From: an uncultured Candidatus Competibacteraceae bacterium
Lineage (GTDB): Bacteria > Pseudomonadota > Gammaproteobacteria > Competibacterales > Competibacteraceae
Assembly (NCBI GenBank): GCA_903879705.1
Contig: CAIRMO010000055.1
Coordinates: 1-64,000, forward strand
Length of the DNA: 64,000 nucleotides
Direction: 5' to 3'
Of this stretch, positions 1-64,000 are shown one piece after another. The notes beneath the pieces are model-generated. The model saw nothing but the letters and a program-made list of their open reading frames with translations, was not told where the DNA came from and ran no database searches. Each line of letters starts with the position of its first letter. Positions within the stretch are counted from its first letter, which is position 1. The translations under genes were made by a program, and so were the position numbers.

Positions 1-5
1 AGGAG

Positions 6-130
6 CGAACCACCCCGGCCCCTGACGGGGCCACCCCTCCTTACTCAAGGAGGGGAAAAAGCGATGTACCGTGCTGGTTTTATCCCCTCCTTGGATAAGG
101 AGGGGTGGCGCGAAGCGCCGGGGTGGTTCG
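6..130. repeat. Inverted pair of two-hairpin palindromic repeats (family R1)
   Basis: Two copies of one repeat lie head to head. The left copy (6-55) starts CGAACCACCCC and has two perfect hairpins: GGCCCC-TGAC-GGGGCC at 17-32 and CCCCTCCTT-ACTC-AAGGAGGGG at 34-55. The right copy is inverted: CCCCTCCTT-GGAT-AAGGAGGGG at 84-105, GGCGC-GAA-GCGCC at 107-119, then GGGGTGGTTCG to 130. A third, single copy lies at 18130-18178. The short-hairpin stem differs between copies (GGCCCC/GGGGCC against GGCGC/GCGCC) while pairing is kept. This looks like a REP/BIME-type dispersed element. Confidence 0.75.
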
Positions 131-209
131 AAGCGGCAATTTCACAACTCAAATCGGATTCCTGTAGTCGTATAAAGGCAGAATCAACGTAACTGGGTAT
201 GGGAAATTC

Positions 210-662
210 ATGCTGAAACAGTACCTGGATTCCGCCGCCGCCACCGAAGCCATGGGTGCATGGCTGGCTAAATCACTGCCCTCGGGTTGCGTGATTTATC
301 TGTGCGGCGAGCTGGGCGCGGGCAAAACCACGCTGGTGCGGGGTCTGCTCCATACACGCGGTCATTGCGGCAGCGTCAAAAGTCCCACTTACACGTTGGT
401 GGAGCCTTATCAAGTCGCCGACCAGCGGCTGTTTCACTGGGATTTATACCGGCTGGCTGATCCGGAAGAACTGGAATTTCTCGGCCTGCGGGAACAGATC
501 GACGGCGAAGCCATCCTGCTGATTGAATGGCCGGAGCGCGGTTCTGGTGAATTGCCAGCAGCCGATCTGACGATCACGCTGGATTATGCCGACGATGGTC
601 GGAACTGTGCGTTAGAGGCACATTCAGCGGTTGGTCAGGCGGTGATTCAGCAATGGCCTTGA
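210..662 (+). CDS. tsaE: tRNA threonylcarbamoyladenosine biosynthesis ATPase TsaE
   Basis: TsaE is the P-loop ATPase that works with TsaB and TsaD to transfer the threonylcarbamoyl group to A37 of ANN-decoding tRNAs. The 150-residue length is typical. The Walker A motif GELGAGKTT is at residues 33-41. The conserved family blocks SPTYTLVEPY (about 58-67), HWDLYRL (about 77-83) and LIEWPERG (about 104-111) are all present. The gene starts at ATG 210 after the R1 repeat pair and ends 97 bp before valS. Its usual partner (often an amidase, amiB) is not visible and would lie upstream of the window or elsewhere. The identification is confident from the motif set. Confidence 0.93.
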   Translation: MLKQYLDSAAATEAMGAWLAKSLPSGCVIYLCGELGAGKTTLVRGLLHTRGHCGSVKSPTYTLVEPYQVADQRLFHWDLYRLADPEELEFLGLREQIDGEAILLIEWPERGSGELPAADLTITLDYADDGRNCALEAHSAVGQAVIQQWP

Positions 663-759
663 TCGGCCCGCCACGGTTCAAAACCCCCGGCCCGGCCAGC
701 TCGGTTATACTCGCCGCCCTGCTTGAGCTTCCCGACTCTCCGACGACCTGACGAGCGCC

Positions 760-3555
760 ATGGACAAGACTTACGAACCAAACGCCATCGAAGCCCGCTG
801 GTACGCCTTCTGGGAGGAACGTGGCGGTTTCGCCCCCAGCGGCCAGGGTGCGCCCTACTGCATCATGATCCCGCCGCCGAACGTGACCGGCACGTTGCAC
901 ATGGGCCACGCCTTCCAGGACACCATCATGGATGCGCTGACCCGCTATTACCGGATGAAGGGCCACAACACGCTGTGGCAACCGGGCACTGATCACGCCG
1001 GGATTGCGACCCAAATGGTGGTCGAGCGGCAACTCACCGGCGAGGGCAAGACCCGTCACGATTTGGGCCGCGAGGCGTTCATTGACCGGGTGTGGGCGTG
1101 GAAGGCGGAATCCGGTGGCACCATTACCCGGCAGTTGCGGCGGATGGGGGCGTCGCTGGACTGGACGCGAGAACGCTTCACTATGGATGACGGCCTGTCG
1201 GCGGCGGTGCGTGAAGTATTCGTCCGCCTGCACGAGGAAGGCTTGATTTATCGCGGTCAGCGGCTGGTCAACTGGGACCCGGTGCTGCACACCGCCGTTT
1301 CCGATCTGGAAGTGGTCAGCGCCGAGGAAAACGGCTTTCTCTGGCACATCCGCTATCCGTTGGCCGAAGGCGGCGGCGATCTGATCGTGGCGACCACTCG
1401 CCCGGAAACCATGCTGGGCGATAGCGCGGTTGCGGTGCATCCCGACGATGGCCGCTATCAACGCCTGATTGGCTTGCAGGTCGCGCTGCCGTTGACCGGT
1501 CGGCGCATTCCGATCATCGCTGATGAATACGTCGATCCCGCCTTTGGCACCGGCTGCGTCAAGATCACCCCCGCTCACGATTTCAATGACTACGCGGTCG
1601 GCCAGCGCCACCAGTTGCCGTTGATCAACATTTTCACTCCCGACGCGAAGATCAATGACAACGGCCCGGAAGCCTATCGCGGTCTGGATCGGTTCGAGGC
1701 CCGCAAGCGGATCGTCGCCGATCTGGAGGAACTGGGGCTGATGGCCGAGATCAAGCCGCATAAATTAATGGCCCCACGCGGCGACCGCAGTCATGCCATC
1801 GTCGAACCGTTCCTGACTGATCAGTGGTATGTGAAAACCGCGCCGCTGGCTGGTCCGGCGATTGCCGCAGTCAAGAGCGGGCGGATCCAGTTCATCCCGG
1901 AGAACTGGGAGAAAACCTATTTCGACTGGATGAGCCGGATCGAGGATTGGTGCATCAGCCGGCAAATCTGGTGGGGGCATCGCATCCCGGCCTGGTATGA
2001 CGACCACGGCCAGGTCTACGTCGGGCGCAATGAAGCCGAAGTGCGGGCCAAACATGACCTCAAGCCGGAAGTGACGCTGACCCAAGACCCGGACGTGCTG
2101 GATACCTGGTTTTCCTCGGCGCTGTGGCCGTTTTCGACCCTCGGCTGGCCGGAACAGACCGAGGCGCTCAAGACCTTTTACCCGACCAGCGTCCTCGTCA
2201 CCGGCTTCGACATCATCTTCTTCTGGGTCGCCCGGATGATCATGATGGGGCTAAAATTCATGGGCGATGTGCCGTTCCATGAGGTCTACATCCACGGTCT
2301 GGTGCGCGATCACGAAGGCCAGAAAATGTCCAAGTCCAAGGGCAACGTGCTGGACCCGCTGGATTTGATCGACGGCGTAGCGCTTGATGAACTGGTTGCC
2401 AAGCGCACCACCGGGCTGATGCAGCCACAAATGGCTCCGCGTATCGACAAGGCAACCCGGAAGCAGTTTCCCGCCGGCATTCACGCCCACGGCACCGACG
2501 CGCTGCGCTTCACCTTCGCCGCCCTGGCGACCACCGGGCGCGACATCGTGTTCGACATGGGCCGGGTCGAGGGTTACCGCAACTTCTGCAACAAGCTGTG
2601 GAATGCCGCCCGCTATGTGCTGATGAACACCGAAGGTCACGATACCGGGGTGAACGGCGGCGCGGTTGAACTCAGTCAGGCTGACCGCTGGATTCGCTCG
2701 CGCTTGCAGGACACCATCGCCGAGGCCAATGCGGGGATGTGCGATTACCGGCTGGATCAAGTCGCGCAGGCGCTCTATGAATTCACCTGGAACACGTTTT
2801 GCGACTGGTATCTGGAACTGGCCAAGCCGGTATTGACCGATCCCGCCAGTCCCGAAGCCGCGCAACGGGGCACCCGGCAAACGCTGGTGCAAGTGCTGGA
2901 AATCCTGTTACGGCTGCTGCATCCACTGATGCCGTTCATCACCGAGGAAATCTGGCAACGGGTCGCGCCGCTGGCATTGACGCCCTCGCCCCTTGAGGGA
3001 AAGGGCTGGGGTGAGGGGAGTTCCATCATGCTCCAGCCCTATCCCGCCGCCGATTCGGCGCGGATCGATGCCGCAGCGGTGGCCGAAATCGAATGGTTGC
3101 GGCAAGTCTTGGGCGGGGTACGCCGGATCCGCGCCGAAATGAATATCGCGCCCGGTAAACCGTTGCCGGTGCTGTTGCAGCACGGATCGCCAGAGGATCA
3201 GGAACGGCTGGAACGACATCGGCGGGAATTGCTAACCTTGGGCCGGCTGGATTCGCTGACCTGGCTCGGTGAGAACGATCTGGCCCCGGAAGCCGCCACC
3301 GCGCTGGCCGGACGGATGAACCTGCTGATCCCGCTGTCCGGCCTGATCGACAAAGCCGTGGAAAGTGCCCGGCTGACCAAAGAAATCGCTAAATTAGGCA
3401 AAGAGGCCGAACGCGGTGTCGCCAAACTGGGCAACACCGATTTTATCGCTCGCGCCCCGGTGGAAGTCGTGGCAAAGGAACGCGCCCGCGTCGCCGAACT
3501 CCAAATCGCGGTCGCCAAACTGGAAGAACAGTGGGTCCGCATCCAGCACCTGTGA
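760..3555 (+). CDS. valS: Valyl-tRNA synthetase
   Basis: Class I aminoacyl-tRNA synthetase that charges tRNA-Val in the cytoplasm. The protein has 931 residues, close to other bacterial ValS. The HIGH-type motif appears as [14 protein letters not shown] (about residues 43-56) and the KMSKS loop as [10 protein letters not shown] (about 523-532). The editing domain lies between them, and the C-terminal 65 residues form the Lys/Glu/Ala-rich coiled coil typical of ValS. Residues 740-754 ([15 protein letters not shown]) do not look like synthetase sequence. They are encoded by a dispersed palindromic repeat that has been inserted in frame in the anticodon-binding region (see the repeat at 2981-3020). 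The start at ATG 760 gives the expected N-terminus [11 protein letters not shown]. Confidence 0.97.
2981..3020. repeat. In-frame palindromic repeat inside valS (family R3)
   Basis: Imperfect inverted repeat CCCTCGCCCC ... GGGGTGAGGG (arms 2983-2992 and 3008-3017) with an inner CCCTT/GAGGG/AAGGG core. It reads as residues [14 protein letters not shown] in valS. This composition matches the common proteobacterial dispersed repeats that encode 'LTPSPLPEGEG'-like peptides wherever they land in frame. A related sequence lies at 49594-49640 in an unrelated gene. Confidence 0.65.
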
Positions 3556-3599
3556 AATTTCGAGAACCTGCTCCCGATCCCCAAAGCTAAGGAAAACCA

Positions 3600-4679
3600 A
3601 TGGACACTCAACCCGCTCCCATCCCGGCCAAGCCTAAACTGGCCGCCAAAGTCACCCAGGTCGCCACCTTCTATAACCCGCGCACCTGGAAGGAAAAGGG
3701 TCTGTGGTGGACTCTCGGCCTGTTTTTAGTCACTTATGCCATCGTGGTGATCGTGCTGGGCTTCATCTGGTCGCGTTCACCCGGCGAGTTTGATCCCCGC
3801 ACCAGTGCGCTGGAGATCGCCAAAAATGACCAGAAGAAGCTGGTGCCAGGCTATGTGACTACCGCTACCGCCATAAAAATCGCGGAAACGCTGCTGGACA
3901 AACCCGGCGGCTATCTCAGCAATGACGTGACGCCGCCCGGCGTTTATCTCGATAACATTCCCAACTGGGAATTTGGGGCGCTAACTGAACTGCGTGATTT
4001 GACCAGTTCCCTGCACGATCACTTCAGCCGCTCCCAAACCCAGTCGATAGATGACAAGGATTTGCAAGCCGCCCGATCCAAATTTAATTACGACGAGAAA
4101 TCGTGGATATTGCCTTCCACGGAGTCCGAGTACCGCACCGGAATCGAGGCGCTCTACCGTTACCTGAATCGACTGGCTGACCAAAAAGCCATGGACGGTC
4201 AGTTTTTCACTCGTGCCGACAATCTGAGCGCTTATCTTGAGGTGGTTGCCAAGCGGCTGGGCGGCACGGCACAACGCTTGGCGGCCAGCGTCGGTCAAAT
4301 CCGGTTTGATCTGAATCTGGCCGGCGATCCTGATGCCCGCCAGTCCACGCCGACCCCGAATCAGATCGAGGTTAAAACGCCGTGGCTGAAAATTGACGAT
4401 GTGTTTTTTGAGGCGCGGGGCTATACCTGGGCGCTGCTGCATACGTTAAAGGCGCTGGAAGTCGATTTTGGCGATGTGCTGCAAAAAAAGAACGCGCTGA
4501 TATCGCTTAAACAAATCATCCGGGAACTGGAGAATACCCAGGCGTTTATCTGGAGTCCGATGATTCTTAATGGCACCGGCTTTGGTTTGATGGCTAATCA
4601 CTCGTTGATCATGGCCTCCTACATCTCCCGCGCCAATGCCGCCATCATTGATTTGCGTAATCTGCTGATTCAAGGTTGA
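3600..4679 (+). CDS. DUF2333 family inner-membrane protein
   Basis: A 359-residue protein matching the gammaproteobacterial DUF2333 family in general layout. It has a short Pro/Lys-rich cytoplasmic N-terminus, one transmembrane helix at about residues 37-58, and a large, mostly helical periplasmic part. Conserved-looking stretches include GGYLSNDVTPPG and NWEFGALTELRD. No catalytic motif is visible and no function is known for the family. It lies 44 bp after valS and 15 bp before the next gene, so the three may be co-transcribed. The start ATG 3600 follows an AAGGAAAACC Shine-Dalgarno-like stretch. Family assignment is from memory of the N-terminal pattern. Confidence 0.75.
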   Translation: MDTQPAPIPAKPKLAAKVTQVATFYNPRTWKEKGLWWTLGLFLVTYAIVVIVLGFIWSRSPGEFDPRTSALEIAKNDQKKLVPGYVTTATAIKIAETLLDKPGGYLSNDVTPPGVYLDNIPNWEFGALTELRDLTSSLHDHFSRSQTQSIDDKDLQAARSKFNYDEKSWILPSTESEYRTGIEALYRYLNRLADQKAMDGQFFTRADNLSAYLEVVAKRLGGTAQRLAASVGQIRFDLNLAGDPDARQSTPTPNQIEVKTPWLKIDDVFFEARGYTWALLHTLKALEVDFGDVLQKKNALISLKQIIRELENTQAFIWSPMILNGTGFGLMANHSLIMASYISRANAAIIDLRNLLIQG

Positions 4680-4694
4680 AGGTTAAGGGCGTGC

Positions 4695-5447
4695 ATGGCG
4701 GATTTTAAAACTCATCTGCTGGTGGCGGCGGCAGGCAGTGGACTGGCTGCCACTGCACTCGTTATGAGTGGCCCATTCTCCCATCAGGCAGTGATGGGCT
4801 ATTTTACCCTCGGCGTCATTGGCGGTTTGTTGCCGGATATTGATTCGCCAACCTCGATTCCGATTCGGATTGCCTTTGCCACGCTGTCGGTCGTCGCCGG
4901 GTTTCTAGTGGCGTTTACCTTTGGAAAACACTATTCGCTGCTGGAATTGTTAATACTATGGGCAGGGTGTTTTTTAATCATCCGCTACGGGTTGCTGAAC
5001 CTGTTTACCCGGCTGACGACCCATCGTGGGCTGATCCATTCCATTCCGGCAGGCATTGGTTTTGGTTTGGCCACGACGGCCCTGGTTTTTCACGGCTTCC
5101 GCAGTTCGGCAATAGACGCCTGGCTGTGCGGTCTGTTTGTCACCCTGGGCTTTATCGTGCATTTGCTACTGGACGAGTGGTATAGCGTTAATCTGTACGG
5201 CAAGAAGCTGCTGAAAAAGTCTTTCGGTACGGCGTTCTGTTTAGGCAGTTTGAAGCAACCACTCGGCACTGTGGCGTTGTATCTGACCGTGAGCGGGCTG
5301 CTGCTGTGCTGTCCGTCGCCGCGTCCGGTTGCCGCATTGATGGCGGATAGAACCCAGAGCGCCGTCACTCAACGGCTATGGCCCGGCGCCGCGTGGTTTC
5401 AGGGGTTCCTGCGCCGGGTGACGCCCGCCAGCTTGACCAGCAGGTGA
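4695..5447 (+). CDS. YdjM-like membrane-bound metal-dependent hydrolase (DUF457)
   Basis: A 250-residue polytopic membrane protein. It has the DUF457/YdjM pattern: an N-terminal FKTH motif with His7, PDIDS at residues 47-51, and HRGLIHS at residues 110-116. These acidic and histidine residues are the presumed metal ligands. About five hydrophobic helices follow. E. coli YdjM belongs to the same family and is LexA-regulated; no LexA box was recognised here. It starts 15 bp after the DUF2333 gene. The C-terminal 40 residues (Arg/Ala-rich) look poorly conserved. The physiological substrate is unknown. Confidence 0.75.
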   Translation: MADFKTHLLVAAAGSGLAATALVMSGPFSHQAVMGYFTLGVIGGLLPDIDSPTSIPIRIAFATLSVVAGFLVAFTFGKHYSLLELLILWAGCFLIIRYGLLNLFTRLTTHRGLIHSIPAGIGFGLATTALVFHGFRSSAIDAWLCGLFVTLGFIVHLLLDEWYSVNLYGKKLLKKSFGTAFCLGSLKQPLGTVALYLTVSGLLLCCPSPRPVAALMADRTQSAVTQRLWPGAAWFQGFLRRVTPASLTSR

Positions 5448-5488
5448 ATTAAGAATTGCTGGATCTGATTAAAAAATCTGGAGGTTTT

Positions 5489-5962
5489 TTGAAAGCGTCT
5501 GTTTATATTGAAACGTCGGTTTTCAGCTATTTGACCGCACGACCAAGCAATGATTTACGCGCCATGGCAAATCAGAATGCGACAATAGAGTGGTGGGAAA
5601 CACAACGGCCAAATTACAGTATCTTTGCGTCTGATCTGGTCGTAGCTGAAGCTGGTAAAGGCAATCCAGAAGCGGCACAGCGTCGGTTAGCTGCAATCAC
5701 TAGCCTGCCTTTACTGCAAATTTTTCCCGAAGTCAGAAAATTAGCGCAGGCACTTATCGAAAATCACGCACTGCCCACGAAAGCAGAGGCAGATGCCTAT
5801 CATGTCGCTATTACTACTGTGAACGGCATGGAGTATTTGCTTACATGGAATTGTACGCACATTGCAAACGCATATACACGGCCTAAAATTGAAGCTACTT
5901 GCAGGGGGCTTGGCTATGAGCCACCCGTTATTTGCACCCCATTCGAACTCATGGAGATTTAA
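5489..5962 (+). CDS. PIN-domain protein (VapC-like toxin candidate)
   Basis: A PIN-fold protein of about 157 residues. I chose the TTG at 5489 over an upstream TTG at 5456. A GGAGG sits at 5480-5484 just before it, and the product then begins LKASVYIETSVFSYL, the usual N-terminus of this PIN subgroup. Acidic residues expected for the active site include the Glu in YIETS and Asp/Glu in the middle (DLVVAEAGKG, EADAYHVA). The C-terminal WNCTHIANA motif is typical of the group. Members are predicted RNases. The gene overlaps no neighbour and is 2 bp from the following antitoxin-like gene. The pair is clearly AT-richer than the flanking genes, suggesting horizontal acquisition. Confidence 0.75.
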   Translation: MKASVYIETSVFSYLTARPSNDLRAMANQNATIEWWETQRPNYSIFASDLVVAEAGKGNPEAAQRRLAAITSLPLLQIFPEVRKLAQALIENHALPTKAEADAYHVAITTVNGMEYLLTWNCTHIANAYTRPKIEATCRGLGYEPPVICTPFELMEI

Positions 5963-5964
5963 AT

Positions 5965-6423
5965 ATGTGGCAAGACCCCATCGTTGCTGAGACGCGCATT
6001 CTCCGAGATGAGTATGTACGTCAGTTTAATTATGACGCCGATGCTATTTTTAAAGACCTTATGGCAAAGCAGGCTACGCATCCAGAACGCATGGTTTCAT
6101 TCCCACCGCGCAAGCCGATAGCAAGTGCAGTTGCTTCCCAGCAAGGCGTTGCTAGAGACATTAGCTTGGATAATCAAGTTGACAAATTGAAATATCATCC
6201 ATCTGAAATTAAAAAAGAAATAGGGCATATTGAAGAAAATAGCGTTTCACCCGAAGAAAAAGCGCGCATGATTGAAGAGTCTTATGTAGAAGAGGCCATA
6301 ATAAAAGGTATTGAGCTGGGTAAAGTTGAAATCGCTAAAACCATGTTAGCAAAAAATCTTAGTGTTTCAGTGATTATGGAATTAACCGGTTTAGACGAAC
6401 CAACGATTTTGACCCTTGAATGA
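5965..6423 (+). CDS. Antitoxin-like N-terminus joined to an Rpn/PD-(D/E)XK-transposase-type tail
   Basis: The ATG at 5965 is preferred because the product then starts MWQDPIVAETRILRDEYVR, the standard start of the small proteins that pair with PIN toxins of this type. The first 45 residues fit that antitoxin-like family and end at the Pro/Arg motif PPRKP. Normally the protein would stop soon after. Here it continues for about 105 residues. The last 45 (GIELGKVEIAKTMLAKNLSV, then MELTGLDEP) resemble the C-terminal segment of Rpn-type/PD-(D/E)XK nuclease 'transposase' proteins. No nuclease catalytic core is present. It is probably a fusion left by a deletion or insertion. Low GC is shared with the PIN gene. 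Confidence 0.55.
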   Translation: MWQDPIVAETRILRDEYVRQFNYDADAIFKDLMAKQATHPERMVSFPPRKPIASAVASQQGVARDISLDNQVDKLKYHPSEIKKEIGHIEENSVSPEEKARMIEESYVEEAIIKGIELGKVEIAKTMLAKNLSVSVIMELTGLDEPTILTLE

Positions 6424-6560
6424 ATAGGCAGGGGGCGATTGATGGCTTGGAAAGAATAGGCGATCAGGCCAGCCAGGACGTTCAGTCACCGCCCAGCCTC
6501 AACTAAACTTCTAGGCTTTACCCTTATTTCAAGGAACTGCTCTCAACGGTCAGGAACGCC

Positions 6561-7721
6561 ATGCTCCCCAATTTCTCCCCGGACTCCGTCGGACGGGTCA
6601 CACCCCAGACCGCTTCTTTCACCGAACCACTGGCGTTGGATTGTGGCCGGTTATTGAACGGCTACGATCTGGTTTACGAAACCTACGGAACATTGAACGC
6701 TGACCACAGCAATGCGGTGATGATCTGTCATGCGCTATCGGGCGACCATCACGTCGCCGGTTATCACGAAAATGCTGACCTGAACAAGCCGGGCTGGTGG
6801 GATAACGGCATTGGCCCCGGCAAGCCCATGGATACCCGCGAATTTTTCGTGGTCTGCTGCAACAATCTGGGTGGCTGCAAAGGCTCGACCGGCCCGACTG
6901 CGATCAATCCCGACACCCGCAAGCCCTACGGCCCGGATTTCCCCATCGTCACGGTCAGAGACTGGGTCCTCAGTCAGGCCCGACTGGCTGACCGGCTCGG
7001 CATTCAGCAATGGGCGGCGGTGATCGGCGGCAGTCTCGGCGGGATGCAGGCGATGCAGTGGGCGATTGCCTTTCCTGAACGGGTGCGCCATGCGCTGGTC
7101 ATTGCTGCCGCGCCCCGGTTATCGGCTATGAACATCGCTTTTAACGAGGTGGCCCGGCAGGCGATCTTGTCCGATCCCGACTTCCACCACGGTCATTATT
7201 ACGATTTTGGCGTCGTGCCACGCCGGGGATTGATGCTGGCCCGAATGCTCGGTCATATCACTTATCTTTCGGAAGAAGGAATGCGGGCCAAATTTGGGCG
7301 TGAACTGCGCGAAGGCAAGCCGAACTTTAATTTTGATACCGAGTTTGAGGTCGAAAGTTATTTGCGCCATCAGGGCCATGCTTTCGTTGACCGGTTTGAC
7401 GCTAATACCTATCTGCTGATTACCAAGACTCTGGATTATTTCGATCCGGCGGCGGATTTTGATAGCGATTTATCTGCCGCTTTTCACCGGGCATTGGCGC
7501 GGTTTTTGGTGATCTCATTTACTAGCGACTGGCGATTTGCTCCGGCCCGGTCGCGGGAAATCGTACAGGCGCTGGTGCGGGCCGGGCGCGAAGTGAGTTA
7601 CGCTGAAATCCCTTCGGCTTACGGCCACGACGCCTTTCTGATGCCAATTCCGCTCTATCACGACCTCCTGCGCAACTATCTGATGCGGGTCGCCCGCGAG
7701 GTAAACGGCCATGCGGCCTGA
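6561..7721 (+). CDS. metX: Homoserine O-acyltransferase MetX
   Basis: Alpha/beta-hydrolase-fold enzyme that acylates homoserine with acetyl-CoA or succinyl-CoA in methionine synthesis. The protein has 386 residues, the usual MetX length. The nucleophile serine is S158 in [10 protein letters not shown]. The remaining triad residues are the Asp in FTSDWRF and the His in AYGHDAFLM near the C-terminus. The [13 protein letters not shown] block (about residues 100-112) is family-diagnostic. The start ATG 6561 gives [13 protein letters not shown]. It overlaps metW by 11 bp, the standard metX-metW arrangement. Whether the acyl donor is acetyl- or succinyl-CoA cannot be decided here. Confidence 0.95.
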
Positions 7722-8304
7722 ACTGGATTTGATCAGCGAGTGGATTCGCCCCGGAGCGCGGATTCTCGATCTGGGTTGTGGCGATGGTGCCTTGCTGGCC
7801 TATTTACGCAAGCACCGGCAAGTCAGTGGCTACGGCCTGGAAATCGATCCCGCTAACCTGGTCCAATGTATTCGCGCCGGGGTAAATGTGATTCACGCCG
7901 ATCTGGAAGCGGGGCTGGCCGACTTCGGCGACAGCAGCTTTGACTATGTGATCATGACCCAAACTTTGCAGGCGGTGAAACACACTGAGGCGCTTCTCGA
8001 TGAAATGCTGCGAGTGGGTCGGCAAGGGATTGTTACTTTTCCCAATTTCGGGTTCTGGCGCTGCCGGCGGCAAATCGCTCTGCACGGATTGATGCCGGTG
8101 GTGAAAACTTTGCCCTATCAGTGGTATGACACGCCGAACGTGCATCTTTTCACTCTGCGTGATTTCGAGGAATTGTGCCGGCGCAAGCGGATCGACATCC
8201 TGCAACGCATGGTGCTGGATCACGCCCACCAACCCCGCTCCTGGCCGCGCTGGTGGCCTAACCTGTTGGGCGAAATCGCCTTGTACCGGCTGGGCCGGGC
8301 CTGA
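7711..8304 (+). CDS. metW: Methionine biosynthesis protein MetW
   Basis: MetW is a class I SAM-methyltransferase-fold protein of 197 residues that is co-encoded with MetX and needed for its function in several proteobacteria. The SAM-binding glycine motif [12 protein letters not shown] is at residues 20-31, followed by the acidic strand end at GYGLEID. The conserved block [17 protein letters not shown] (about 111-127) and the motif [14 protein letters not shown] (about 135-148) are typical of MetW. The start at ATG 7711 lies inside the 3' end of metX. It ends 50 bp before a restriction-modification gene that interrupts the local context. Confidence 0.95.
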
Positions 8305-8354
8305 AAGCTGGCGTAGCTCGGGCTGTTAGCCAGGCCCCACCCAGGAGATGTTAA

Positions 8355-11114
8355 ATGCCGCTGTCGTGGAATGAAATCAAAGATCGCGCCCTGCATTTCT
8401 CACGAGACTATGCAGCGGATCATTCAGAAAGTGCCGAAGCTAAAACCTTCTGGGACGGTTTTTTTCAGATTTTTGGCGTTTCGCGTAAACGGGTCGCTTC
8501 ATTTGAAGCACGGGTAAAAAAGCAGGACGGCCAGGATGGTTATATTGATCTGCTGTGGAAAGGCATTTTGCTGATTGAACATAAATCGCGGGGTAAAAAT
8601 CTGGATCGGGCCTATGCCCAAGCGCTGGATTATTTCCCGGGCATCAAGGACCGCGATTTACCGCGCTATATTTTAGTCTCCGACTTTGCCCGCTTTCGAT
8701 TGTATGATCTGGAAGCGGGTACGCAAGCTGAATTCCCACTGGAAGAACTTTACCAGCACGTTCGGCTATTTGGCTTTATCGCCGGCTATCAAACCACGGT
8801 TTATCGGGAACAGGATCCGGTCAATATCCAGGCCGCCGAGCGGATGGGTCAATTGCATGATCAATTCAAAGCGATGGGCTATGAAGGTCATGCGCTGGAG
8901 GTGTATCTGGTGCGACTGTTGTTCTGTTTGTTCGCCGAAGATACCAGTCTGTTTGAGCGCCGCCAGTTTCAGGATTTAATCGAACAGCGCACGGCTGAGG
9001 ATGGTCACGATGTAGCGCATTGGCTGGCGAATCTGTTTCAGACGCTCAATACCCCGGTTGAAAAGCGCCTGAAAAAGCTGGATGAGCAATCAGCCGCATT
9101 TCCGTATGTCAATGGCAGTCTATTTGTCGAACCGTTGCTGATTGCCGCCTTTGATCGGGGCATGCGCCAGCTTTTACTGGACTGTTGCGCGCTGGATTGG
9201 AGCCGGATTTCCCCGGCCATCTTCGGCAGTCTGTTTCAGTCGGTGATGGATAGTCAATTACGGCGGAATCTCGGGGCGCATTACACTTCGGAATTGAATA
9301 TTCTTAAAGTGATCGGTCCGCTGTTTCTCGATGAACTGCGATCCGAGTTCGAGCGAATCAAGCCGCAGCCCCGCAAGCTGGCCGAGTTTCATCAACGCCT
9401 CGCCGGTCTCAAGTTTCTCGATCCAGCCTGTGGCTGCGGTAATTTTCTGGTCATTGCCTATCGGGAATTGCGCCAGTTGGAATTGGAGGTGTTGCGGGTT
9501 CTGCATAAGAACGCCGGCACCGCGTCGCTGGATGTGGCGCAGTTTACGATTTTATGCGATGTGGATCAGTTCTACGGGATCGAAATTGAGGAATTTCCAG
9601 CCCAGATTGCCCAAACTGCGCTGTGGCTGATGGATCATCAAATGAACCTCCGGGTGTCGGAGGAGTTTGGCCGTTATTTTGTCCGGTTGCCGTTGCAGAA
9701 ATCGGCGACGATTGTTCACGGCAATGCGCTCCGCATCGATTGGCGCGAGATCGTCAAACCGGCTGACCTTAATTACATTTTTGGTAATCCGCCGTTTGGT
9801 GGGAAGAAAGAACAGAGTGCTTCTCAAAAACAGGAAATGACTCGCATTTTTTCCGATGTCCCTCGTGCAGGCGTACTGGATTTTGTTACCGCATGGTATC
9901 GGAAAGCTGTGGATTTCATGGCGGACAATCCAGTAATTAAAACCGCTTTTGTTTCCACTAACTCGATTACGCAAGGGGAACAAGTTGGCATTCTCTGGTC
10001 GGATTTGCTCAAACGTGGTCTGAAAATTCACTTTGCTCACCGTGCATTTCAATGGACTAGCGAAGCGCGGGGTAAAGCGGCGGTGCATTGCGTGATTATT
10101 GGCTTTGCCCTACACGATGTGGAGGACAAGCGAATTTTCGAGTATGAAAAACCGCAGTGCAATCCACACGAGATCAAGGCGAAAGTGATTAATCCCTATT
10201 TGATCGATGCGCCAACCGCTTTACTTGAGCGACGTTCCTATCCACTCGTCAACGGCACACCTGAAATGATCTATGGCAGTATGCCGATAGATCATGGCAA
10301 TCTTATCTTGAGTAATCAAGAACGAGCTGATTTGCTGGCAGAGTGTCCGAGCGCTAAAAAGTATGTCCGGCAATACATCGGTGGCGGTGAGTTTATTAAT
10401 AATATACCAAGATATTGCTTGTGGTTAATTGGCTGCGATTTAGCTGATTTACGTCTACCAGGAATCATTAGAGATCGGATCGATGCCACTCAAATCTATC
10501 GGCGATCGAGCCAAAGACCACAGACCAAAGAGCTTGCAAAAACTCCAGCTCTTTTCGGTGAAATCAGGCAACCATCCACGCAGTATTTACTCATTCCAAA
10601 GGTGTCTTCTGAAAACCGGGATTATATTCCTATCGGTTTCTGTTCCCCTAATATTATTGCCAGCGGAACGGCGCTGATTATTCCAATGGCGACACTTTAT
10701 GTCTTTGGAGTTTTACAATCGGTTATGCACATGGCATGGATTAAAATTGTCGGCGGGCGAATGGAAATTAGCTATCAATACTCTATCGGAATTGTTTACA
10801 ACAATTTCCCGTGGCCGCAATCCACAACCGAAAAACAGCAACGAGCCGTTGAAACCGCCGCGCAAGCGGTTCTCGATGCACGGATGCAATTTCCAAATTT
10901 CTCGCTCGCTGATCTTTACGATCCACTGGCAATGCCGCACACCTTGGTCAAGGCCCATCAAAAACTGGATATGGCAGTCGATAGGGCCTACGCCAAGCGG
11001 AAATTCACCGGCGACCGGGACCGGGTGGCCTTTCTGTTTGAGCTTTACCAGCAACTCAGCAGTCCGCTGGAATCCATGAAACCCGCACGCCGAAAACAGG
11101 CGGGGATAAAATGA
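8355..11114 (+). CDS. MmeI-like type IIG/IIL restriction-modification enzyme
   Basis: A single 919-residue polypeptide with the layout of the MmeI family, which combines endonuclease, methyltransferase and target recognition in one chain. The N-terminus SWNEIKDRALHFSRDYA and the block FFQIFGVSRKRVASFEARV are family hallmarks. The nuclease motif D65-x9-E75-x-K77 (D..., IEHK) is intact. The SAM motif FLDPACGCGNFL is at about residues 354-365 and the adenine-methylase catalytic motif NPPF at 478-481. The region after about 600 is the target recognition domain. It starts with an AGGAGATG-type ribosome site, stands alone between metW and gspG, and is somewhat AT-richer in the middle. It is likely active, with unknown recognition sequence. 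Confidence 0.9.
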   Translation: MPLSWNEIKDRALHFSRDYAADHSESAEAKTFWDGFFQIFGVSRKRVASFEARVKKQDGQDGYIDLLWKGILLIEHKSRGKNLDRAYAQALDYFPGIKDRDLPRYILVSDFARFRLYDLEAGTQAEFPLEELYQHVRLFGFIAGYQTTVYREQDPVNIQAAERMGQLHDQFKAMGYEGHALEVYLVRLLFCLFAEDTSLFERRQFQDLIEQRTAEDGHDVAHWLANLFQTLNTPVEKRLKKLDEQSAAFPYVNGSLFVEPLLIAAFDRGMRQLLLDCCALDWSRISPAIFGSLFQSVMDSQLRRNLGAHYTSELNILKVIGPLFLDELRSEFERIKPQPRKLAEFHQRLAGLKFLDPACGCGNFLVIAYRELRQLELEVLRVLHKNAGTASLDVAQFTILCDVDQFYGIEIEEFPAQIAQTALWLMDHQMNLRVSEEFGRYFVRLPLQKSATIVHGNALRIDWREIVKPADLNYIFGNPPFGGKKEQSASQKQEMTRIFSDVPRAGVLDFVTAWYRKAVDFMADNPVIKTAFVSTNSITQGEQVGILWSDLLKRGLKIHFAHRAFQWTSEARGKAAVHCVIIGFALHDVEDKRIFEYEKPQCNPHEIKAKVINPYLIDAPTALLERRSYPLVNGTPEMIYGSMPIDHGNLILSNQERADLLAECPSAKKYVRQYIGGGEFINNIPRYCLWLIGCDLADLRLPGIIRDRIDATQIYRRSSQRPQTKELAKTPALFGEIRQPSTQYLLIPKVSSENRDYIPIGFCSPNIIASGTALIIPMATLYVFGVLQSVMHMAWIKIVGGRMEISYQYSIGIVYNNFPWPQSTTEKQQRAVETAAQAVLDARMQFPNFSLADLYDPLAMPHTLVKAHQKLDMAVDRAYAKRKFTGDRDRVAFLFELYQQLSSPLESMKPARRKQAGIK

Positions 11115-11143
11115 CGGTAACCCTGATTTTGGAGATTAACTCG

Positions 11144-11620
11144 ATGTCTATCAGTCCCCCGGCGCGTGGCGTCATACTTCCCCAAACCGGTATCGGCCTC
11201 AAGCGATACTCGCACGGCTTCACCCTGATCGAAGTGATGGTCGTGGTGGTCATTCTCAGCATTCTGGCCGCGGTGGTGGTGCCGCGCATCATGGATAATC
11301 CCGACAAGGCGCGGGTGGTCAAGGCCAAGCAGGATGTCCGGGTGATCAAGAACCAGCTCGATCTATATCGGTTGCACAACTACCGCTACCCGACCACCGA
11401 GCAAGGGCTGGAGGCGCTGGTGCAAAAACCTGCGGAGGCCGCACATTGGCAGGACGGCGGTTATCTGGACAAATTGCCCAAGGACCCGTGGGGTAAACCG
11501 TACCAGTACCTCAGCCCCGGCCAGCATGGCGATATCGACATTTACTCGCTGGGCGCTGACGGTCAGCCAGGCGGGGAGGGAACCGATGCCGATATTGGCA
11601 CCTGGAATCTGGATGAATGA
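11144..11620 (+). CDS. gspG: Type II secretion major pseudopilin GspG (cluster 1)
   Basis: Major subunit of the T2SS pseudopilus. I prefer ATG 11144 (GGAG at 11131-11134, 9 bp upstream) to ATG 11111, which would add 11 residues and overlap the restriction gene by 4 bp. The prepilin peptidase site is the G-FTLIEV motif with Glu5, followed by a hydrophobic helix (VMVVVVILSILAAVVVPRI). The C-terminal half has the GspG calcium-site and loop pattern: YPTTEQGLEAL, DPWGKPYQYLSPG and SLGADGQPGGEG. The leader before the cleavage site is long (about 25 residues). First gene of a tightly packed gspGHIJKLMN operon. Confidence 0.93.
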   Translation: MSISPPARGVILPQTGIGLKRYSHGFTLIEVMVVVVILSILAAVVVPRIMDNPDKARVVKAKQDVRVIKNQLDLYRLHNYRYPTTEQGLEALVQKPAEAAHWQDGGYLDKLPKDPWGKPYQYLSPGQHGDIDIYSLGADGQPGGEGTDADIGTWNLDE

Positions 11621-11630
11621 TGCCTAACGG

Positions 11631-12164
11631 ATGAGCCACGCCATGCATCTCGCCAGCCGCAGTCGGCCCGCGCCCGGCTTTACCCTGATCGAAATCATGG
11701 TGGTGATGGTGCTGATCGGCATCATCACCAGCTTCGCTGTGCTGTCGGTGGGTGGCGGTCCCCGTGACCGGTTGGCCGAGGAAGCCCGACGTTTGGCGGC
11801 GCTGGTGGAACTGCATCAGCAGGAGGCGATTCTGAGCGGCGAACTCCGCAGCATCCGCTTTACCCGCACCGGCTATGCAGTGCTGAACCAGAACGAACGG
11901 GGTGAGTGGCAACCGCCGACGGCCGATGCCCTGCTGATTCGTCATGAACTCCCCAACGATTTGACCCTGGGTCTCTGGGTCGAAAACCGGCCAGTCGATT
12001 TGAGTGCCCCCGCCTGGCCGCAAGTGCTGCTACAGAACAGCGGCGAAGCGACCGAGTTCGTAGCAGTATTCAGCCAGGCCGATGACCGGACTTCGGATGC
12101 GCCGCGCTACCGGGTCGCCGGCGATGCGTTGGGCCGGTTGACAGTCAGCGAGGTGAAGCGGTGA
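11631..12164 (+). CDS. gspH: Type II secretion minor pseudopilin GspH (cluster 1)
   Basis: Minor pseudopilin of 177 residues. The prepilin cleavage motif G-FTLIEIMVVMVLIGIIT with Glu5 is present after a short basic leader. The C-terminal domain is beta-rich and variable, as in other GspH/FimT proteins. The start is ATG 11631, with ATG 11643 as an alternative giving a shorter leader. It follows gspG by 10 bp and overlaps gspI by 4 bp, so translation is probably coupled. Confidence 0.88.
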   Translation: MSHAMHLASRSRPAPGFTLIEIMVVMVLIGIITSFAVLSVGGGPRDRLAEEARRLAALVELHQQEAILSGELRSIRFTRTGYAVLNQNERGEWQPPTADALLIRHELPNDLTLGLWVENRPVDLSAPAWPQVLLQNSGEATEFVAVFSQADDRTSDAPRYRVAGDALGRLTVSEVKR

Positions 12165-12604
12165 AACGACATGCCGGCTTCACCTTGCTCGAAGTGCTGG
12201 TGGCATTGGCGGTGCTGGCGATCGCGATGAGCGCGATCATTCACGCCGCCACCCAGAGCATCCAGGGCGTTGCCATCCTGCGTGAGCAAACCTTTGCCAG
12301 TTGGGTAGCGCTCAATCAAGTGAATCAGTTGTTGCTGGAGGCCAAACCCTGGCCCACTGAGGGCAGCCGCACCGGCAAGGCCGAACTGGCCGGGCGAAGC
12401 TGGCGCTGGGAAGCGCGGTTTGCTAAAACCGAAGATCCCGATCTGCGCCGAGTAGAAATGACGGTGCGCGGCGCTGAAAATGCCCCGGAACTGAGCAAGC
12501 TTCTGGCTTTCAGAGCGGTTCCGCCCGTGAAGCCGCCGACAGCCAAGCCGCTCGATCCGGCCAACCCGCCAGCCCTCCCGCCCAAGGAGAAACCGGCATT
12601 ATGA
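12161..12604 (+). CDS. gspI: Type II secretion minor pseudopilin GspI (cluster 1)
   Basis: Minor pseudopilin of 147 residues, with a GTG start overlapping gspH by 4 bp. It has a very short leader (MKRHAG) and the cleavage motif G-FTLLEVLVALAVLAIAMSA with Glu5. The conserved WVALNQ motif of GspI is present (about residues 46-51). The C-terminus carries an unusual proline-rich tail after about residue 120 (PPVKPPTAKPLDPANPPALP) not seen in typical GspI. It would sit in the tip complex with GspJ and GspK. Confidence 0.9.
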   Translation: MKRHAGFTLLEVLVALAVLAIAMSAIIHAATQSIQGVAILREQTFASWVALNQVNQLLLEAKPWPTEGSRTGKAELAGRSWRWEARFAKTEDPDLRRVEMTVRGAENAPELSKLLAFRAVPPVKPPTAKPLDPANPPALPPKEKPAL

Positions 12605-13233
12605 CCGCTCCGGCGCGTGGTTTTACCCTGCTGGAACTGCTGGTGGCGATGGCGGTGTTCGCGATCATGGCGATTGCGGCCTACGGTGGACTGCGTAACG
12701 TGTTATTCACCCGCGTCGCCGTGGAAACGGAACATCGTCGGCTGGCGATGGTGCAACTGGCGGTGTTCCGGCTGGAACAGGACGTGACCCAAATCCTGCC
12801 GCGTGGAGTCCGCGATGAATACGGCGATCCGCAACCGGCCCTGCGCGGCAACATCCAGGACAGCGAGGCGCTGCTGTTCACCCGCGCTGGCTGGGACAAC
12901 CCGCTGGGCCAGTCCCGTGCTACGTTGCAACGGGTGGCCTACCGCCTGCGCGACGGGCGATTATGGCGGCTGCATTGGGACGTGCTGGATCGAGGCGGGC
13001 TGGCCGAACCGCGTGAAATCATGCTGGTGGATCGGGTGCGGGACGTGCGGTTGCGCTTTCTGGATGAGGACAACGCCTGGCGGACCGACTGGCCGCCGCC
13101 GGCTGATCAGACGACCAATCCGGATGGCAAGGATCGCAAACTGCCCCCCGATCCATTGCCCCGCGCGGTGGAAATCAGCCTGACTCTGGAGGACTGGGGT
13201 GAAATTACCCGTCTATTGCCGCTGCCGGGCTGA
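12601..13233 (+). CDS. gspJ: Type II secretion minor pseudopilin GspJ (cluster 1)
   Basis: Minor pseudopilin of 210 residues with cleavage motif G-FTLLELLVAMAVFAIMAIA and Glu5 after a seven-residue leader. The GspJ hallmark sequence RRLAMVQLAVFRLEQDVTQ follows the helix. The block LLFTRAGWDNPLGQSRATLQ matches the GspJ globular domain. A Pro/Asp/Lys-rich loop near residues 160-183 (DWPPPADQTTNPDGKDRKLP) looks like a lineage-specific insertion. It overlaps gspI by 4 bp and gspK by 35 bp. Confidence 0.9.
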   Translation: MTAPARGFTLLELLVAMAVFAIMAIAAYGGLRNVLFTRVAVETEHRRLAMVQLAVFRLEQDVTQILPRGVRDEYGDPQPALRGNIQDSEALLFTRAGWDNPLGQSRATLQRVAYRLRDGRLWRLHWDVLDRGGLAEPREIMLVDRVRDVRLRFLDEDNAWRTDWPPPADQTTNPDGKDRKLPPDPLPRAVEISLTLEDWGEITRLLPLPG

Positions 13234-14323
13234 TGTGACCGCACCGCCGAACCGTCAGGCCGGCGTCGCCCTGATCACGGTCCTGCTGATCGTTTTCCTC
13301 GCCAGCATCGCTGCGGTCAGTCTGGCGGCCATGCAACAACTGGCAATTCGTCGTAGCGGTGCGCTGTTGCACCAGCAGCAGGCCCGGCTTTACACGCTTG
13401 GTCTTGAGCAGGCGGCGATGCTGATCCTGATCCGGGACCGCCAGAACACCAAGACCGACCATCCGGGCGAAGAATGGGCCAATTTGCCGCTGACCTTGCC
13501 GATTGACGGTGGAGTTCTGACAGGCCGGATTCGCGATATGCAAGGCTGTTTCAACCTCAACAACCTGTGGCAACCGGCTTCAGGCGAATCCACCGCGCCA
13601 ACTCCCAACAAAAAGCCGGACGGCACGCCTGCGGAGGGTGACGCACTGGATGAACAAAATCCCGACACTCCGCCGAAAGCGCCCGCCAAACCCAAGTCGC
13701 CGACCGATCCCCGCAACGCGAAACCCGGCAAAGCGGGACTCAACGAACCGCAACTGAAAATGCTGCAGCGGTTGCTGTCTCGCCTGGAGCTAAAGCTGGA
13801 ACTGGCCCAAGCCATCGCTGACTGGATTGATCCCGATTCCGACCCGCTGTTTCCTGACGGGGCCGAGGATGGGCATTATTTGGCGCTGAATCCCGCCTAC
13901 CTGGCGGCCAATCGCCCGTTCGCCAATATCTCCGAATTGCGACTGGTCAAGGGCGTGGATCGCGAGACTTACGCCAAACTGGCCCCGCTGGTCTGTGCGC
14001 TGCCGCCTGGAACGTCGCTGAACGTCAATACGGCCCCGGCGGCGGCGCTGGCGGGCTTGACTGAAGACGCTGATCCAGAGGAACTGGCGCGGCTGCTGGA
14101 AAAGCGGCCCGACCAAGGCTATGAAAGCGTTGATGAGTTTCTGAATGCGGCCAAATTGACGGTGGATGCGCCCACCAAAACCCTGCTTGGCATCGAGAGT
14201 CAGTATTTTTCCCTGCGCGCCGAGGCCCGGGTGGGCGACGGGCGGGCGATGTTATACAGTACGCTCTATCGTGACGAGAACGGCGTCCGCGTCCTGCGGC
14301 GCAGCTTTGGCAATCAGGATTAA
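13199..14323 (+). CDS. gspK: Type II secretion minor pseudopilin GspK (cluster 1)
   Basis: The pseudopilus tip subunit. GTG 13199 is preferred because GGAGG (13188-13192) lies 6 bp upstream; GTG 13235 is an alternative but has no clear ribosome site. The leader ends in RQAG before VALITVLLIVFLASIAAVS, and Glu5 is absent, as is normal for GspK. The gene encodes 374 residues, longer than the usual about 320. The excess is a Pro/Lys/Asp-rich, low-complexity stretch at about residues 128-178 (PTPNKKPDGTPAEGD, then TPPKAPAKPKSPTDPR). The helix-hairpin-like C-terminal domain (SLNVNTAPAAALAGL) is intact. Confidence 0.9.
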   Translation: MKLPVYCRCRADVTAPPNRQAGVALITVLLIVFLASIAAVSLAAMQQLAIRRSGALLHQQQARLYTLGLEQAAMLILIRDRQNTKTDHPGEEWANLPLTLPIDGGVLTGRIRDMQGCFNLNNLWQPASGESTAPTPNKKPDGTPAEGDALDEQNPDTPPKAPAKPKSPTDPRNAKPGKAGLNEPQLKMLQRLLSRLELKLELAQAIADWIDPDSDPLFPDGAEDGHYLALNPAYLAANRPFANISELRLVKGVDRETYAKLAPLVCALPPGTSLNVNTAPAAALAGLTEDADPEELARLLEKRPDQGYESVDEFLNAAKLTVDAPTKTLLGIESQYFSLRAEARVGDGRAMLYSTLYRDENGVRVLRRSFGNQD

Positions 14324-14329
14324 ATCGAC

Positions 14330-15511
14330 GTGCCTGCCCCGCTTGGCTTATTCCGCGTACTGTCTCCCGATCAGGCCGAATGGCTGCGCCCCGACGGCGC
14401 AGTCCAGCGTGGTCCCTTGGCCGAACTGGCTGCATTAAGCAGTTCAGTCCGGCTACTGCTGGTCGCGCCGGGAGAAACCATCACCCTGCACCCGATTCCT
14501 CTGCCCAGCCGCAAACGGTCAACCTGGGCGCGGGCGGTTCCCTATGCGCTGGAAGACGCGCTGGCCGACGACATCGAGACGCTGCATTTCGCACTGGCAG
14601 CCGCTCCCGATGATGGCCGGCTGCCGGTTGCGGTGATTGCCCATGCGCAACTCCGCGCTTGGCTGGAAACGTGCAGCGCGGCGGGATTAAGCCCGGTCGC
14701 GGTCGTCCCTGAACCGTTGCTGCTACCCTGGCAGCCCGGCGACTGGAGCGTGCTGCTGGAGGAACGGCGGGCGGTGGTGCGAACCGGGCGCTGGGACGGG
14801 TTTGCCGCTGACCGGGAGACGCTGGACTTCATTCTCAATCAAGCATTGGCCGAAGCCGGCGATGCTAAACCGCAGCGGTTGCGGGTCTGGGGCGGGCCAC
14901 CGCCGGAACGGGTCGGGACTGATCTGATCTGGCAGGAGGAGGGTCCGGCTGAACCGCTTCTGCTGTTCACGACGATGGCCCAACCCGTCATTCTGAACCT
15001 CCTGCAAGGCCCTTACAGCCGGCAGGCGCACTGGGGACGCCGGCTGCAACCGTGGCGGGCGGCAGCGATGCTGGCCGGGATCTGGCTGCTGATTCAGGGT
15101 GTTACCCAAGTCTATGACTACCAGCGGCTACGGCAGGAACTCAGCACGCTGCAAACCGGCATGGAGCAGGCTTACAAGGACGCCGTTCCCGGCGCGACCC
15201 GGATCGTCAATCCCAAGGCGCAACTGGAAGCCCGGCTACGGGAACTGACGCCCAGCGGCGGCGGTGGTGGGTTTCTCGACTTGCTGTATCGGGGCGGCCA
15301 GCCGCTGACCGGATTTTCCGAACTGACCTTGCGCGGCCTCAGTTATCGCGACGGCCAGCTGGATCTGGCGCTGGACGGTGGCAGTCCAGCGGTGCTGGAT
15401 CGGCTCCGGCAACAACTGGAGCAGCAGCCGGGGCTACGGGCCGAGTTGCGCTCGACGCAGCGGGAGGGCCAGGTGGAAAGCAAGGTCACCCTGAAAAAGG
15501 CGGCGTCATGA
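14330..15511 (+). CDS. gspL: Type II secretion inner-membrane protein GspL (cluster 1)
   Basis: Bitopic assembly protein of 393 residues that links the cytoplasmic ATPase GspE to the inner-membrane platform. It has the actin-like cytoplasmic domain first (motifs RSTWARAVPYALEDALADD and PEPLLLPW). A transmembrane helix follows at about residues 243-262 (AAAMLAGIWLLIQGVTQVYD), then a ferredoxin-like periplasmic domain at the C-terminus. The GTG start lies 6 bp after gspK. The 3' end overlaps gspM by 4 bp. The partner gspE is not in this cluster and would have to come from elsewhere. Confidence 0.9.
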   Translation: MPAPLGLFRVLSPDQAEWLRPDGAVQRGPLAELAALSSSVRLLLVAPGETITLHPIPLPSRKRSTWARAVPYALEDALADDIETLHFALAAAPDDGRLPVAVIAHAQLRAWLETCSAAGLSPVAVVPEPLLLPWQPGDWSVLLEERRAVVRTGRWDGFAADRETLDFILNQALAEAGDAKPQRLRVWGGPPPERVGTDLIWQEEGPAEPLLLFTTMAQPVILNLLQGPYSRQAHWGRRLQPWRAAAMLAGIWLLIQGVTQVYDYQRLRQELSTLQTGMEQAYKDAVPGATRIVNPKAQLEARLRELTPSGGGGGFLDLLYRGGQPLTGFSELTLRGLSYRDGQLDLALDGGSPAVLDRLRQQLEQQPGLRAELRSTQREGQVESKVTLKKAAS

Positions 15512-15999
15512 AAGCCTGGTGGGACAGTCTGACTCTGCGCGAACGCGGCCTGATCGGCGGCGGGATGGCGCTGACTTTGGCGCTGTTGATTTACGCGCTG
15601 GCGTGGCAACCGTTTCGAACCAGCTACCGCCGCCTGCAACAGAGTGTCGTCGAACAGCGGGCGGATCTGGCCTGGATGCGGCAGGCGGCCCAGGAGGTCC
15701 AGCGGCTGAGCGGTGTTTCCGACCGTGGTTCCAAAATCACCAGCGATGGCCGTTCCCTGCTGACCCGGGTTGATCAAACGGCGCGAGCGGCGGGATTTGG
15801 CCCGGCGCTGAAACGGATCGCGCCGCAGGGCGATGACCAAATTAGCGTCCAGCTTGAGGCGGTCGAGTTCGACAAACTCATTCCCTGGCTGGCGGCGCTG
15901 GAGCGCAACCACCCTGTTCTGATCGTCAACCTGACGGTGGATCGCACCGCTACGGCCGGGCGGGTGAATGCTCGGCTGATTCTCGGATTACGGCCATGA
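15508..15999 (+). CDS. gspM: Type II secretion inner-membrane protein GspM (cluster 1)
   Basis: A 163-residue bitopic protein that dimerises with GspL. It has a short cytoplasmic N-terminus with the typical LTLRERGLI motif (about residues 7-15), a transmembrane helix at about 18-33, and then a coiled region and a periplasmic ferredoxin-like domain. The segment VQLEAVEFDKLIPWLAALE matches the GspM C-terminal domain. It starts at ATG 15508 within the end of gspL (4 bp overlap) and overlaps gspN by 4 bp. Confidence 0.9.
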   Translation: MKAWWDSLTLRERGLIGGGMALTLALLIYALAWQPFRTSYRRLQQSVVEQRADLAWMRQAAQEVQRLSGVSDRGSKITSDGRSLLTRVDQTARAAGFGPALKRIAPQGDDQISVQLEAVEFDKLIPWLAALERNHPVLIVNLTVDRTATAGRVNARLILGLRP

Positions 16000-16754
16000 A
16001 AATATTCCGTTACGGACTGCTGGGGCTGTTCGCCTTTCTGCTGTTTCTGCTGCTGTTGGCCCCGGCTTCGCTGGTGACTGACTGGATCGGCCAACGGCTG
16101 ACCGGCTTCAAAGTGCAAACGGTCGAGGGCGCAGCGACCGATGGCGTTGCCCAGGGCCTGCAATGGCGCGGGGCGCGGATCGAGAAACTGAGTTGGGACT
16201 GGCGGCCGTTGGCGCTGGCGACCGGATCGCTGAAGTTCAGCCTGGATGTGGACGATCCCGATTTGAAACTGACCGGAACGGCGGCGACCGGCTGGGATCG
16301 GCACTGGCGCTTTCAGGCGCTGGCCGGACAGGCGCCGCTCGCTAAACTGTACGTCTTGGCCGGCCAGTCGAACCTGCCGGCGCAAGGCGTGGTGGAATTG
16401 AAGTTGCGGGAGCTGCGCCTCAATGCCGCTGGCTGGCCGGTGGCGGCGGATGGGGTGGTGCATTTGCGCAACCTGCGGACCACGCTGGGTCAAGCCCTGA
16501 CCCTGGGGGATTTTACCGCCCAGGTCACGACGGCGGACCCGGCGGGGATTCAGGGCAAGGTTCAGGACGATAATGGGCCGCTGGTGCTGGAAGGCGCTTT
16601 TAGCCTGTTGCCGGATGGCCGTTACCGGTTCAACGGCCAGGCGGCGGTGCGCGACGCCAGTAATCAGCCGCTGCGTCAGGCGATGAATTTGCTGGGGCCG
16701 CCGGGCAGCGATGGCCGCTGGGCATTAAATTTTTCCGGCGTTCTGGCCCTGTAG
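15996..16754 (+). CDS. gspN: Type II secretion protein GspN (cluster 1)
   Basis: A 252-residue accessory T2SS component. It has an N-terminal hydrophobic helix (residues about 7-28) and a periplasmic beta-rich domain. The block RLTGFKVQTVEGAATDGVAQ and the motif WRGARIEKLSWDWRPLALAT are characteristic of GspN. It ends cluster 1; a palindromic repeat (R2) follows at 16811-16842. Its role in secretion is non-essential in several species, and its mechanism is not established. Confidence 0.88.
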   Translation: MKIFRYGLLGLFAFLLFLLLLAPASLVTDWIGQRLTGFKVQTVEGAATDGVAQGLQWRGARIEKLSWDWRPLALATGSLKFSLDVDDPDLKLTGTAATGWDRHWRFQALAGQAPLAKLYVLAGQSNLPAQGVVELKLRELRLNAAGWPVAADGVVHLRNLRTTLGQALTLGDFTAQVTTADPAGIQGKVQDDNGPLVLEGAFSLLPDGRYRFNGQAAVRDASNQPLRQAMNLLGPPGSDGRWALNFSGVLAL

Positions 16755-16810
16755 CGCCAGAGTCATCAGCGGGACCGACGGATTGAGCACTCCGTCTGGA
16801 CTTTCATTAG

Positions 16811-16842
16811 TTCGTCATATCCACATTCGCGGGTATGACGAA
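16811..16842. repeat. R2 palindromic repeat after gspN
   Basis: Perfect 9-bp arms TTCGTCATA (16811-16819) and TATGACGAA (16834-16842) with TCGCGGG in the loop. This is a short version of the CGTCATTCCCGC...GCGGGTATGACG repeat also found at 22545-22572 and 26041-26112. It lies between cluster 1 and the transglycosylase gene and could act as an mRNA-stabilising or attenuating hairpin. Confidence 0.6.
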
Positions 16843-16876
16843 CTCAATATCCGATCAACCACGGGGGAAAGCGCCA

Positions 16877-18103
16877 ATGTCATTCCGACTGCGCGAATTT
16901 TCGACCATTCTGATCCTGTTCATGCTGGCTTCCTGTGCCACTCCGCCGATCCCGCCGCCGAAACCGCCGGTTGCTGTCGACTTCGACGTGGTGTTTCCGT
17001 CACCGCCAGAATTGCAACCGCAAGTCGCGTTCTGGCGGAATGTCTATGCGGTTTGGGGGCGTCATCAGGTTGCGCTGCACGACAATCGCCATATGGACCT
17101 GATTTACGAGGTGGTAACCCTGCCGGGCGAGGTGCAGGAAGGCTACACCGCTGAACAGCAGGCGCTGGTCAAGGGCCGCTACGAGAGCCTGAAAGCAGCG
17201 TTGCGCCAACTGGAATTCAAGACCGCCGCTAATGCCCCGCTGACGCCCCAGGAACAAGCGCTGGCGACTCGCCTCCAGCAGTACGGTTCCGGGGCGTTCG
17301 CCGGGGTCAGCGACCGGTTGCGCAGCCAGCGCGGCCTGCGCGAGCGGTTCAAGCGCGGTCTGGAAATCAGCGGACGCTACGATGCCGCGTTCCGAAGCGT
17401 GTTCCGCGAAGCCGGCCTGCCTGAAGATCTGGCTTATCTGCCGCACGTCGAATCGTCGTTCCAGACCCATGCCACTTCCTCAGTCGGCGCAGTGGGCGTC
17501 TGGCAGTTTATGCCCGGCACTGCCCGCGGACTGATGACGGTCAATGCCGTGATGGACGAGCGCCGCGATCCGGTGGCATCGGCGCAGGGCGCGACCCGCT
17601 ACCTAGGCAGTGCTTACCGACGGCTGGGCAACTGGCCGCTGGCGTTGACCTCCTACAATCACGGGGTCGGCGGCATGGCCCGCGCCCAGCAGCAGTTTGG
17701 CGATGATTTCGCCGCCATTGTCCGCAGCTATTCGGGAACCGGGTTCGGGTTCGCCTCACGGAATTTTTACGCCGAATTTCTGGCTGCCCGCCAGATCGCC
17801 CGCAATCCGCAGCCGTTTTTCCCGGAAGGTATCAGCTACGAGTCGCCCCTGAATCTGGATCGGGTGCGGTTGCGGCACGCGGTTGCGGCACCGGCGCTGG
17901 CGAATTATTACGGGGTCAGTTTGTGGGAGTTGAACAGTATTAATTCGGCCTGGAATCCGCCGGCTCAGACGGGTCGACTGGCGTTGCCAGGAGGAACCCG
18001 AGTCTGGCTGCCCACGGGGGCAATCGCACGAATGGCGCAGCGGGGCATGGCGGGCGGGTCCATCGCGCTGGCTGATCCGGTCTCGACGGCGCAACCGCGG
18101 TAG
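16877..18103 (+). CDS. Lytic murein transglycosylase lipoprotein (MltD/Slt-like)
   Basis: I chose ATG 16877 (GGGGGAAAG just upstream) over ATG 16835 because it places a lipoprotein signal at the N-terminus: SFRLREFSTILILFMLASC, with lipobox cysteine at about residue 20. The 408-residue protein has an SLT domain. The catalytic glutamate is in YLPHVESSF, followed by VGVWQFMPGTARGL and the Ser/Asn-rich SYNHG motif. The C-terminus (LANYYGVSLWELNSIN) is LysM-like, as in MltD. The enzyme cleaves peptidoglycan glycan strands at the outer membrane. Lying right behind a T2SS cluster, it could help open the wall for the secretion machine, but that is inference. Confidence 0.85.
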   Translation: MSFRLREFSTILILFMLASCATPPIPPPKPPVAVDFDVVFPSPPELQPQVAFWRNVYAVWGRHQVALHDNRHMDLIYEVVTLPGEVQEGYTAEQQALVKGRYESLKAALRQLEFKTAANAPLTPQEQALATRLQQYGSGAFAGVSDRLRSQRGLRERFKRGLEISGRYDAAFRSVFREAGLPEDLAYLPHVESSFQTHATSSVGAVGVWQFMPGTARGLMTVNAVMDERRDPVASAQGATRYLGSAYRRLGNWPLALTSYNHGVGGMARAQQQFGDDFAAIVRSYSGTGFGFASRNFYAEFLAARQIARNPQPFFPEGISYESPLNLDRVRLRHAVAAPALANYYGVSLWELNSINSAWNPPAQTGRLALPGGTRVWLPTGAIARMAQRGMAGGSIALADPVSTAQPR

Positions 18104-18129
18104 GGAATGGTTGGCGAGTATCGCCGTTT

Positions 18130-18178
18130 CGAACCACCCCGGCGCTGTGCGCCACCCCTCCTTGTCCAAGGAGGGGAA
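18130..18178. repeat. R1 palindromic repeat, single copy
   Basis: Same element as at 6-130: CGAACCACCCC, then GGCGC-TGT-GCGCC (18141-18153), an A, and CCCCTCCTT-GTCC-AAGGAGGGG (18155-18176). It lies between the convergent transglycosylase and hydrolase genes. A further weak AT-rich hairpin, ATACTAA/TTAGTAT, follows at 18203-18221 and touches the end of the hydrolase gene. Confidence 0.7.
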
Positions 18179-18220
18179 GTTTTCAATTCAACCATTTGTT
18201 ATATACTAATATTTTTAGTA

Positions 18221-18964
18221 TCAGGACTGGCGCCGCCGCAAAAACCGCAGTACTTCCAGGACGAAGGATTCCGCCCGCCAGGTGTTGGAAGCGGTGACGT
18301 GCGTCGCATACGGTATGACCCATAATCCGGCATTGGGCATGGTTTGGAACATCTCCAGAATCTGCTCCAGCGGTGCCACCGGATCGCGGTCGCCGACGAT
18401 CAGCAGCGTGGGCTGCACAATGTGTTTCAGCGTCGCCCGATCGTAAGCATGATCGGTCGTCGCCGGATCCAGCGCCTCGGCGACCCGCTGGATCACGGTT
18501 TGCCAGGCGTCCGGTCCGCCCTGTGGCTGGTGGATGGCACTCAGCCAGCCGTGCAGCCCGACGCTGCGCCAATAGGCCGGATCGGCCATGCTGCGGGTGC
18601 CGGCGTGAGTAGCCGGATCCTTGCGATAACCCACCCGGTACAGCGCCAGCGTGCTCACCCGGTCGGGATGATGGACGGTTAGCCACAACGCCACTGCGCC
18701 ACCCAGCGAAGATCCGACCAGACTGGCCTGCGGCAATCCCAGATCATCCAGCAACTCCAATACGGCCCGGCCCAGATCGGCAACCGTCAGCCGGTCGGCG
18801 ATCATCGGGCTGCGGCCATGACCGAGATGATCGGGCGCAATCACCCGGAACTGGCGAGCGAAACGAGGGATTTGCGGCGTCCATTCCGCTCCACTCATCC
18901 CGCCGCTGTGCAGCAGAATCAGTGCTTCACCCTGGCCGGCCTCGGTGTAATGCAGCGTCGCCAT
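18221..18964 (-). CDS. Alpha/beta-hydrolase
   Basis: A 247-residue alpha/beta-hydrolase-fold protein. I start it at the ATG whose complement is 18962-18964 (MATLHYTEAGQGEALILL), with GGGAG about 10 bp upstream. An upstream start at 19045 would add 27 unconserved residues. The oxyanion region LLHSGGMSG, nucleophile SSLGG (VGSSLGGAVAL), acid in VGDRDPVAP and catalytic His in YATHVTA form a complete triad. It resembles 3-oxoadipate enol-lactonase/BioH-type hydrolases, but the substrate is not deducible. It is divergent from the next hydrolase gene, with about 100 bp between starts. Confidence 0.8.
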   Translation of the reverse strand: MATLHYTEAGQGEALILLHSGGMSGAEWTPQIPRFARQFRVIAPDHLGHGRSPMIADRLTVADLGRAVLELLDDLGLPQASLVGSSLGGAVALWLTVHHPDRVSTLALYRVGYRKDPATHAGTRSMADPAYWRSVGLHGWLSAIHQPQGGPDAWQTVIQRVAEALDPATTDHAYDRATLKHIVQPTLLIVGDRDPVAPLEQILEMFQTMPNAGLWVIPYATHVTASNTWRAESFVLEVLRFLRRRQS

Positions 18965-19063
18965 ACTGGTTTTACTCCCGATAGCGCAATGACCCTTCAT
19001 TATAGGCACCCGGCCATGCTTGTCCGATAATGCGAACACCACCACCTACCGGAGAAATAACTC

Positions 19064-19915
19064 ATGGCGATGTCATCCCATGCTTATCGCGCCCTCGGCC
19101 CTCACGGTTTCCACCGGGTTCATTACACTGAATGGGGCGATCCTGCCAATCCTAAAGCGTTGATTTGCGCGCACGGGTTGACCCGCACCGGGCGTGATTT
19201 CGATTTTCTGGCCGCGGCGCTGGAACAGGATTACCGGGTGATTTGCCCGGACGTGGTCGGGCGCGGTCAGAGCGACTGGCTGGCGGATAAAGCCGATTAC
19301 ACCTATCCGCTGTATGTCAACGATATGGCGATGCTGCTGGCGCGGATCGACGCCGAACGGATCGACTGGGTTGGCACCTCAATGGGCGGGCTGATCGGGA
19401 TTTTCCTGGCCAGCCATGCGGGTGCGCCGATCCACAAGCTGGTCATTAATGACATCGGGCCGCGCATTCCCGCCGCCGGTCTGCAACGGGTGGCAACTTA
19501 CGTCGGGCAGGTGGTGGCCTATGACAGTATTGAAAAAATGGAGCGGTTCATGCGGACCATCGCTGCCCCGTTTGGCAAGTTGACTGATGCACAGTGGCGG
19601 CACATGACCGTGCATAGTTCCCGGCAACTGGAGGATGGTCGCTATACGATGGCTTACGATCCCGGTATCGCCGAGAACTTCAAGACGCTGGATTTGAAGG
19701 ATATTGACTTGTGGCCGGTGTGGGAGGCGATCCGCTGTTCGACTCTGGTGCTGCGCGGTGAACATTCCGATGTGCTGGATCATGCCGACGCGATTGCCAT
19801 GACTGAACGCGGCCCCAAAGCCCGGTTGATCGAATTTCCCGGCATGGGCCACGCCCCGGCGCTGATGGCTAAGGATCAGATCGCGGTGGTGCGCGACTGG
19901 CTGCTGGCAGACTGA
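19064..19915 (+). CDS. Alpha/beta-hydrolase
   Basis: A second alpha/beta-hydrolase of 283 residues, transcribed away from the first. The motifs are complete: HGLTRTGRDFD near the oxyanion hole, nucleophile elbow GTSMGGLIG (about residues 104-112), acid in RGEHSDVLD and His in GMGHAPAL. GRGQSDW is typical of esterase/lactonase subfamilies. The first 20 residues (AYRALGPHGFHRVHYTEWG) suggest a cytoplasmic enzyme without signal peptide. The start ATG 19064 has GGAGAAATAA upstream. The substrate is unknown. Confidence 0.82.
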   Translation: MAMSSHAYRALGPHGFHRVHYTEWGDPANPKALICAHGLTRTGRDFDFLAAALEQDYRVICPDVVGRGQSDWLADKADYTYPLYVNDMAMLLARIDAERIDWVGTSMGGLIGIFLASHAGAPIHKLVINDIGPRIPAAGLQRVATYVGQVVAYDSIEKMERFMRTIAAPFGKLTDAQWRHMTVHSSRQLEDGRYTMAYDPGIAENFKTLDLKDIDLWPVWEAIRCSTLVLRGEHSDVLDHADAIAMTERGPKARLIEFPGMGHAPALMAKDQIAVVRDWLLAD

Positions 19916-19945
19916 GCGGCTGCATAAAAAACCACCTTCTCCGCT

Positions 19946-20085
19946 GCTTGACATCCTCCCCGCCCTGAAGGGCCTGCCCTCGCGAATGCGGGGGACGGGG
20001 ATTCCTCTGTAGAGCGATAGATGCCCCTGTCGGAGAACACTGAATGTTGTTCGGTCTCCCCGATTAAAGGCCGGGGCTTTTCGCA
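19946..20085. mobile_element. IS200/IS605-like end fragment, no transposase
   Basis: The 301-bp gap 19916-20216 has no gene. It begins with a TTGACATCCTCCCCGCCCT-AAGGGC... element ending CGGGGATTCCT (19949-20005). This is the common terminal hairpin of IS605/IS1341-type elements. It ends with CCCC...TTAAAGGCCGGGG plus CTTTTCGC (20058-20084), which resembles the other end. Only about 50 bp lie between, so this could be a non-autonomous (MITE/PATE-like) remnant. No tnpA or tnpB sequence is present. Related hairpins occur at 37543 and 55248. Confidence 0.45.
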
Positions 20086-20216
20086 CAGCTATTGTTTCTG
20101 CAACGATCAAACCATGAGCGGGTGGATTCGCGTTCTGCTAAAAAATCCACAAGGTCGGTCAAATACCTTTAGAATTTTGGCCTCAATTTTTTGCGTTCCA
20201 ATGGCGATCTGCAACC

Positions 20217-21101
20217 ATGACCTACAAAGGCATTATTCTCGCTGGCGGTTCCGGCACCCGACTGCACCCGTTGACGGTTTCCGTCAGCAAGCAGCTCATG
20301 CCGATTTACGATAAGCCCATGATTTATTACCCGGTCGCCACGCTGATGCTGGCCGGGATCCGGGACGTGCTGATCATTACCACGCCCCGCGATCAGGAGG
20401 CGTATCAAACCCTGCTCGGCGATGGCCGCCAGTGGGGCGTCAATTTCCACTATGCCGCGCAACCGAGTCCCGATGGGTTGGCGCAGGCATTTTTGATCGG
20501 GGAGCAGTTTATTGGCGGCGATCCAGCGTGCCTGATTCTGGGCGACAATATTTATTACGGTCAGGGTCTGTCGGCGGTGTTGCGCCGGGCGGCGGGCCGC
20601 GACCGGGGCGCGACCGTGTTCGGTTACTACGTCCGCGATCCCGAACGCTACGGGGTGGTCAGCTTCGACGCGCAAGGTCGGGCGATGGATATCGAAGAAA
20701 AGCCGTCACAGCCCAAATCCAACTATGCGGTGACCGGACTGTATTTCTACGATAACGAAGTGGTGAGCATCGCCAAGACCATTCGCCCCTCGCCGCGCGG
20801 CGAACTGGAGATCACCGATCTCAACAAGGTTTATCTGGATCGCGGTGATCTCAATGTGGAACTGCTGGGACGCGGTTACGCCTGGCTGGACACCGGCACT
20901 CACGAATCACTGCTGGCGGCGGCCAATTTCATGCAGGTGGTTGAACAGCGGCAAGGCTTGAAAATCGCTTGCCCGGAAGAAGTCGCCTGGCGGATGGGTT
21001 TTATTGACGACGCGCAACTGGCGCAACTGGCCGGCCCCCTGGCCAAGAGTGGTTACGGTCACTATCTGCTGGAACTGCTGGATCGGAGGATCGCGTCGTG
21101 A
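20217..21101 (+). CDS. rmlA: Glucose-1-phosphate thymidylyltransferase RmlA
   Basis: First enzyme of dTDP-L-rhamnose synthesis; it joins glucose-1-phosphate and dTTP to give dTDP-glucose. The protein has 294 residues, full length for RmlA. The nucleotide-binding motif [11 protein letters not shown] is at residues 9-19, with [16 protein letters not shown] at about 24-39. [19 protein letters not shown] and the C-terminal [12 protein letters not shown] motif complete the family signature. The ATG at 20217 gives [11 protein letters not shown]. It overlaps rmlC by 4 bp. Confidence 0.97.
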
Positions 21102-21658
21102 AGGTGATCGATACCGGTTTGCCCGGAGTGTTGCTACTGGAACCAAAGGTGTTTGGCGACGCCCGGGGGTTTTTCATGGAAACCTGGCAGGCGGCGCGCT
21201 ATGCCGAAGCCGGGATGCCGGAGCGGTTCGTCCAGGATAATCATTCCCGGTCCCGGCGCGGGGTGCTGCGCGGTCTACATTACCAACTGACGCAACCGCA
21301 GGGCAAACTGGTCTGGGTCACCCGGGGCGCGGTGTTTGACGTGGCGGTGGACGTGCGCCGGGGTTCACCGCATTTTGGGCGCTGGTACGGTTGCCAGCTG
21401 GATGACGTGGACCACCGGCAACTGTATATCCCGCCGGGGTTTGCCCACGGCTTTTGCGTGGTGTCGGAAAAAGCCGACTTCTTTTATAAATGCACCGACT
21501 ACTACCATCCGCAATCGGAGTGCGGCATCGCCTGGAATGACCCGGCGATTGGGATTGACTGGCCACCGTTGCCGGAAGTCGCGTTATCGGGCAAGGATCA
21601 GCAAAACCGACCGCTGGCCCTGCAAGCGCTGGACGATTTGCCGGTTTACGAGGGCTAA
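21098..21658 (+). CDS. rmlC: dTDP-4-dehydrorhamnose 3,5-epimerase RmlC
   Basis: Cupin-fold epimerase of 186 residues that acts on dTDP-4-keto-6-deoxyglucose. The active-site histidine lies in RGLHYQ (about residues 60-65), with the conserved block [16 protein letters not shown] just before. PPGFAHGF and [11 protein letters not shown] are also conserved family blocks. GTG start, 4 bp overlap with rmlA, and 3 bp before rmlD. The product is the substrate of RmlD. Confidence 0.96.
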
Positions 21659-21661
21659 GCG

Positions 21662-22537
21662 ATGCGAATTGTCATCATGGGCGCTCAGGGCCAGGTCGGA
21701 TCGGAACTGACCCGGCGCGCTCCCCAGCTGGGTTATGAAACATTGGCCTGGGATCAGGCGGAACTGGATATTACCGACGCCGGCGCGGTGGATGAGGCGC
21801 TGGCGGCGAGCGGCGCAGAGGTGGTGATCAACGCAGCGGCTTATACCGCCGTAGACAAGGCCGAGCAGGAATCGGAACGGGCCTTTGCCGTCAACCGGGA
21901 CGGTCCCGCGCATCTTGCGACCGCCTGCAATCGCTTGCAGATCCCGCTGCTGCATATTTCTACCGATTACGTCTATGACGGACGCAAGCCTGGCCCCTAC
22001 ATTGAAGACGACCCGACGGGGCCTTTGGGCGTCTATGGTGCGAGCAAGCTGGCCGGCGACGAAGCGGTGCGGCGGTTATTGCCCCGGCATCTGATTCTGC
22101 GGGTGAGCTGGGTCTTCGGGATTGATGGTAACAACTTCGTGAAAACCATCCTGCGGCTGGCGCGGGAGCGGGAAGAACTGCACATCGTCGCCGACCAACG
22201 CGGTTGCCCGACTTACGCCGGCGATATTGCCGAGGTGTTGCTGAAACTGGCGGGCCGGATCAGTGCGATGGATGCCGGGAATCGGTGGGGAACCTACCAT
22301 TACTGTGGCGAACCGGCGACGACTTGGCACGGTTTCGCCGAAGCGATTGTCGAAGAAGCCTGCCGTTGTGAAACCTTGCCGGTCCAAACGATCGTACCTA
22401 TCGCTACCGCCGACTACCCGACCCTGGCCGCTCGCCCCGCCAATTCAGTGCTGGACTGTGCGAAGCTCACGGCCCGATTGGGTATCCAGCCGGGATTGTG
22501 GCGGGAAGGGCTGAAAACGATGCTGACGATTCCTTAG
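21662..22537 (+). CDS. rmlD: dTDP-4-dehydrorhamnose reductase RmlD
   Basis: NAD(P)H-dependent extended short-chain dehydrogenase, 291 residues, which makes dTDP-L-rhamnose. The Rossmann motif is GAQGQVGSEL (residues 7-16). STDYVYDG (about 100-107) and the catalytic YGASK (about 127-131) follow. INAAAYTAVDKAE is a further RmlD signature. The dehydratase gene rmlB, which normally completes the set, is not in this window. Together with gmd/fcl at 53-55 kb, the locus supplies deoxysugars for surface polysaccharide. Confidence 0.96.
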   Translation: MRIVIMGAQGQVGSELTRRAPQLGYETLAWDQAELDITDAGAVDEALAASGAEVVINAAAYTAVDKAEQESERAFAVNRDGPAHLATACNRLQIPLLHISTDYVYDGRKPGPYIEDDPTGPLGVYGASKLAGDEAVRRLLPRHLILRVSWVFGIDGNNFVKTILRLAREREELHIVADQRGCPTYAGDIAEVLLKLAGRISAMDAGNRWGTYHYCGEPATTWHGFAEAIVEEACRCETLPVQTIVPIATADYPTLAARPANSVLDCAKLTARLGIQPGLWREGLKTMLTIP

Positions 22538-22544
22538 AAACCGC

Positions 22545-22572
22545 CGTCATTCCCGCGGATGCGGGTATGACG
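22545..22572. repeat. R2 palindromic repeat between rmlD and gspE
   Basis: CGTCATTCCCGC (22545-22556), loop GGAT, then GCGGGTATGACG (22561-22572), with a single mismatch. It belongs to the family seen at 16811-16842 and 26041-26112. The 98-bp rmlD-gspE gap also holds a short tandem of TTTAACC-like units (about 22604-22633) just before the gspE start. Confidence 0.65.
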
Positions 22573-22635
22573 AAATTAATAATCGCCGGCGAAAACCCGG
22601 AACTTTTAACCTCTAACCTTACAACCTTTAACCCA

Positions 22636-24333
22636 ATGTCCGTTGATCTAGGCGAATTACTGGTCGCCCACCAAAAACTGACCGATGCCGATCTGCAACG
22701 CACCCGGCGGGTGCAGGACAGCACCGGCGAGGGGCTGGACACCCTGCTGGCCAAGCTGGGACTGGTGTCCGAACGCGATCTGGCCGATGCGCTGGTCGCC
22801 CAGTTGAACCTGCCGCTGGTCAAGCCCGCTGACTACCCGGAAACGCCGGTCACCAACGGCACTATCTCGCCGCGCTTTCTCAAGGAAGCGCGCGCTATTC
22901 CACTGGCGGAAGATGAGCAGGACTTAATCGTCGCGCTGGCGAATCCCGCTGACCACTATGTATTGGCGGCGCTGCGGCTGGCGACCGGCAAGACGATCCT
23001 GCCGCAGGTCGGCATTCCATCGGAGCTGGAAGCGGCTCACGAACGACTTTACGGCAGCGGCCGGTCGGCGATGGGCCAGATTGTCGATTCCATCGGCTTG
23101 GCCGACAACCTGACCGACGAAGAACAGATTCAACACCTGAAAGATCTGGCCAGCGAAGCGCCGGTGATCCGGCTGGTCAACCTGATGATCGCCCGCGCCA
23201 TCGAATCGCGGGCTTCGGACATCCACATCGAGCCGTTCGAGAACCGGCTCAAGGTGCGCTACCGGGTAGACGGGGTGTTGCGCGAAGTGGAATCACCGCC
23301 GTCGCGGCTGTCGGCAGCCGTCATCTCCCGCATCAAGATCATGGCCAAACTCAACATCGCCGAGCGCCGTCTGCCCCAGGACGGGCGAATTCAATTGCGG
23401 GCGCAGGGCAAGGAGATCGATCTGCGGGTTTCCACCGTGCCGACCTTGTGGGGTGAAAGCGTGGTGATGCGCATCCTCGATAAGGCCAGCGTGGTGCTGG
23501 ATTTCGCGGTGCTGGGGTTCAGCCCGCGCACACTGAAACGGTTTCGGACGGTGCTGGAGATGCCGCATGGCATTCTCCTGGTGACTGGCCCGACCGGCTC
23601 CGGCAAGACCACCACGCTCTACACCGCGCTGCAAACCCTCAATACTTCGGAACGGAAAATTCTTACCGTTGAAGACCCGGTGGAATATCAACTGGAAGGC
23701 ATCAACCAGATTCAAGTCAAGCCGCAAATCAACCTGAGTTTCGCCAATGCCTTGCGGGCGATTGTCCGGCAGGACCCGGACGTGATCATGATTGGCGAAA
23801 TGCGCGATCTGGAAACCGCTGGCATTGCCGTGCAATCGGCGCTGACCGGCCATCTGGTGCTATCGACTCTGCACACCAACGACGCCGCCGGCAGCATCAC
23901 CCGACTGCTGGACATGGGTGTTGATGACTATCTGCTGACCTCGACCATTAACGGCATTTTGGCGCAACGGCTGGTGCGGCTGCTCTGCGTCCATTGCCGA
24001 CAACCGGGGGCTGCCCTGCCGGAACTGGTCGAAGAACTTCGGCTACACCGGTTCAGCGAGACCCGCGACATCACCTTATATAAACCAGTCGGTTGCGAAC
24101 ACTGCGGCGGAACGGGCTATCGGGGCCGGGCGGCGATCATGGAATTTTTGGTGATGACCGATCCCCTGCGGCGGCTGGTACTGAAACACGCCGACGCCGG
24201 CGAATTGCAGGCGGAAGCTCAACGCGGCAGCATGGACACCATGTATGAAGACGGTCTGCAAAAAGCGGTCGCGGGTTTCACCACGATCGAAGAAGTGTTG
24301 CGGGTCACCACCCAACAGGAACAGGACGGCTAA
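22636..24333 (+). CDS. gspE: Type II secretion ATPase GspE (cluster 2)
   Basis: Hexameric cytoplasmic ATPase that powers pseudopilus assembly. I start it at ATG 22636 (MSVDLGELLVAHQKL), giving about 565 residues. A longer reading from 22498 would run through the R2 repeat and the end of rmlD and is not credible. The N1E domain is followed by the Walker A motif GPTGSGKTTTL at about residue 318 and the Walker B region DPDVIMIGEMRD at about 381. A zinc-binding tetracysteine set is at C451-x2-C454 and C487-x2-C490. The HLVLSTLHTNDA motif is intact. Directly followed by gspF with no gap. Confidence 0.96.
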   Translation: MSVDLGELLVAHQKLTDADLQRTRRVQDSTGEGLDTLLAKLGLVSERDLADALVAQLNLPLVKPADYPETPVTNGTISPRFLKEARAIPLAEDEQDLIVALANPADHYVLAALRLATGKTILPQVGIPSELEAAHERLYGSGRSAMGQIVDSIGLADNLTDEEQIQHLKDLASEAPVIRLVNLMIARAIESRASDIHIEPFENRLKVRYRVDGVLREVESPPSRLSAAVISRIKIMAKLNIAERRLPQDGRIQLRAQGKEIDLRVSTVPTLWGESVVMRILDKASVVLDFAVLGFSPRTLKRFRTVLEMPHGILLVTGPTGSGKTTTLYTALQTLNTSERKILTVEDPVEYQLEGINQIQVKPQINLSFANALRAIVRQDPDVIMIGEMRDLETAGIAVQSALTGHLVLSTLHTNDAAGSITRLLDMGVDDYLLTSTINGILAQRLVRLLCVHCRQPGAALPELVEELRLHRFSETRDITLYKPVGCEHCGGTGYRGRAAIMEFLVMTDPLRRLVLKHADAGELQAEAQRGSMDTMYEDGLQKAVAGFTTIEEVLRVTTQQEQDG

Positions 24334-25554
24334 ATGCCCCGTTACCGTTATGAAGCCGTGGACGCCGCTGGCGAGACGTTGCGCGACGCGGTGGACGCTG
24401 CGTCGCTGGAGGCGGCGGTTGAGCGCTTGCGCGATCAGGGTTTGTTGCCGCTTTCGGTCGTCGAGACCAAGGGCGGCTGGTTGGGCGGCGGCTGGGGTCA
24501 GCCGCTATTCAGCCAACGCCGGACATTATCCAGAAAGATGGTTATGCGGATGACTCAGCAACTGTCCAGCCTGCTGCACGCCGGAATGCCGCTGGATCGG
24601 GCGCTGACCATTTTGATCGGGGTAGCCGAGGATGAACCCGCGCAAATGCTGTTGACCCGGGTGCAGGAGAAAGTGCGCGGCGGTTCTTCGCTGGCCGACG
24701 CGATGGAAATGCAGGGAACATTCTCCCGTTTCTACCTGAACATGATCCGGGCTGGCGAAGCAGGCGGGGCGCTGGATGTGGTGCTGAAGCGGTTGACCGA
24801 GTTTCTGGAGCGGTCGCAGGCGCTGCGAGAAACCGTCACCTCGGCGCTGATTTACCCGATGATCCTGTTGTCCGTCTCGGCGCTGTCGGTGATCGTGCTG
24901 CTGACGTTCGTGGTGCCGCAATTTCAGCGCCTGTTCGCCGATGCCGGTAAAGCGTTGCCGCTGGCGACCCAGATTGTGATTGCGACCGGCGATGGGTTCC
25001 GGCATTACTGGTGGGCTGGGGCGATCGTGATTGCCGTGTTGATCGGAGCCATGCGTCAGCAACTCAGCCATCCTGAGAGCCGCACCCGCTGGGATCGCTG
25101 GTTTCTGCGCTTGCCGCTGTTCGGCGATCTGATCGCCAAGGTGGAAACGGCGCGGCTGGCGCGGACCCTGGGAACCCTGCTCGGCAATGGCGTGTCGTTG
25201 TTGAGCGCCCTGACCATCGTCCGCGAGACCTTGACTAATCAGGTGTTGATCGCGGAACTGGGCGAGGTCGCTGAACACGTCAAGACCGGTCGAGGCTTAG
25301 CGGATCCGTTGCTGGAAGCTGGCGGCTTTCCCAAACTGGCGGTGCAGATGATCCGGGTGGGTGAGGAGACCGGCCAGTTGCAAGAGATGCTGTTGCAGGT
25401 CGCCGACACTTACGACGCCGAGGTCGGCACCGCCGTCAAGCGGATGCTGACTCTGCTGGAACCAGCCCTGATTCTGGGTTTGGGGGTGATCATCTCCGGC
25501 ATCATTATGTCCATCCTGGTGGCGATTCTCAGCCTGAATGAATTGGCGTTTTAA
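24334..25554 (+). CDS. gspF: Type II secretion platform protein GspF (cluster 2)
   Basis: Polytopic inner-membrane platform protein of 406 residues. It begins MPRYRYEAVDAAGE, the standard GspF start. Two cytoplasmic GspF domains alternate with three transmembrane segments, at about residues 170-195, 225-245 and 375-400. The motif QLSSLLHAGMPLDRAL and its second-domain counterpart LGTLLGNGVSLLSAL are clear. EETGQLQEML in the second domain is also typical. It begins immediately after the gspE stop and lies 22 bp before the cluster 2 gspG. Confidence 0.95.
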   Translation: MPRYRYEAVDAAGETLRDAVDAASLEAAVERLRDQGLLPLSVVETKGGWLGGGWGQPLFSQRRTLSRKMVMRMTQQLSSLLHAGMPLDRALTILIGVAEDEPAQMLLTRVQEKVRGGSSLADAMEMQGTFSRFYLNMIRAGEAGGALDVVLKRLTEFLERSQALRETVTSALIYPMILLSVSALSVIVLLTFVVPQFQRLFADAGKALPLATQIVIATGDGFRHYWWAGAIVIAVLIGAMRQQLSHPESRTRWDRWFLRLPLFGDLIAKVETARLARTLGTLLGNGVSLLSALTIVRETLTNQVLIAELGEVAEHVKTGRGLADPLLEAGGFPKLAVQMIRVGEETGQLQEMLLQVADTYDAEVGTAVKRMLTLLEPALILGLGVIISGIIMSILVAILSLNELAF

Positions 25555-25576
25555 AGATTAAAGGTTAAAAATCAAG

Positions 25577-26005
25577 ATGAAACAACATGTTCCTCGCCGC
25601 TTGCGCGGTTTTACCCTGATCGAATTGCTGGTGGTGCTGGTCATTCTGGGCCTGCTGGCCGGGCTGGTTGGGCCGCAGGTGATCAAGTACCTGGGTGGCG
25701 CTAATACCAAGGTCGCCAAGCTGCAAATTGAGGATTTCAGCACCGCGCTGGATGCTTTCCGGCTCGACATGGGGCGCTATCCCACGACGAGCGAAGGCTT
25801 GCAGGCGCTGGTCGTCCAACCCTCTAACGCGAACCGCTGGAATGGCCCCTATCTGCGTAAAAACACCATCCCCAAAGATCCGTGGGGGAATGATTACCAG
25901 TATCGCTCCCCTGGTCAGCATGGGGCGTTTGATCTCCATTCGCTGGGCGCTGACAACACTGACGGCGGCGAGGGCGAGAATCAGGATGTGGTGAGCTGGC
26001 TGTGA
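25577..26005 (+). CDS. gspG: Type II secretion major pseudopilin GspG (cluster 2)
   Basis: Second GspG in the window, 142 residues. The leader is short and basic (MKQHVPRRLRG). The cleavage motif G-FTLIELLVVLVILGLLAGL has Glu5. The C-terminal part has YPTTSEGLQAL, DPWGNDYQYRSPGQHG and HSLGADNTDGGEG, the calcium-site pattern. It resembles the cluster 1 GspG but differs enough (no long leader, different loops) to be an independent set rather than a recent duplication. A long R2 repeat follows. Confidence 0.95.
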   Translation: MKQHVPRRLRGFTLIELLVVLVILGLLAGLVGPQVIKYLGGANTKVAKLQIEDFSTALDAFRLDMGRYPTTSEGLQALVVQPSNANRWNGPYLRKNTIPKDPWGNDYQYRSPGQHGAFDLHSLGADNTDGGEGENQDVVSWL

Positions 26006-26040
26006 TCAGGATGAAAATAAGAAACAGGGCGTTCACTTTC

Positions 26041-26112
26041 CGTCATTCCCGCGTCAGCGGGAATCCAGTCACCCGCTGAAAACGCTGGATACCTGCATTC
26101 GCGGGTATGACG
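26041..26112. repeat. R2 composite palindromic repeat between gspG and gspH
   Basis: Long form of the R2 family: CGTCATTCCCGC-GTCA-GCGGGAATCCAG at the left and CTGGATACCTGCATTCGCGGG-TATGACG at the right. Nested arms CCCGC/GCGGG and ATCCAG/CTGGAT are visible. The 121-bp gap between gspG and gspH in an otherwise packed operon is made by this element. It may set different mRNA stability for the abundant GspG and the minor pseudopilins. Confidence 0.7.
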
Positions 26113-26126
26113 AAAAAGGCAGGCCA

Positions 26127-26645
26127 GTGAAAGTTCTGAGAAACTCAGAAATGATTAACTTAATGTGGACGGGACAGCAGACTTTGACAGGACGGTCGCA
26201 ACGCGGTTTTACCCTGCTGGAAATGCTGGTGGCCCTGGTGATTGGCGTCTTGCTGGTCACGCTGGTTCCGCCGCTGCTGTCCGGGCTGAGCGGCGGAACT
26301 GAGTTGCGCAGTGCAGCGCGGCAACTGGCCGCTGGTTTGCGCAGCGCCCGCAACCAGGCCGTCTCCCGCCAGCAGGAAGCCGTGCTGACGCTCGATCTGG
26401 CCCAGCGCCGGTTTGGTGTCAGCGGCGACCCCCGTATCGTCGCTTTGCCGGACAGCGTGGCGGTTAAGCTCTTCACCGCCCAGTCGGAACTGCTGGATCA
26501 AACCACCGGCAATATCCGCTTCTTCCCGGACGGCAGCTCTACTGGCGGCGCAATCACCGTCAGCGGTCCGAAGCTCGCCTACCGGGTGAATATCGACTGG
26601 TTAACCGGAGCCGTTGCCATCGTCGAACAGGATGTTCAGCCATGA
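26127..26645 (+). CDS. gspH: Type II secretion minor pseudopilin GspH (cluster 2)
   Basis: Minor pseudopilin of up to 172 residues with cleavage motif G-FTLLEMLVALVIGVLLVTL and Glu5. The GspH/FimT pattern RSAARQLAAGLRSARNQAVS follows the helix, and RRFGVSGDPRIVALPDSV matches the globular domain. The GTG at 26127 gives a leader of 27 residues. ATG 26151 or ATG 26163 would shorten it, and I cannot decide between them. It overlaps gspI by 4 bp. Confidence 0.88.
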   Translation: MKVLRNSEMINLMWTGQQTLTGRSQRGFTLLEMLVALVIGVLLVTLVPPLLSGLSGGTELRSAARQLAAGLRSARNQAVSRQQEAVLTLDLAQRRFGVSGDPRIVALPDSVAVKLFTAQSELLDQTTGNIRFFPDGSSTGGAITVSGPKLAYRVNIDWLTGAVAIVEQDVQP

Positions 26646-27058
26646 TCCTCTGCCGTCGCCAACGCGGCTTTTCCCTGCTGGAAGTGCTGGTCGCTTTCGC
26701 CATCCTCAGCGTCTCGCTGGGCGTATTGCTGCAAGTATTCGCGACCGGCTTGCGCAATGTGGGCTTGTCCGATGATTACAGCCAGGCGACGCTCTACGCG
26801 CAATCCATTCTCGCCGCGATGGGCCGTGAAACACCGCTCAGCGAAGGCGTCCGCTCCGGGCCAGTCAATGATCGGCTGTCTTGGCGCAGTACGGTCAGCG
26901 CCTACGTCGAGGGGCTGCCGGATCCCGAAAAAAGCCGGGTTCGGGCCTATCGGGTCAGCGTCGAGGTGTACTGGCCGGGTCTGGTTCAGAACCGTTCAGT
27001 CACGCTGGAAACGCTGCGGCTGGCTGCGGTTGAGCCGCCGCAGGGAACGCCCCAGTGA
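26642..27058 (+). CDS. gspI: Type II secretion minor pseudopilin GspI (cluster 2)
   Basis: Minor pseudopilin of 138 residues, leader MILCRRQRG, cleavage motif G-FSLLEVLVAFAILSVSLGV with Glu5. The C-terminal domain is short, with a segment VEVYWPGLVQNRSVTLETLR. Starts inside the end of gspH (4 bp overlap) and overlaps gspJ by 4 bp. Order and size fit GspI; the WVALNQ motif seen in cluster 1 is not conserved here. Confidence 0.82.
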   Translation: MILCRRQRGFSLLEVLVAFAILSVSLGVLLQVFATGLRNVGLSDDYSQATLYAQSILAAMGRETPLSEGVRSGPVNDRLSWRSTVSAYVEGLPDPEKSRVRAYRVSVEVYWPGLVQNRSVTLETLRLAAVEPPQGTPQ

Positions 27059-27723
27059 ACGCGACATTCGGCTTCTCACCTCAGCGGCAGACGGGGTTTA
27101 CCCTGATCGAGCTGGTGATCGCCATGACCCTGATGGGGTTGACGCTGGTGGCGCTGTACAGCGGCCTGCGGCTGGGGTTGAACAGTTGGGATAGCGGCGA
27201 ACAACGCGCCGAGGCCGTCAACCACTTGCGCGCCGCCCAGGAGTTTCTGCGCCGCCAACTGGCGCAATCGATGACGGTCTACCAGACCAACGATCAACAG
27301 GAGCAAACCGTGGTATTCGTCGGCGGGCCAGACCGCATCGAGTTCATTGCGCCGATGCTGACCCATCTGGACCAGGGCGGCTTGTACCGGATTCGGGTTG
27401 AAACCGGAGACGGTCGGTTGTGGCTGCGCTGGCGGAAGTATGTGCGCGCTGATCCCGAAGCCGGCGAGCAGCAGGAAACCGTGCTGCTGAACAAGGTGTC
27501 GGCGGTGGAGTGGGCCTACTTCGGATCGGAGCCGGATGATCCGACGGGGCAAAAACCGCAGAATCCGCCGAGCTGGCGCTCCGAGTGGACGATAGCCGGG
27601 CAGCGGCCGTTGTTGGTGCGGCTAAATCTGAATCTGGGCGGCCAGCCGTGGCCGGATTTGGTGGCGTCCCTGGTTGAAGGACCACAACGGTCGTCCTTGG
27701 GCGTCACAGTACAAGGACTTTGA
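27055..27723 (+). CDS. gspJ: Type II secretion minor pseudopilin GspJ (cluster 2)
   Basis: Minor pseudopilin of 222 residues. The leader is about 16 residues, then G-FTLIELVIAMTLMGLTLVA with Glu5. After the helix comes RAAQEFLRRQLAQSM, typical of GspJ-like proteins of this T2SS subtype. It overlaps gspI by 4 bp and ends 8 bp before the preferred gspK start. By position and size it is GspJ. The globular domain is divergent from the cluster 1 protein. Confidence 0.85.
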   Translation: MNATFGFSPQRQTGFTLIELVIAMTLMGLTLVALYSGLRLGLNSWDSGEQRAEAVNHLRAAQEFLRRQLAQSMTVYQTNDQQEQTVVFVGGPDRIEFIAPMLTHLDQGGLYRIRVETGDGRLWLRWRKYVRADPEAGEQQETVLLNKVSAVEWAYFGSEPDDPTGQKPQNPPSWRSEWTIAGQRPLLVRLNLNLGGQPWPDLVASLVEGPQRSSLGVTVQGL

Positions 27724-27731
27724 GGAAGAAC

Positions 27732-28616
27732 GTGGGACTTCGTCGACCGCGAGCTGATCAACCCGGCATGGCGCTGGTGATCGTGCTGTGGATGACCGCC
27801 CTGCTGGCCGTCATGGCCGGCAGCTTTGCCTATTCCATGCGGATCGAAACCCGGCTGGCGGTCAGCATGGTGGAGCGGGTGCAGGCCCAGGAATTAGCCG
27901 AGGCCGGAGTGGCCTATGCGCTGGCTTGGCAACTGGATCCGGAGGCCCGGAAACAATGGCCGCCAAACGGCGATGAGCGCGTCTGGTCATTTGGCGTTGG
28001 ACAATTGCGGATTCAGGTCGTAGACGCCAGCGGCCTGATCAATCTCAATACCGCTGACGCCGAGTTGCTCAAGAAATTGCTGACGGCGGCGGGCGTGGCG
28101 AGCGGGGATCAGGATCGGCTGGCGGAGGCCATCCTGGAGCAGCGCAACCCGGATGAACGACAACGGTTAGGGGCAAAACCATCCGCCGCAGGTTTTAGCC
28201 CCCGGTTGCGCCCGGCCGGGTTTGAAAGTATTGAGGATTTGCAGCAGGTTCCGGGCATGACCCCGGCGATTTACGCCCGGATCGCCAGCCTGATGACCGT
28301 ATTTTCCCAGCATCGCGGTGTTAATCCGGGGCTGGCACCGGCCCGGGTGCTGCTGGCGCTGGGGATGGACGAACGGGCGGTCGCTGATTATGTCCAAAGC
28401 CGCGCCCGCGCCGCGGCGGACGGATTGCCGCCGCCGCCCGTGGCCATCGATCAAGGTCAATTCGTTTCCTTTCAGATGAACGCGAATGTTTATCATGTCC
28501 GGGTCATTGCAGAGACGGCGACTGGCGCAACCGCGCTGGTGGAAGCGGTTATCGATAACCAAAGGACGAACCTCGGTAAACTGCCACGCGGGTTGATGTG
28601 GCGCGATGGACGCTGA
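27732..28616 (+). CDS. gspK: Type II secretion minor pseudopilin GspK (cluster 2)
   Basis: Tip pseudopilin of about 294 residues. GTG 27732 is preferred: GAGG at 27722-27725 lies 6 bp upstream. TTG 27720 is an alternative. The hydrophobic segment GMALVIVLWMTALLAVMAG lacks Glu5, as expected for GspK. The helix-hairpin region INLNTADAELLKKLL and a second FESIEDLQQVPGMTP are the conserved GspK domains. Unlike cluster 1 GspK, it has no Pro/Lys-rich insertion. Confidence 0.88.
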   Translation: MGLRRPRADQPGMALVIVLWMTALLAVMAGSFAYSMRIETRLAVSMVERVQAQELAEAGVAYALAWQLDPEARKQWPPNGDERVWSFGVGQLRIQVVDASGLINLNTADAELLKKLLTAAGVASGDQDRLAEAILEQRNPDERQRLGAKPSAAGFSPRLRPAGFESIEDLQQVPGMTPAIYARIASLMTVFSQHRGVNPGLAPARVLLALGMDERAVADYVQSRARAAADGLPPPPVAIDQGQFVSFQMNANVYHVRVIAETATGATALVEAVIDNQRTNLGKLPRGLMWRDGR

Positions 28617-28648
28617 GGATCAAATGCCCGTTGTGGCCTGGAGGTGGA

Positions 28649-29755
28649 ATGTGCGCTCAGCAGGATTGTTCTGATATGGCGGCGATGCCGTTGGATTTGA
28701 AGATGAACCCGCGCCTGGATTGGCGCACGGCGTGGCGTTGGTGGCGGGAGGGTCTGCTGGCCTGGCTGCCGCGGCGGATGCACCGCTGGCTGGCGGGTTC
28801 GTCGCGGCGGCTGGTCATCCGGGTCGATGAGGGTGGCTATGCGCTGGTGCGTGAAGCCGCCGGGCAAGCGCCGCAGGAGTTGGATCGGCTGGATCGGTTA
28901 TCTCCGGACTGGAGCGGATTGGCCCGGCGGTTCAGAGCCGAGCAAACCCGCCAGTTGGTGTTGCGGGTTCCCGCTGACCACGCCCTGATTCGCACCCTGC
29001 CGCTACCCTTGGCTGCCGAGAAGAATCTGCGTCAGGTCATGGGGTTCGAGATGGACCGGTTGACGCCTTTTGCCGCCGCCCAGGTGTATTACGACGTGAT
29101 CGTGCTGGAGCGCCAAGTCGAGCAGCGCCGGTTGCGGGTCGAACTGACGGCGTTGCCGCGGACTGCCGTCGAGTCGGTGCTGGCCCAGTTACGGCAACAG
29201 GGTTTCTCGCCGGATGTGCTGGATGTGGCGGGCCGGCGACCCGAGTTAAACCTGTTGCCGCTGGAGCAACGCCCGCGCCGGGGAGTGTGGGCAAAACGGA
29301 TACGGACGATCGTGATCGCGGTCGCCGTGCTGCTGATCGGAGCCGCGGCGTTGTTACCGATCTGGCAGCAACGGCTGCTGGCGATAGAGGTCACGACCCG
29401 GATTGACCCGGTCCAGAAAGCGGCAAACCAAGCGCTGGTCTTGCGCGATCAGCTGGATCGCGCCCTGGAAGCCTCCAACATATTGTCCCATAAGAAACAA
29501 ACCCTTCCGCCGCAGGTGGATGTGTTGCGGGAACTGACCCTCATTTTACCAAATGACACCTGGCTGGAACGCTTGCAGATTAAGGGAGATAGCTTGCAGA
29601 TTATCGGCCAGTCCGCCAAGGCGTCGGCGCTGATCAGGCTCATCGAGGCTTCGCCACTGTTTAGCAGTGCGACCTTCATGTCGCCGGTGACGACTGATCC
29701 GCGCACCAACAAGGAACGGTTCGTGTTGGGTGCCCGGATCAGCAAGGAACCCTAA
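28649..29755 (+). CDS. gspL: GspL-like protein with PilN domain (cluster 2)
   Basis: About 368 residues from ATG 28649 (GGAGG at 28640-28644 just upstream). ATG 28676 and ATG 28703 are possible later starts. The N-terminal half resembles a GspL/PilM-type actin-like domain (RLVIRVDEGGYALV, then TLPLPLAAEKNLRQVMGFEM). A transmembrane helix follows at about residues 220-240 (TIVIAVAVLLIGAAALLP). The C-terminal part carries a PilN-like domain (DVLRELTLILPNDTWLERL). It overlaps the next gene by 1 bp. Position and layout say it replaces GspL in this system. Confidence 0.8.
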   Translation: MCAQQDCSDMAAMPLDLKMNPRLDWRTAWRWWREGLLAWLPRRMHRWLAGSSRRLVIRVDEGGYALVREAAGQAPQELDRLDRLSPDWSGLARRFRAEQTRQLVLRVPADHALIRTLPLPLAAEKNLRQVMGFEMDRLTPFAAAQVYYDVIVLERQVEQRRLRVELTALPRTAVESVLAQLRQQGFSPDVLDVAGRRPELNLLPLEQRPRRGVWAKRIRTIVIAVAVLLIGAAALLPIWQQRLLAIEVTTRIDPVQKAANQALVLRDQLDRALEASNILSHKKQTLPPQVDVLRELTLILPNDTWLERLQIKGDSLQIIGQSAKASALIRLIEASPLFSSATFMSPVTTDPRTNKERFVLGARISKEP

Positions 29756-30357
29756 TGGTCGCTGTAGCTGAATCGGGTTGGGGGCAACGACTGACGGCGC
29801 TGATGCTGCTGGCGCTCTTGGTGGGTGGTGTGCTGTATCTGGTGGTCGATCAGGGCCTGTTGGCCCGCTATCGCCACTATCGGGAATTTCTGGAACAACA
29901 GCAAGCCCGGCTGCAACAGGTAAACCGAATCGCCGCGAGCCGCGATCCGATTCAGCAACTGATGACTAAAATCGGCCAGGATCAGGGCATTACCGCCCAA
30001 TATCTGCCACAGTCCGCGCCAGCGCTGGCGGCGGCCGAATTGCAGCAGCGCATCCGGTCGGTGGTCGAGGCCGCGGGCGGAACCCTGCGCAGCACTCAGG
30101 CCTTGCCGCCGGTCGAGGAAGGCCATACGGTGAAAGTAGCCGTCAGCGTTACGCTGACCGGCGATACCGATAATCTGCAAAAAATTCTTTACGATCTGGA
30201 GGGACAGACACCCTTGTTATTTGTGGATAATCTGGAAGTCTCGGCGCGGGAGAACCGCCAGCGCCTGCCGGGCGGCCGAATGGCGACCTACACGCGCATC
30301 CAGTTGAGTGTCCAGTTCGAGGTTTACGGTTATCTGCGCAAGAAGGAGGGTGGCTAG
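29755..30357 (+). CDS. gspM: GspM-like protein, subtype b (cluster 2)
   Basis: A 200-residue bitopic protein: one transmembrane helix at about residues 10-30, a coiled region rich in Gln/Arg, and a C-terminal ferredoxin-like fold region (HTVKVAVSVTLTGDTDNLQ, ILYDLEGQTPLLFVDNLEV). This fits the GspM 'subtype b'/PilO-like family rather than the classical GspM of cluster 1. It follows the GspL-like gene with 1 bp overlap and touches the next gene. It probably pairs with the GspL-like protein. Confidence 0.82.
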   Translation: MVAVAESGWGQRLTALMLLALLVGGVLYLVVDQGLLARYRHYREFLEQQQARLQQVNRIAASRDPIQQLMTKIGQDQGITAQYLPQSAPALAAAELQQRIRSVVEAAGGTLRSTQALPPVEEGHTVKVAVSVTLTGDTDNLQKILYDLEGQTPLLFVDNLEVSARENRQRLPGGRMATYTRIQLSVQFEVYGYLRKKEGG

Positions 30358-30984
30358 TTGACGGCCCGGACGGCAGGTCTGCTGCTATGGCTGCTGATTG
30401 GCGGGTTGGCAAGCAGCGCGGTGTTCTGGCAACTGAAGCACCCGCCACAGCCGCCGGTCCTGCCCGCTGCAACGGGTGCGCGGCCACCAGAGTTGCCGGC
30501 GCTGACTCCCGTGAAACCCTTTCGGCTGCCGCCGCCAGCGCGTTATGCCAGCATTACTGCCCGCCCGGTGTTTATCGCGGCCCGCCAGCCCGAACCGCCG
30601 CCGCCCCCCGATGAAATTACGCCGCCGCAACCTCTTCCGGCCAGTCCAGAACCGACGCCGCCAACCCTGATGGGGGTGATGATTATGCCGCAGGGGCAGG
30701 TGGCGCTATTGCGGCCCGAAGAACCGAACGCCAAAACGGCGCGGGCCAAGGTGGGCGATAGGGTCGGAGAATGGCTGCTTGAGGCGATTTTTCCCAACCG
30801 GGTGGTGTTGAGCAAGGGGTCGGTGAAACAAGAACTGGCGCTGGTTCGAACCAAAAAGCCGGTCGGATCGAGTACCGGGAAACGAAATGGCCCCAGGCCA
30901 GCACCGGTTGCTGCCCCGCCAGACGCGCTGCTGCAACCCGTTCCACCACCGCTGTTCACTGTCCCCGGTCTGCCGCAACAATGA
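30358..30984 (+). CDS. GspC/GspN-like periplasmic homology-region protein (cluster 2)
   Basis: A 208-residue protein with a TTG start directly after the gspM stop. It has one N-terminal transmembrane helix (about residues 5-25) and a long Pro-rich linker. A domain at about residues 95-160 (LMGVMIMPQGQVALL, KVGDRVGEWLLEAIFPNRVV) resembles the HR domain of GspC, which binds the secretin N0 domain. The tail after residue 165 is again Pro-rich. It is often annotated GspN in such clusters. I think it takes the GspC role, bridging the inner-membrane platform and GspD; this is inference from domain order. Confidence 0.65.
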   Translation: MTARTAGLLLWLLIGGLASSAVFWQLKHPPQPPVLPAATGARPPELPALTPVKPFRLPPPARYASITARPVFIAARQPEPPPPPDEITPPQPLPASPEPTPPTLMGVMIMPQGQVALLRPEEPNAKTARAKVGDRVGEWLLEAIFPNRVVLSKGSVKQELALVRTKKPVGSSTGKRNGPRPAPVAAPPDALLQPVPPPLFTVPGLPQQ

Positions 30985-31006
30985 ATGCAACAAGGCTCGC
31001 TATTTT

Positions 31007-33337
31007 ATGAACAAGATGCTGTCCCTGTCCGCCGCTGGTATGGCCTTAGCGGTATTGCTGAGCGCGTGTGCAACGCCGCCGCCCTCCGAAGAAACTATCC
31101 AGCAAACCACGCCCGTCAGTGCTTCGCCGGTCGCTGGATCGCTGCGCCTGACGGCAAAGCCCCTATCGGCTACCGACCGATCCGGGGCCAGTGCGGAGGT
31201 GAAAGAAGCGTCCAGAACCACAACTATTCTGCCGGGGACTGGCGATTTCATCGACCTGAAAGCTGCCGTCAAGCCGTCTCCGACCCGGATCAAGGCCACG
31301 CCGGGTGAAGTCACTCTCAACTTTGAGGGCGCTGATATCCGTGACGTTGCCAAGGTGGTATTCGACACCCTCAAGGAAAACTACACGGTTGACCCGCTGG
31401 TGCAGGGCGAGGTCACGGTGCAAACCAGCCAGCCGTTGACGCCCAATCAGTTATTGCCAACCTTGGAAACCCTGCTGCGGATGAACAATGCGGTGCTGGT
31501 ACACGAGGGCAATCTGTACAAGATTCTGCCGGGGGCCGGCGCGGTCAAGCAGGGCAACCTGACGCCGCGATTGGGCAGCTCCGGCGGTGGTTACAGTGTG
31601 CGAATTGTGCCGCTGCGCTATATCAGCGCCACCGAAATGCAGTCGATCATCGCGCCGTTGCTGCCGGATGGGGCGGTGCTGCGCGCCGATGTTGCCCGCA
31701 ACCTGCTGATGTTGGCCGGTACGCCACAGGAGCTGGCCAACATTCAGACCACCATCGACACCTTTGATGTGAACTGGCTCAAGGGCATGTCGGTCGGGAT
31801 GTTCCGGCTGCGCAATATCGACAGCCAGGCGATGGCGACCAACCTGAACCAGGTGCTGGGTGAAGGCTCCGGGACGCCCATCGCTGGTTTGCTCCGGTTT
31901 GTGCCGCTTAGCAAAATGAATGCGGTGCTGGTGATTACCCCACAGAAAGAATACCTGCGAGAGGTTGCGGTCTGGATCGAGCGGCTGGACGGGGTTGGCG
32001 GCGAGCGGCTGTATGTCTATCACGTCCAGAACAGCCGGGCTGAATACCTTGCCGATTTGCTGAATGGTCTATTTAACTTGGGCAGTGGCGGCAGCAGCGG
32101 GCGCGGCGGCGAAGTGGCGCCGGGCTTAAAACCGGCTGAGGCGTCCAGCGGTATGTCTTCTGGCGGAGGTCTCTCCTCTGGCGGAGGTGTGTCCTCGAGC
32201 GGTGGCTTGTCCTCTGGCGGAGGTGCGTCCCCGGGTGGTTCCTCATCATCCGCTGGTTCCTCTTCTGCTTCGGGCAGTCGTTCCAGCAGTCGGGCTGGCG
32301 CCGCTACGGCAGGCAGCAGCGGCGGCGGCGGGCCGAGCGCCGGGATGGAGGAAGTCCGGATCGTCGCTGATATTGAAAACAACGCGCTGTTGATTTGGGC
32401 GACCAACCAGAACCATGAGCGGATTGTCAGCACCCTGGAAAAAATGGATGTCCCCCCCCGGCAGGTGCTGATTGAAGCGACGATCGCCGAGGTGACCCTG
32501 ACCGGCAAATTGTCGTATGGTGTGCAATGGTATTTCAATAACGATCTGGGTCAGGACTATACGGGAAACGGATTTTTCGGCCTCACCAGTGGCAACACCC
32601 CATTGAACGGAACAACAACGACCGATGGCAAAGTGACCACAGTGACCAAAGGATTGGCGATTGCGGCTGACAAGTTTACCTACGTCATCACTGGCGGTAA
32701 TACCGTGAAGGCGTTGCTCAGCGCGCTGGCCAGCGATGGCAAGGTCAGGGTCTTGTCAGCGCCGCATGTGATGGCGCTGGACAGCCAACAGGCGCAGATC
32801 CGGGTGGGTACTCAACAACCGACTCCATCCGGCACTTCCACCGTGAACAATGTGACCACCAGCGGTGGAGTCACTTACAAGGATACCGGGGTGTTTCTGA
32901 AGGTATTGCCCCGAATCAATTCCGGGGGCATGGTCAACATGGACATCTTGCAGGAGGTGATCGATGTGGGGCCGCTGGTGGATGTGAGTTCCGGTTCCGT
33001 GAGTTCCTCCGGGGAGTCGGTGGCGCTGAAACAGCGCGCCTATTTACAGCGGAGCGTAAACAGCAAGGTGGCGGTGAGGAGCGGCCAGACCGTGGTGCTG
33101 GGCGGTCTCATCCGCGATAACCGCGCTGAGGGTGAGAGCGGTGTGCCGGTGTTGTACAAGATTCCGGTGCTGGGGGCGCTGTTCGGCAATACTGCAGAGG
33201 AGGTAGAACGTACCGAACTGATCGTCTTGATCACGCCCCGGGTGGTGGAGGATAGCCAAGAGGCCGCGCAGGTCACTGATGAGATCAAGCGCAAGATGCA
33301 GGGATTGGCGCCGATGCTGCCGCCGCCAGCGGGTTGA
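31007..33337 (+). CDS. gspD: Type II secretion secretin GspD (cluster 2)
   Basis: Outer-membrane secretin, 776 residues from ATG 31007. The start gives a lipoprotein signal peptide ending LLSAC-ATPP. N0/N1-N3 domains are visible (GEVTLNFEGADIRDVAKVVF, VTVQTSQPLTPNQLLPTLE, VRIVPLRYISATEMQ). They are followed by the secretin core (RVLSAPHVMALDSQQAQIRV, VVLGGLIRDNRAEGESGVPV, TELIVLITPRVV). A Ser/Gly-rich linker at about residues 365-445 contains an 18-bp tandem repeat, here within N3. The lipobox may allow self-piloting without a pilotin. A GT41 gene follows after 24 bp. Confidence 0.95.
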   Translation: MNKMLSLSAAGMALAVLLSACATPPPSEETIQQTTPVSASPVAGSLRLTAKPLSATDRSGASAEVKEASRTTTILPGTGDFIDLKAAVKPSPTRIKATPGEVTLNFEGADIRDVAKVVFDTLKENYTVDPLVQGEVTVQTSQPLTPNQLLPTLETLLRMNNAVLVHEGNLYKILPGAGAVKQGNLTPRLGSSGGGYSVRIVPLRYISATEMQSIIAPLLPDGAVLRADVARNLLMLAGTPQELANIQTTIDTFDVNWLKGMSVGMFRLRNIDSQAMATNLNQVLGEGSGTPIAGLLRFVPLSKMNAVLVITPQKEYLREVAVWIERLDGVGGERLYVYHVQNSRAEYLADLLNGLFNLGSGGSSGRGGEVAPGLKPAEASSGMSSGGGLSSGGGVSSSGGLSSGGGASPGGSSSSAGSSSASGSRSSSRAGAATAGSSGGGGPSAGMEEVRIVADIENNALLIWATNQNHERIVSTLEKMDVPPRQVLIEATIAEVTLTGKLSYGVQWYFNNDLGQDYTGNGFFGLTSGNTPLNGTTTTDGKVTTVTKGLAIAADKFTYVITGGNTVKALLSALASDGKVRVLSAPHVMALDSQQAQIRVGTQQPTPSGTSTVNNVTTSGGVTYKDTGVFLKVLPRINSGGMVNMDILQEVIDVGPLVDVSSGSVSSSGESVALKQRAYLQRSVNSKVAVRSGQTVVLGGLIRDNRAEGESGVPVLYKIPVLGALFGNTAEEVERTELIVLITPRVVEDSQEAAQVTDEIKRKMQGLAPMLPPPAG
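32156..32227 (+). repeat. 18-bp tandem repeat encoding SSGGGx in gspD
   Basis: Four tandem 18-bp units (32156-32173, 32174-32191, 32192-32209, 32210-32227), three of them differing from TCCTCTGGCGGAGGT plus three variable bases by at most one base. They encode SSGGGL, SSGGGV, SSSGGL and SSGGGA. The repeat is the core of a longer Ser/Gly-rich linker (to about 32340). The unit is a multiple of three, so changes in copy number would keep the reading frame. Confidence 0.85.
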
Positions 33338-33361
33338 GAACGACCAGGACAGGAGTAGACG

Positions 33362-35572
33362 ATGCAACCAGAAGCACAAGCCGCACTGCGCCGGGTGTGG
33401 TTGAAGCAGGAACAAGCCCGCTTTCAACAGCGCAGCCAGAATCACCCTGACGATGCCCAGGTCTGGCGGCAATTGGCGCGGAACTGCTGGGAATTGGACG
33501 AAATTGAGCCGGCTTTGGCGGCGCTTGACCGGGTTTTGACGCTGCAACCCGACGATGGTGAGGGGTTATTAGGCCGGATCGTCACCTGTCTGGCGCTTAA
33601 TCGGAATGAGGAGGCGCTGGCGGCAGCGCTGCGGTTATTGAGGTTATTTCCCGACCACGTCGATGCGCGCTTGCAGCAGATTGAGGCGCTGCGCCGATTG
33701 GGGCGGTCAGCCGAGGCGCTGACGGTTGGTGACGAGCTACTGGCGTTGCCCGGCCTCGCTCCGGCAACGCGGTGTTCAGCGCTTACAGTCAAGGTGGTGC
33801 TGCTGGGCGGTTTTAACCAGAACGAGAAGGCCTTGGCGGTTGCCAAGGAAGGACTGGCGTTAGTGCCGAATGATCCGATGCTGGGCTTGCATCGCGCTAC
33901 GCTACAGGCGCGGCTGGGGCAATTCCCCGAAGCGCTGGCGGGAATTGACGCGCTGATCGCCGCGCCGGAAACCCGGTTTGGTGCGTTGTGCGTCAAGGCC
34001 CGGGCGCTGGCGGCGTTGCGGCGGTTTGATGAAGCCGATGCGATCCTGGTTGATCTCCAGGAACATTCTCCGCATCCGTCACTGGAGGCGATGTTCGAAC
34101 CCCGGCGGTTGCCGGGCGAGACCTTGCCGGACAGTTTGCCCAAGCGCTACACGGCACGCGGGTTATATCTGATCGATTTTTTCAATGCCCGCGCCAACTG
34201 CGACTGGAGCGAGTGGGCGGCGGTGCTGGCAAATATCGATGATTTGACCGCTGACGCCTTGCGCTATGGCTTCGTGGCGGGGATCGAACCGTTTAGTTTA
34301 TTGACCCTGCCGATTACGCCCGCCCGGCAAGCGGCAGTAGCACGCGCCCAGGCTACAGCGGTGGCGGCGCACATGGCGCCGATCCGGGAAACTCTGCACA
34401 TCGAATGGCCGACGGTGCTGAATCATGGCCGGTTACGGATTGGCTATGTCTCCGGCGATTTTCGCAATCACGCCACTGCGCACTTGGCCCGCAAGCTGTT
34501 TCGGACCCATGACCGAAGCCGGTTTGAGATTGTTGGGTTCAGTCTGCGTCCTGATGATGGCAGCGAATATCGGCGCGATAGTGCTGCGGGTTGCGACCGG
34601 TTTGTGGAACTGTTTGGGCTGAGCAACGCGGAAGCGGCGGTGCGCATTACCCAGGAGGAAATTCACATTCTGGTGGATATGCACGGCTACACCCGGTTTG
34701 CCCGGCCAGAGATTTTTGCGTTGCAGCCCGCACCCGTGCAAGTCAGTTTCCTCGGCTATCCGGGTACGCTCGGCGCGGCCTGTGTGCCGTATATCATCGC
34801 CGACCAGGTGGTGCTGCCGGACGAGTTGCGGCCCTGGTTCAGTGAGCAGCCGGTTTATCTGCCGGATTGTTATCAGGTGAACGACGATGAACAACCCATA
34901 GCGGCAACCGGCGTCACCCGGGCCGAGGTCGGGTTGCCGGAAAATCAGTTCGTTTTTTGCTGCTTCAACCATTTCCGGAAGATTGATCCGGAAACTTTTA
35001 GGGTGTGGATGCGGATTCTGGATCAGGTTCCAGGCAGCGTTCTTTGGTTGCAGGCCGACAGTGTGCAGGGCATGGATCGGTTGCGCCGGGAGGCAGGGGC
35101 GCGTGGTGTGGATCCAGCGCGGCTCATGTTTGCGCCGTACCTGCCTAAAGCGCTGCACCTGGAACGGCTGCGGCTGGCGGACCTGTTTTTGGATACTTTC
35201 GTTTATAACGCCCATACAACAGCCAGCGATGCGCTGTGGGTAGATCTGCCGATCGTGACGTTGCGCGGCGGATCTTTTCAGTCGCGGGTTTGCGCAAGTC
35301 TGTTAGGCACACTGGGATTGCCGGAGCTGATTACCGATCACAGCGCGGCGTTCGAGGTATTGGCGGTGGCCTTAGCGCATGATCCGGAGCGATTGCAGGG
35401 GTTGCGGGCGCGATTGCGGGCGCGGCGGTTGATGGAGCCGCTGTTTGATACGGCGCGTTTCGTTCGGGGCTTGGAGCGGTCGTTCTGGTTGCTGTGGGAT
35501 TGCTATCATGCGAACCGGCAACCTGAACCGCTTTATCTTCAAAAGGATAGCGATTTTGGCCCGGTCGTTTGA
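33362..35572 (+). CDS. GT41 family (O-GlcNAc-transferase-like) glycosyltransferase with TPR repeats
   Basis: A 736-residue protein. Residues 1 to about 240 are tetratricopeptide repeats (for example QNHPDDAQVWRQLARNCWEL, LAALDRVLTLQPDDGEGLLG). The C-terminal half is a GT41/SPINDLY catalytic domain. Its signatures include RIGYVSGDFRNHATAHL, DMHGYTRFARPEIFALQPAPV, QVSFLGYPGTLGA, FVFCCFNHFRKIDPETF and YNAHTTASDALWVDLPIVTL. Eukaryotic OGT transfers GlcNAc to Ser/Thr of proteins, and some bacterial members modify adhesins or flagellins. It starts 24 bp after gspD and is the last gene of cluster 2. No signal peptide, so it acts in the cytoplasm. Acceptor and sugar donor are unknown. Confidence 0.9.
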   Translation: MQPEAQAALRRVWLKQEQARFQQRSQNHPDDAQVWRQLARNCWELDEIEPALAALDRVLTLQPDDGEGLLGRIVTCLALNRNEEALAAALRLLRLFPDHVDARLQQIEALRRLGRSAEALTVGDELLALPGLAPATRCSALTVKVVLLGGFNQNEKALAVAKEGLALVPNDPMLGLHRATLQARLGQFPEALAGIDALIAAPETRFGALCVKARALAALRRFDEADAILVDLQEHSPHPSLEAMFEPRRLPGETLPDSLPKRYTARGLYLIDFFNARANCDWSEWAAVLANIDDLTADALRYGFVAGIEPFSLLTLPITPARQAAVARAQATAVAAHMAPIRETLHIEWPTVLNHGRLRIGYVSGDFRNHATAHLARKLFRTHDRSRFEIVGFSLRPDDGSEYRRDSAAGCDRFVELFGLSNAEAAVRITQEEIHILVDMHGYTRFARPEIFALQPAPVQVSFLGYPGTLGAACVPYIIADQVVLPDELRPWFSEQPVYLPDCYQVNDDEQPIAATGVTRAEVGLPENQFVFCCFNHFRKIDPETFRVWMRILDQVPGSVLWLQADSVQGMDRLRREAGARGVDPARLMFAPYLPKALHLERLRLADLFLDTFVYNAHTTASDALWVDLPIVTLRGGSFQSRVCASLLGTLGLPELITDHSAAFEVLAVALAHDPERLQGLRARLRARRLMEPLFDTARFVRGLERSFWLLWDCYHANRQPEPLYLQKDSDFGPVV

Positions 35573-35771
35573 AACCCGCTATCGGGTGTGGCGGTGATTT
35601 TATGCAGGTTTGTTGCTTTTATGAAACTACGGCGCGGCTTCTCGATGTGGTTATTCAGAATGTCCGGATTAGGCTTAACATTCGGAATTGCCGTTACTTA
35701 TGCCGGCGTGGTTTTCAAAGGTGGATTCTTTGTTCGCGGTAGCGAAGGATCAATTTTGTTGGGTTGCTGTA

Positions 35772-35799
35772 TTGACAACAACACTTTGTTGTGTAGAAT
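35772..35799 (+). promoter_or_regulatory. Sigma-70-type promoter with internal palindrome
   Basis: TTGACA (35772-35777), 16 bp, TAGAAT (35794-35799). Between the boxes lies a perfect inverted repeat, ACAACA-CTT-TGTTGT (35778-35792), which is placed like a repressor operator. It would drive the secreted-protein gene at 35923 with a leader of about 115 nt. The rest of the 350-bp gap 35573-35922 holds no convincing gene. Confidence 0.6.
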
Positions 35800-35922
35800 C
35801 CACAGACAGTGAGGCGTGCCACCGTATAGACGGGCAAGTGCTTAACCGCTAAACTGTTCGCCAATGTGGTTCGGAAACCCTCTTCAAGGTTTGTTTTTTG
35901 CCAACACTTAGGAGCTGATGCT

Positions 35923-37389
35923 ATGAGTTTTAAGGTGAACAAAATTGCGGCCGCTGTGGCTGTGAGTCTGGGGACTTCGGTTGTGGGCATGAATGTCGCG
36001 CAAGCCGATGCGGTGTTTTTCCCGTACTTGATCGCATCGCCTGCGGTTACGACCATTTTGTCGGTCGTCAATGAGGGACCGACAAATAGCAAGCTCCACT
36101 ATCGGTACTACTACAAGGAGGATGCCGGCAGTGCCGAGGCGAATCGTCTTTCTGGATGCACGGAAGCCGATTACCCCAACTGGACGAGCCCTAATGATGT
36201 CGTGACCTTTGATATCAGCAATGTTTTCGGGGCTCCTCGCAATGGTGTACTGTTTGAGGGGGCTACTGGCGGAAACTACGATGATTTCGCGATCTTCCGT
36301 CACAAGACAATCCGTGCCAATGCCGTTGTTGACAATGACTTTTCGGGCTTTAGCTTCGCGAAGAATGTCAACGGCGAGGCGTTCATCATCGAATTCGCGA
36401 GCGGTTCTGTCTGGGGTTATTCAGCTTATAATGCGGCTGAAATCCTGACGTACACTGGTGCCTACGTCGGTGCACCGGCGGATGCTCTGAAGTCCGTAAA
36501 TCCCGTGAATGAATTCGATTTCTCGGACCGTGTCGAGGTGAACGGTGAGGTGTTGGTAGCGGCACCAACTAACGAGAGTAAAGCGAATATAATCGAAAGG
36601 TATCGGGTGCCGATTACGATCATGCCATTCAAGGAGGTTACAACGCGCCTGTTCGTAACGCCGATTAACCCCAACAAGCCTTTCCAGGTGCCGACTGAAA
36701 AGAATCTCTATACGGCGGGTATCCGCTTGGAAGTAAACGACAACACCAGTCTGCAACAGGTGATGTTTGATCGTGACGAGAACCCGGTCTCTGGTCGGGT
36801 CACCAAGCAGGTTGTCTGCGTAGGTGCGGTTGATGTGCCTGAGTTGATCAATGAGGCCATTCGTTCGCGGGTAGCGAATGGCGGGTGGAGTAATGTTGGC
36901 ATTATTTTGGGTGGCCTTCCTGCTCCCGCTGTCGCTGTTAACCAGGCGATTGTCCTCAAGCTGGAATATGGTGTCGCGGTTCCACCGGCAACAGAAGCAG
37001 CGCTGGATGGCGTCCTTGTTGGTTCCGGTAGTTATAACAACGGCTACTGGTTGCGTAAGGGCATTCGCGAATCCGTGCCGCGCAACTTTATGATAGCTGG
37101 TTTTGGTAGTTATCCGGTACTCCCGGTATTCCTGATGCCTGAAGCGGCCCAGGACGTTAATGCGCCTTACCCGGTGATCAGCACACAGGGGGTGGATGCC
37201 TATAATGCTACTGTGGCTCTTGAAGCGCGGTTGCCATCAGGGATCAGCTACCAGGATTACGTTCCCTATTCATGGAATACTTCGTATGAGTATTACCTAG
37301 CGAATGTGGCGAATATAGCTGCTGGGCGTCACCCTGTATATGAACCCTTTAATGTCGTTGAACAGGCGTTGAAGTCAATAGCGCAGTAA
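35923..37389 (+). CDS. Secreted protein of unknown function
   Basis: A 488-residue protein. ATG 35923 is chosen because it follows TAGGAG and opens a Sec signal peptide (MSFKVNKIAAAVAVSLGTSV ... NVAQA-DAVFFPYL, cleavage near residue 28). The mature part is beta-rich with few cysteines (one in SGCTEADYP, one in VVCVGAV), suggesting one disulfide. No catalytic motif or membrane anchor is visible. I do not recognise the family. It is monocistronic: a strong promoter upstream and a clear terminator downstream, suggesting high expression. Lying after a T2SS cluster, it could be a secretion substrate or an outer-surface protein; this is inference. Confidence 0.85.
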   Translation: MSFKVNKIAAAVAVSLGTSVVGMNVAQADAVFFPYLIASPAVTTILSVVNEGPTNSKLHYRYYYKEDAGSAEANRLSGCTEADYPNWTSPNDVVTFDISNVFGAPRNGVLFEGATGGNYDDFAIFRHKTIRANAVVDNDFSGFSFAKNVNGEAFIIEFASGSVWGYSAYNAAEILTYTGAYVGAPADALKSVNPVNEFDFSDRVEVNGEVLVAAPTNESKANIIERYRVPITIMPFKEVTTRLFVTPINPNKPFQVPTEKNLYTAGIRLEVNDNTSLQQVMFDRDENPVSGRVTKQVVCVGAVDVPELINEAIRSRVANGGWSNVGIILGGLPAPAVAVNQAIVLKLEYGVAVPPATEAALDGVLVGSGSYNNGYWLRKGIRESVPRNFMIAGFGSYPVLPVFLMPEAAQDVNAPYPVISTQGVDAYNATVALEARLPSGISYQDYVPYSWNTSYEYYLANVANIAAGRHPVYEPFNVVEQALKSIAQ

Positions 37390-37413
37390 ATTAGCGCGGC
37401 CTAGGCCGGGCGG

Positions 37414-37440
37414 AAGGGCCACCTTGGGTGGCCCTTTTTT
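37414..37440 (+). terminator. Rho-independent terminator
   Basis: GGGCCACC (37416-37423), loop TTG, GGTGGCCC (37427-37434), followed by TTTTTT (37435-37440). It lies 26 bp after the stop of the secreted-protein gene and is the clearest intrinsic terminator in the window. Confidence 0.92.
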
Positions 37441-37542
37441 ATTGATTCGCCTCCGGAGGCAAGGTCGATCAAGCCGATCAAGGCTGACCGCCGGGAAAAA
37501 GCCGGTACTCAATTCTGATCGTCCATTAGGCGATTAGCTACC

Positions 37543-37575
37543 CCCTGACCTAAAGGCCAGGGTCTCTCGTGGAGA
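37543..37575. repeat. IS605-like end hairpin (solo)
   Basis: CCCTGACC-TAAA-GGCCAGGG (37543-37562) followed by TCTCTCGTGG. The pattern CC(T)AAAGGCC...GGG plus T/C-rich TCTCG matches the hairpins at 20058-20084 and, on the minus strand, at 55248-55275. No transposase is nearby. It lies directly before the sialidase-like gene and may overlap its ribosome-binding region. Confidence 0.4.
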
Positions 37576-37581
37576 AGCCCG

Positions 37582-39351
37582 ATGACAAAATTTTTCCTCA
37601 CACTAGCGAGTGTGCTGCTGGCGGCAATTGCGCAGGCGGACGATCGTTTGAATCCCGTGGTGTTAAACCAGCACGTCCTGGACCAGTACGCGACTTGGGA
37701 TTTTGCGCTGTCTGAAAGTGGCAAACCCTGGTTTGCCTATTATGGCGTGGATAATCTGTTGTATGTGCGTCGACCGGATGGCACCGAGGTCGCGCTGGGC
37801 GCTACTGATCGGTCACGCCAGCAATCCGGGTTGGCCATAGCGCCAGTCGATGAGCGCTTGAGCCTATTCTGGCGGGACAAGCTGCCTCGTAAAAATCTGT
37901 ATTTGCTGCCCAAACTTGATCCCACCGGAGTTGCGCCGCCACCGGTCGTGGTTGGCAGTGAAGAATCCGAGCCGCTGGTCCGGATGAATCTGGCCCAAGG
38001 TGGTGGCGTCGATTACCTGCTTTGGATGGGTGAGAAGGGCGATCCAAAAAGCGGGGAGAAATACCATATTTACTTCCGCACGGTTGATCAGGACGGTAAG
38101 GCGCTATCGCCGGTGGAACAAGTCATGCCCGGCATCTACCCCGCCTGGATTGTTGCGCCGGATGTAATCCCGGTGTTTTCCTGGATGATGTACGAAGACA
38201 AGCCGGCAATGACCATGCGAGTCTTTGATCGCGCCAAAAAGAGTTTTAGCCCACTGGTGAAGATCGCCGATGCGCCTACGATTAGTCCGATTTTCGAGGC
38301 GTTTAAATCGGGCGACCGCTGGTTCCTGTTGTGGTTGGGCCATTATGGCGATAAAGGGGAACTGTTGCTGGAAGGCACCTACTCGGACGATAAAGGCCAG
38401 ACCTGGAAGCGATTCGCCATCGAGGATCTGCGTGGCCTGGATATGGGCAGCGTCAGCATCGTTAGCGACCAAAAGACTAACCTTATCATTGCGCTGTATG
38501 GCAATCGGCAGTTGATGGACCCCACTAACACCACTAACATCAAGAACAATGTCTATGTGGTGCGATCCACCGACAACGGTACGACCTGGCAGAAACCGCA
38601 GACAGTGCGTTCCGACGAACTCCGCTTGACCAAGGCGCAATATCCGGTGCTGGCGCTCGGTTCACAACCAGGGACTGTAATGCTGGCTTGGGAAGACTGG
38701 CGTGATATCCGTCCCAACGTCTATGTGAGTTATTCCAAGGACTATGGGGCAACGTGGGAACCGGCATTGCCGTTGGGTCGGCCTGGAGTTTGGAACCTGG
38801 GTCTGGATTTGCAGCCCCATTCGATGATTGGACGGGAGGACCGTTTCTCACTGATCGCCAAGCAATATAAGGACGACGCGCTGTCGGCAAATAAGGATTA
38901 CGTTCTGTATAGTTTTACTTGGGATGAAGTCAAGCGGAATGCTGCGGAATTCAAGATTTCGGAACTCCAGCGGGCGCACGCCACCGAGGCCCGGTTGCGC
39001 GAACGGGCGACGCAATACTGGCAAGCCATGCAGGATGGTCAGTACGAGATGACTTACGCCATCATGGACCCGTTCTACCGCAGTCAGCGCGATCTTAAAG
39101 CCCACCTTTCCAGCAAGGGCCGGGTGAAATATCATCGCTTTCAGGTCGGTCCGATTGTCCAGAAAGGCAATCTTGCCCGGGTTCAGATCGAAATAGAAAC
39201 TTCGGTTCCCGAGTTCAAACTGCCGGACGGCAAGATCATCAGTCAACCGGCTAAAACCGTATCATTCCTGCAAACATGGGTCTTCCTGAATGATGACTGG
39301 CATCTTGAATATTACGATGAGATGGCCGAAAAGAGTTCTACCAGTTACTAA
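37582..39351 (+). CDS. Secreted sialidase-like beta-propeller protein with Asp-boxes
   Basis: A 589-residue protein with a signal peptide (MTKFFLTLASVLLAAIAQA-DD). Three Asp-box motifs, SDDKGQTW (268), STDNGTTW (329) and SKDYGATW (385), mark a BNR/sialidase-type propeller. The catalytic arginine triad of true sialidases cannot be confirmed. After about residue 470, a separate domain (ERATQYWQAMQDGQYEMTYA) resembles an NTF2-like or SnoaL-like fold. It lies 24 bp before an ABC exporter permease gene, probably in one operon, so it may process or bind the exported polysaccharide. Exact activity is unknown. Confidence 0.75.
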   Translation: MTKFFLTLASVLLAAIAQADDRLNPVVLNQHVLDQYATWDFALSESGKPWFAYYGVDNLLYVRRPDGTEVALGATDRSRQQSGLAIAPVDERLSLFWRDKLPRKNLYLLPKLDPTGVAPPPVVVGSEESEPLVRMNLAQGGGVDYLLWMGEKGDPKSGEKYHIYFRTVDQDGKALSPVEQVMPGIYPAWIVAPDVIPVFSWMMYEDKPAMTMRVFDRAKKSFSPLVKIADAPTISPIFEAFKSGDRWFLLWLGHYGDKGELLLEGTYSDDKGQTWKRFAIEDLRGLDMGSVSIVSDQKTNLIIALYGNRQLMDPTNTTNIKNNVYVVRSTDNGTTWQKPQTVRSDELRLTKAQYPVLALGSQPGTVMLAWEDWRDIRPNVYVSYSKDYGATWEPALPLGRPGVWNLGLDLQPHSMIGREDRFSLIAKQYKDDALSANKDYVLYSFTWDEVKRNAAEFKISELQRAHATEARLRERATQYWQAMQDGQYEMTYAIMDPFYRSQRDLKAHLSSKGRVKYHRFQVGPIVQKGNLARVQIEIETSVPEFKLPDGKIISQPAKTVSFLQTWVFLNDDWHLEYYDEMAEKSSTSY

Positions 39352-39375
39352 ACTGGATCGCGGACGGTGTGCTGA

Positions 39376-40176
39376 ATGAAACCGATCTACCGGTTACCTG
39401 GTGCGTTGCGGCTATTCCCGCCCTTCGTAGGGCGGGAATTGCGTGAGCAATACGCCGGTTCTGTTTTGGGGGTGCTGTGGAGCGTTCTGCAACCGGTCTT
39501 GTTGATTCTTTTGTATTGGTGGGTATTCGCCACCGTCATGCAAATCCGGTTTCCAGCAAATTCTGCGCTGGCGGATACGCCATTCATCGTGTTTCTGCTA
39601 TCGACCTTGTTGCCGTGGTTCGCTTTTCAGGACAGTCTGAGCCGCGCCACGGGTGCTATTCTCAACCGGCGTGACATGGTCCGTAAGGTTCACTTTCCCG
39701 CACAGGTATTTCCCTTGGCAGCGGCGGCGGCGGCTTTTATGGTTCATTCGGGCTGTTACTTGCTGTTTCTGGTCGCTTTCGCCCTGTGGCACGGTGGGTT
39801 ACCGGTCAGTGCATGGGGGGCGGTGATCGTGTTGCTGGGCTTCCAGTTTGCCGTAACTGCCGGGTTGGGATTGCTGTTAGCGTCCTTCACTGTTTATCTG
39901 CGCGATATCCAGCAGGTGTTGAGTTTACTGCTGGCGGTCATTTTCTACACCGCGCCAATACTCTACCCGTTGTCGCAAGTACCGGCAGAATTTCACAGTC
40001 TGATTCATTTCAACCCGTTTACCATCTTCGCCGAGGCCTATCATGGTGCGGTATTAGCCGGTGTCTGGCCAGAACCGGCGGTATTGGCAGGACTGATGCT
40101 GTTTGCCATTGGTTCGCTCGTTGCAGGCGTTTATGCCTTTCGGCGGCTAGAACCGGGTTTCGCTGATGTGTTATGA
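39376..40176 (+). CDS. wzm: Polysaccharide ABC exporter, permease (Wzm-like)
   Basis: A 266-residue ABC-2 type membrane protein with six hydrophobic segments. The N-terminal motif FVGRELREQYAGSVLGVLW and the block DSLSRATGAILNRRDMVRKV are typical of O-antigen/capsule export permeases (Wzm/TagG/KpsM-like). It pairs with the ATPase gene that overlaps it by 4 bp (ATGA). The substrate is a polysaccharide assembled on undecaprenyl phosphate in the cytoplasm and flipped across the inner membrane. Confidence 0.92.
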   Translation: MKPIYRLPGALRLFPPFVGRELREQYAGSVLGVLWSVLQPVLLILLYWWVFATVMQIRFPANSALADTPFIVFLLSTLLPWFAFQDSLSRATGAILNRRDMVRKVHFPAQVFPLAAAAAAFMVHSGCYLLFLVAFALWHGGLPVSAWGAVIVLLGFQFAVTAGLGLLLASFTVYLRDIQQVLSLLLAVIFYTAPILYPLSQVPAEFHSLIHFNPFTIFAEAYHGAVLAGVWPEPAVLAGLMLFAIGSLVAGVYAFRRLEPGFADVL

Positions 40177-41339
40177 ATGAAATCAAACCGGCCCTAAGGG
40201 TCAGCGGACTGACCAAAATCTACCGCTTATATAATCACCCCATGGATCGCTTAAAAGAATTATTGTGTCGACAGCCACGCCATAGCGATTTTGTAGCGTT
40301 GCGCGACATTACTTTTGAATTGCCGCACGGACGAACGCTGGGCATCATCGGTGACAATGGCGCTGGTAAAAGTACGCTGCTGCAACTGGTCGCCGGAACG
40401 ATGACGCCTACTTGTGGGACCATTGAGCGTGATGGCGTGGTATTGGGCCTGTTGGAGTTGGGCGTTGGCTTTCACGCTGAATTCACTGGCCGGCAAAATA
40501 TCTTTCTGTATGGCGACGTTCTCGGCTTATCGCGCCGGTTAATACAAGCCGGTGTAGACGAGATCATTGCTTTTGCCGAATTGGAAGCTTTTATTGATCA
40601 GCCGCTGAAAACCTATTCCACGGGTATGCGGATGCGGTTAGCCTTTTCGTTAATCACTACGCTGGATCCGGATGTTCTGATCGTCGACGAAGCATTGTCC
40701 GTCGGCGACGTGTATTTCCAGAAGAAGTGTATTGACCGGATGCTGGAATTCAGAAATCGCGGTCGCACAATTATTTTCTGCTCCCATAGTCTTTATCAAG
40801 TCAGCGTTTTTTGTGATGAGACGATTTGGTTGCAGGCCGGCCAGATCCGGATGTACGGCGAAACCCTTCAGGTTATTCCTGCCTACGAGGCTTGGCAGGC
40901 TCAGCGCAGTGTCCAGCATGATCAGGCTGATGCTGGAGTAAACCGGGAAATTTTAGTACGCATTATCAGTATTGAGTTGCTGAATCAACAGCCTTGTTGG
41001 CGCGGAGATGACCTGCGTTTCCGGTTGCACATTGAAAGCGCCAGTTCTGATTTGCTCTTTCATGTTTCTTTTTCAATCAAGATGCAAAATGGTTACGGAG
41101 TATTTGCGACCGGTACGCATCTCATTGGTCATCCGCCATTGCAGGGTCGAGAACGTGACATACTGATTACCTATCCAAAAGTTCCGTTGATGGGAGGCAT
41201 CTATAGTGCACATGCTCGTATTTTTGATGATCAGGGCTTGATGATTTATCACGAAAAAATCCTAAATGAATTTGAAGTGAGAAAGGACTCATTGGAGTTG
41301 GGTGTTTGTCATCTGGAAAATGATTGGCAAATTGAATAA
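40173..41339 (+). CDS. wzt: Polysaccharide ABC exporter, ATPase with C-terminal binding domain (Wzt-like)
   Basis: ATP-binding subunit of 388 residues. Walker A GDNGAGKSTLL is at residues 55-65. The family-specific signature YSTGMRMRLAFSL (about 149-161) replaces LSGGQ, and LDPDVLIVDEALSVGDVYF is Walker B. Residues after about 245 form an extra domain as in Wzt, which recognises the terminal modification of its polysaccharide. The gene becomes AT-richer toward its 3' end and is followed by a 600-bp AT-rich stretch with broken coding sequence. Confidence 0.93.
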   Translation: MNEIKPALRVSGLTKIYRLYNHPMDRLKELLCRQPRHSDFVALRDITFELPHGRTLGIIGDNGAGKSTLLQLVAGTMTPTCGTIERDGVVLGLLELGVGFHAEFTGRQNIFLYGDVLGLSRRLIQAGVDEIIAFAELEAFIDQPLKTYSTGMRMRLAFSLITTLDPDVLIVDEALSVGDVYFQKKCIDRMLEFRNRGRTIIFCSHSLYQVSVFCDETIWLQAGQIRMYGETLQVIPAYEAWQAQRSVQHDQADAGVNREILVRIISIELLNQQPCWRGDDLRFRLHIESASSDLLFHVSFSIKMQNGYGVFATGTHLIGHPPLQGRERDILITYPKVPLMGGIYSAHARIFDDQGLMIYHEKILNEFEVRKDSLELGVCHLENDWQIE

Positions 41340-41532
41340 AAGCGTTCATAAAAAAGCGTACCTAATTTTCCAGGACGAACGAGATAGCGTCATTATGAAC
41401 TCTCGGCGTCTTTATTCTATATAAATGATTTATAAAGTAATTTTTTATTAAACACCTCTCAATTTTTGAGAAAAAATCTTATAAATCAAATACAAAGCAA
41501 GAGATCGGGAATTGCTGAAACCTTAGTCGATC

Positions 41533-41934
41533 ATGGGTATAGAACTAGCACTCTGTGATTATTTTAGGAGACGCTTATTTGCCCGGATTTTTGATAATCC
41601 CGCTGATGTAATCGGTGGCGTTCTGAGTAAAGCCGAAATTTTGTTCCTTAATGGGGAAATTAACTTGTTCCCACTACTCGGCATCACCGCCGGCTATGCT
41701 TTAAGATGTTGGTTAATTTTCTGGCATGGATCGGTGTTGCTTTCTGGGCTGCACGCCGTTGGCAGTTTAGTAGCTCTCCGATTGGCGTAGTACTTGTCAG
41801 CATGTTTATCCTGTCTTTTTCGATAGTTGTGGTTGTGTTTTTTGCCCCGCTTTTTATCCCATATCGTTCCACTAGCCACTATCATCGCTGTCTGTTTTGC
41901 CACCGATGTTGGAGTCTCCTTCATTATAAAGTGA
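41533..41934 (+). pseudogene. Decayed small membrane-protein gene, frameshifted
   Basis: Three adjacent open stretches in two frames look like one hydrophobic protein. Frame A from 41533 has AEILFLNGEINLFPLLGITA. Frame B at 41706-41865 has MLVNFLAWIGVAFWAARRW and SMFILSFSIVVVVFFAPLF. The last stretch returns to frame A as PLATIIAVCFATDVGVSFII and ends at TGA 41932-41934. That stop overlaps the GTG start of the next gene in a GTGA pattern. At least two frameshifts are needed. The family is not recognised. The upstream part, 41340-41532, is AT-rich and holds nothing I can identify. Confidence 0.4.
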
Positions 41935-43913
41935 AAAATGTAAAAGACTTTTTAAAACGATTAGCCATGCAGTGTGCTGACCAAAGCGGTCAACACAGGC
42001 ATGAGAAGCCTCTTATCCGATTACTTATGGTCACCCGGGAGCGCCCGGATGATCGGCGTTATGGGCTGGGCAAAAGTCTTGATCCGGTACTGGAAGCATT
42101 AAACTACGAGGCCGTGGAATACCGTTATCTAACCCAGGATGACGCCGGTCAACGGAGCTGGGATTGGCTGCGTCGGGCGCATCGGTGGATAACTTGGGGG
42201 TTAACGCCGGTTTTACGCGGAACCGAGGTTGCCGGGGTGACTTGGGGTGTACTGGAACGCGCCAACATGGGACGACTGGCGGTAAAAGTCGCCTTGGCCG
42301 AAGGCTGGACCCATGTCCATTGTCACGATCCGCTGATTGCCTGGGGATTACGCTGGTCCCTGCGTTTGAACTGCCATTCTGCGCCGATTCGTTGGGGAGT
42401 CACCGAGCATGGCTTTGGCTGTTACGCCCAGGCCATCCACGAAGATGGAGCGCGTTTGGGCCAGCAGGTCATGCGCTGGATGCGGCGATTGGAAAGCCGG
42501 GTGTTGCTGGCCGCAAACTGGGTGATCTGTCCAACCCGTCTCGCTCAGGCGCAGCTGTTGCGCGACTTGGCCTTACCACGGCTTCCCGCTCATTTTCATG
42601 TGATTCCCCACCCCGCACCCACGGTTAACCTGCCTTGCCGAGCTACGGCGAGAAATGAGCTGGGTTGGGCCGATCACGAATGGGTCTGGTTAGCAGTAGG
42701 ACGATTGGCACCGCTGAAAGCCTTTGATTTGCTCATCCGGGCCTTCGCGTTGCTGGCTGGCCGAGTCGCTATTCGCCAGCGCCTGCATATCGTCGGCGGC
42801 GGTAATCCGATCGCTTTACTGGCGCTAGCCCAATCGCTCGGGGTGTCGAACCGGGTCAGCGTTGGCGAAACCGACCAAATCGGGCGCTATTACGCGGCAG
42901 CCGATGCCTACATCAGCACCTCCCGCACCGAATCTTTTGGAATGGCGAATCTTGAAGCCTTGACAGCGGGTTTGCCGGTTCTGGCGACGGCGGCGGGGGG
43001 CGTACCGGAAGTTATGGGTGAAGCGGCGGGGTTGATGCCGGTGGATGCCCCGGAAGTATGGGCGATCCTGATGCAAAATTTCGTAGAAAACCCGGCGGAG
43101 TGTCAACAATGGTCACGTCGTGCTCTGAACCGGGCAGGCCAGTGGCCCGACAGCGCGAAGGTGGCTTGCGCCTATCGGGCGGTATATGCCGGAACGCCGG
43201 TTCCCGATTTGAGGCTACCCGCCGCTGAGCAATTTGCCGCGCCACCGTTGCGCCAGCCGATCTTTCGGGTGATCGAACCGCTTTCGCTGGCTGGCATTGG
43301 CCGGGTGCTGGTTTTTGCTCCTCATGCCGATGATGAGACGCTGGGGTGTGGTGGACTTATCGTCTTGCTGGCTGATTCCGGGATACCGGTACAGGTTTGT
43401 GTGATCAGTGATGGCTACTTGGGTGACCCGGAACACCGAATGTCCGGCGATACCGTGGAACGCCGCAAAGCCGAAGCGCGCCAAGCCACCCGGGTTCTGG
43501 GTAGCCTGCCCCCCCGTTTTTTAGGGCTGCCGGATGGCGGACTGGACGGGGTAGACAATCTGCCTGAGTTGATGGCGGCTGAGATCGCTGCTTTCAATCC
43601 CGACTGTATTCTGTTGCCTGCTGAAAGCGATGCCCATTCAGACCATGTAGCGACGGCGAAGGCCGGACGGCAAGCGATACGGCGACTCCGTCAGAAGATG
43701 CGGATACTGTGTTATGAACTGTGGACGCCCTTGCCGATTAATCGACTACTCGATATTTCCACAGTGTTCGACCGCAAAACTGCGGCGTTGGCCGGTTATA
43801 AATTACCCTTGTCTTATGTGGATTACTTGGCGGCGGTAACCGGATTGGCTCAGTACCGGGGAATTCAGCTACCCGCGGGGCGCGGTTTGGCTGAGGGCTA
43901 TCTGGAACTATGA
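41931..43913 (+). CDS. Fused GT4 glycosyltransferase and PIG-L/LmbE deacetylase
   Basis: About 660 residues from GTG 41931. ATG 41967 is a possible later start; an upstream ATG at 41706 would add 75 hydrophobic residues that belong to the decayed gene. The first 430 residues are a GT-B/GT4 glycosyltransferase (VTRERPDDRRYGLGKSLDP, then LAVGRLAPLKAFDLLIRAFA, then EX7E-like RTESFGMANLEAL). From residue 464 a PIG-L-type deacetylase begins with the metal motif PHADDETLGCGG, followed by ESDAHSDH. The pair suggests transfer of an N-acetyl sugar and its deacetylation by one chain. It starts 3 bp before the acetyltransferase gene. Confidence 0.85.
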   Translation: MKNVKDFLKRLAMQCADQSGQHRHEKPLIRLLMVTRERPDDRRYGLGKSLDPVLEALNYEAVEYRYLTQDDAGQRSWDWLRRAHRWITWGLTPVLRGTEVAGVTWGVLERANMGRLAVKVALAEGWTHVHCHDPLIAWGLRWSLRLNCHSAPIRWGVTEHGFGCYAQAIHEDGARLGQQVMRWMRRLESRVLLAANWVICPTRLAQAQLLRDLALPRLPAHFHVIPHPAPTVNLPCRATARNELGWADHEWVWLAVGRLAPLKAFDLLIRAFALLAGRVAIRQRLHIVGGGNPIALLALAQSLGVSNRVSVGETDQIGRYYAAADAYISTSRTESFGMANLEALTAGLPVLATAAGGVPEVMGEAAGLMPVDAPEVWAILMQNFVENPAECQQWSRRALNRAGQWPDSAKVACAYRAVYAGTPVPDLRLPAAEQFAAPPLRQPIFRVIEPLSLAGIGRVLVFAPHADDETLGCGGLIVLLADSGIPVQVCVISDGYLGDPEHRMSGDTVERRKAEARQATRVLGSLPPRFLGLPDGGLDGVDNLPELMAAEIAAFNPDCILLPAESDAHSDHVATAKAGRQAIRRLRQKMRILCYELWTPLPINRLLDISTVFDRKTAALAGYKLPLSYVDYLAAVTGLAQYRGIQLPAGRGLAEGYLEL

Positions 43914-43916
43914 TTT

Positions 43917-44867
43917 ATGCAAATTGAACCGGTTTGCGCGGGTGATCGCGAAGCGTTATTTCAACTCTTTACGCGGTGTTTTGGTCTTGCGCCGCAGCGG
44001 GAAACCTGGCAATGGAAATACGATGCCGGCGCTGGAGTGGGCGTGGTGGCGCACGATCGTGGCGAGTTAGTCGCGCACTACGGGGCATTGATTCGTCGCG
44101 TACTGTTCCAGGGAGAGCATGGACAGGCATTAGCGCCGATGGATGTGATGGTCGCTCCCGAACAGCGGGGCGTACTTAGCAAGCAGAACGGTTTGATGGC
44201 GCAGACCGCCCGCTACCTCTTCCAACAGCAGTTCGGGGAGGGGAAACCCTGTCGGCTGGCGATGGGGTTTCCTACCCGCCGGGCCCGGGCGCTGGGAGCA
44301 AGGCTGGGACTGTATATTGATGTGAGCGTGGTCGATGAACTGTCGTGGTCGTCGCGACCGCTGAACTGGTATGAGCGGTTGCAGTATCGAATCACACCGT
44401 TGCGCGATGGCGATCTGGATGCTTGGGTCAACCCGGCTTGGCGGGCGATGGCGGCTGATTTTCATGAGATGGTGATTGGGGTGCGTGACAGTGCTTGGGT
44501 TCGTTACCGCTATCTGCAACATCCAGCGCGAAACTACTTGGTGCTGGGCATCCAGAATCGTTGGGGGACCCACCGGTTGGGAGTGGTTGTGGTTCGTGAG
44601 GATGAGGACAGCGGGTTGGAATGTCTGGACCTGATTGCACCGCGTTCAACCATGCCCGAATTGGTGAGGGTGTTGCGGCACTACTGTAGCCATTTGAGTC
44701 GAACCCGGTTGCATCTCTGGGTGAACCGGTTGTTGCGGGAGCCATTGATGAGTGCCGAGGTTGAGGTACTCGACCGCGATATGCGCCTAACTGTCACCGT
44801 CGGTCCAAACAGCGAATATTACGCCCGCCGATGGTGGATTACCAACGGCGATACTGATTTTCGTTGA
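43917..44867 (+). CDS. GNAT-family N-acetyltransferase-like protein
   Basis: A 316-residue protein with a GNAT-like N-terminal domain. Residues 1-120 show the expected strand order (MQIEPVCAGDREALFQLF, then HYGALIRRVLF, then MDVMVAPEQRGVLSKQNGL). PEQRG..SKQNGL resembles the acetyl-CoA loop (R/Q-x-x-G-x-G/A), which is imperfect here. The C-terminal half is a second domain ending in Arg/Trp-rich sequence. Such proteins in surface-sugar clusters acylate amino sugars. It is flanked by the glycosyltransferase-deacetylase fusion and another GT4 gene, which would fit deacetylation followed by re-acylation. Confidence 0.65.
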   Translation: MQIEPVCAGDREALFQLFTRCFGLAPQRETWQWKYDAGAGVGVVAHDRGELVAHYGALIRRVLFQGEHGQALAPMDVMVAPEQRGVLSKQNGLMAQTARYLFQQQFGEGKPCRLAMGFPTRRARALGARLGLYIDVSVVDELSWSSRPLNWYERLQYRITPLRDGDLDAWVNPAWRAMAADFHEMVIGVRDSAWVRYRYLQHPARNYLVLGIQNRWGTHRLGVVVVREDEDSGLECLDLIAPRSTMPELVRVLRHYCSHLSRTRLHLWVNRLLREPLMSAEVEVLDRDMRLTVTVGPNSEYYARRWWITNGDTDFR

Positions 44868-44883
44868 CAATAACCTGGACTCA

Positions 44884-46041
44884 ATGATCAATCCCCATCG
44901 CCCTCGGGTGCTATTTGTACTGCCGGCCATCACTATGGGTGGGGCAGAAATCCGCTTGCTGAATATGCTGGATCAGTTTGAGCGGATCGAACCGGCGCTA
45001 CTGACACACCGAGTCTTGCTGGAGTATTGCCCCAGTAACATTCTGGCGCTGCCGTTTGAGGGCTATCCGGATTGTGTTAACCCCTATCCGTTCGATTGGA
45101 AAAATGCTTGCGCCTATGCCCGAGCCATTGCTGAGACAGGAAACCGGTGGGGAGCAGCGCTGGTTTTTGGCTGGATGCACAATGGCAGTATCTTCACAGC
45201 GCTGGCGGGAACCCTGTTTGGTCTGAAGAGCCGCTTGGCGGGTAGTGTGTTGGGGCCAATTTCGGAACACTATCGTTTTCAGGGACTCTCGCCCACCTGG
45301 TACGAGCGTGTACTCCTTACTTTCACTTTTCGCCGATTGCAGGGTCTGGTCGTTCCCTCCGATGGCACGCGGCAAGACCTGATCGACTATTGTTATGCCC
45401 CCGCCCGATATGTACAGCGGATCTACAACGGCGTTGACTTGGCTAAGGTGCGCGATCTGGCTCAGTGGGCGCTGCCGAAACTTCCTTCGGATGCGCCGGT
45501 GGTGCTGGCGGCTTCGCGGTTGAGCCTGGAGAAAGGGTTTGATGTGCAATTGCGGGCCTTTGCGCGAGTGCGTCAAGTCACTAACGCCCGCTTTTTCATT
45601 CTTGGCGAGGGACCGCTGCGTCTCCGGATCGAAGGCTGGATTACCGAACTGGGATTATCAAACGACGTAAAGCTGCTCGGATTTCAGCGCAACCCGTTTG
45701 CTTGGATGCGCCTCGCCTCAGTGTTTTTAATGGCTTCCAGACTCGAGGGTTTCGGGAATGCGCTGGTCGAGGCCATGTCACTGGGTCTTCCGGTGGTGAG
45801 TACTGCTTGCCCGTATGGTCCCCGAGAGATTGTCGAACAGGGGCACAGTGGTCTGCTGTCGCCAGTGGATGATGATGCGGCATTAGCTGATAACCTGTTG
45901 CGCGTATTGCAAAACGCTGAGTATGCAACTCGGCTGGGTGAAGGTGCGCGGTTACGGGCAAAGGCTTTTACGATGACAGCGATGATTGAAGGTTACGAAC
46001 GGTTTGTTTTAACCTGCTTGAAAAATATTATTATTAGTTAA
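44884..46041 (+). CDS. GT4 family glycosyltransferase
   Basis: A 385-residue GT-B glycosyltransferase. The N-terminal motif VLFVLPAITMGGAEIRLLNM shows the glycine loop of GT4 enzymes. The C-terminal donor domain has VVLAASRLSLEKGFDVQLRA and FILGEGPLRLRIE. The EX7E motif lies in RLEGFGNALVEAMSLGLPVV. The catalytic pattern is complete. It lies 16 bp after the acetyltransferase gene. Donor and acceptor are not deducible. An AT-rich end and 270 bp of weakly coding sequence follow. Confidence 0.9.
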   Translation: MINPHRPRVLFVLPAITMGGAEIRLLNMLDQFERIEPALLTHRVLLEYCPSNILALPFEGYPDCVNPYPFDWKNACAYARAIAETGNRWGAALVFGWMHNGSIFTALAGTLFGLKSRLAGSVLGPISEHYRFQGLSPTWYERVLLTFTFRRLQGLVVPSDGTRQDLIDYCYAPARYVQRIYNGVDLAKVRDLAQWALPKLPSDAPVVLAASRLSLEKGFDVQLRAFARVRQVTNARFFILGEGPLRLRIEGWITELGLSNDVKLLGFQRNPFAWMRLASVFLMASRLEGFGNALVEAMSLGLPVVSTACPYGPREIVEQGHSGLLSPVDDDAALADNLLRVLQNAEYATRLGEGARLRAKAFTMTAMIEGYERFVLTCLKNIIIS

Positions 46042-46128
46042 GATAATAGGTAGAAATTCTTGTTTTAGCGCCAAGTGCCGTCGTTCCGACCGGGAAGCGC
46101 TGCCCAGTGTCAAGGAAGGCCACCGTAG

Positions 46129-46314
46129 ATGCCCCAGAGAAGCCGTTTCAGCGTTCCGTTTCAGCGTCGAAAATTGACATCCATTGAGAATTGCTACCAT
46201 GCCGAAACCGGGCCAATTATCCATGACGAATATGTCTGGCGCGAGAACGGGCTATTCACGCTGAGCCGCACTGACTTGATGCGGTTGCTGATTCAGCAGC
46301 GGGCGGTGACGTGA
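46129..46314 (+). pseudogene. Short ORF, possible 3' remnant of a polysaccharide gene
   Basis: Sixty-one residues whose second half (IIHDEYVWRENGLFTLSRTD) looks like a genuine protein C-terminus, while the first half is not convincing. Its stop overlaps the GTG start of the next glycosyltransferase in a GTGA pattern, as if it were the end of a once longer operon gene. The rest of the 46042-46310 gap has no gene I recognise. It may be the tail of a deleted gene. Real translation is doubtful. Confidence 0.3.
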
Positions 46315-47132
46315 TCCGGCTTGGCATTTCGATCGTCACCTATGCCCCAAATCTGGCGCTGCTAACCCAGGTCTTGGCGCAACTGGGGCAAGCCTTGCGC
46401 CACGCCCGTCAGCACGACGAGTTGATCGAAGCCCGGTTAATCCTGGTTGACAACGGCCCCGGTTCCGGTTGGCGGGAACCCTTGCAGCAGCTACTCGAAA
46501 CCGCCGCCGGGTCCGTCCCGTTCGAGTTATTGAGCGGACATGGCAACCTCGGCTATGGCGCCGGTCACAACTTGGCCCTTCAGCGCAGCGCCGCCGATCT
46601 GCACCTGATTCTCAATCCCGACGTGTTGCTGGAAGAGGACGCCTTGAGCGTGGGACTGGCGTTTCTGGCCGCATATCCCGAAGTCGGGCTGGTCACGCCG
46701 GCGGTCTGGGATCCAGCGGGACAACGCCAGTATTTATGCAAACGCTATCCGACCGTGCTGGATTTGGCGTTGCGCGGCTTTGCCCCAGCCGGGTTGCGGC
46801 GACGGTTTCAAGCCCGCCTGGATCGGTACGAACTGCGCGATCAGATCGGTGACGCGCTGTTCTGGGATCCGCCCGTCGTCAGCGGTTGTTTCATGCTGGG
46901 GCGACAGGCGTCGCTGGCGCAGGTCGGGGGATTTCGCCCGGAGTATTTTCTCTATTTCGAGGATTTTGACCTGAGTTTGCGACTGGCGGCGGTGACCCGG
47001 CTGGTTTATGTGCCGCAAATTCGCATTGTGCATTGGGGCGGTCATGCGGCGCGCAAGGGCGTTCGCCATATCAGTTTGTTTCTGCGAGCTGCGGCGCGGT
47101 TCTTTCAGCAACACGGGTGGCGATGGTGGTAG
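46311..47132 (+). CDS. GT2 family glycosyltransferase (rhamnosyltransferase-like)
   Basis: A 273-residue GT-A enzyme. It begins RLGISIVTYAPNLALLTQVL and has the nucleotide-binding block LVDNGPGSGW. The metal motif is in LHLILNPDVLLEEDAL (NPD). VVSGCFMLGRQASLAQVGGF and YFEDFDLSLRL are typical of WbbL/RfbF-like rhamnosyltransferases. The start is GTG 46311; the end overlaps the epimerase by 10 bp. With rmlACD at 20 kb, a rhamnose donor is plausible but not shown. Confidence 0.88.
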   Translation: MIRLGISIVTYAPNLALLTQVLAQLGQALRHARQHDELIEARLILVDNGPGSGWREPLQQLLETAAGSVPFELLSGHGNLGYGAGHNLALQRSAADLHLILNPDVLLEEDALSVGLAFLAAYPEVGLVTPAVWDPAGQRQYLCKRYPTVLDLALRGFAPAGLRRRFQARLDRYELRDQIGDALFWDPPVVSGCFMLGRQASLAQVGGFRPEYFLYFEDFDLSLRLAAVTRLVYVPQIRIVHWGGHAARKGVRHISLFLRAAARFFQQHGWRWW

Positions 47133-48133
47133 CTGCGGATTTCTTCCACGACCGGCCGGTGCTGGTTACCGGCGCGACCGGCTTCATCGGCCGTCGCCTG
47201 GTCACGGCCTTGCGGGAACGCGATGCACGGGTGCGGGTGCTGGTTCGCTCCATCAGCAGTGTGCCGCTGGACTGGGAGCGGGTAGAGACTGTTACTGGCG
47301 ATGTGGCCGACTCGGCTAGTCTCATCCGCGCCGGTGCCGGCATCGATACCGTGATCCACGCCGCCGGGTTCGCCCATGCCGATGCGGCCAATACTCCAGA
47401 ATTTGTTGCCCGACACTGGGCGATTAATGCCGAGGGAACTTTTCGCCTGCTCGATGCAGCAGTCGCGGCGGGAGTCAAACGCTTCATTTTCCTCAGCAGC
47501 GTCAAGGCGGTCGGCGAGCCGGGGTCAAGCTGGGTGGACGAATGCTGGGATACGTCGCCGGAGACGCCTTATGGCCAAGCTAAACGCGCTGCTGAAGAAC
47601 GAGTGCTGGCGGTGGGACGGGTCACGGGAATGCCGGTGGTCAATCTGCGTCCGGCACTGGTTTACGGCCCCGGCATGAAAGGCAACTTGCCACGCTTGAT
47701 CGATGCCGTGCGGCGCGGCTGGCTGCCGCCCCTGCCAGAGACGGGCAACTGCCGGTCGCTGGTTCATGTGGACGATGTAGTGCAAGCCGTGCTGCTGGCG
47801 GCGGCGCGGCCGGTGGCAGCGGGACAAACCTATTTCGTCACCGATGGCCAGTCCTATTCAGGACGGGAGCTGTACCTCCTGATCCGCCGGGGACTGAATT
47901 TGCCAGAGCCGCACTGGGCGCTGCCAGCCCCGGTGTTCTATGGCCTGGCCAAGCTGGCGGATGGTTGGTTGCGGCTGGCGGGACGGCGGAACCATCCGGT
48001 TCAAACCGCGCTGAACCAGGTGCTAGGCGGAGCCGGTTACGACTCCAGCCGCATTCAGCGGGAACTGGGTTATCGGCCGGAATGGACGCTGGCGCGCTAT
48101 AGCGAAAGTGCGAGGGCAGGACGAGGGTCATGA
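47123..48133 (+). CDS. NAD-dependent nucleotide-sugar epimerase/dehydratase
   Basis: An extended short-chain dehydrogenase of 336 residues from ATG 47123; GTG 47126 is an alternative. The Rossmann motif GATGFIGRRL (about residues 17-26) and HAAGFAHAD are followed by LSSVKAVGE and the catalytic YGQAK. The active-site Ser-Tyr-Lys is thus intact. It resembles WbpV/WbpK-like C4-reductases and epimerases (UDP-GlcNAc- or galactose-type). It overlaps the GT2 gene by 10 bp and the next gene by 4 bp, so it is translationally linked to both. Confidence 0.88.
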   Translation: MVVAADFFHDRPVLVTGATGFIGRRLVTALRERDARVRVLVRSISSVPLDWERVETVTGDVADSASLIRAGAGIDTVIHAAGFAHADAANTPEFVARHWAINAEGTFRLLDAAVAAGVKRFIFLSSVKAVGEPGSSWVDECWDTSPETPYGQAKRAAEERVLAVGRVTGMPVVNLRPALVYGPGMKGNLPRLIDAVRRGWLPPLPETGNCRSLVHVDDVVQAVLLAAARPVAAGQTYFVTDGQSYSGRELYLLIRRGLNLPEPHWALPAPVFYGLAKLADGWLRLAGRRNHPVQTALNQVLGGAGYDSSRIQRELGYRPEWTLARYSESARAGRGS

Positions 48134-49323
48134 TCGAAACCAGGCATTGGAGTGGCCGGCAGGTGGGTGGTGTGGCGCTGGCGGCGGTGGGCGGCGCAGT
48201 GGCGACTCTGCTGATTTTACTGTTGTTTTATCAGCTTGATGGGCTGGCCGGGGTGGCATCGCCGCTGATTCTGAGCGGAACTGAATGGCAAGTAGCCGCC
48301 GGTCAGGGCGGGCCGACCGCCGCCGGTTTGGAAATCCGCCAGCCGGATGTGCGGGGCTGGGTGGCAGCGCAAGGCTCCGCCCGGATGGCGCGGGCCAATC
48401 TGTATCGGCGACTGTCCTGGCAGGTGGATGGTCTGGTCCCGGATCGTGAGCTGCGGCTGATTTGGGCCACGCACGCCGAACCGCGCACCGTGCGGGAACG
48501 GGTTTTGCCGTCAGCCGGGCCGGAAGGTGGCGAGTTCGATTTGAGCGATGAACCGCACTGGCAGGGCCGGATCGCCATGATTGGCCTGATGACGCACGGG
48601 CCACTGCCACAACCGCTGCTGATCCGTCGGCTGGAATTGCGGCCAGCGCGATTGAGCAGTGCTGAATTGTTGCGCCGGGCCATCGAAGACTGGACCTCGT
48701 TCGACGACTGGAGTCAGCGCTCGATTAACTACACCAGCGGTGCGCCCCGAGATGCGCTGTTTCCACCGGTGCTGATTGTGGCGCTGTGGGTCGGTTTCAG
48801 CGCTGCGTGCTACGCGCTGTTTGCGCCGCCGCGCTGGCGAGCTGAAGGGCGGCTGCCTTACGCCGTGCTGTTTCTGCTCGGCTGGCTGGCGCTGGATGGG
48901 CGCTGGCAATGGGATTTGCACCAGCGCTTGGCGCAGACGCGTGAACGCTTCGCCGGCAAGAATGAGGTTGAACGGCGGCTGGCTGATCTCGACGGCGAGT
49001 TCTACCGGTTTCTGGGCGAGGTCCGGCAGCACTTGCCGGAACAACCCACGCGGTTATTCATTCTCAGCAGCGATCCGCACAGCTTCTGGGCCGGTCGCGC
49101 TCGCTACCATTTATTGCCGCATAACGGTTATGCCGGACTGGCGCAATTACCGCACCCTGACCAGGCGCATCCCGGCGACTATGTGCTGATTCTCGCGCCG
49201 CTGGCCAGTGTGACTTACCGCGCTGAGCAACGGATTCTGGAAAGCGGCAAACAGCGCTTGCCCGCCGAGCTGTTATACGCGGCACCGGCGGGGACGCTGT
49301 TCCGGGTGCGAGGAGGCAAATGA
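48130..49323 (+). CDS. Membrane protein of unknown function in polysaccharide cluster
   Basis: A 397-residue protein with an N-terminal helix (about residues 14-36) and two further helices at about 216-235 and 243-258. A periplasmic domain of about 180 residues lies between the first and second, and about 140 residues follow the last helix (QPTRLFILSSDPHSFWAGRA). No family is recognised and no catalytic motif is visible. It overlaps the epimerase and the following polytopic protein by 4 bp each, so the two membrane proteins probably form a unit. A role in polysaccharide handling is inferred only from position. Confidence 0.8.
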   Translation: MIETRHWSGRQVGGVALAAVGGAVATLLILLLFYQLDGLAGVASPLILSGTEWQVAAGQGGPTAAGLEIRQPDVRGWVAAQGSARMARANLYRRLSWQVDGLVPDRELRLIWATHAEPRTVRERVLPSAGPEGGEFDLSDEPHWQGRIAMIGLMTHGPLPQPLLIRRLELRPARLSSAELLRRAIEDWTSFDDWSQRSINYTSGAPRDALFPPVLIVALWVGFSAACYALFAPPRWRAEGRLPYAVLFLLGWLALDGRWQWDLHQRLAQTRERFAGKNEVERRLADLDGEFYRFLGEVRQHLPEQPTRLFILSSDPHSFWAGRARYHLLPHNGYAGLAQLPHPDQAHPGDYVLILAPLASVTYRAEQRILESGKQRLPAELLYAAPAGTLFRVRGGK

Positions 49324-50831
49324 CGATGGGCTGGTGGGGGGTGGGATTGGCGATCGGTTTGCCGTGGCTGACCGGGACGCTCTGGATATCCGGTGGTCGG
49401 CGCGGGGACGGAGTGCCCGGCGGCGGAGCTGTGGCGATGGGCTATGGCTATGTTCTCGGTCTGCTGGTCGTCACCTTGTTGTTGCGGGCGCAGGCGGCGC
49501 TGGGCTGGCGGCTGGACGCGACTGCGCCGCTGGTCATCATGGCGCTGGTAGCGCTGGCGGGCGGCTGGCGAATCTGGCGGCAGGTGACCGGTCACACGCC
49601 CCATCCCGGCCCGCTTCTGCCAAGAGGACGAGGGGCTTCGCGCTGGCAATGGCTGCTGTTCGCGCTGCTGCTGGGTTGGCTGGGCTGGCGATTTGTGATC
49701 CTGGCGCAGGAAATCTGGCTGCGGCCACTGTATCCCTGGGATGCCTGGACCACTTGGGCCGTTCGGCCCCGGGTATGGTCGGAGTGGCGCGAGTTGATCC
49801 CGTTTGTAGCCCCTCAACTGTGGTTGGCTGACCCGACCGGATCGGCTTATACCATCGAGGCCTGGGCCTATCCCTGGACCGTGCCCTTGCTGGCGCTATG
49901 GCCGACCCTGGCGTTGGGTGCCTGGAACGAGACTGCGGCGAACCTGCCCTGGCTTGGCGCGGCGCTGGCACTGGGATTTGGCTTCTACGGGCAGGCGCGC
50001 TGGTGGGGAGCATCGCCGCTGATCGCGTTGATCTTTACTTGGCTGCTATTGTCGTTGCCCCTGCTGGATACCCATATCGCCTTGGCCGGTTATGCCGACT
50101 TCTGGCTGGCGACGGTGTTCGGCTTGTCGGTGATCGCGTTCTGGCAATGGGCGCGAACCGGCGACCGCCGGCAGGGCGTCCTGGCAGTGCTGCTGGCGCT
50201 GGCCTGTCCGCTGCTCAAGCTGGAAGGCGCAGTCTGGCTGATGCTGTTTATTCCGGCGCTGCTGACGGTCGGGTTACGGGGCTGGCCGTTGCGGATACTC
50301 GCGGCAGCCGTGGCGATCCTCGGAGTCGGCTGGTGGGCGGTGGGCGGCGTGGCGTTTACCCTTCCGGGATGGGGCGCGTTCAGCCTGACCCCGACGCTGA
50401 TTCAAGTTCCATCGCTGGGGACGTTTAATCTGGGCTATCGGGGCAGCTGGGACCCGGTGTTGAACAACTTTTTCGTTCTTTCCAATTGGCATCTGTTCTG
50501 GTACCTGGCCCTGATCGGCGTCGGGCTGGTGGTGGTTCGCTGGCCGGTGGAACGCTGGCAACACGCGCAACTGGTTTTGATGGTTGCCAGCCTGGCCGCG
50601 CTGTTCGTGCTGTTTTTTATGACTGACGCGCAGCGCTGGGCCGAGTACTACACCAGCATCAACCGGGTGTTTTTCGAATTCATTCCGGCTTTCCTGTTTT
50701 GGGTGCTGACCGTCCTGGTTCCGCCGCGTTCAACCGGTCGCGCTGGCCAACGTCTGCCGGTAGCTCTCGATCACGGCGGCAGCGACCGGCCCGATCCCGA
50801 ACTGCTCCTGCAGCGCGGTCACCCCGGCTAG
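49320..50831 (+). CDS. Polytopic membrane protein, possible GT-C glycosyltransferase
   Basis: A 503-residue protein with about eleven hydrophobic segments. After the fourth comes LYPWDAWTTWAVRPRVWSEW, an aromatic and acidic loop like the first periplasmic loop of GT-C glycosyltransferases; this is a weak hint only. Residues 92-107 (HTPHPGPLLPRGRGAS) come from an in-frame palindromic repeat. From about residue 470 (STGRAGQRLPVALDHGG), the reading frame runs antisense through the 3' end of the convergent glycosyltransferase gene. The natural C-terminus was therefore probably lost or replaced. Overlaps the previous gene by 4 bp. Confidence 0.8.
   Translation: MTMGWWGVGLAIGLPWLTGTLWISGGRRGDGVPGGGAVAMGYGYVLGLLVVTLLLRAQAALGWRLDATAPLVIMALVALAGGWRIWRQVTGHTPHPGPLLPRGRGASRWQWLLFALLLGWLGWRFVILAQEIWLRPLYPWDAWTTWAVRPRVWSEWRELIPFVAPQLWLADPTGSAYTIEAWAYPWTVPLLALWPTLALGAWNETAANLPWLGAALALGFGFYGQARWWGASPLIALIFTWLLLSLPLLDTHIALAGYADFWLATVFGLSVIAFWQWARTGDRRQGVLAVLLALACPLLKLEGAVWLMLFIPALLTVGLRGWPLRILAAAVAILGVGWWAVGGVAFTLPGWGAFSLTPTLIQVPSLGTFNLGYRGSWDPVLNNFFVLSNWHLFWYLALIGVGLVVVRWPVERWQHAQLVLMVASLAALFVLFFMTDAQRWAEYYTSINRVFFEFIPAFLFWVLTVLVPPRSTGRAGQRLPVALDHGGSDRPDPELLLQRGHPG
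49594..49640. repeat. In-frame palindromic repeat inside membrane-protein gene (family R3)
   Basis: The sequence CACGCCCCATCCCGGCCCGC...GAGGACGAGGGGC reads HTPHPGPLLPRGRGAS, the peptide signature of dispersed repeats related to the valS insertion at 2981-3020. It falls in the loop between the third and fourth hydrophobic segments, where it should be tolerated. Confidence 0.55.
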
Positions 50832-51917
50832 ACCCAGCCCCGCCCGACGTGCCGGGTCCGCTTGCAGTTCCCGCAGCGCCGCAGCCAGCGGCACAGGATC
50901 GCCCGGCGGAACCAGTAAGCCATGCCCCGCCCGCTGCACCACCCAGCCGGTCCCTGAACCGGGGATAGCGCTAACCACTACCGGCTTGCCGAAGCGCATC
51001 GCCTCCAGCAATACCAGACCGAAGGCTTCGGTGCGTTCCAGCGATGGCAAGCACAACACATCGCAACTGACCAGCAGGGCATTGAGATCGGCTTCCGGTT
51101 GAAAGCCGGGCACGCTGACTCGCCCGCTCAGCGCCAGCGATTGAATCAGCCCTTCCAGTCGAGTGCGGCGCTCGCCGGTTCCCACGATCAGCACCCGGCT
51201 GTCCGGCAGCCCGGTGGCGGCGCGGATCAGCGTCTCGTGGCCCTTGTAATAGGTCAGCCGGCCAACCGCCAGGATGCGGAAGGCGCGCTCCCCGCCGGTC
51301 GAGGTCTTCCCCCACAGCGCTTCCGCTCGTTGCCGAGCGGCGGGATCAGGTTCGGGGATACGGGCGGGATTGAGACCGAGCGGGATGATCCGGCAGCGGT
51401 CGCGCCACGGTGCCAGCGCCGCGCTGGCGTCCAGATACGGCGGCGACGTGGCGATGATCGCCCGGCTGGTGGCGAGCAACCGTTGTTCCAGCGGCCGGTA
51501 CAGGCGATAGGCCAGTGCCAGTCGCCGGTCGATAAGCGAAGCCACCACGTCGGCGTGCCAGTGAATCACCCAGGGCAAGCGGCGGGCGGCGGGTAGCGCC
51601 AGCGCCCAGAATGCCGAGGTGTTGGGCAGATGCAGGTGCAGCAGGTCGGGTTGAAACGCCCGGATCGCCCGATTTAACCAGAGTGGAAAGGTCGGACTGA
51701 TTGGTGCATAGAGCAATCGGCCATGGCAAGGGGCGCGGTAAATCGGCAATGGATCGGCGGGATCGGGGAGCGGGCTGCGCCGAAACGGTTGCTCGTCATG
51801 CACCACTGCCGCCGCCGCAACGCCCTGGGTTTGCAGCGCCGGCAGCAGATCGGCCAGGAAGTGTTCAATGCCGCCGGCAAAGGGCGGGTAGTATTTGCCG
51901 AGGTGCAGAACGCGCAT
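50730..51917 (-). CDS. GT4 family glycosyltransferase
   Basis: A 395-residue GT-B enzyme on the minus strand. The N-terminus MRVLHLGKYYPPFAGGIEHF is the classical GT4 start. The C-terminal domain has ILAVGRLTYYKGHETLIRAA and the EX7E motif in ERTEAFGLVLLEAMRFGKPV. The protein looks complete. Its last 34 codons overlap the antisense end of the convergent membrane-protein gene (50730-50831). It starts 3 bp after the DUF2304 gene and belongs to a minus-strand group DUF2304-GT2. Confidence 0.93.
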   Translation of the reverse strand: MRVLHLGKYYPPFAGGIEHFLADLLPALQTQGVAAAAVVHDEQPFRRSPLPDPADPLPIYRAPCHGRLLYAPISPTFPLWLNRAIRAFQPDLLHLHLPNTSAFWALALPAARRLPWVIHWHADVVASLIDRRLALAYRLYRPLEQRLLATSRAIIATSPPYLDASAALAPWRDRCRIIPLGLNPARIPEPDPAARQRAEALWGKTSTGGERAFRILAVGRLTYYKGHETLIRAATGLPDSRVLIVGTGERRTRLEGLIQSLALSGRVSVPGFQPEADLNALLVSCDVLCLPSLERTEAFGLVLLEAMRFGKPVVVSAIPGSGTGWVVQRAGHGLLVPPGDPVPLAAALRELQADPARRAGLGLAGVTALQEQFGIGPVAAAVIESYRQTLASATG

Positions 51918-51920
51918 GGC

Positions 51921-52313
51921 TTATTCGGCAACATCAGGTTGTTGCGGGTTGCGCTCTGCGGCGGGATCAGCGGCGGTGGCCAGCGGCGCTTGCGCCTCCA
52001 GGATCGCCATTCGCTGCGCCAGCCGCCGGATGAGCCGCTCCTGCCGGGAACGCTCCAGATCCATGGTCAGGATTTTGACCAGCAGCAGACCTAATCCCAG
52101 GATAACCGCCAGAATTGGCGAGTAGCTGACGCCCAGTTGGACGGCCAGCCGGTCGAACAGGCGAGGAAAAAACCCGAGCAAGGCGACCAGCACCGCGCTG
52201 CTGATCCACCAGGTGGCGTAAGGCCCGTGCAAGTGATCGCGGCGGACCAGCATCAGGATGATGGCGGCGATGACAATGCCCATCACGGTCGAGGTGATTT
52301 GATAAGTGATCAT
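51921..52313 (-). CDS. DUF2304 family membrane protein
   Basis: A 130-residue protein with three hydrophobic helices (about residues 5-22, 34-52 and 66-82), then a charged coiled tail with Ala/Pro at the end. The motif WWISSAVLVALLGFFPRLFD and the tail LVKILTMDLERSRQERLIRRL are typical of DUF2304. These small proteins are usually encoded beside a DPM1-like GT2 gene, as here. A role in lipid-linked sugar transfer is assumed from that pairing but not proven. Confidence 0.88.
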   Translation of the reverse strand: MITYQITSTVMGIVIAAIILMLVRRDHLHGPYATWWISSAVLVALLGFFPRLFDRLAVQLGVSYSPILAVILGLGLLLVKILTMDLERSRQERLIRRLAQRMAILEAQAPLATAADPAAERNPQQPDVAE

Positions 52314-52331
52314 GGAGTGGGTTGGGAGTCG

Positions 52332-53033
52332 TCAATCGTCGGGCGGCAGATGGTTATAGCCGACCCGGGCCAGACAGAGCAGGCTGGTTTGCAGCATGTA
52401 TTTTCCCACGATCCACCAGGAGCGGAATACTCGTGAGGCACCGGCGGCGCGCAGTTGCATGGAGACGGGCGCTTCAGCGATACGCAGACCCTTGCGAAAC
52501 AGGATCAGCAGGACGCCGACATCCTGGTAGTCCAATAGACTCGCCTCGCGCGAGGCGAGGACGGTGATGGCGGCATGGTTGTAGGCGCGAAACCCGGAGG
52601 TGATGTCTTCCAGCCGGATACCGGTGAGTAACCGGAAGTAGCTCCAGGCCATGCGCCGGGCCCGGCTGGCGCGTTCGGGAAATGAGCCGATGACGATATC
52701 TGCCTGGTGGGCCGCCAGTGGCTGGAGCAGATCACCGATGTTTTCCGGTTCGTGCTGACCATCTGCGTCGAGGGTGACCGCGGTGCGGTAGCCTTGTTGT
52801 AGCGCATAGCGCAGCCCGGTCTGGATGGCCCCCCACGCGCCGAGCTGGATGGTCAGGGGCAACACGGTCGCGCCGGCAGCGCTGGCGACGCTGGCGGTCG
52901 CGTCGGCGCTGCAATCATCGATGACCACCACCCGGCAACCCCATAGCTGCTGAACCCGATCGACGATCTGACCGACAGTGGCTTCTTCGTTATAAGCGGG
53001 GATCAGGGCGATCAGGCGGTCAGGACAGGTCAT
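52332..53033 (-). CDS. GT2 family glycosyltransferase (dolichyl-phosphate-mannose-synthase-like)
   Basis: A 233-residue GT-A enzyme. LIALIPAYNEEATVGQIVDR is the start of the nucleotide-binding fold, VVVIDDCSADAT gives the first acidic site, and VTLDADGQHEP the DxD motif. SGFRAYNHAA follows, with a short C-terminus and no membrane helices, as in DPM1-type enzymes that load a sugar onto a polyprenyl phosphate. It starts 52 bp downstream of the fcl stop on the minus strand and lies 18 bp before DUF2304. Confidence 0.9.
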   Translation of the reverse strand: MTCPDRLIALIPAYNEEATVGQIVDRVQQLWGCRVVVIDDCSADATASVASAAGATVLPLTIQLGAWGAIQTGLRYALQQGYRTAVTLDADGQHEPENIGDLLQPLAAHQADIVIGSFPERASRARRMAWSYFRLLTGIRLEDITSGFRAYNHAAITVLASREASLLDYQDVGVLLILFRKGLRIAEAPVSMQLRAAGASRVFRSWWIVGKYMLQTSLLCLARVGYNHLPPDD

Positions 53034-53085
53034 GGCGTTTCGGTCAGCTTTGGCGTCGGGATGAGGGGGAGTGAACGGTTACTTT

Positions 53086-54108
53086 TCATTCCGCAACATA
53101 CCCGTCATAGGTCGCTTTGAGTCCAGTCGGCAGGTCGATGCGCGCCTGCCAGCCCAGACCGGCAAGCCGTGACACATCGAGCAGTTTTTGCGGGGCGCCA
53201 TCGGGTTGGGTCGGATCAAACCTGAACGCGCCATGGTAACCGACCATCCGCGCAATCTGTTCGGCCAGTTCACGGATGGTGACGTCCATGCCGATCCCGA
53301 TATTGACCAGCGCGGTGGTGTCGGTGCGCAGGCCGATGTGAATGCAGGCGGCGGCCATGTCGTCCACATGCAGGAACTCGCGCCGGGGTGTACCTGTCCC
53401 CCAGAGCAGAACGCAGGGCACCGTGGGCGGATGGGGGGGAATGCCCAGACTTTGTTGAAGATCGGCCGGGATCGGGCCGAACCGGGTCTGGTCCCGGGCG
53501 ATGCCGGCCCAGTCGCCAGCCTGGGCCAGTTTTGCCAGATGGAACTTGCGGATCAGGGCGGGCAGGACGTGGGAGTTTTGCAGATCAAAGTTGTCGCCGG
53601 TTCCGTAAAGATTGGTCGGCATCACCGGGACAAAAGCCGTTCCGTATTGCCGATTGTAGGCGTCGCACATTTCTACCCCAGCGATTTTGGCAATGGCGTA
53701 GGGGGCGTTGGTCGGTTCCAGCAACCCGGTCAGTAGCGCATCCTCTTTAATGGGCTGGTGGGCAAATTTTGGGTAGATGCAGGAGCTGCCGAGGAAGATC
53801 AGCCGCCGGACGCCGCTGCGATAGGCCTGGTGGATGACATTGGCTTGCATCATCAGATTTTCGTAGAGGAATTGACCGCGATAGACGTTGTTGGCGTGGA
53901 TGCCGCCGACTTTAGCGGCGGCCAGAAACACGCAATCGGGGCGTTCGGTGGCGAAGAAGCAGGCGGTCGCGGCCTGATCGAGCAGATCGAGTTCGGCGTG
54001 GCTGCGCAGCAGCAGGTTTTGATAACCCTGAGCGCGCAAGGCACGGACCAGGGCGGATCCGACCAGGCCGCGATGGCCGGCGATGTAGATTTTAGCGTGC
54101 GGATCCAT
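53086..54108 (-). CDS. fcl: GDP-L-fucose synthase
   Basis: Epimerase-reductase that converts GDP-4-keto-6-deoxymannose to GDP-L-fucose. I start it at the ATG with complement 54106-54108 ([25 protein letters not shown] 5 bp upstream). GTG 54120 would add four residues. The Rossmann motif [20 protein letters not shown] and [12 protein letters not shown] (catalytic Tyr-x3-Lys) are present. [10 protein letters not shown] and the C-terminal [16 protein letters not shown] are also conserved. Lies 8 bp after gmd, the enzyme that makes its substrate. Confidence 0.96.
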
Positions 54109-54116
54109 GCGTACCC

Positions 54117-55232
54117 TCACTCGTGATAGTTGAAGGCTTTGAAGCCCGCACGTTTGATCAAGCGGTCACGCTGAGCCAGCTTGAAGTCTTCCTCGACCAT
54201 TTCCTTGACCAGTTCGGCAAAACTGGTCGTCGGGGTCCAGCCGAGCTTTTCCCGGGCCTTGGTGGGATCGCCCAGCAGGGTTTCCACTTCGGTGGGGCGG
54301 AAGTAGCGCGGATCAACGGCAACGATGGTTTGCCCCGGCTGAAGCTGCAAACCCTCCGCCTCGACCCTCTCGACCCGGCCGATCTCGTTCACGCCGGCAC
54401 CCTCGAAGTGTACGGTGATGCCGAGTTCAGCCGCGGCGCGGGTGACAAAATCACGCACCGAGTATTGCACCCCGGTGGCGATAACAAAGTCATCGGGCTG
54501 TTCCTGTTGCAGCATCAGCCATTGCATTTCCACATAGTCGCGGGCGTGGCCCCAGTCGCGCAGCGAATCCAGGTTGCCCAAATACAGGCAGTCTTGCAGG
54601 CCCAGTGCGATGCGGGCGATGGCGCGGCTGATCTTGCGGGTGACGAAGGTTTCGCCGCGTAATTTGGATTCGTGGTTGAACAGGATGCCGTTGCAGGCGT
54701 ACAGGCCATAGGCTTCTCGATAGTTGACCGTGATCCAGTAGGCGTAGAGCTTGGCGACGGCGTAGGGCGAGCGCGGGTAGAAGGGGGTGGTTTCCTTCTG
54801 GGGGGTTTCCTGCACCAGGCCATAGAGTTCGGAGGTGGAGGCTTGATAAAAGCGGGTTTTCTGCTCCAGCTTCAAGATGCGGATGGCTTCCAGCATCCGC
54901 AGCGCGCCAAGGGCGTCGCTGTTGGCGGTGTATTCGGGGCTTTCAAACGAAACCGCGACATGCGATTGCGCACCGAGGTTGTAGATTTCGTCGGGCTGGA
55001 CCTGCTGCACGATGCGGATCAGGTTGGTCGAGTCAGTGAGGTCGCCATAGTGCAGAATGAACTGGCGGTTGTCGATATGCGGGTCCTGGTAGAGATGGTC
55101 AATGCGGTCGGTGTTGAACAGCGAGGCGCGGCGCTTGATGCCGTGTACCTGGTAGCCTTTTTTGAGCAGGAATTCGGCCAGATACGCGCCGTCCTGCCCA
55201 GTGATGCCGGTGATCAGTGCGGTCTTGTTCAT
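54117..55232 (-). CDS. gmd: GDP-mannose 4,6-dehydratase
   Basis: First enzyme of GDP-L-fucose (or GDP-rhamnose) synthesis, 371 residues. [19 protein letters not shown] is the Gmd nucleotide-binding start. [20 protein letters not shown] and [16 protein letters not shown] (catalytic Tyr/Lys) follow. [16 protein letters not shown] is another hallmark. The C-terminus ([18 protein letters not shown]) is full length. It is the first gene of the minus-strand gmd-fcl-GT2-DUF2304-GT4 group; upstream is a 440-bp region of insertion-sequence remains rather than a normal promoter region. Confidence 0.97.
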
Positions 55233-55247
55233 CAGGATTTTCCGCGA

Positions 55248-55368
55248 GAAACCTCGGCTTTAGGCCGGAGAGGTAGGGTGGGCCGCCCGCAAGAGCGGTT
55301 TTAGCAAAGTCGTTACCGTAAGCCCGGATAGAGGCCACCAGACCGAAATTCGGGAACATCGCGGCCTG
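55248..55368 (-). mobile_element. IS605-like end fragment
   Basis: On the minus strand, CTCCGGC-CTAAA-GCCGAG followed by GTTTCTCGCGG (about 55248-55275), preceded by a further stretch rich in short inverted repeats (GCTCTTGCGGGC and neighbours). The pattern matches the end hairpins at 20058 and 37543. It immediately adjoins and seems to interrupt the transposase remnant at 55368-55640. Confidence 0.35.
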
Positions 55369-55640
55369 CAAGGCACTGCGGGCGAGTATTCTAAAGCTCC
55401 AATGGTCTGGATTGGTTTGTTCTTGCGCTTTTTTTCTAACGGAGTTGGGCGTTCGCCAGCGTCTTGTTGTCCGGTACGAATGCACCCGCGCATGGCGAGG
55501 GCCATAATCAGCAGGAGGCGATCCAGACGATCCGGGGCGCGCCACTGAGTGGCTTCCAGGTCAAAGCTGCGACTTTTGAAGTCGAAGAACCACGGTTCAC
55601 CCGTTTGAGGGTCTGATTGCCTGAAAAGTCGAACATCGCG
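55368..55640 (-). pseudogene. Fragment of an IS4-like transposase, frameshifted
   Basis: On the minus strand, DPQTGEPWFFDFKSRSFDLE, then DRLDRLLLIMALAM and RPTPLEKK, is the C-terminal part of an IS4-family-like transposase (YREK-type region with following hydrophobic helix). The text then shifts one frame to QTNPDHWSFRILARSAL. The N-terminal two-thirds, including the DDE aspartates, is missing. The remaining tail runs into an IS605-like end. The whole region 55233-55672 therefore holds only mobile-element debris. Confidence 0.55.
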
Positions 55641-55672
55641 TTTACCTCCACCAACCTCCAACCTTGCCCGCC

Positions 55673-56356
55673 ATGACTGAGCCACTACTAACCACTCTTG
55701 AAATCGAACCTGCCGGCGTCGCCCGATCCACGGTGATCTGGATGCACGGTCTGGGCGCTGATGCCCGTGATTTTGAACCTATCGTCCAGGAATTGAAGTT
55801 GCCAGCGGAATTGGGTATTCGTTTCGTCTTCCCCAATGCGCCGATCCGCGCGGTCACGATCAATAACGGGACGCAAATGCGCGCCTGGTACGATGTGCTG
55901 AGTCTCGATTTGCCACGTCAGGAAGATGCCGATGGCGTCTATGCTTCTGAACAAGCGATTAATGCCCTGCTGGAGCGCGAAAAACAGCGGGGAATCCCGA
56001 CTGACCGAAGGGTACTGGCCGGTTTTTCTCAAGGCGGGGTAATGGCCTTGCATACCGGCTTGCGCTATCCGGAGCGGTTGGCCGGTATTCTGGCGCTGTC
56101 CTGCTATATCCCGCTGGCTGCCCGGTTAGGCAATGAGCGCCGGACGGCCAATCAATCTACGCCGATTTTTATTACGCATGGCGATTACGACGCGGTCATT
56201 CCGATGCACTATGGTCAACAGAGCGTCAATCTATTGCAACGCTTGGGCTACACCGTGCAATGGAGCCACTACGGCATAGGCCATGAAGTGTGCTGGGAGG
56301 AAATCCGCGACATCAGCCATTGGTTGCAGCGGGTTTTAACTAAGCCAGAGGCGTGA
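55673..56356 (+). CDS. Carboxylesterase / phospholipase (alpha/beta-hydrolase)
   Basis: About 227 residues from ATG 55673; a TTG at 55664 would add three. The fold has WMHGLGADARDFEPI near the oxyanion hole, nucleophile AGFSQGGVMAL, acid in THGDYDAVIP and His in GIGHEVCWEE. The sequence fits the EstB/lysophospholipase-like carboxylesterase family (COG0400), which hydrolyses short-chain esters. Faces gatB tail to tail across a hairpin. Confidence 0.92.
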   Translation: MTEPLLTTLEIEPAGVARSTVIWMHGLGADARDFEPIVQELKLPAELGIRFVFPNAPIRAVTINNGTQMRAWYDVLSLDLPRQEDADGVYASEQAINALLEREKQRGIPTDRRVLAGFSQGGVMALHTGLRYPERLAGILALSCYIPLAARLGNERRTANQSTPIFITHGDYDAVIPMHYGQQSVNLLQRLGYTVQWSHYGIGHEVCWEEIRDISHWLQRVLTKPEA

Positions 56357-56389
56357 GGGATTAACCGTTGCCCTTTGCGATGGTTGTTT

Positions 56390-56416
56390 GACGATGCCGG
56401 GAACGTCGGCATCGTC
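56390..56416. terminator. Hairpin between convergent esterase and gatB genes
   Basis: GACGATGCCG (56390-56399), 7-nt loop, CGGCATCGTC (56407-56416): a perfect 10-bp stem, but no T-run on either side. It lies 33 bp after the esterase stop and 14 bp beyond the gatB stop. It may serve both transcripts as an mRNA end or processing site; intrinsic termination is doubtful. Confidence 0.4.
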
Positions 56417-56430
56417 CACCGTGAACTGCT

Positions 56431-57870
56431 TTAGCCCTTTAACTTTTCCGCCAACAGATCATTGACCTGTTGTGGATTGGCCTTGCCTTTGGATACTTTC
56501 ATCACTTGCCCGACAAAAAAGGCGAACAGCTTGTCCTTGCCGGCGCGATATTGAATGAGTTGATCCGGATTAGCCGCCATCACTTCATCAATGACTTTTT
56601 CAATGGCTGACATATCCGTAATCTGCCGCAAGCCACGTTTTTCAATAATGGCGTCCGTATCACCTTCACCCGTCCACAGGGCTTCAAAAACATCCTTGGC
56701 GATTTTACCCGAAATGGTTCGATCCTGAATCCGTCGCAATAAACCGGCTAATTGTACGGCACTCACTGGACTGTCGGCAAGATCCTTGCTGTCCTTATTC
56801 AGGAAAGCGGAAAAATCGCCCATCACCCAGTTGGCACACAGTTTCGGTTCGCCACCCATCGCCGCAACGACCGCTTCGTAATAGTCGCTTAACTCGCGGG
56901 CAGCGGTCAACACTCCGGCATCATAATTCGACAGACCGTAGTGTGCTACAAAGCGTTGTTTCTTGATATCCGGCAATTCCGGCAAGCAGGCGCGGGCCGC
57001 ATCAATAAACGCCTCATCCAATACCAGTGGCAATAAATCCGGATCGGGAAAATAGCGGTAATCATTGGCTTCTTCCTTACTGCGCATGGGCCGGGTTTCG
57101 CCCTTGTCGGGATCGTACAGCCGGGTTTCCTGCACTATTTTTCCGCCGGATTCAAGCCGATCGATCTGTCGCTCAATTTCAAATTCAATCGCCCGTTCGA
57201 CAAAGCGGAATGAATTAAGATTCTTGATTTCAGCGCGGGTCCCAAACGAACTTTGACCCTTGGGCCGCACCGAAACATTGGCGTCGCAGCGAAATGAGCC
57301 TTCCTGCATGTTGCCGTCACAGATGCCAAGATACACCACCATCTGATGCAGCTTTTTCATATACGCCACGGCTTCTTTGGCCGAACGCAAATCCGGCTCC
57401 GAGACAATTTCCAACAGTGGGGTGCCGGCGCGATTCAGGTCAATCCCGGACAGCCCTTGAAAGTCTTCATGCAGCGACTTGCCGGCGTCTTCTTCGAGAT
57501 GGGCGCGGGTAATGCCGATAACCTTGCTGGATCCATCATCCAGATCAATGAGCAATTCACCTTTTCCGACCACGGGCAATTCATACTGGCTGATCTGGTA
57601 ACCTTTCGGCAAATCGGGATAAAAGTAATTCTTGCGGGCGAATACCGAACGGCGGGCGATATTCGCGCCAATCGCCAATCCGAGCATTACCGCCATTCGC
57701 ACTGCTTCCCGATTCAGCACCGGCAATACTCCAGGCATTCCCAGATCGATCGCGCACGCCTGAGTATTGGGTTCCGCACCATAAGCGGTGGCGGCAGCGG
57801 AAAAAATTTTGCTCTTGGTTGCCAGTTGGGCATGGATTTCCAGCCCGATCACGGTTTCCCATTCCATCAT
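56431..57870 (-). CDS. gatB: Aspartyl/glutamyl-tRNA amidotransferase subunit B
   Basis: Subunit B of GatCAB, 479 residues, which binds and activates misacylated Glu-tRNA-Gln or Asp-tRNA-Asn for amidation. The N-terminus [20 protein letters not shown] is the GatB signature. [36 protein letters not shown] and [10 protein letters not shown] follow. The C-terminal YqeY-like domain ends [12 protein letters not shown]. It is the last of the gatC-gatA-gatB operon on the minus strand, 63 bp after gatA. Confidence 0.97.
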
Positions 57871-57933
57871 TGCGGATCCTGCTAATACCTGAGTTGAAAA
57901 CGCCCGGTTTCATTTGCGGAAAACGCGGGAAGA

Positions 57934-59412
57934 TTAAGCAAAGGCGGACGGAACGCGGTCGTGCCAATCGGTGACTTGCTGATAGCGATGCGCCACATTC
58001 AGCAACCGCTCCTCTGCAAAGTAATTGCCGATCAATTGCAAGCCGACGGGCCGTTGTCCCACAAATCCCGCGAGTAATGACAGCCCCGGCAAGCCCGCCA
58101 GATTCACCGCAATAGTATAAATGTCGGACAGGTACATGGTGATCGGATCGTCTACTTTCTCGCCCAGATTAAACGCCACGGTGGGCGAAGTCGGCCCGGC
58201 AATCACATCTACTTGTTCAAACGCCCGGCGAAAATCATCACTAATCAACCGGCGGATTTGCTGCGCCTTAAGATAATAGGCATCGTAGTAACCCGTCGAT
58301 AACACGAAAGTACCAATCAGAATCCGCCGTTGCACTTCCGCGCCAAAACCCTCAGCGCGGGAGCGGGTATACAAATCCAGCAGGTCTTTGGGATTTTCAC
58401 AACGATGACCATAACGCACTCCATCAAATCGAGCCAGATTCGACGAGCATTCAGCCGGGGCCACGACATAATAAACCGGAATTGCCAGTTGACTATTAGG
58501 CAGACTGATTTCTACCATTTCCGCACCCAGTCTCCGGTATTCAGCGATGGCCTCCGTCACAACCTCAGCGACGGCGCTATCCAGCCCTTCCCCAAAATAC
58601 TCCTTAGGCAAGCCGATTTTTAAGCCAGCCAGCGGCTGATTCAAACCAGCAGCATAATCAGGAACCGGTTGATCCACACTGGTAGAATCACGCGGATCAA
58701 AACCGGCCATTGCTGCCAATAATAATGCGCAATCTTCAGCAGTCCGCGCCATTGGCCCGGCCTGATCCAGACTGGAGGCATAGGCGATCATTCCCCAGCG
58801 CGACACCCGGCCATAAGTCGGCTTGATTCCAGTAATCCCGCACAAGGCCGCCGGCTGGCGAATCGAACCGCCGGTATCGGTGCCGGTCGCGCCAGGTGTC
58901 AATCGCGCCGCAATAGCCGCCGCCGAACCCCCCGAAGAACCGCCTGGCACTGCATTTACATCCCAGGGATTCCGCACCGGTCCGTAATAGCTGGTTTCAT
59001 TGGACGATCCCATAGCAAACTCATCCATGTTGGTTTTGCCGAGCAGCACTGCCCCCGCCGCATGAAGCCGTTCCACCACCGTCGCGTCATACGGGGCAAT
59101 AAATCGGTCGAGCATCCGTGAACCACAGGAGGTGCGAACGCCATTCGTGCAGAAAATATCTTTATGGGCGATGGGAATGCCAGTCAGCGGCCCGGCCTGA
59201 TTCCGGCGGCGGTGTTCATCAGCGGCCCGGGCCTGAGCCAGCGCCAGTTCGGCAGTGATGGTAATAAAGGCGTTCAACTGCGGATTGTCGCGTTCAATTC
59301 TGGCTAAAAAGGCGCGGGTCAATTCTTCACTGCTGAACTGGCCGGCAGCCAGTCCGGCGCTGAGTTGGGCAATGGTTTGTTCGTGCATGGTAGCGGGAGC
59401 GGATGCGTTCAT
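57934..59412 (-). CDS. gatA: Aspartyl/glutamyl-tRNA amidotransferase subunit A
   Basis: Amidase-signature subunit of 492 residues that releases ammonia from glutamine. The catalytic Ser-cisSer-Lys residues lie in [12 protein letters not shown] (Lys), [11 protein letters not shown] (cis-Ser) and [12 protein letters not shown] (nucleophile Ser). The ATG start gives [17 protein letters not shown]; a later ATG (MHEQTIA) is a possible real start. It overlaps gatC by 4 bp. The set gatC-gatA-gatB is complete here. Confidence 0.97.
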
Positions 59413-59696
59413 TCGATGACCTTCGGCACTAGGTACAGCCCAGCCTCGACCCGGGGGGCAATGGCCTGATACTGCTCGCGCTGGTTGGATTCGGCGACCA
59501 CATCGGACCGCAATCGTTGCACCTTGTCCAGCGGGTGCGCCATCGGCGCGACGCCAACAGTGTCTATGGCGTTCATTTGATCGACCAGTTCCAGGATGGC
59601 CGACAGGTTTCGGGCATACGCCGGCGCATCCTCGGCACGAATAGCCAACCGCGCCAGATCGGCGATTTTAGCGACTTCATCGACTTCTAACGACAT
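59409..59696 (-). CDS. gatC: Aspartyl/glutamyl-tRNA amidotransferase subunit C
   Basis: Small 95-residue subunit that stabilises GatA-Gat[21 protein letters not shown] and the tail [16 protein letters not shown] are the family pattern. AAGGAGAA lies upstream of the ATG with complement 59694-59696. First gene of the operon, divergent from mreB; the 122-bp gap 59697-59818 must hold both promoters. A TTGGAG/TATGCT pair on the minus strand is a weak candidate for the gat promoter. Confidence 0.94.
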
Positions 59697-59782
59697 CGGA
59701 CGGGTTCTCCTTCGGCAACGGAATCAAGCGTGTAACCTAGCATATTTTTAGCCGGCTTGCTCCAAACCCCCCTGCTTGTTAG

Positions 59783-60868
<1,086 letters not shown>

Positions 60869-60871
60869 ACG

Positions 60872-61756
60872 GTGGCCGCGCTTAAACCCAGCAAGCGATT
60901 CCGCTACTTGTTCGCGCTCAACCCGGCCGCCACTCTCCAGTTGGGGCTATGGGCGGCGCTGGCGATTGGAATGATGACGGTCGATCACCGCTATCACTCG
61001 CTCGACGGTCTGCGTGATGTGCTGTCGACTGCCATCTATCCGTTGCAAACCCTGATGCAGACTCCAGCGGCGGTTCGTACCTGGCTGACCGAGAATCTGG
61101 CCAATCGCGGCGTGCTGCTGGAAGAGAACACCCGACTGCGCGAGAAGCAGATTTTCCTCAATGCCCAGTTGCAAAAGTTGACCACCCTGGAAGCGGAAAA
61201 TCGCCGGTTGCGCTCGCTACTGGAGTCGGCGGTCAACACCCCGGAGCGCGTGCTGATCGCCGAACTGCTGGCGGTGGATTTTGATCCGTACCGGCATCAC
61301 ATCCTGCTCAACCGGGGCCGCCAGCACGGCATCCACGCCAGCCAGCCCGTGATCGACCAGCACGGCATCATCGGCCAGATCATGCGCGCCGATCTGCTGA
61401 CCTCGACCGCGATTCTCATCACCGATCCGAACCATGCTCTGCCGATCCAGATCAACCGCACCGGGATTCGCACCTTGGCGCGCGGTACCGGCAATTTTCA
61501 GGAGCTGGACTTGCCGCACATCCCCAACAGCGAGGATGTGAAGGTCGGCGATGAACTGGTCACCTCCGGGCTGGGTGGGCGCTTTCCCAAGGGCTATCCG
61601 GTCGGGACTATCACCAAGGTCGAATTTGATCCTGGCAGTCCCTTTGCCCGAATCACCGCTAAACCGCTGGCGCAACTGGACCGGATTCGGGAAGTGATGC
61701 TGCTGGAAAACGGGGCGGATGGCGTCGCCGTGGCACCCGCGCCGGTCGCACCATGA
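60872..61756 (+). CDS. mreC: Rod-shape-determining protein MreC
   Basis: A 294-residue bitopic protein, GTG start. The N-terminal helix is at about residues 17-38, followed by a coiled coil (LLEENTRLREKQIFLNAQLQ, then LEAENRRLRSLL) and the beta-rich MreC domain (LAVDFDPYRHHILLNRG, then VKVGDELVTSGLGGRFPKGY). It links MreB and the elongation PBP2. It overlaps mreD by 4 bp. Confidence 0.96.
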   Translation: MAALKPSKRFRYLFALNPAATLQLGLWAALAIGMMTVDHRYHSLDGLRDVLSTAIYPLQTLMQTPAAVRTWLTENLANRGVLLEENTRLREKQIFLNAQLQKLTTLEAENRRLRSLLESAVNTPERVLIAELLAVDFDPYRHHILLNRGRQHGIHASQPVIDQHGIIGQIMRADLLTSTAILITDPNHALPIQINRTGIRTLARGTGNFQELDLPHIPNSEDVKVGDELVTSGLGGRFPKGYPVGTITKVEFDPGSPFARITAKPLAQLDRIREVMLLENGADGVAVAPAPVAP

Positions 61757-62241
61757 CCGCCGATCGCGCCCAGGGCGGCTGGATCATTGCGTTGAGTTTA
61801 CTGGCGGCGTTCCTGCTCAGCGGCATTCCGCTGCCCGGCGACCTGGATCACTTTCGCCCGGACTGGGTGGCGATCACCCTGATTTACTGGTGCATGGCGC
61901 TGCCATATCGTATCGGCATCGGCATGGGCTGGCTGGTTGGCCTGCTGCTGGATGTGGCGCGCGGCGCGTTGCTTGGTCAATATGCGCTGGCGTTATCGGT
62001 GGTCGCCTACCTGACGTTGCAGATTTATCGGCGCATCCGGGTTTTTTCGCCGTGGCGGCAGGCGCTGACCGTGCTGGTCTTGCTGCTGATTGAACAGGTG
62101 CTGGTGTTCTGGATTAGCGGGGTGATCGGCTATCCGCCCCGCGACGGCTGGTACCTGGCCCCGGCGGTGGGTGGCATGGTCGCCTGGCCGTTGCTGTTCG
62201 TGGTGCTGCGCGATGTGCGCCGGCATTTTCAGGTGGCCTGA
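61753..62241 (+). CDS. mreD: Rod-shape-determining protein MreD
   Basis: Polytopic inner-membrane protein of 162 residues with five hydrophobic segments. The motif RPDWVAITLIYWCMALPYR and the following GIGMGWLVGLLLDVARGALLGQ are the MreD signature. It starts within mreC (4 bp overlap) and lies 18 bp before mrdA. Works with MreB, MreC, RodA and PBP2 in side-wall growth. Confidence 0.95.
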   Translation: MTADRAQGGWIIALSLLAAFLLSGIPLPGDLDHFRPDWVAITLIYWCMALPYRIGIGMGWLVGLLLDVARGALLGQYALALSVVAYLTLQIYRRIRVFSPWRQALTVLVLLLIEQVLVFWISGVIGYPPRDGWYLAPAVGGMVAWPLLFVVLRDVRRHFQVA

Positions 62242-62259
62242 GCATGCGATGATCCCGCT

Positions 62260-64000
62260 ATGAATCTGTCGTATTACGCCAAAGCGCCGGTGGATGAACT
62301 GAAAATCCGGGTCGGCAAGAACAACGCCGCCGAAAGCGAGCTGTTTTTCCGGCGGGCGCTGCTTGTACTGTTCGCCGTGTTTCTAGCGTTCTTGGCGGTG
62401 GCGGGCCGGCTGGTTTATCTGCAAGTGCTGAATCATGATCGTTTCACCACCCTGGCCGACAGCAACCGGATTCGTCTACAACCATTGACGCCGACCAGAG
62501 GCTTCATTTTCGACCGCAACGGGGTGTTGCTGGCCGACAATCTGGCCTCCTACCACCTTGAAATCACCCGCGAGCAGGTCAAGGACCTGGACGCGACTCT
62601 GGTGGAACTGCGCGAGCGGATTGTCCTGACTGATGCTGACCTTGAACGGTTCCGCCGGTTGGCCCGGCGCAGCACTCCCTACAACGGCGTCCCGCTGCGC
62701 TTTCAACTGACCGACGAGGAAATTGCCAAACTGGCGATTGATCTGTACCGACTGCCGGGGGTGGACATCAAGGCTGATCTGACTCGCCGTTATCCGTTGG
62801 GAACCCGTGCGGTGCATGTACTCGGCTACGTTGGGCGGATCGATGAAAACGAGTTGCGCCGGATCGATCCCGGTCAATACAGCGGCAGCACTCACATCGG
62901 CAAAATCGGTGTAGAGCAGTCTTATGAAGACGTGCTGCGCGGGCGCACTGGCTGGCAACAAGTCGAAACCAACGCCGAAGGCCGACCGTTGCGGGTCCTG
63001 AGCCGTAACCCGCCGACCCCTGGCCAGAACATCTATCTGAGCATCGACATCCGCTTGCAGGCGGTGGCGGAACAGGTGCTGGAAGGCTACAACGGCGCGA
63101 TCGTCGCGCTCGATCCGCGCAATGGCGAAGTGCTGGCTCTGGCCAGCCAACCGCTGTACGACCCCAATCCCTTCGTCAACGGCATCGACGCGGTTTCCTA
63201 CCGCAAGCTGAATACCTCTGAGGACAAGCCACTGCTCAATCGCGCTCTGCGTGGCATGTATCCGCCGGGTTCGACCATTAAGCCGCTGATGGCGCTGGCT
63301 GGACTCGATTACGGCGTGGTCAACCGTTACAGCGGGGTGTTTTGTCCCGGTTTCTACCGCCTGCCCGGCGTGGATCACAAGTTCCGCGACTGGAAGCGCG
63401 GCGGTCACGGCAGCGTCGATATGGATCGGGCGATTGCCCAATCCTGCGATGTGTATTTCTACGATCTGGCGCTAAATATCGGCATCGACCGCACCCACGA
63501 TTTTCTCGATCAATTCAGCATGGGCCGGCCCACCGGCATCGATCTACCCGGTGAAAAGGGCGGGGTGGTGCCCTCGCAAGCCTGGAAACGCAAGTCCTAT
63601 AAGCAGCCCTGGTTCGCCGGAGATACCCTGAGCGCCGGGATCGGCCAAGGCTATTTTCTGGCGACCCCGCTGCAACTGGCGCATGCGGTCGCCACCCTCT
63701 CGCAACGCGGCATCCGGTTTCTGCCGCGAGTGTTGCACGCCACCGAAGATCCCGGCACCCGGGTCAAAACTTTGGAGTCGCCCCGACCCGCGCCGCCCGT
63801 CGCCGTCAAGAATCTCCGCTCCTGGGACCCGGTACTCAACGGCATGATTCATGTCGTTGAAGGCGGCACCGCCCACCGGATTGGCATCGGCGCAAAATAC
63901 CGGATCGCCGGCAAGACCGGCACCGCCCAAGTGTTCACCCTCGGTCAGGGCGAGAAATACAACGCCAAGCAGCTCTCCAAAAATTTGCTGGATCATGCCT
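62260..64000 (+). CDS. mrdA: Penicillin-binding protein 2, partial at window end
   Basis: Class B transpeptidase for cell elongation. It starts at ATG 62260 (NLSYYAKAPVDELKIRVGKN) and is cut by the window after about 580 codons; the full protein is usually 610-660 residues. One transmembrane helix lies at about residues 32-54. The dimerisation domain includes PTRGFIFDRNGVLLADN. In the transpeptidase domain are SxxK in PPGSTIKPL (Ser338), SCDVYFYDLA (the SxN-type motif) and KTGTAQV. It overlaps nothing and completes the mreBCD-mrdA elongation operon; rodA should follow. Confidence 0.96.
   Translation, partial: MNLSYYAKAPVDELKIRVGKNNAAESELFFRRALLVLFAVFLAFLAVAGRLVYLQVLNHDRFTTLADSNRIRLQPLTPTRGFIFDRNGVLLADNLASYHLEITREQVKDLDATLVELRERIVLTDADLERFRRLARRSTPYNGVPLRFQLTDEEIAKLAIDLYRLPGVDIKADLTRRYPLGTRAVHVLGYVGRIDENELRRIDPGQYSGSTHIGKIGVEQSYEDVLRGRTGWQQVETNAEGRPLRVLSRNPPTPGQNIYLSIDIRLQAVAEQVLEGYNGAIVALDPRNGEVLALASQPLYDPNPFVNGIDAVSYRKLNTSEDKPLLNRALRGMYPPGSTIKPLMALAGLDYGVVNRYSGVFCPGFYRLPGVDHKFRDWKRGGHGSVDMDRAIAQSCDVYFYDLALNIGIDRTHDFLDQFSMGRPTGIDLPGEKGGVVPSQAWKRKSYKQPWFAGDTLSAGIGQGYFLATPLQLAHAVATLSQRGIRFLPRVLHATEDPGTRVKTLESPRPAPPVAVKNLRSWDPVLNGMIHVVEGGTAHRIGIGAKYRIAGKTGTAQVFTLGQGEKYNAKQLSKNLLDHA

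Follow-up and report, generated by a model that had tools for sequence, protein, structure and literature searches.

The window, by which we mean the whole stretch of 64,000 nucleotides analysed from an uncultured Candidatus Competibacteraceae bacterium, holds a glycosyltransferase gene of family GT41 directly behind the gene for a secretin, raising the question of which protein, if any, such an enzyme might decorate. The secretin gene gspD (31007–33337) is the last gene of an Xps-type type II secretion system (T2SS) operon in this Competibacteraceae genome and is followed, after a gap of 24 nt (33338–33361), by the GT41 gene (33362–35572); these and the other genes described below for 22498–46041 lie on the forward strand. 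The sequence-only reading had placed a GT41/TPR gene 24 bp behind gspD at the end of a T2SS cluster, and the coordinates, a TIGR02517 match and a PF13844 match agree with it. The conserved locus suggests that a secreted protein may receive a sugar before it is exported. The explanation we favour, though still tentatively, is that the cytoplasmic TPR-GT41 enzyme glycosylates one or more secreted proteins of the locus before their export by Sec and the T2SS.

The operon in front of gspD (22498–30984) was delineated from open reading frames, family models and a gene order kept in related loci. It comprises gspE (22498–24333), gspF (24334–25554), gspG (25577–26005), gspH (26127–26645), gspI (26642–27058), gspJ (27055–27723), gspK (27720–28616), a PilN-like L gene (28598–29755), an XpsM-type M gene (29755–30357) and a C-like gene (30358–30984). 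The GspE, GspG and GspM models scored over their cut-offs for E, G and M, and the XpsF, XpsH, XpsI, GspJ, GspK and GspC models stayed below theirs; the predicted series E-F-G-H-I-J-K-L-M-C best matches Xps-type models, several of them under the curated cut-offs. GspD itself is a lipoprotein secretin of 776 residues with the N-terminus MNKMLSLSAAGMALAVLLSAC and the lipobox LSAC. It matched TIGR02517 (E 1.7e-144, 482.6 bits, cut-off 351) as well as PF21305, PF03958 and PF00263, and its N0, N-domains and secretin domain are those of a T2SS secretin. Since another GspD of the genome, encoded on contig C145, scores better than this one, we consider the system at 22498–33337 to be a second T2SS of the genome. 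Within the window, 11111–16754 holds a second group of T2SS genes, comprising G, H, I, J, K, L, M and N but lacking E, F and D. Among named organisms, Candidatus Contendobacter odensis and further Competibacteraceae are the closest relatives, and we found no useful paper on the T2SS of Contendobacter in the open literature searched.

The GT41 protein of 736 residues has a TPR-like N-terminus (about residues 1–240) and a GT41 catalytic region (about 280–720). PF13844 (Glyco_transf_41) matched with E 1.3e-102 and 344 bits (cut-off 25), and several TPR models matched residues 21–201, among which TPR_14, TPR_19 and TPR_2 were over their cut-offs. By this TPR N-terminus the enzyme would belong to the OGT/SPY branch of GT41, not to the HMW1C branch. 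We aligned it with human OGT and with 28 relatives and paralogues (29 sequences). The catalytic and donor-site residues His370, His435, Lys540, His599, His618, Thr619 and Asp623 are present and are kept in nearly all of the 29 sequences; we take their human counterparts to be H498, H558, K842, H901, H920/T921 and D925. Two donor-site residues depart from human OGT, namely His537 for Gln839 and Tyr615 for Cys917, and Tyr615 sits at the donor-selector site, which corresponds to Tyr744 of SPINDLY. SPINDLY, a fucosyltransferase, has a tyrosine at this site, as do XcOGT and TtOGT; the residue has been proposed to exclude GlcNAc and goes with other donors or a lack of O-GlcNAc activity in these proteins (PMC9715652), whereas use of UDP-GlcNAc goes with a small residue there. 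The structures of XcOGT (Xanthomonas campestris XCC0866) and TtOGT are solved; the present enzyme resembles them in its GT41 catalytic domain, matched by sequence, and in the selector tyrosine (Y463 in XcOGT, Y419 in TtOGT). Tyr615 argues against UDP-GlcNAc as the donor, and the transferred sugar is probably not GlcNAc. The earlier description of the enzyme as O-GlcNAc-transferase-like thus holds for its GT41/TPR identity, borne out by PF13844 and the residues, but is doubtful for the donor.

The sequence-only reading had called for a survey of genomes for GT41 next to gspD and had named a lack of such adjacency in related genomes as a refutation; the adjacency proved to be conserved there. 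Among 39 genomes of the family, counting GT41 genes of this kind at E 1e-60 or better, 28 had both the GT41 and this GspD, three had the GspD only, none the GT41 only, and eight neither. The corresponding Fisher P of 2.7e-6, uncorrected for phylogeny, overstates the evidence because the genomes are related. In one of the three GspD-only genomes (G020), the contig breaks behind gspD and an orf489-BNR pair opens another contig, so its GT41 gene may simply be unassembled. The 28 loci fall into two layouts. In type A (10 genomes), the order is gspD-GT41-orf489-BNR-Wzm-Wzt as far as the contigs reach, with a gap of 21–43 nt between gspD and GT41 in eight genomes and 1–2 kb inserted there in the other two (G028, locus L102; G032, locus L104). 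A gene for a predicted secreted protein, orf489, stands behind GT41 in nine of the ten, and in the tenth the contig ends. Type B (18 genomes, 14 on one contig and four in pieces) has gspD followed by c6, which encodes a secreted protein, and by genes for an FG-GAP protein, a PpiC isomerase, a small protein and a longer GT41, with Wzm-Wzt coming next in most. The arrangement is more than chance, since the junction recurs in 8 genomes and the wider neighbourhood in all 28, within the limits of the contigs.

The two layouts are probably versions of one module, because their proteins match across them. Signal peptides are present in both orf489 and c6, whose mature proteins begin alike; in a profile comparison the N-terminal part of orf489 matched c6 with a probability of 95% and E 3e-8, the aligned part including the signal peptide. 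Likewise, the C-terminal domain of the BNR protein encoded behind orf489 is related to the small protein of type B (hhalign probability 97, E 2.8e-11). A predicted model of type-B c6 is beta-rich (pLDDT 67, pTM 0.78) and better than that of orf489, but gave no match above Z 4.5 in a structure search, so that c6 was placed in no family. The GT41s of type A form one clade and those of type B another, and both together make a supported clade. At the selector site the other type-A enzymes mostly have Val and the type-B enzymes mostly Tyr, so the donor may differ between the types.

The most constant neighbours of GT41 are orf489 and the BNR beta-propeller protein, both just 3' of it and overlooked in the sequence-only reading. 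The gene orf489 (35923–37389) is conserved 3' of GT41 and encodes a predicted secreted protein of 488 residues with an N-terminal signal peptide and low Lys/Arg content. It matched nothing in Pfam or NCBIfam. A widespread orf489 family was rejected, the sole match in 369 genomes of the class being the window's own copy, and a fold assignment was abandoned because the beta-rich, low-confidence model (mean pLDDT 51) was too poor for its Foldseek matches to have meaning. In front of the gene lies a near-consensus promoter, TTGACA-16-TAGAAT (11 of 12 positions; 35772–35799), which contains an internal palindrome ACAACA...TGTTGT, is unique in the genome even with up to 3 mismatches allowed and is kept in 9/9 loci, being more degenerate in a Chromatiaceae locus. 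A strong intrinsic terminator (37412–37438) follows, with equivalents behind 9/10 distinct orf489 genes and 15/15 type-B genes. Judged by these signals, orf489 looks like a strongly expressed single-gene unit, and a strong promoter and terminator of its own are what would be expected of an abundant cargo. Related TTGTTG/ACAACA motifs occur in type-B loci, some of which also have tandem promoter-like sites in front of c6. The relatedness of these motifs may hint at a common regulator.

Behind orf489, the BNR protein (37582–39351) has a signal peptide, a BNR/Asp-box beta-propeller (PF02012 over the cut-off, PF13088, BNR_2, just under it) and the C-terminal domain described above. An ABC exporter pair for surface polysaccharide, Wzm (39376–40176; PF01061) and Wzt (40173–41339; PF00005 and a weak Wzt_C match), is conserved behind the locus. 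Family models further identified polysaccharide genes at 41706–46041, namely a fusion of a GT4-type transferase with a PIG-L (GlcNAc de-N-acetylase) domain (41706–43913), a GNAT acetyltransferase (43917–44867) and another GT4-type transferase (44884–46041). In genome G032 (L161:3613-11517), a 2635-residue adhesin-like protein with DUF11, CshA-type and SdrD_B domains ends in an orf489-like domain, lending support to an extracellular role.

We consider orf489 the best candidate for both cargo and acceptor. The TPR region would hold the secreted protein in the cytoplasm, and the enzyme would attach one sugar to Ser/Thr residues, either ahead of Sec export or in its course, with orf489 as the first acceptor and BNR as the second, and c6 in the type-B layout. 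Folding of the modified protein would follow in the periplasm, and its way out would be the Xps-type T2SS whose gspD precedes the enzyme gene. This proposal is supported because GT41, this GspD and a secreted protein of the orf489/c6 type recur together in two layouts, and because GT41, orf489 and BNR stay together without gspD in the Chromatiaceae genome G405 (locus L035), where two GT41 genes, orf489 and BNR lie side by side. The Xps-like T2SS of G405, in which the Ser/Gly linker is weaker, is on a separate contig (L141) with no GT41 beside it, so it is the secreted protein and not gspD that GT41 accompanies there. Other GT41s are closer to the Competibacteraceae enzymes than that of G405; the link may therefore have evolved repeatedly, or the enzyme may have been replaced. 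Against orf489 or c6 as acceptor, neither is Ser/Thr-rich (Ser 4–12%, Thr 4–10%), and surface-polysaccharide genes are likewise constant neighbours. Moreover, the partnership with GT41 seems to be optional, because c6-like genes occur without GT41 in two genomes (G101 and G337) and a c6-NTF-Wzm arrangement without GT41 in a third (G174).

An enzyme with targets elsewhere in the cell offers an unlikely explanation, to which we still give some weight. It would modify unlinked cytoplasmic proteins or itself in a regulatory O-glycosylation, and its position would reflect co-regulation or chance within a cell-surface island. GT41 is indeed widespread without a T2SS neighbour. It is present in 59/369 genomes of the class, and a widespread GT41-gspD adjacency was rejected, none being found among 17 GT41 loci examined in 16 non-family genomes, with incomplete lists and some short contigs; at two of these loci the T2SS genes lie at a distance of roughly 15 kb or more. 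SPY, moreover, modifies itself (PMC9715652). However, the neighbourhood is conserved across the family, and no GT41 of this kind was found there without this GspD.

We think it distinctly unlikely that the enzyme acts not on protein but on the surface polysaccharide of the adjoining Wzm/Wzt and GT4 genes. Wzm/Wzt lies directly 3' of GT41 in nearly all type-B loci and 3' of BNR in type A, and other glycosyltransferases stand beside GT41. On the other side, TPR regions typically bind proteins, the characterised GT41s (OGT, SPY and HMW1C) act on proteins (PMC9715652), and the GT41 of G405 adjoins orf489 and BNR with no Wzm/Wzt homologue found on the piece of that genome bearing them. HMW1C, besides, is able to lengthen sugars already on its protein.

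The sequence-only reading named the Ser/Gly-rich linker of GspD, along with secreted or pseudopilin proteins, as a possible acceptor. Its description of a long linker with SSGGGx tandem repeats was accurate: the segment (32054–32374, about residues 350–456), which is N-terminal to the secretin core as judged relative to solved GspDs, is 28% Ser and 29% Gly, and the repeats (32150–32230) have a period of 18 bp and 4.5 copies. Glycosylation of this linker before Sec export could alter channel assembly or gating. The short junction in 8 genomes would fit this idea, as would the density of the family linkers, with 22–36 Ser+Gly per 40 residues against 10–19 in 18 other GspDs of the class, one of them from the same genome; this density is accordingly no general GspD trait. 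Two family genomes without GT41 are without the linker as well, but they belong to one genus and may record a single event. The linkers also vary freely in length and sequence between genomes, gspD and GT41 are separated by other genes in the 18 type-B genomes, and the GT41 of G405 is unlinked from gspD yet keeps orf489 and BNR. On this evidence the linker finds no support as preferred acceptor, and we consider it an improbable target, though still a rival one. That the gene encodes a by-stander or an inactive relative devoid of glycosyltransferase activity, as the little or no O-GlcNAc activity of XcOGT and TtOGT in tests (PMC9715652) might suggest, is very improbable given that nearly all 29 sequences keep the catalytic and donor-site residues and that the reading frame is intact in most genomes, though two relatives have one stop inside the match.

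Glycosylation of the secreted protein in the cytoplasm would have precedents in known systems. HMW1C glycosylates an adhesin that is still cytoplasmic and is afterwards secreted through Sec and across the outer membrane (PMC3983070) and, within the HMW1A/HMW1B two-partner secretion system of Haemophilus, is likewise a GT41-family enzyme encoded with a secretion system. However, HMW1C attaches N-linked hexoses to Asn, as opposed to the Ser/Thr proposed here, its N-terminus has an AAD fold where TPR models match the present enzyme, and its system is of type Vb with a TpsB pore instead of a T2SS secretin. In the window, gspD, GT41 and the gene for a predicted secreted protein adjoin, a grouping that would be comparable to that of HMW1C if orf489 is the substrate. 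FlmG of Caulobacter uses its TPR domain to bind flagellins, which it glycosylates while they are still in the cytoplasm (PMC7591256). It likewise combines an N-terminal TPR region with a C-terminal transferase and acts before export, but its substrate is flagellin, its sugar is pseudaminic acid and it has no T2SS tie. The Xps-type T2SS of Xanthomonas is alike in its gene set and in the models XpsF, XpsH, XpsI and XpsM, with XpsF, XpsH and XpsI below cut-off here; it differs in that the operon here ends in or near a GT41 gene and its GspD linker far exceeds those of the GspDs compared in Ser/Gly density.

GT41 enzymes, the Xps-type T2SS and secretion-coupled GT41 glycosylation are individually known. 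Neither the open literature searched nor the non-family loci examined showed a T2SS locus that includes both a GT41 gene and a secreted protein found across the family; no paper joining a GT41 enzyme to T2SS export was found in the open-licence literature searched. Of the dedicated, T2SS-tied glycosylation that the sequence-only reading had put forward as a new coupling, the tie of the GT41 gene to the T2SS stands (28/28), but the coupling of GT41 to secretion has its precedent in HMW1C. To our knowledge, the acceptors of most bacterial GT41 enzymes are not known, and the locus gives a short testable list: orf489 or c6, BNR and the GspD linker. If orf489 is the acceptor, the HMW1C principle of glycosylating in the cytoplasm and then exporting would reach type II secretion, and a Competibacteraceae glycoprotein could be identified. 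Little is known of the matrix proteins of wastewater granules, in which Competibacteraceae occur, and we found no useful paper on Competibacter glycoproteins in the open literature searched. It is conceivable, if doubtful, that this single locus makes, decorates and exports a main extracellular glycoprotein of granular sludge. Such a protein would belong to a new beta-rich family, be abundant at the cell surface or in the matrix, receive a sugar that is not GlcNAc from GT41 in the cytoplasm and be exported by the T2SS.

Elsewhere in the window, two genes carry short in-frame insertions resembling a dispersed repeat element. One, of 14 protein letters, lies in the valyl-tRNA synthetase gene valS (760–3555), and the other, HTPHPGPLLPRGRGA, in a membrane protein starting near 49320.

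What the first reader, a model, noticed from the sequence alone, without database searches (positions are those of the whole stretch)
35772..37440. Unknown secreted protein under a strong, apparently repressible promoter
The gene has a near-consensus promoter (TTGACA-16-TAGAAT), a perfect palindrome between the boxes, a Sec signal peptide, an about 115-nt leader and an intrinsic terminator. Such a well-isolated, probably highly expressed single gene, lying between a T2SS and a polysaccharide region, is notable because the protein belongs to no family I recognise.
Basis: partly seen in the sequence, partly recalled or inferred. Interest (0 to 1): 0.5.

Follow-up and report, generated by a model that had tools for sequence, protein, structure and literature searches.

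The report
Swappable secreted-protein cassette beside T2SS
A secreted-type protein of no curated family, from relatives of wastewater and purple sulfur bacteria, sits with a partner protein and sugar-handling genes in an exchangeable slot beside a protein-export machine, under a promoter kept almost letter for letter within its bacterial family; it may be a sugar-binding surface or matrix protein.

Summary
TTGACA-16-TAGAAT with dyad ACAACA-CTT-TGTTGT lies at 35772-35799, before an ATG at 35923 (488 aa). In 9 of 9 family homologues with upstream sequence, 31 of 37 columns are invariant. Outside the family the block decays and the dyad is broken. High expression gains no support from codon usage; 'repressible' is unproven.

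The protein has no curated family. Predicted structures suggest two tandem beta-sandwiches: domain 1 matches TM1070/ASRT (Z 11.0); domain 2 has the same top hits, but weakly (Z 6.8). ASRT-type domains are predicted sugar binders.

The gene is one form of a slot just after a type II secretion operon, with a secreted-type beta-propeller, a GT41 glycosyltransferase and a polysaccharide exporter. Of 39 family genomes, 10 carry this form and 18 a distant alternative with another propeller; none has both. Form changes 8 times on the best T2SS tree of 20 rows.

Best reading: a T2SS-linked, glycan-associated exoprotein whose cassette is exchanged like a serotype locus. Secretion, sugar binding and the regulator are inferred.

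The parts
35768..35804 (+). conserved promoter/operator block: TTGACA (35772-35777), dyad ACAACA-CTT-TGTTGT (35778-35792), TAGAAT (35794-35799), CCACA
   Evidence: consensus; 31 of 37 columns invariant in 9 family loci; found in exactly the 9 family genomes that have the gene with upstream sequence
35806..35922 (+). predicted leader, about 117 nt; AGGAG at 35910-35914
   Evidence: inferred start; no unusual RNA structure (z +1.07); ribosome-site stretch conserved in 5 long-leader homologues
35923..37389 (+). gene 'FPY' (name used here): secreted-type protein, 488 aa, signal peptide residues 1-28 by reading
36007..36450 (+). domain 1 (residues 29-176), beta-sandwich of TM1070/ASRT type in the model
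   Evidence: model; 1nc7 Z 11.0, rmsd 2.2, 106 of 116 aligned
36538..37056 (+). domain 2 (residues 206-378), beta-sandwich in the model, same top hits at lower Z
   Evidence: model of residues 205-385, pLDDT 78.9; 1nc7 Z 6.8, rmsd 2.8, 104 aligned
37075..37386 (+). variable C-terminal tail, low model confidence
37412..37438 (+). intrinsic terminator
   Evidence: a terminator-like hairpin after 10 of 10 family homologues
37582..39351 (+). secreted-type BNR/Asp-box beta-propeller partner
   Evidence: Pfam BNR 29.7 bits, cut-off 27; downstream neighbour in 22 of 24 family loci
33362..35572 (+). TPR + Glyco_transf_41 (OGT/HMW1C-type, recalled) glycosyltransferase
   Evidence: PF13844 E 1.3e-102; upstream in 14 of 24 loci, in L026 with a gene between
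22498..33337 (+). type II secretion operon gspE-F-G-H-I-J-K-L-M-C-D
   Evidence: Pfam T2SSF and Secretin; other names by reading and synteny
39376..41339 (+). ABC-2 polysaccharide exporter pair (Wzm/Wzt-like; name by reading)
   Evidence: relatives of the first in 11 and of the second in 10 of 24 loci

Best explanation
The gene makes a secreted protein of two tandem TM1070/ASRT-like beta-sandwiches (predicted). It is the exoprotein of an exchangeable cassette just after a T2SS operon in Competibacteraceae. Proposed course: it is exported by Sec (signal, by reading) and then by the adjacent T2SS (inferred); outside the cell it and the secreted-type beta-propeller partner bind or organise the polysaccharide made and exported by the neighbouring glycosyltransferases and ABC transporter, possibly after modification by GT41 (inferred). 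Its own promoter and terminator uncouple its dose from its neighbours (inferred from conserved sites), and a DNA-binding protein that recognises the CAACA-N3-TGTTG dyad controls it (site conservation shown within the family; protein and sign of control unknown). The cassette is replaced by an alternative one (other sandwich-like protein, FG-GAP propeller) much as a serotype locus is (replacement shown by comparison; the selective reason inferred).
For: Fold: domain 1 Z 11.0 to 1nc7, the five top rows all TM1070/ASRT, next row 5.1; domain 2 alone again has 1nc7 and ASRT entries in ranks 1-4, with carbohydrate-binding modules tied from rank 5. The ASRAH paper predicts sugar binding, and extracellular forms in dyads linked to a glycosyltransferase (PMC2739507). 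Context: BNR next door in 22 of 24 loci across Competibacteraceae, Chromatiaceae, Halothiobacillus and Nitrospirae MAGs; GT41 upstream in 14 of 24. Exchange: 10 and 18 of 39 genomes, overlap 0 (5.5e-4 if genomes were independent); the T2SS tree needs 8 changes of form, shuffled mean 9.4; window against same-genus G001: GspD 88%, then no FPY or BNR hit in the stretch fetched. T2SS link: gspD on the same contig in 26 of 28 carriers, the other two contigs beginning at the gene; no gspD orthologue found in 8 of 11 non-carriers. Regulation. Surface role: the same domain ends a 2,600-aa DUF11/CshA/SdrD_B adhesin-like protein.
Against: No sequence-profile match to ASRT (no ASRT hit in Pfam; hhalign none against a two-row ASRT profile) and none between domains 1 and 2. 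Foldseek itself gave nothing at E <= 1e-3. The published ASRT Trp is F in 23 of 24 members, and the ligand His/Cys are not seen. Domain 2's Z of 6.8 and the ASRT entries' 7.1-7.4 are in the range common for unrelated models. Two genomes (G012, G019) have the T2SS but a GT2-like gene after gspD. T2SS genes were found upstream in only 11 of 24 loci. Several of the 8 genomes without gspD are incomplete. The dyad is broken or absent outside the family. Secretion route, glycan binding and glycosylation were not tested.
Confidence: 0.45

Rival explanations
1. It is a structural matrix or S-layer-like exoprotein: abundant, self-assembling, exchanged because phages or grazers see it, with no sugar binding of its own.
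For: Single-gene unit with its own promoter and terminator; secreted-type; exchangeable cassette; fused to an adhesin-like repeat protein in L020.
Against: Codon usage is not that of a very abundant protein (rank 31 of 36; weak test). The company of glycosyltransferases, a polysaccharide exporter and a propeller points to a glycan link.
Confidence: 0.25
2. FPY and the BNR propeller form a secreted enzyme pair: the propeller is a glycosidase or lyase and FPY its carbohydrate-binding subunit, used to remodel or digest external glycans.
For: BNR/Asp-box propeller above the Pfam cut-off; adjacency in 22 of 24 loci; domain 2's lower hits include carbohydrate-binding modules.
Against: In the alternative cassettes the gene after the exoprotein encodes an FG-GAP propeller (17 of 18 genomes), which argues for a binding rather than a catalytic role; the active-site residues of the BNR protein were not examined.
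Confidence: 0.13
3. The T2SS link is only positional: the protein is a Sec-exported periplasmic protein in a recombining polysaccharide locus that happens to abut gspD.
For: The similarity break lies right after gspD; T2SS genes were found upstream in only 11 of 24 loci, flanks and contig ends limiting the view.
Against: Both alternative forms keep the same place; 8 of 11 non-carriers show no orthologous gspD, though loss of the whole locus could explain both.
Confidence: 0.17

Closest known systems
ASRT / TM1070, the ASRAH superfamily (PF07100; De Souza et al. 2009, PMC2739507)
   Same: Beta-sandwich of the same arrangement by structural alignment of models; Asn at the end of strand 2 in 21 of 24 members by position; two domains and glycosyltransferase neighbours, as in the extracellular actinobacterial form described in the paper
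   Different: No detectable sequence-profile match; F instead of Trp at strand 1 in 23 of 24; no His/Cys ligand pair seen; T2SS context, propeller partner, no lipobox seen
Serotype-type surface loci (O-antigen, capsule; recalled)
   Same: Conserved flank with allele-like replacement of surface genes, types scattered over the host tree
   Different: The exchanged part includes a secreted protein with its own promoter, next to a T2SS operon
GT41-linked surface proteins such as HMW1C/HMW1 (recalled)
   Same: GT41 gene beside a secreted surface-type protein
   Different: No two-partner secretion pair was noticed here (not searched for); glycosylation untested
T2SS exoproteins (recalled as a class)
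   Same: Sec-type signal, gene beside gspD or one gene away
   Different: Not a known exoenzyme family in the libraries searched; secretion untested

Membership tests
ASRT/ASRAH (PF07100) | TM1070-type beta-sandwich, domain 1 | tested here: met
   Z 11.0, rmsd 2.2, 106 of 116 residues, on a predicted model
ASRT/ASRAH (PF07100) | TM1070-type beta-sandwich, domain 2 | tested here: inconclusive
   Same top hits but Z 6.8, rmsd 2.8
ASRT/ASRAH (PF07100) | sequence-profile similarity | tested here: not met
   24 members in Pfam: no ASRT hit; three unrelated families hit one member each at E 0.004-0.018. hhalign against only two ASRT rows: no match
ASRT/ASRAH (PF07100) | Trp at the start of strand 1 | tested here: not met
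   F in 23, W in 1 (L023) of 24 at position 33; equivalence by position
ASRT/ASRAH (PF07100) | Asn at the end of strand 2 | tested here: met
   N50 ends strand 42-50 of the model; N in 21 and D in 3 of 24; equivalence by position, not by a printed superposition
ASRT/ASRAH (PF07100) | sugar or small-molecule binding | not testable with these tools
   needs binding assays
T2SS exoprotein | Sec signal peptide | tested here: inconclusive
   by reading, A-Q-A/D at 28/29, and a like N-terminus in most aligned members; no predictor was available
T2SS exoprotein | release depends on the T2SS | not testable with these tools
   only co-location and co-occurrence
Exchangeable surface locus | alternative forms in one place, scattered on the host tree | tested here: met
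   0 overlap in 39 genomes; 8 changes on the best tree of 20, starred branches alone forcing 5 for form A; break after gspD

The most novel reading that the evidence does not exclude
Competibacteraceae carry a serotype-like slot fixed to a T2SS operon, in which whole exoprotein cassettes (tandem sandwich protein, secreted propeller, glycan genes and the exoprotein's own promoter) are exchanged, while one trans-acting regulator that reads TGTTG half-sites governs every form; the exoprotein family is a new kind of secreted glycan-binding protein that shapes the cell's matrix.
Probability: 0.3. Interest if true: 0.75.

Novelty: new variant of a known kind. Interest (0 to 1): 0.55.

Why it matters
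The named family relatives are Candidatus Competibacteraceae MAGs and Contendobacter, and a cited title ties a Competibacter to a structural granule polysaccharide (reference list of PMC12019908, title only seen). If the reading is right, the locus names a candidate matrix protein, its likely exporter and partner, and explains variation of surfaces between close genomes. It also gives a DNA bait of 37 bases for finding the regulator. Three PMC searches aimed at a T2SS in this group or a T2SS with GT41 held no paper; a fourth listed three general genome papers that I did not open.

Tried and rejected
Single-protein scan of genome contigs: 9 pattern matches, none a relative; the alignment scan then gave 23 loci. 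Class-wide search with A1: 3 of 369 genomes, two besides the own one; L038 (G110) reads as a distant homologue with a BNR-like gene after it, L039 (E 0.008) does not. Rfam on the window at gathering scores: 0. Leader RNA structure: none. Dyad ACARCA-N3-TGTTGT in five genomes: three sites other than this promoter were looked at, two inside ORFs and one between genes without a like promoter by reading; no regulon was found. The 9-base inverted repeat 35721-35729/35795-35803 lacks its upstream arm in the other 8 loci. High expression by codon usage: not supported. ASRT homology by sequence: not supported. Internal duplication by profile: not supported (score 3.7; shuffled columns reach 9.5). Foldseek alone: best E 5.6e-3; its top rows, mostly virus capsids, have TM-scores near 0.1 and were disregarded. 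PDB sequences with the profile: one hit at E 0.46, disregarded.

Rows left out: from the tree, L120 for a missing GspK, and L019, L024, L112, L121, L127, L128, L130, whose stretches lack the genes used; G033 lacks upstream sequence; further LPF matches in one genome were counted once. Three weak hits were moved from 'FPY' to 'LPF' after reading them.

Changed on checking: the type C promoter is now given as uncertain (two candidates), and the decay of the block outside the family is told. For these two facts the odds of the most novel reading went from 0.35 to 0.3.

Full report
1. Observation. The conserved start is ATG 35923, which gives 488 aa; the ORF list starts at GTG 35866. Comparison makes the promoter more than chance. 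In nine homologous family loci (L001-L009) 31 of 37 columns are invariant; the variable ones are one just before the -35, one at the spacer edge, the three dyad-centre bases and one -10 base. The loci came from protein search; the columns were anchored on the pattern, which all nine hold. Outside the block, ungapped identity falls to 34-40%, or 56-57% with gaps. With up to three mismatches the block occurs in 9 of 39 family genomes, once each, always before this gene; the reversed-pattern control is 0. The tenth carrier (G020) begins its contig inside the gene. A 25-base form adds one 3-mismatch site, in G011.

2. Limits of that conservation. Of 13 named loci outside the stand-alone family set, L021 and L026 (Thiorhodococcus) have the block with 4 mismatches, L028 and L029 (Thiocapsa) with 8 and 9 in the same layout (TTGACA, then GTGTARACT), and nine have nothing better than 10 mismatches in the 400 bases upstream. 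In the first four the right arm is not TGTTG; so the promoter is older than the dyad, or the dyad was lost. The fusion gene L020 has no block (13 mismatches).

3. The family. No match in Pfam or NCBIfam at E <= 1, none in PDB sequences with the protein. Ten of 59 relatives have it, all in one family. A profile scan gave 23 named loci: Candidatus Competibacteraceae including Contendobacter odensis, Chromatiaceae (Lamprobacter, Thiorhodococcus, Thiocapsa, Allochromatium), a Halothiobacillus MAG, Nitrospirae MAGs and less closely named MAGs. The window thus most likely comes from a Competibacteraceae genome (inferred). Two cysteines (C79, C299) are invariant in 24 members.

4. Fold. The AlphaFold2 model has pLDDT 67.6 and pTM 0.69, with a well-predicted core and a poor C-terminal tail. 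VIA-align 2, on the 967 chains that it aligned, puts TM1070 first for domain 1 (Z 11.0, rmsd 2.2, 106 of 116) and four ASRT entries next (7.1-7.4); the next row is 5.1. Domain 2, folded alone (pLDDT 78.9), has TM1070 first again (Z 6.8) and three ASRT entries in ranks 2-4 (5.0-5.4), tied with a carbohydrate-binding module at 5.0. The second result alone would not convince; the agreement of two separately tested domains is suggestive. Sequence profiles do not show the relation. I read parts 1 and 2 of 3 of the ASRAH paper (PMC2739507): it predicts sugar binding for these domains and describes extracellular dyads linked to a glycosyltransferase. The family here may work like that, but is not filed as a member.

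5. Neighbourhood. BNR is the next gene in 22 of 24 loci; the exceptions are a contig end (L015) and the fusion L020. GT41 lies upstream in 14 of 24, and a gspD relative upstream in 11 of 24; contig ends and the 10-kb flank limit these counts. In L020 the domain is the C-terminal part of a 2,600-aa protein with DUF11, CshA, SdrD_B and cadherin-like repeats.

6. The alternative form. Three weak hits of the profile proved to be a different secreted-type protein ('LPF', about 345 aa) right after gspD. A profile of three LPF proteins (A7) matches the FPY profile over 147 N-terminal columns, signal region included (hhalign probability 96.3, E 1.9e-9). A7 finds 18 of 39 family genomes at E <= 1e-3, some weakly (down to 3e-18 for the best hit); FPY is in 10; none has both. 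The chance of no overlap is 5.5e-4 if genomes were independent, which they are not. Both forms occur within genera g1, g8, g9 and g11. LPF follows gspD on the same contig in 17 of 17 genomes where that side is assembled; an FG-GAP propeller relative follows in 17 of 18, and a GT41 relative is near in 16 of 18, one of them weak. Of the 11 genomes with neither, 8 show no gspD orthologue (secretins of 30-36% identity, or none at E <= 1e-20; several are incomplete); G404 has gspD and GT41 up to its contig end, and G012 and G019 have gspD followed by a GT2-like gene.

7. Exchange. On a tree of GspK+L+M (20 rows) the three types (A, B, C) change 8 times, the least possible being 2; random labels average 9.4 and are as low in 42 of 200. 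Five of 17 inner branches are weak; starred branches alone force at least 5 changes for A, 5 for B and 3 for C. The window's nearest row is G001, of the other form. Their T2SS proteins are 88-95% identical for GspD, E, F, G, H and I and 62-84% for J, K, L, M and C; in the stretch fetched GT41 is then 44% and lies elsewhere, and no FPY, BNR, Wzm or Wzt is found, the stretch ending in GT41. Conversely, L018 has the lowest identity to the window among seven type A loci in GspH, I, J, L, M, C and D, but the highest in GT41 (62%, L014 61%), FPY (47%) and BNR (61%); Wzm and Wzt are not highest there. The cassette thus moves apart from the T2SS.

8. Regulation. Type A (FPY): dyad in the spacer. Type B (10 of 10 LPF loci with upstream sequence): ACAACA or GCAACA, six bases, TGTTGT, then TTGACA-17-TAGTCT or TAATCT. 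Type C (7 loci): TGTTGT-like repeats before TTGACTT-TACAGT; but all 7 also hold TTGACA-17-TATAGT or TATATT about 100 bases further up, so which promoter works is open. Counts of TGTTG/CAACA in 100 bases average 3.1, 4.0 and 3.6 in the three types, against 0.92, 0.62 and 0.97 in dinucleotide shuffles; windows 145-245 bases upstream hold 0-3. The windows were chosen after seeing the motif, and single loci of types A and C with only 2 are not unusual. A common regulator is possible, not shown; its sign cannot be told.

9. Expression. Codon adaptation is low (31st of 36 chosen ORFs), and G+C is 52% against about 60% for many window genes, which fits transfer as well as modest expression.

10. Literature. 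PMC12019908 was seen only in passages; they tell of unassigned secreted proteins in an Accumulibacter enrichment and do not mention this one. For the other papers only listings were seen; no listed title or abstract start names this locus. Searches held no paper.

Verdict. Real, conserved within its family, and more interesting than 'unknown single gene': a new secreted-type protein family in an exchangeable T2SS-linked cassette. The biochemical role stays inferred.

Noticed in passing
window 12601-16754: A second cluster that reads like minor T2SS genes (gspJ-, gspK-, gspL- and gspN-like) before the main T2SS operon.
   Followed up: no
L020 468-8267: A 2,600-aa DUF11/CshA/SdrD_B repeat protein ends in an FPY domain; its genome (G032) also has a stand-alone copy.
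   Followed up: partly
L032 9998-12141: Two FPY genes in tandem before the BNR gene in a Nitrospira MAG.
   Followed up: no
L100-L103 (G002, G014, G033, G025): Second, diverged LPF copies; in the two regions fetched (L122, 3.8 kb, and L123) no relative of the T2SS or cassette proteins was found beside them.
   Followed up: partly
window 35721-35729 and 35795-35803: 9-base perfect inverted repeat, one arm over the -10; the upstream arm is absent from the other 8 loci.
   Followed up: yes
LPF loci of type B, upstream region: Further half-sites (CTGTTGCGCAAACAACA) before the dyad are largely conserved in 10 loci.
   Followed up: partly
L026 and L021, upstream of the FPY gene: The Competibacteraceae promoter block reappears with 4 mismatches, keeping TTGACAACAACA but not the right arm of the dyad.
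   Followed up: partly
window 53086-55232: GDP-mannose dehydratase and GDP-fucose synthase-like genes (by reading) in the polysaccharide region.
   Followed up: no
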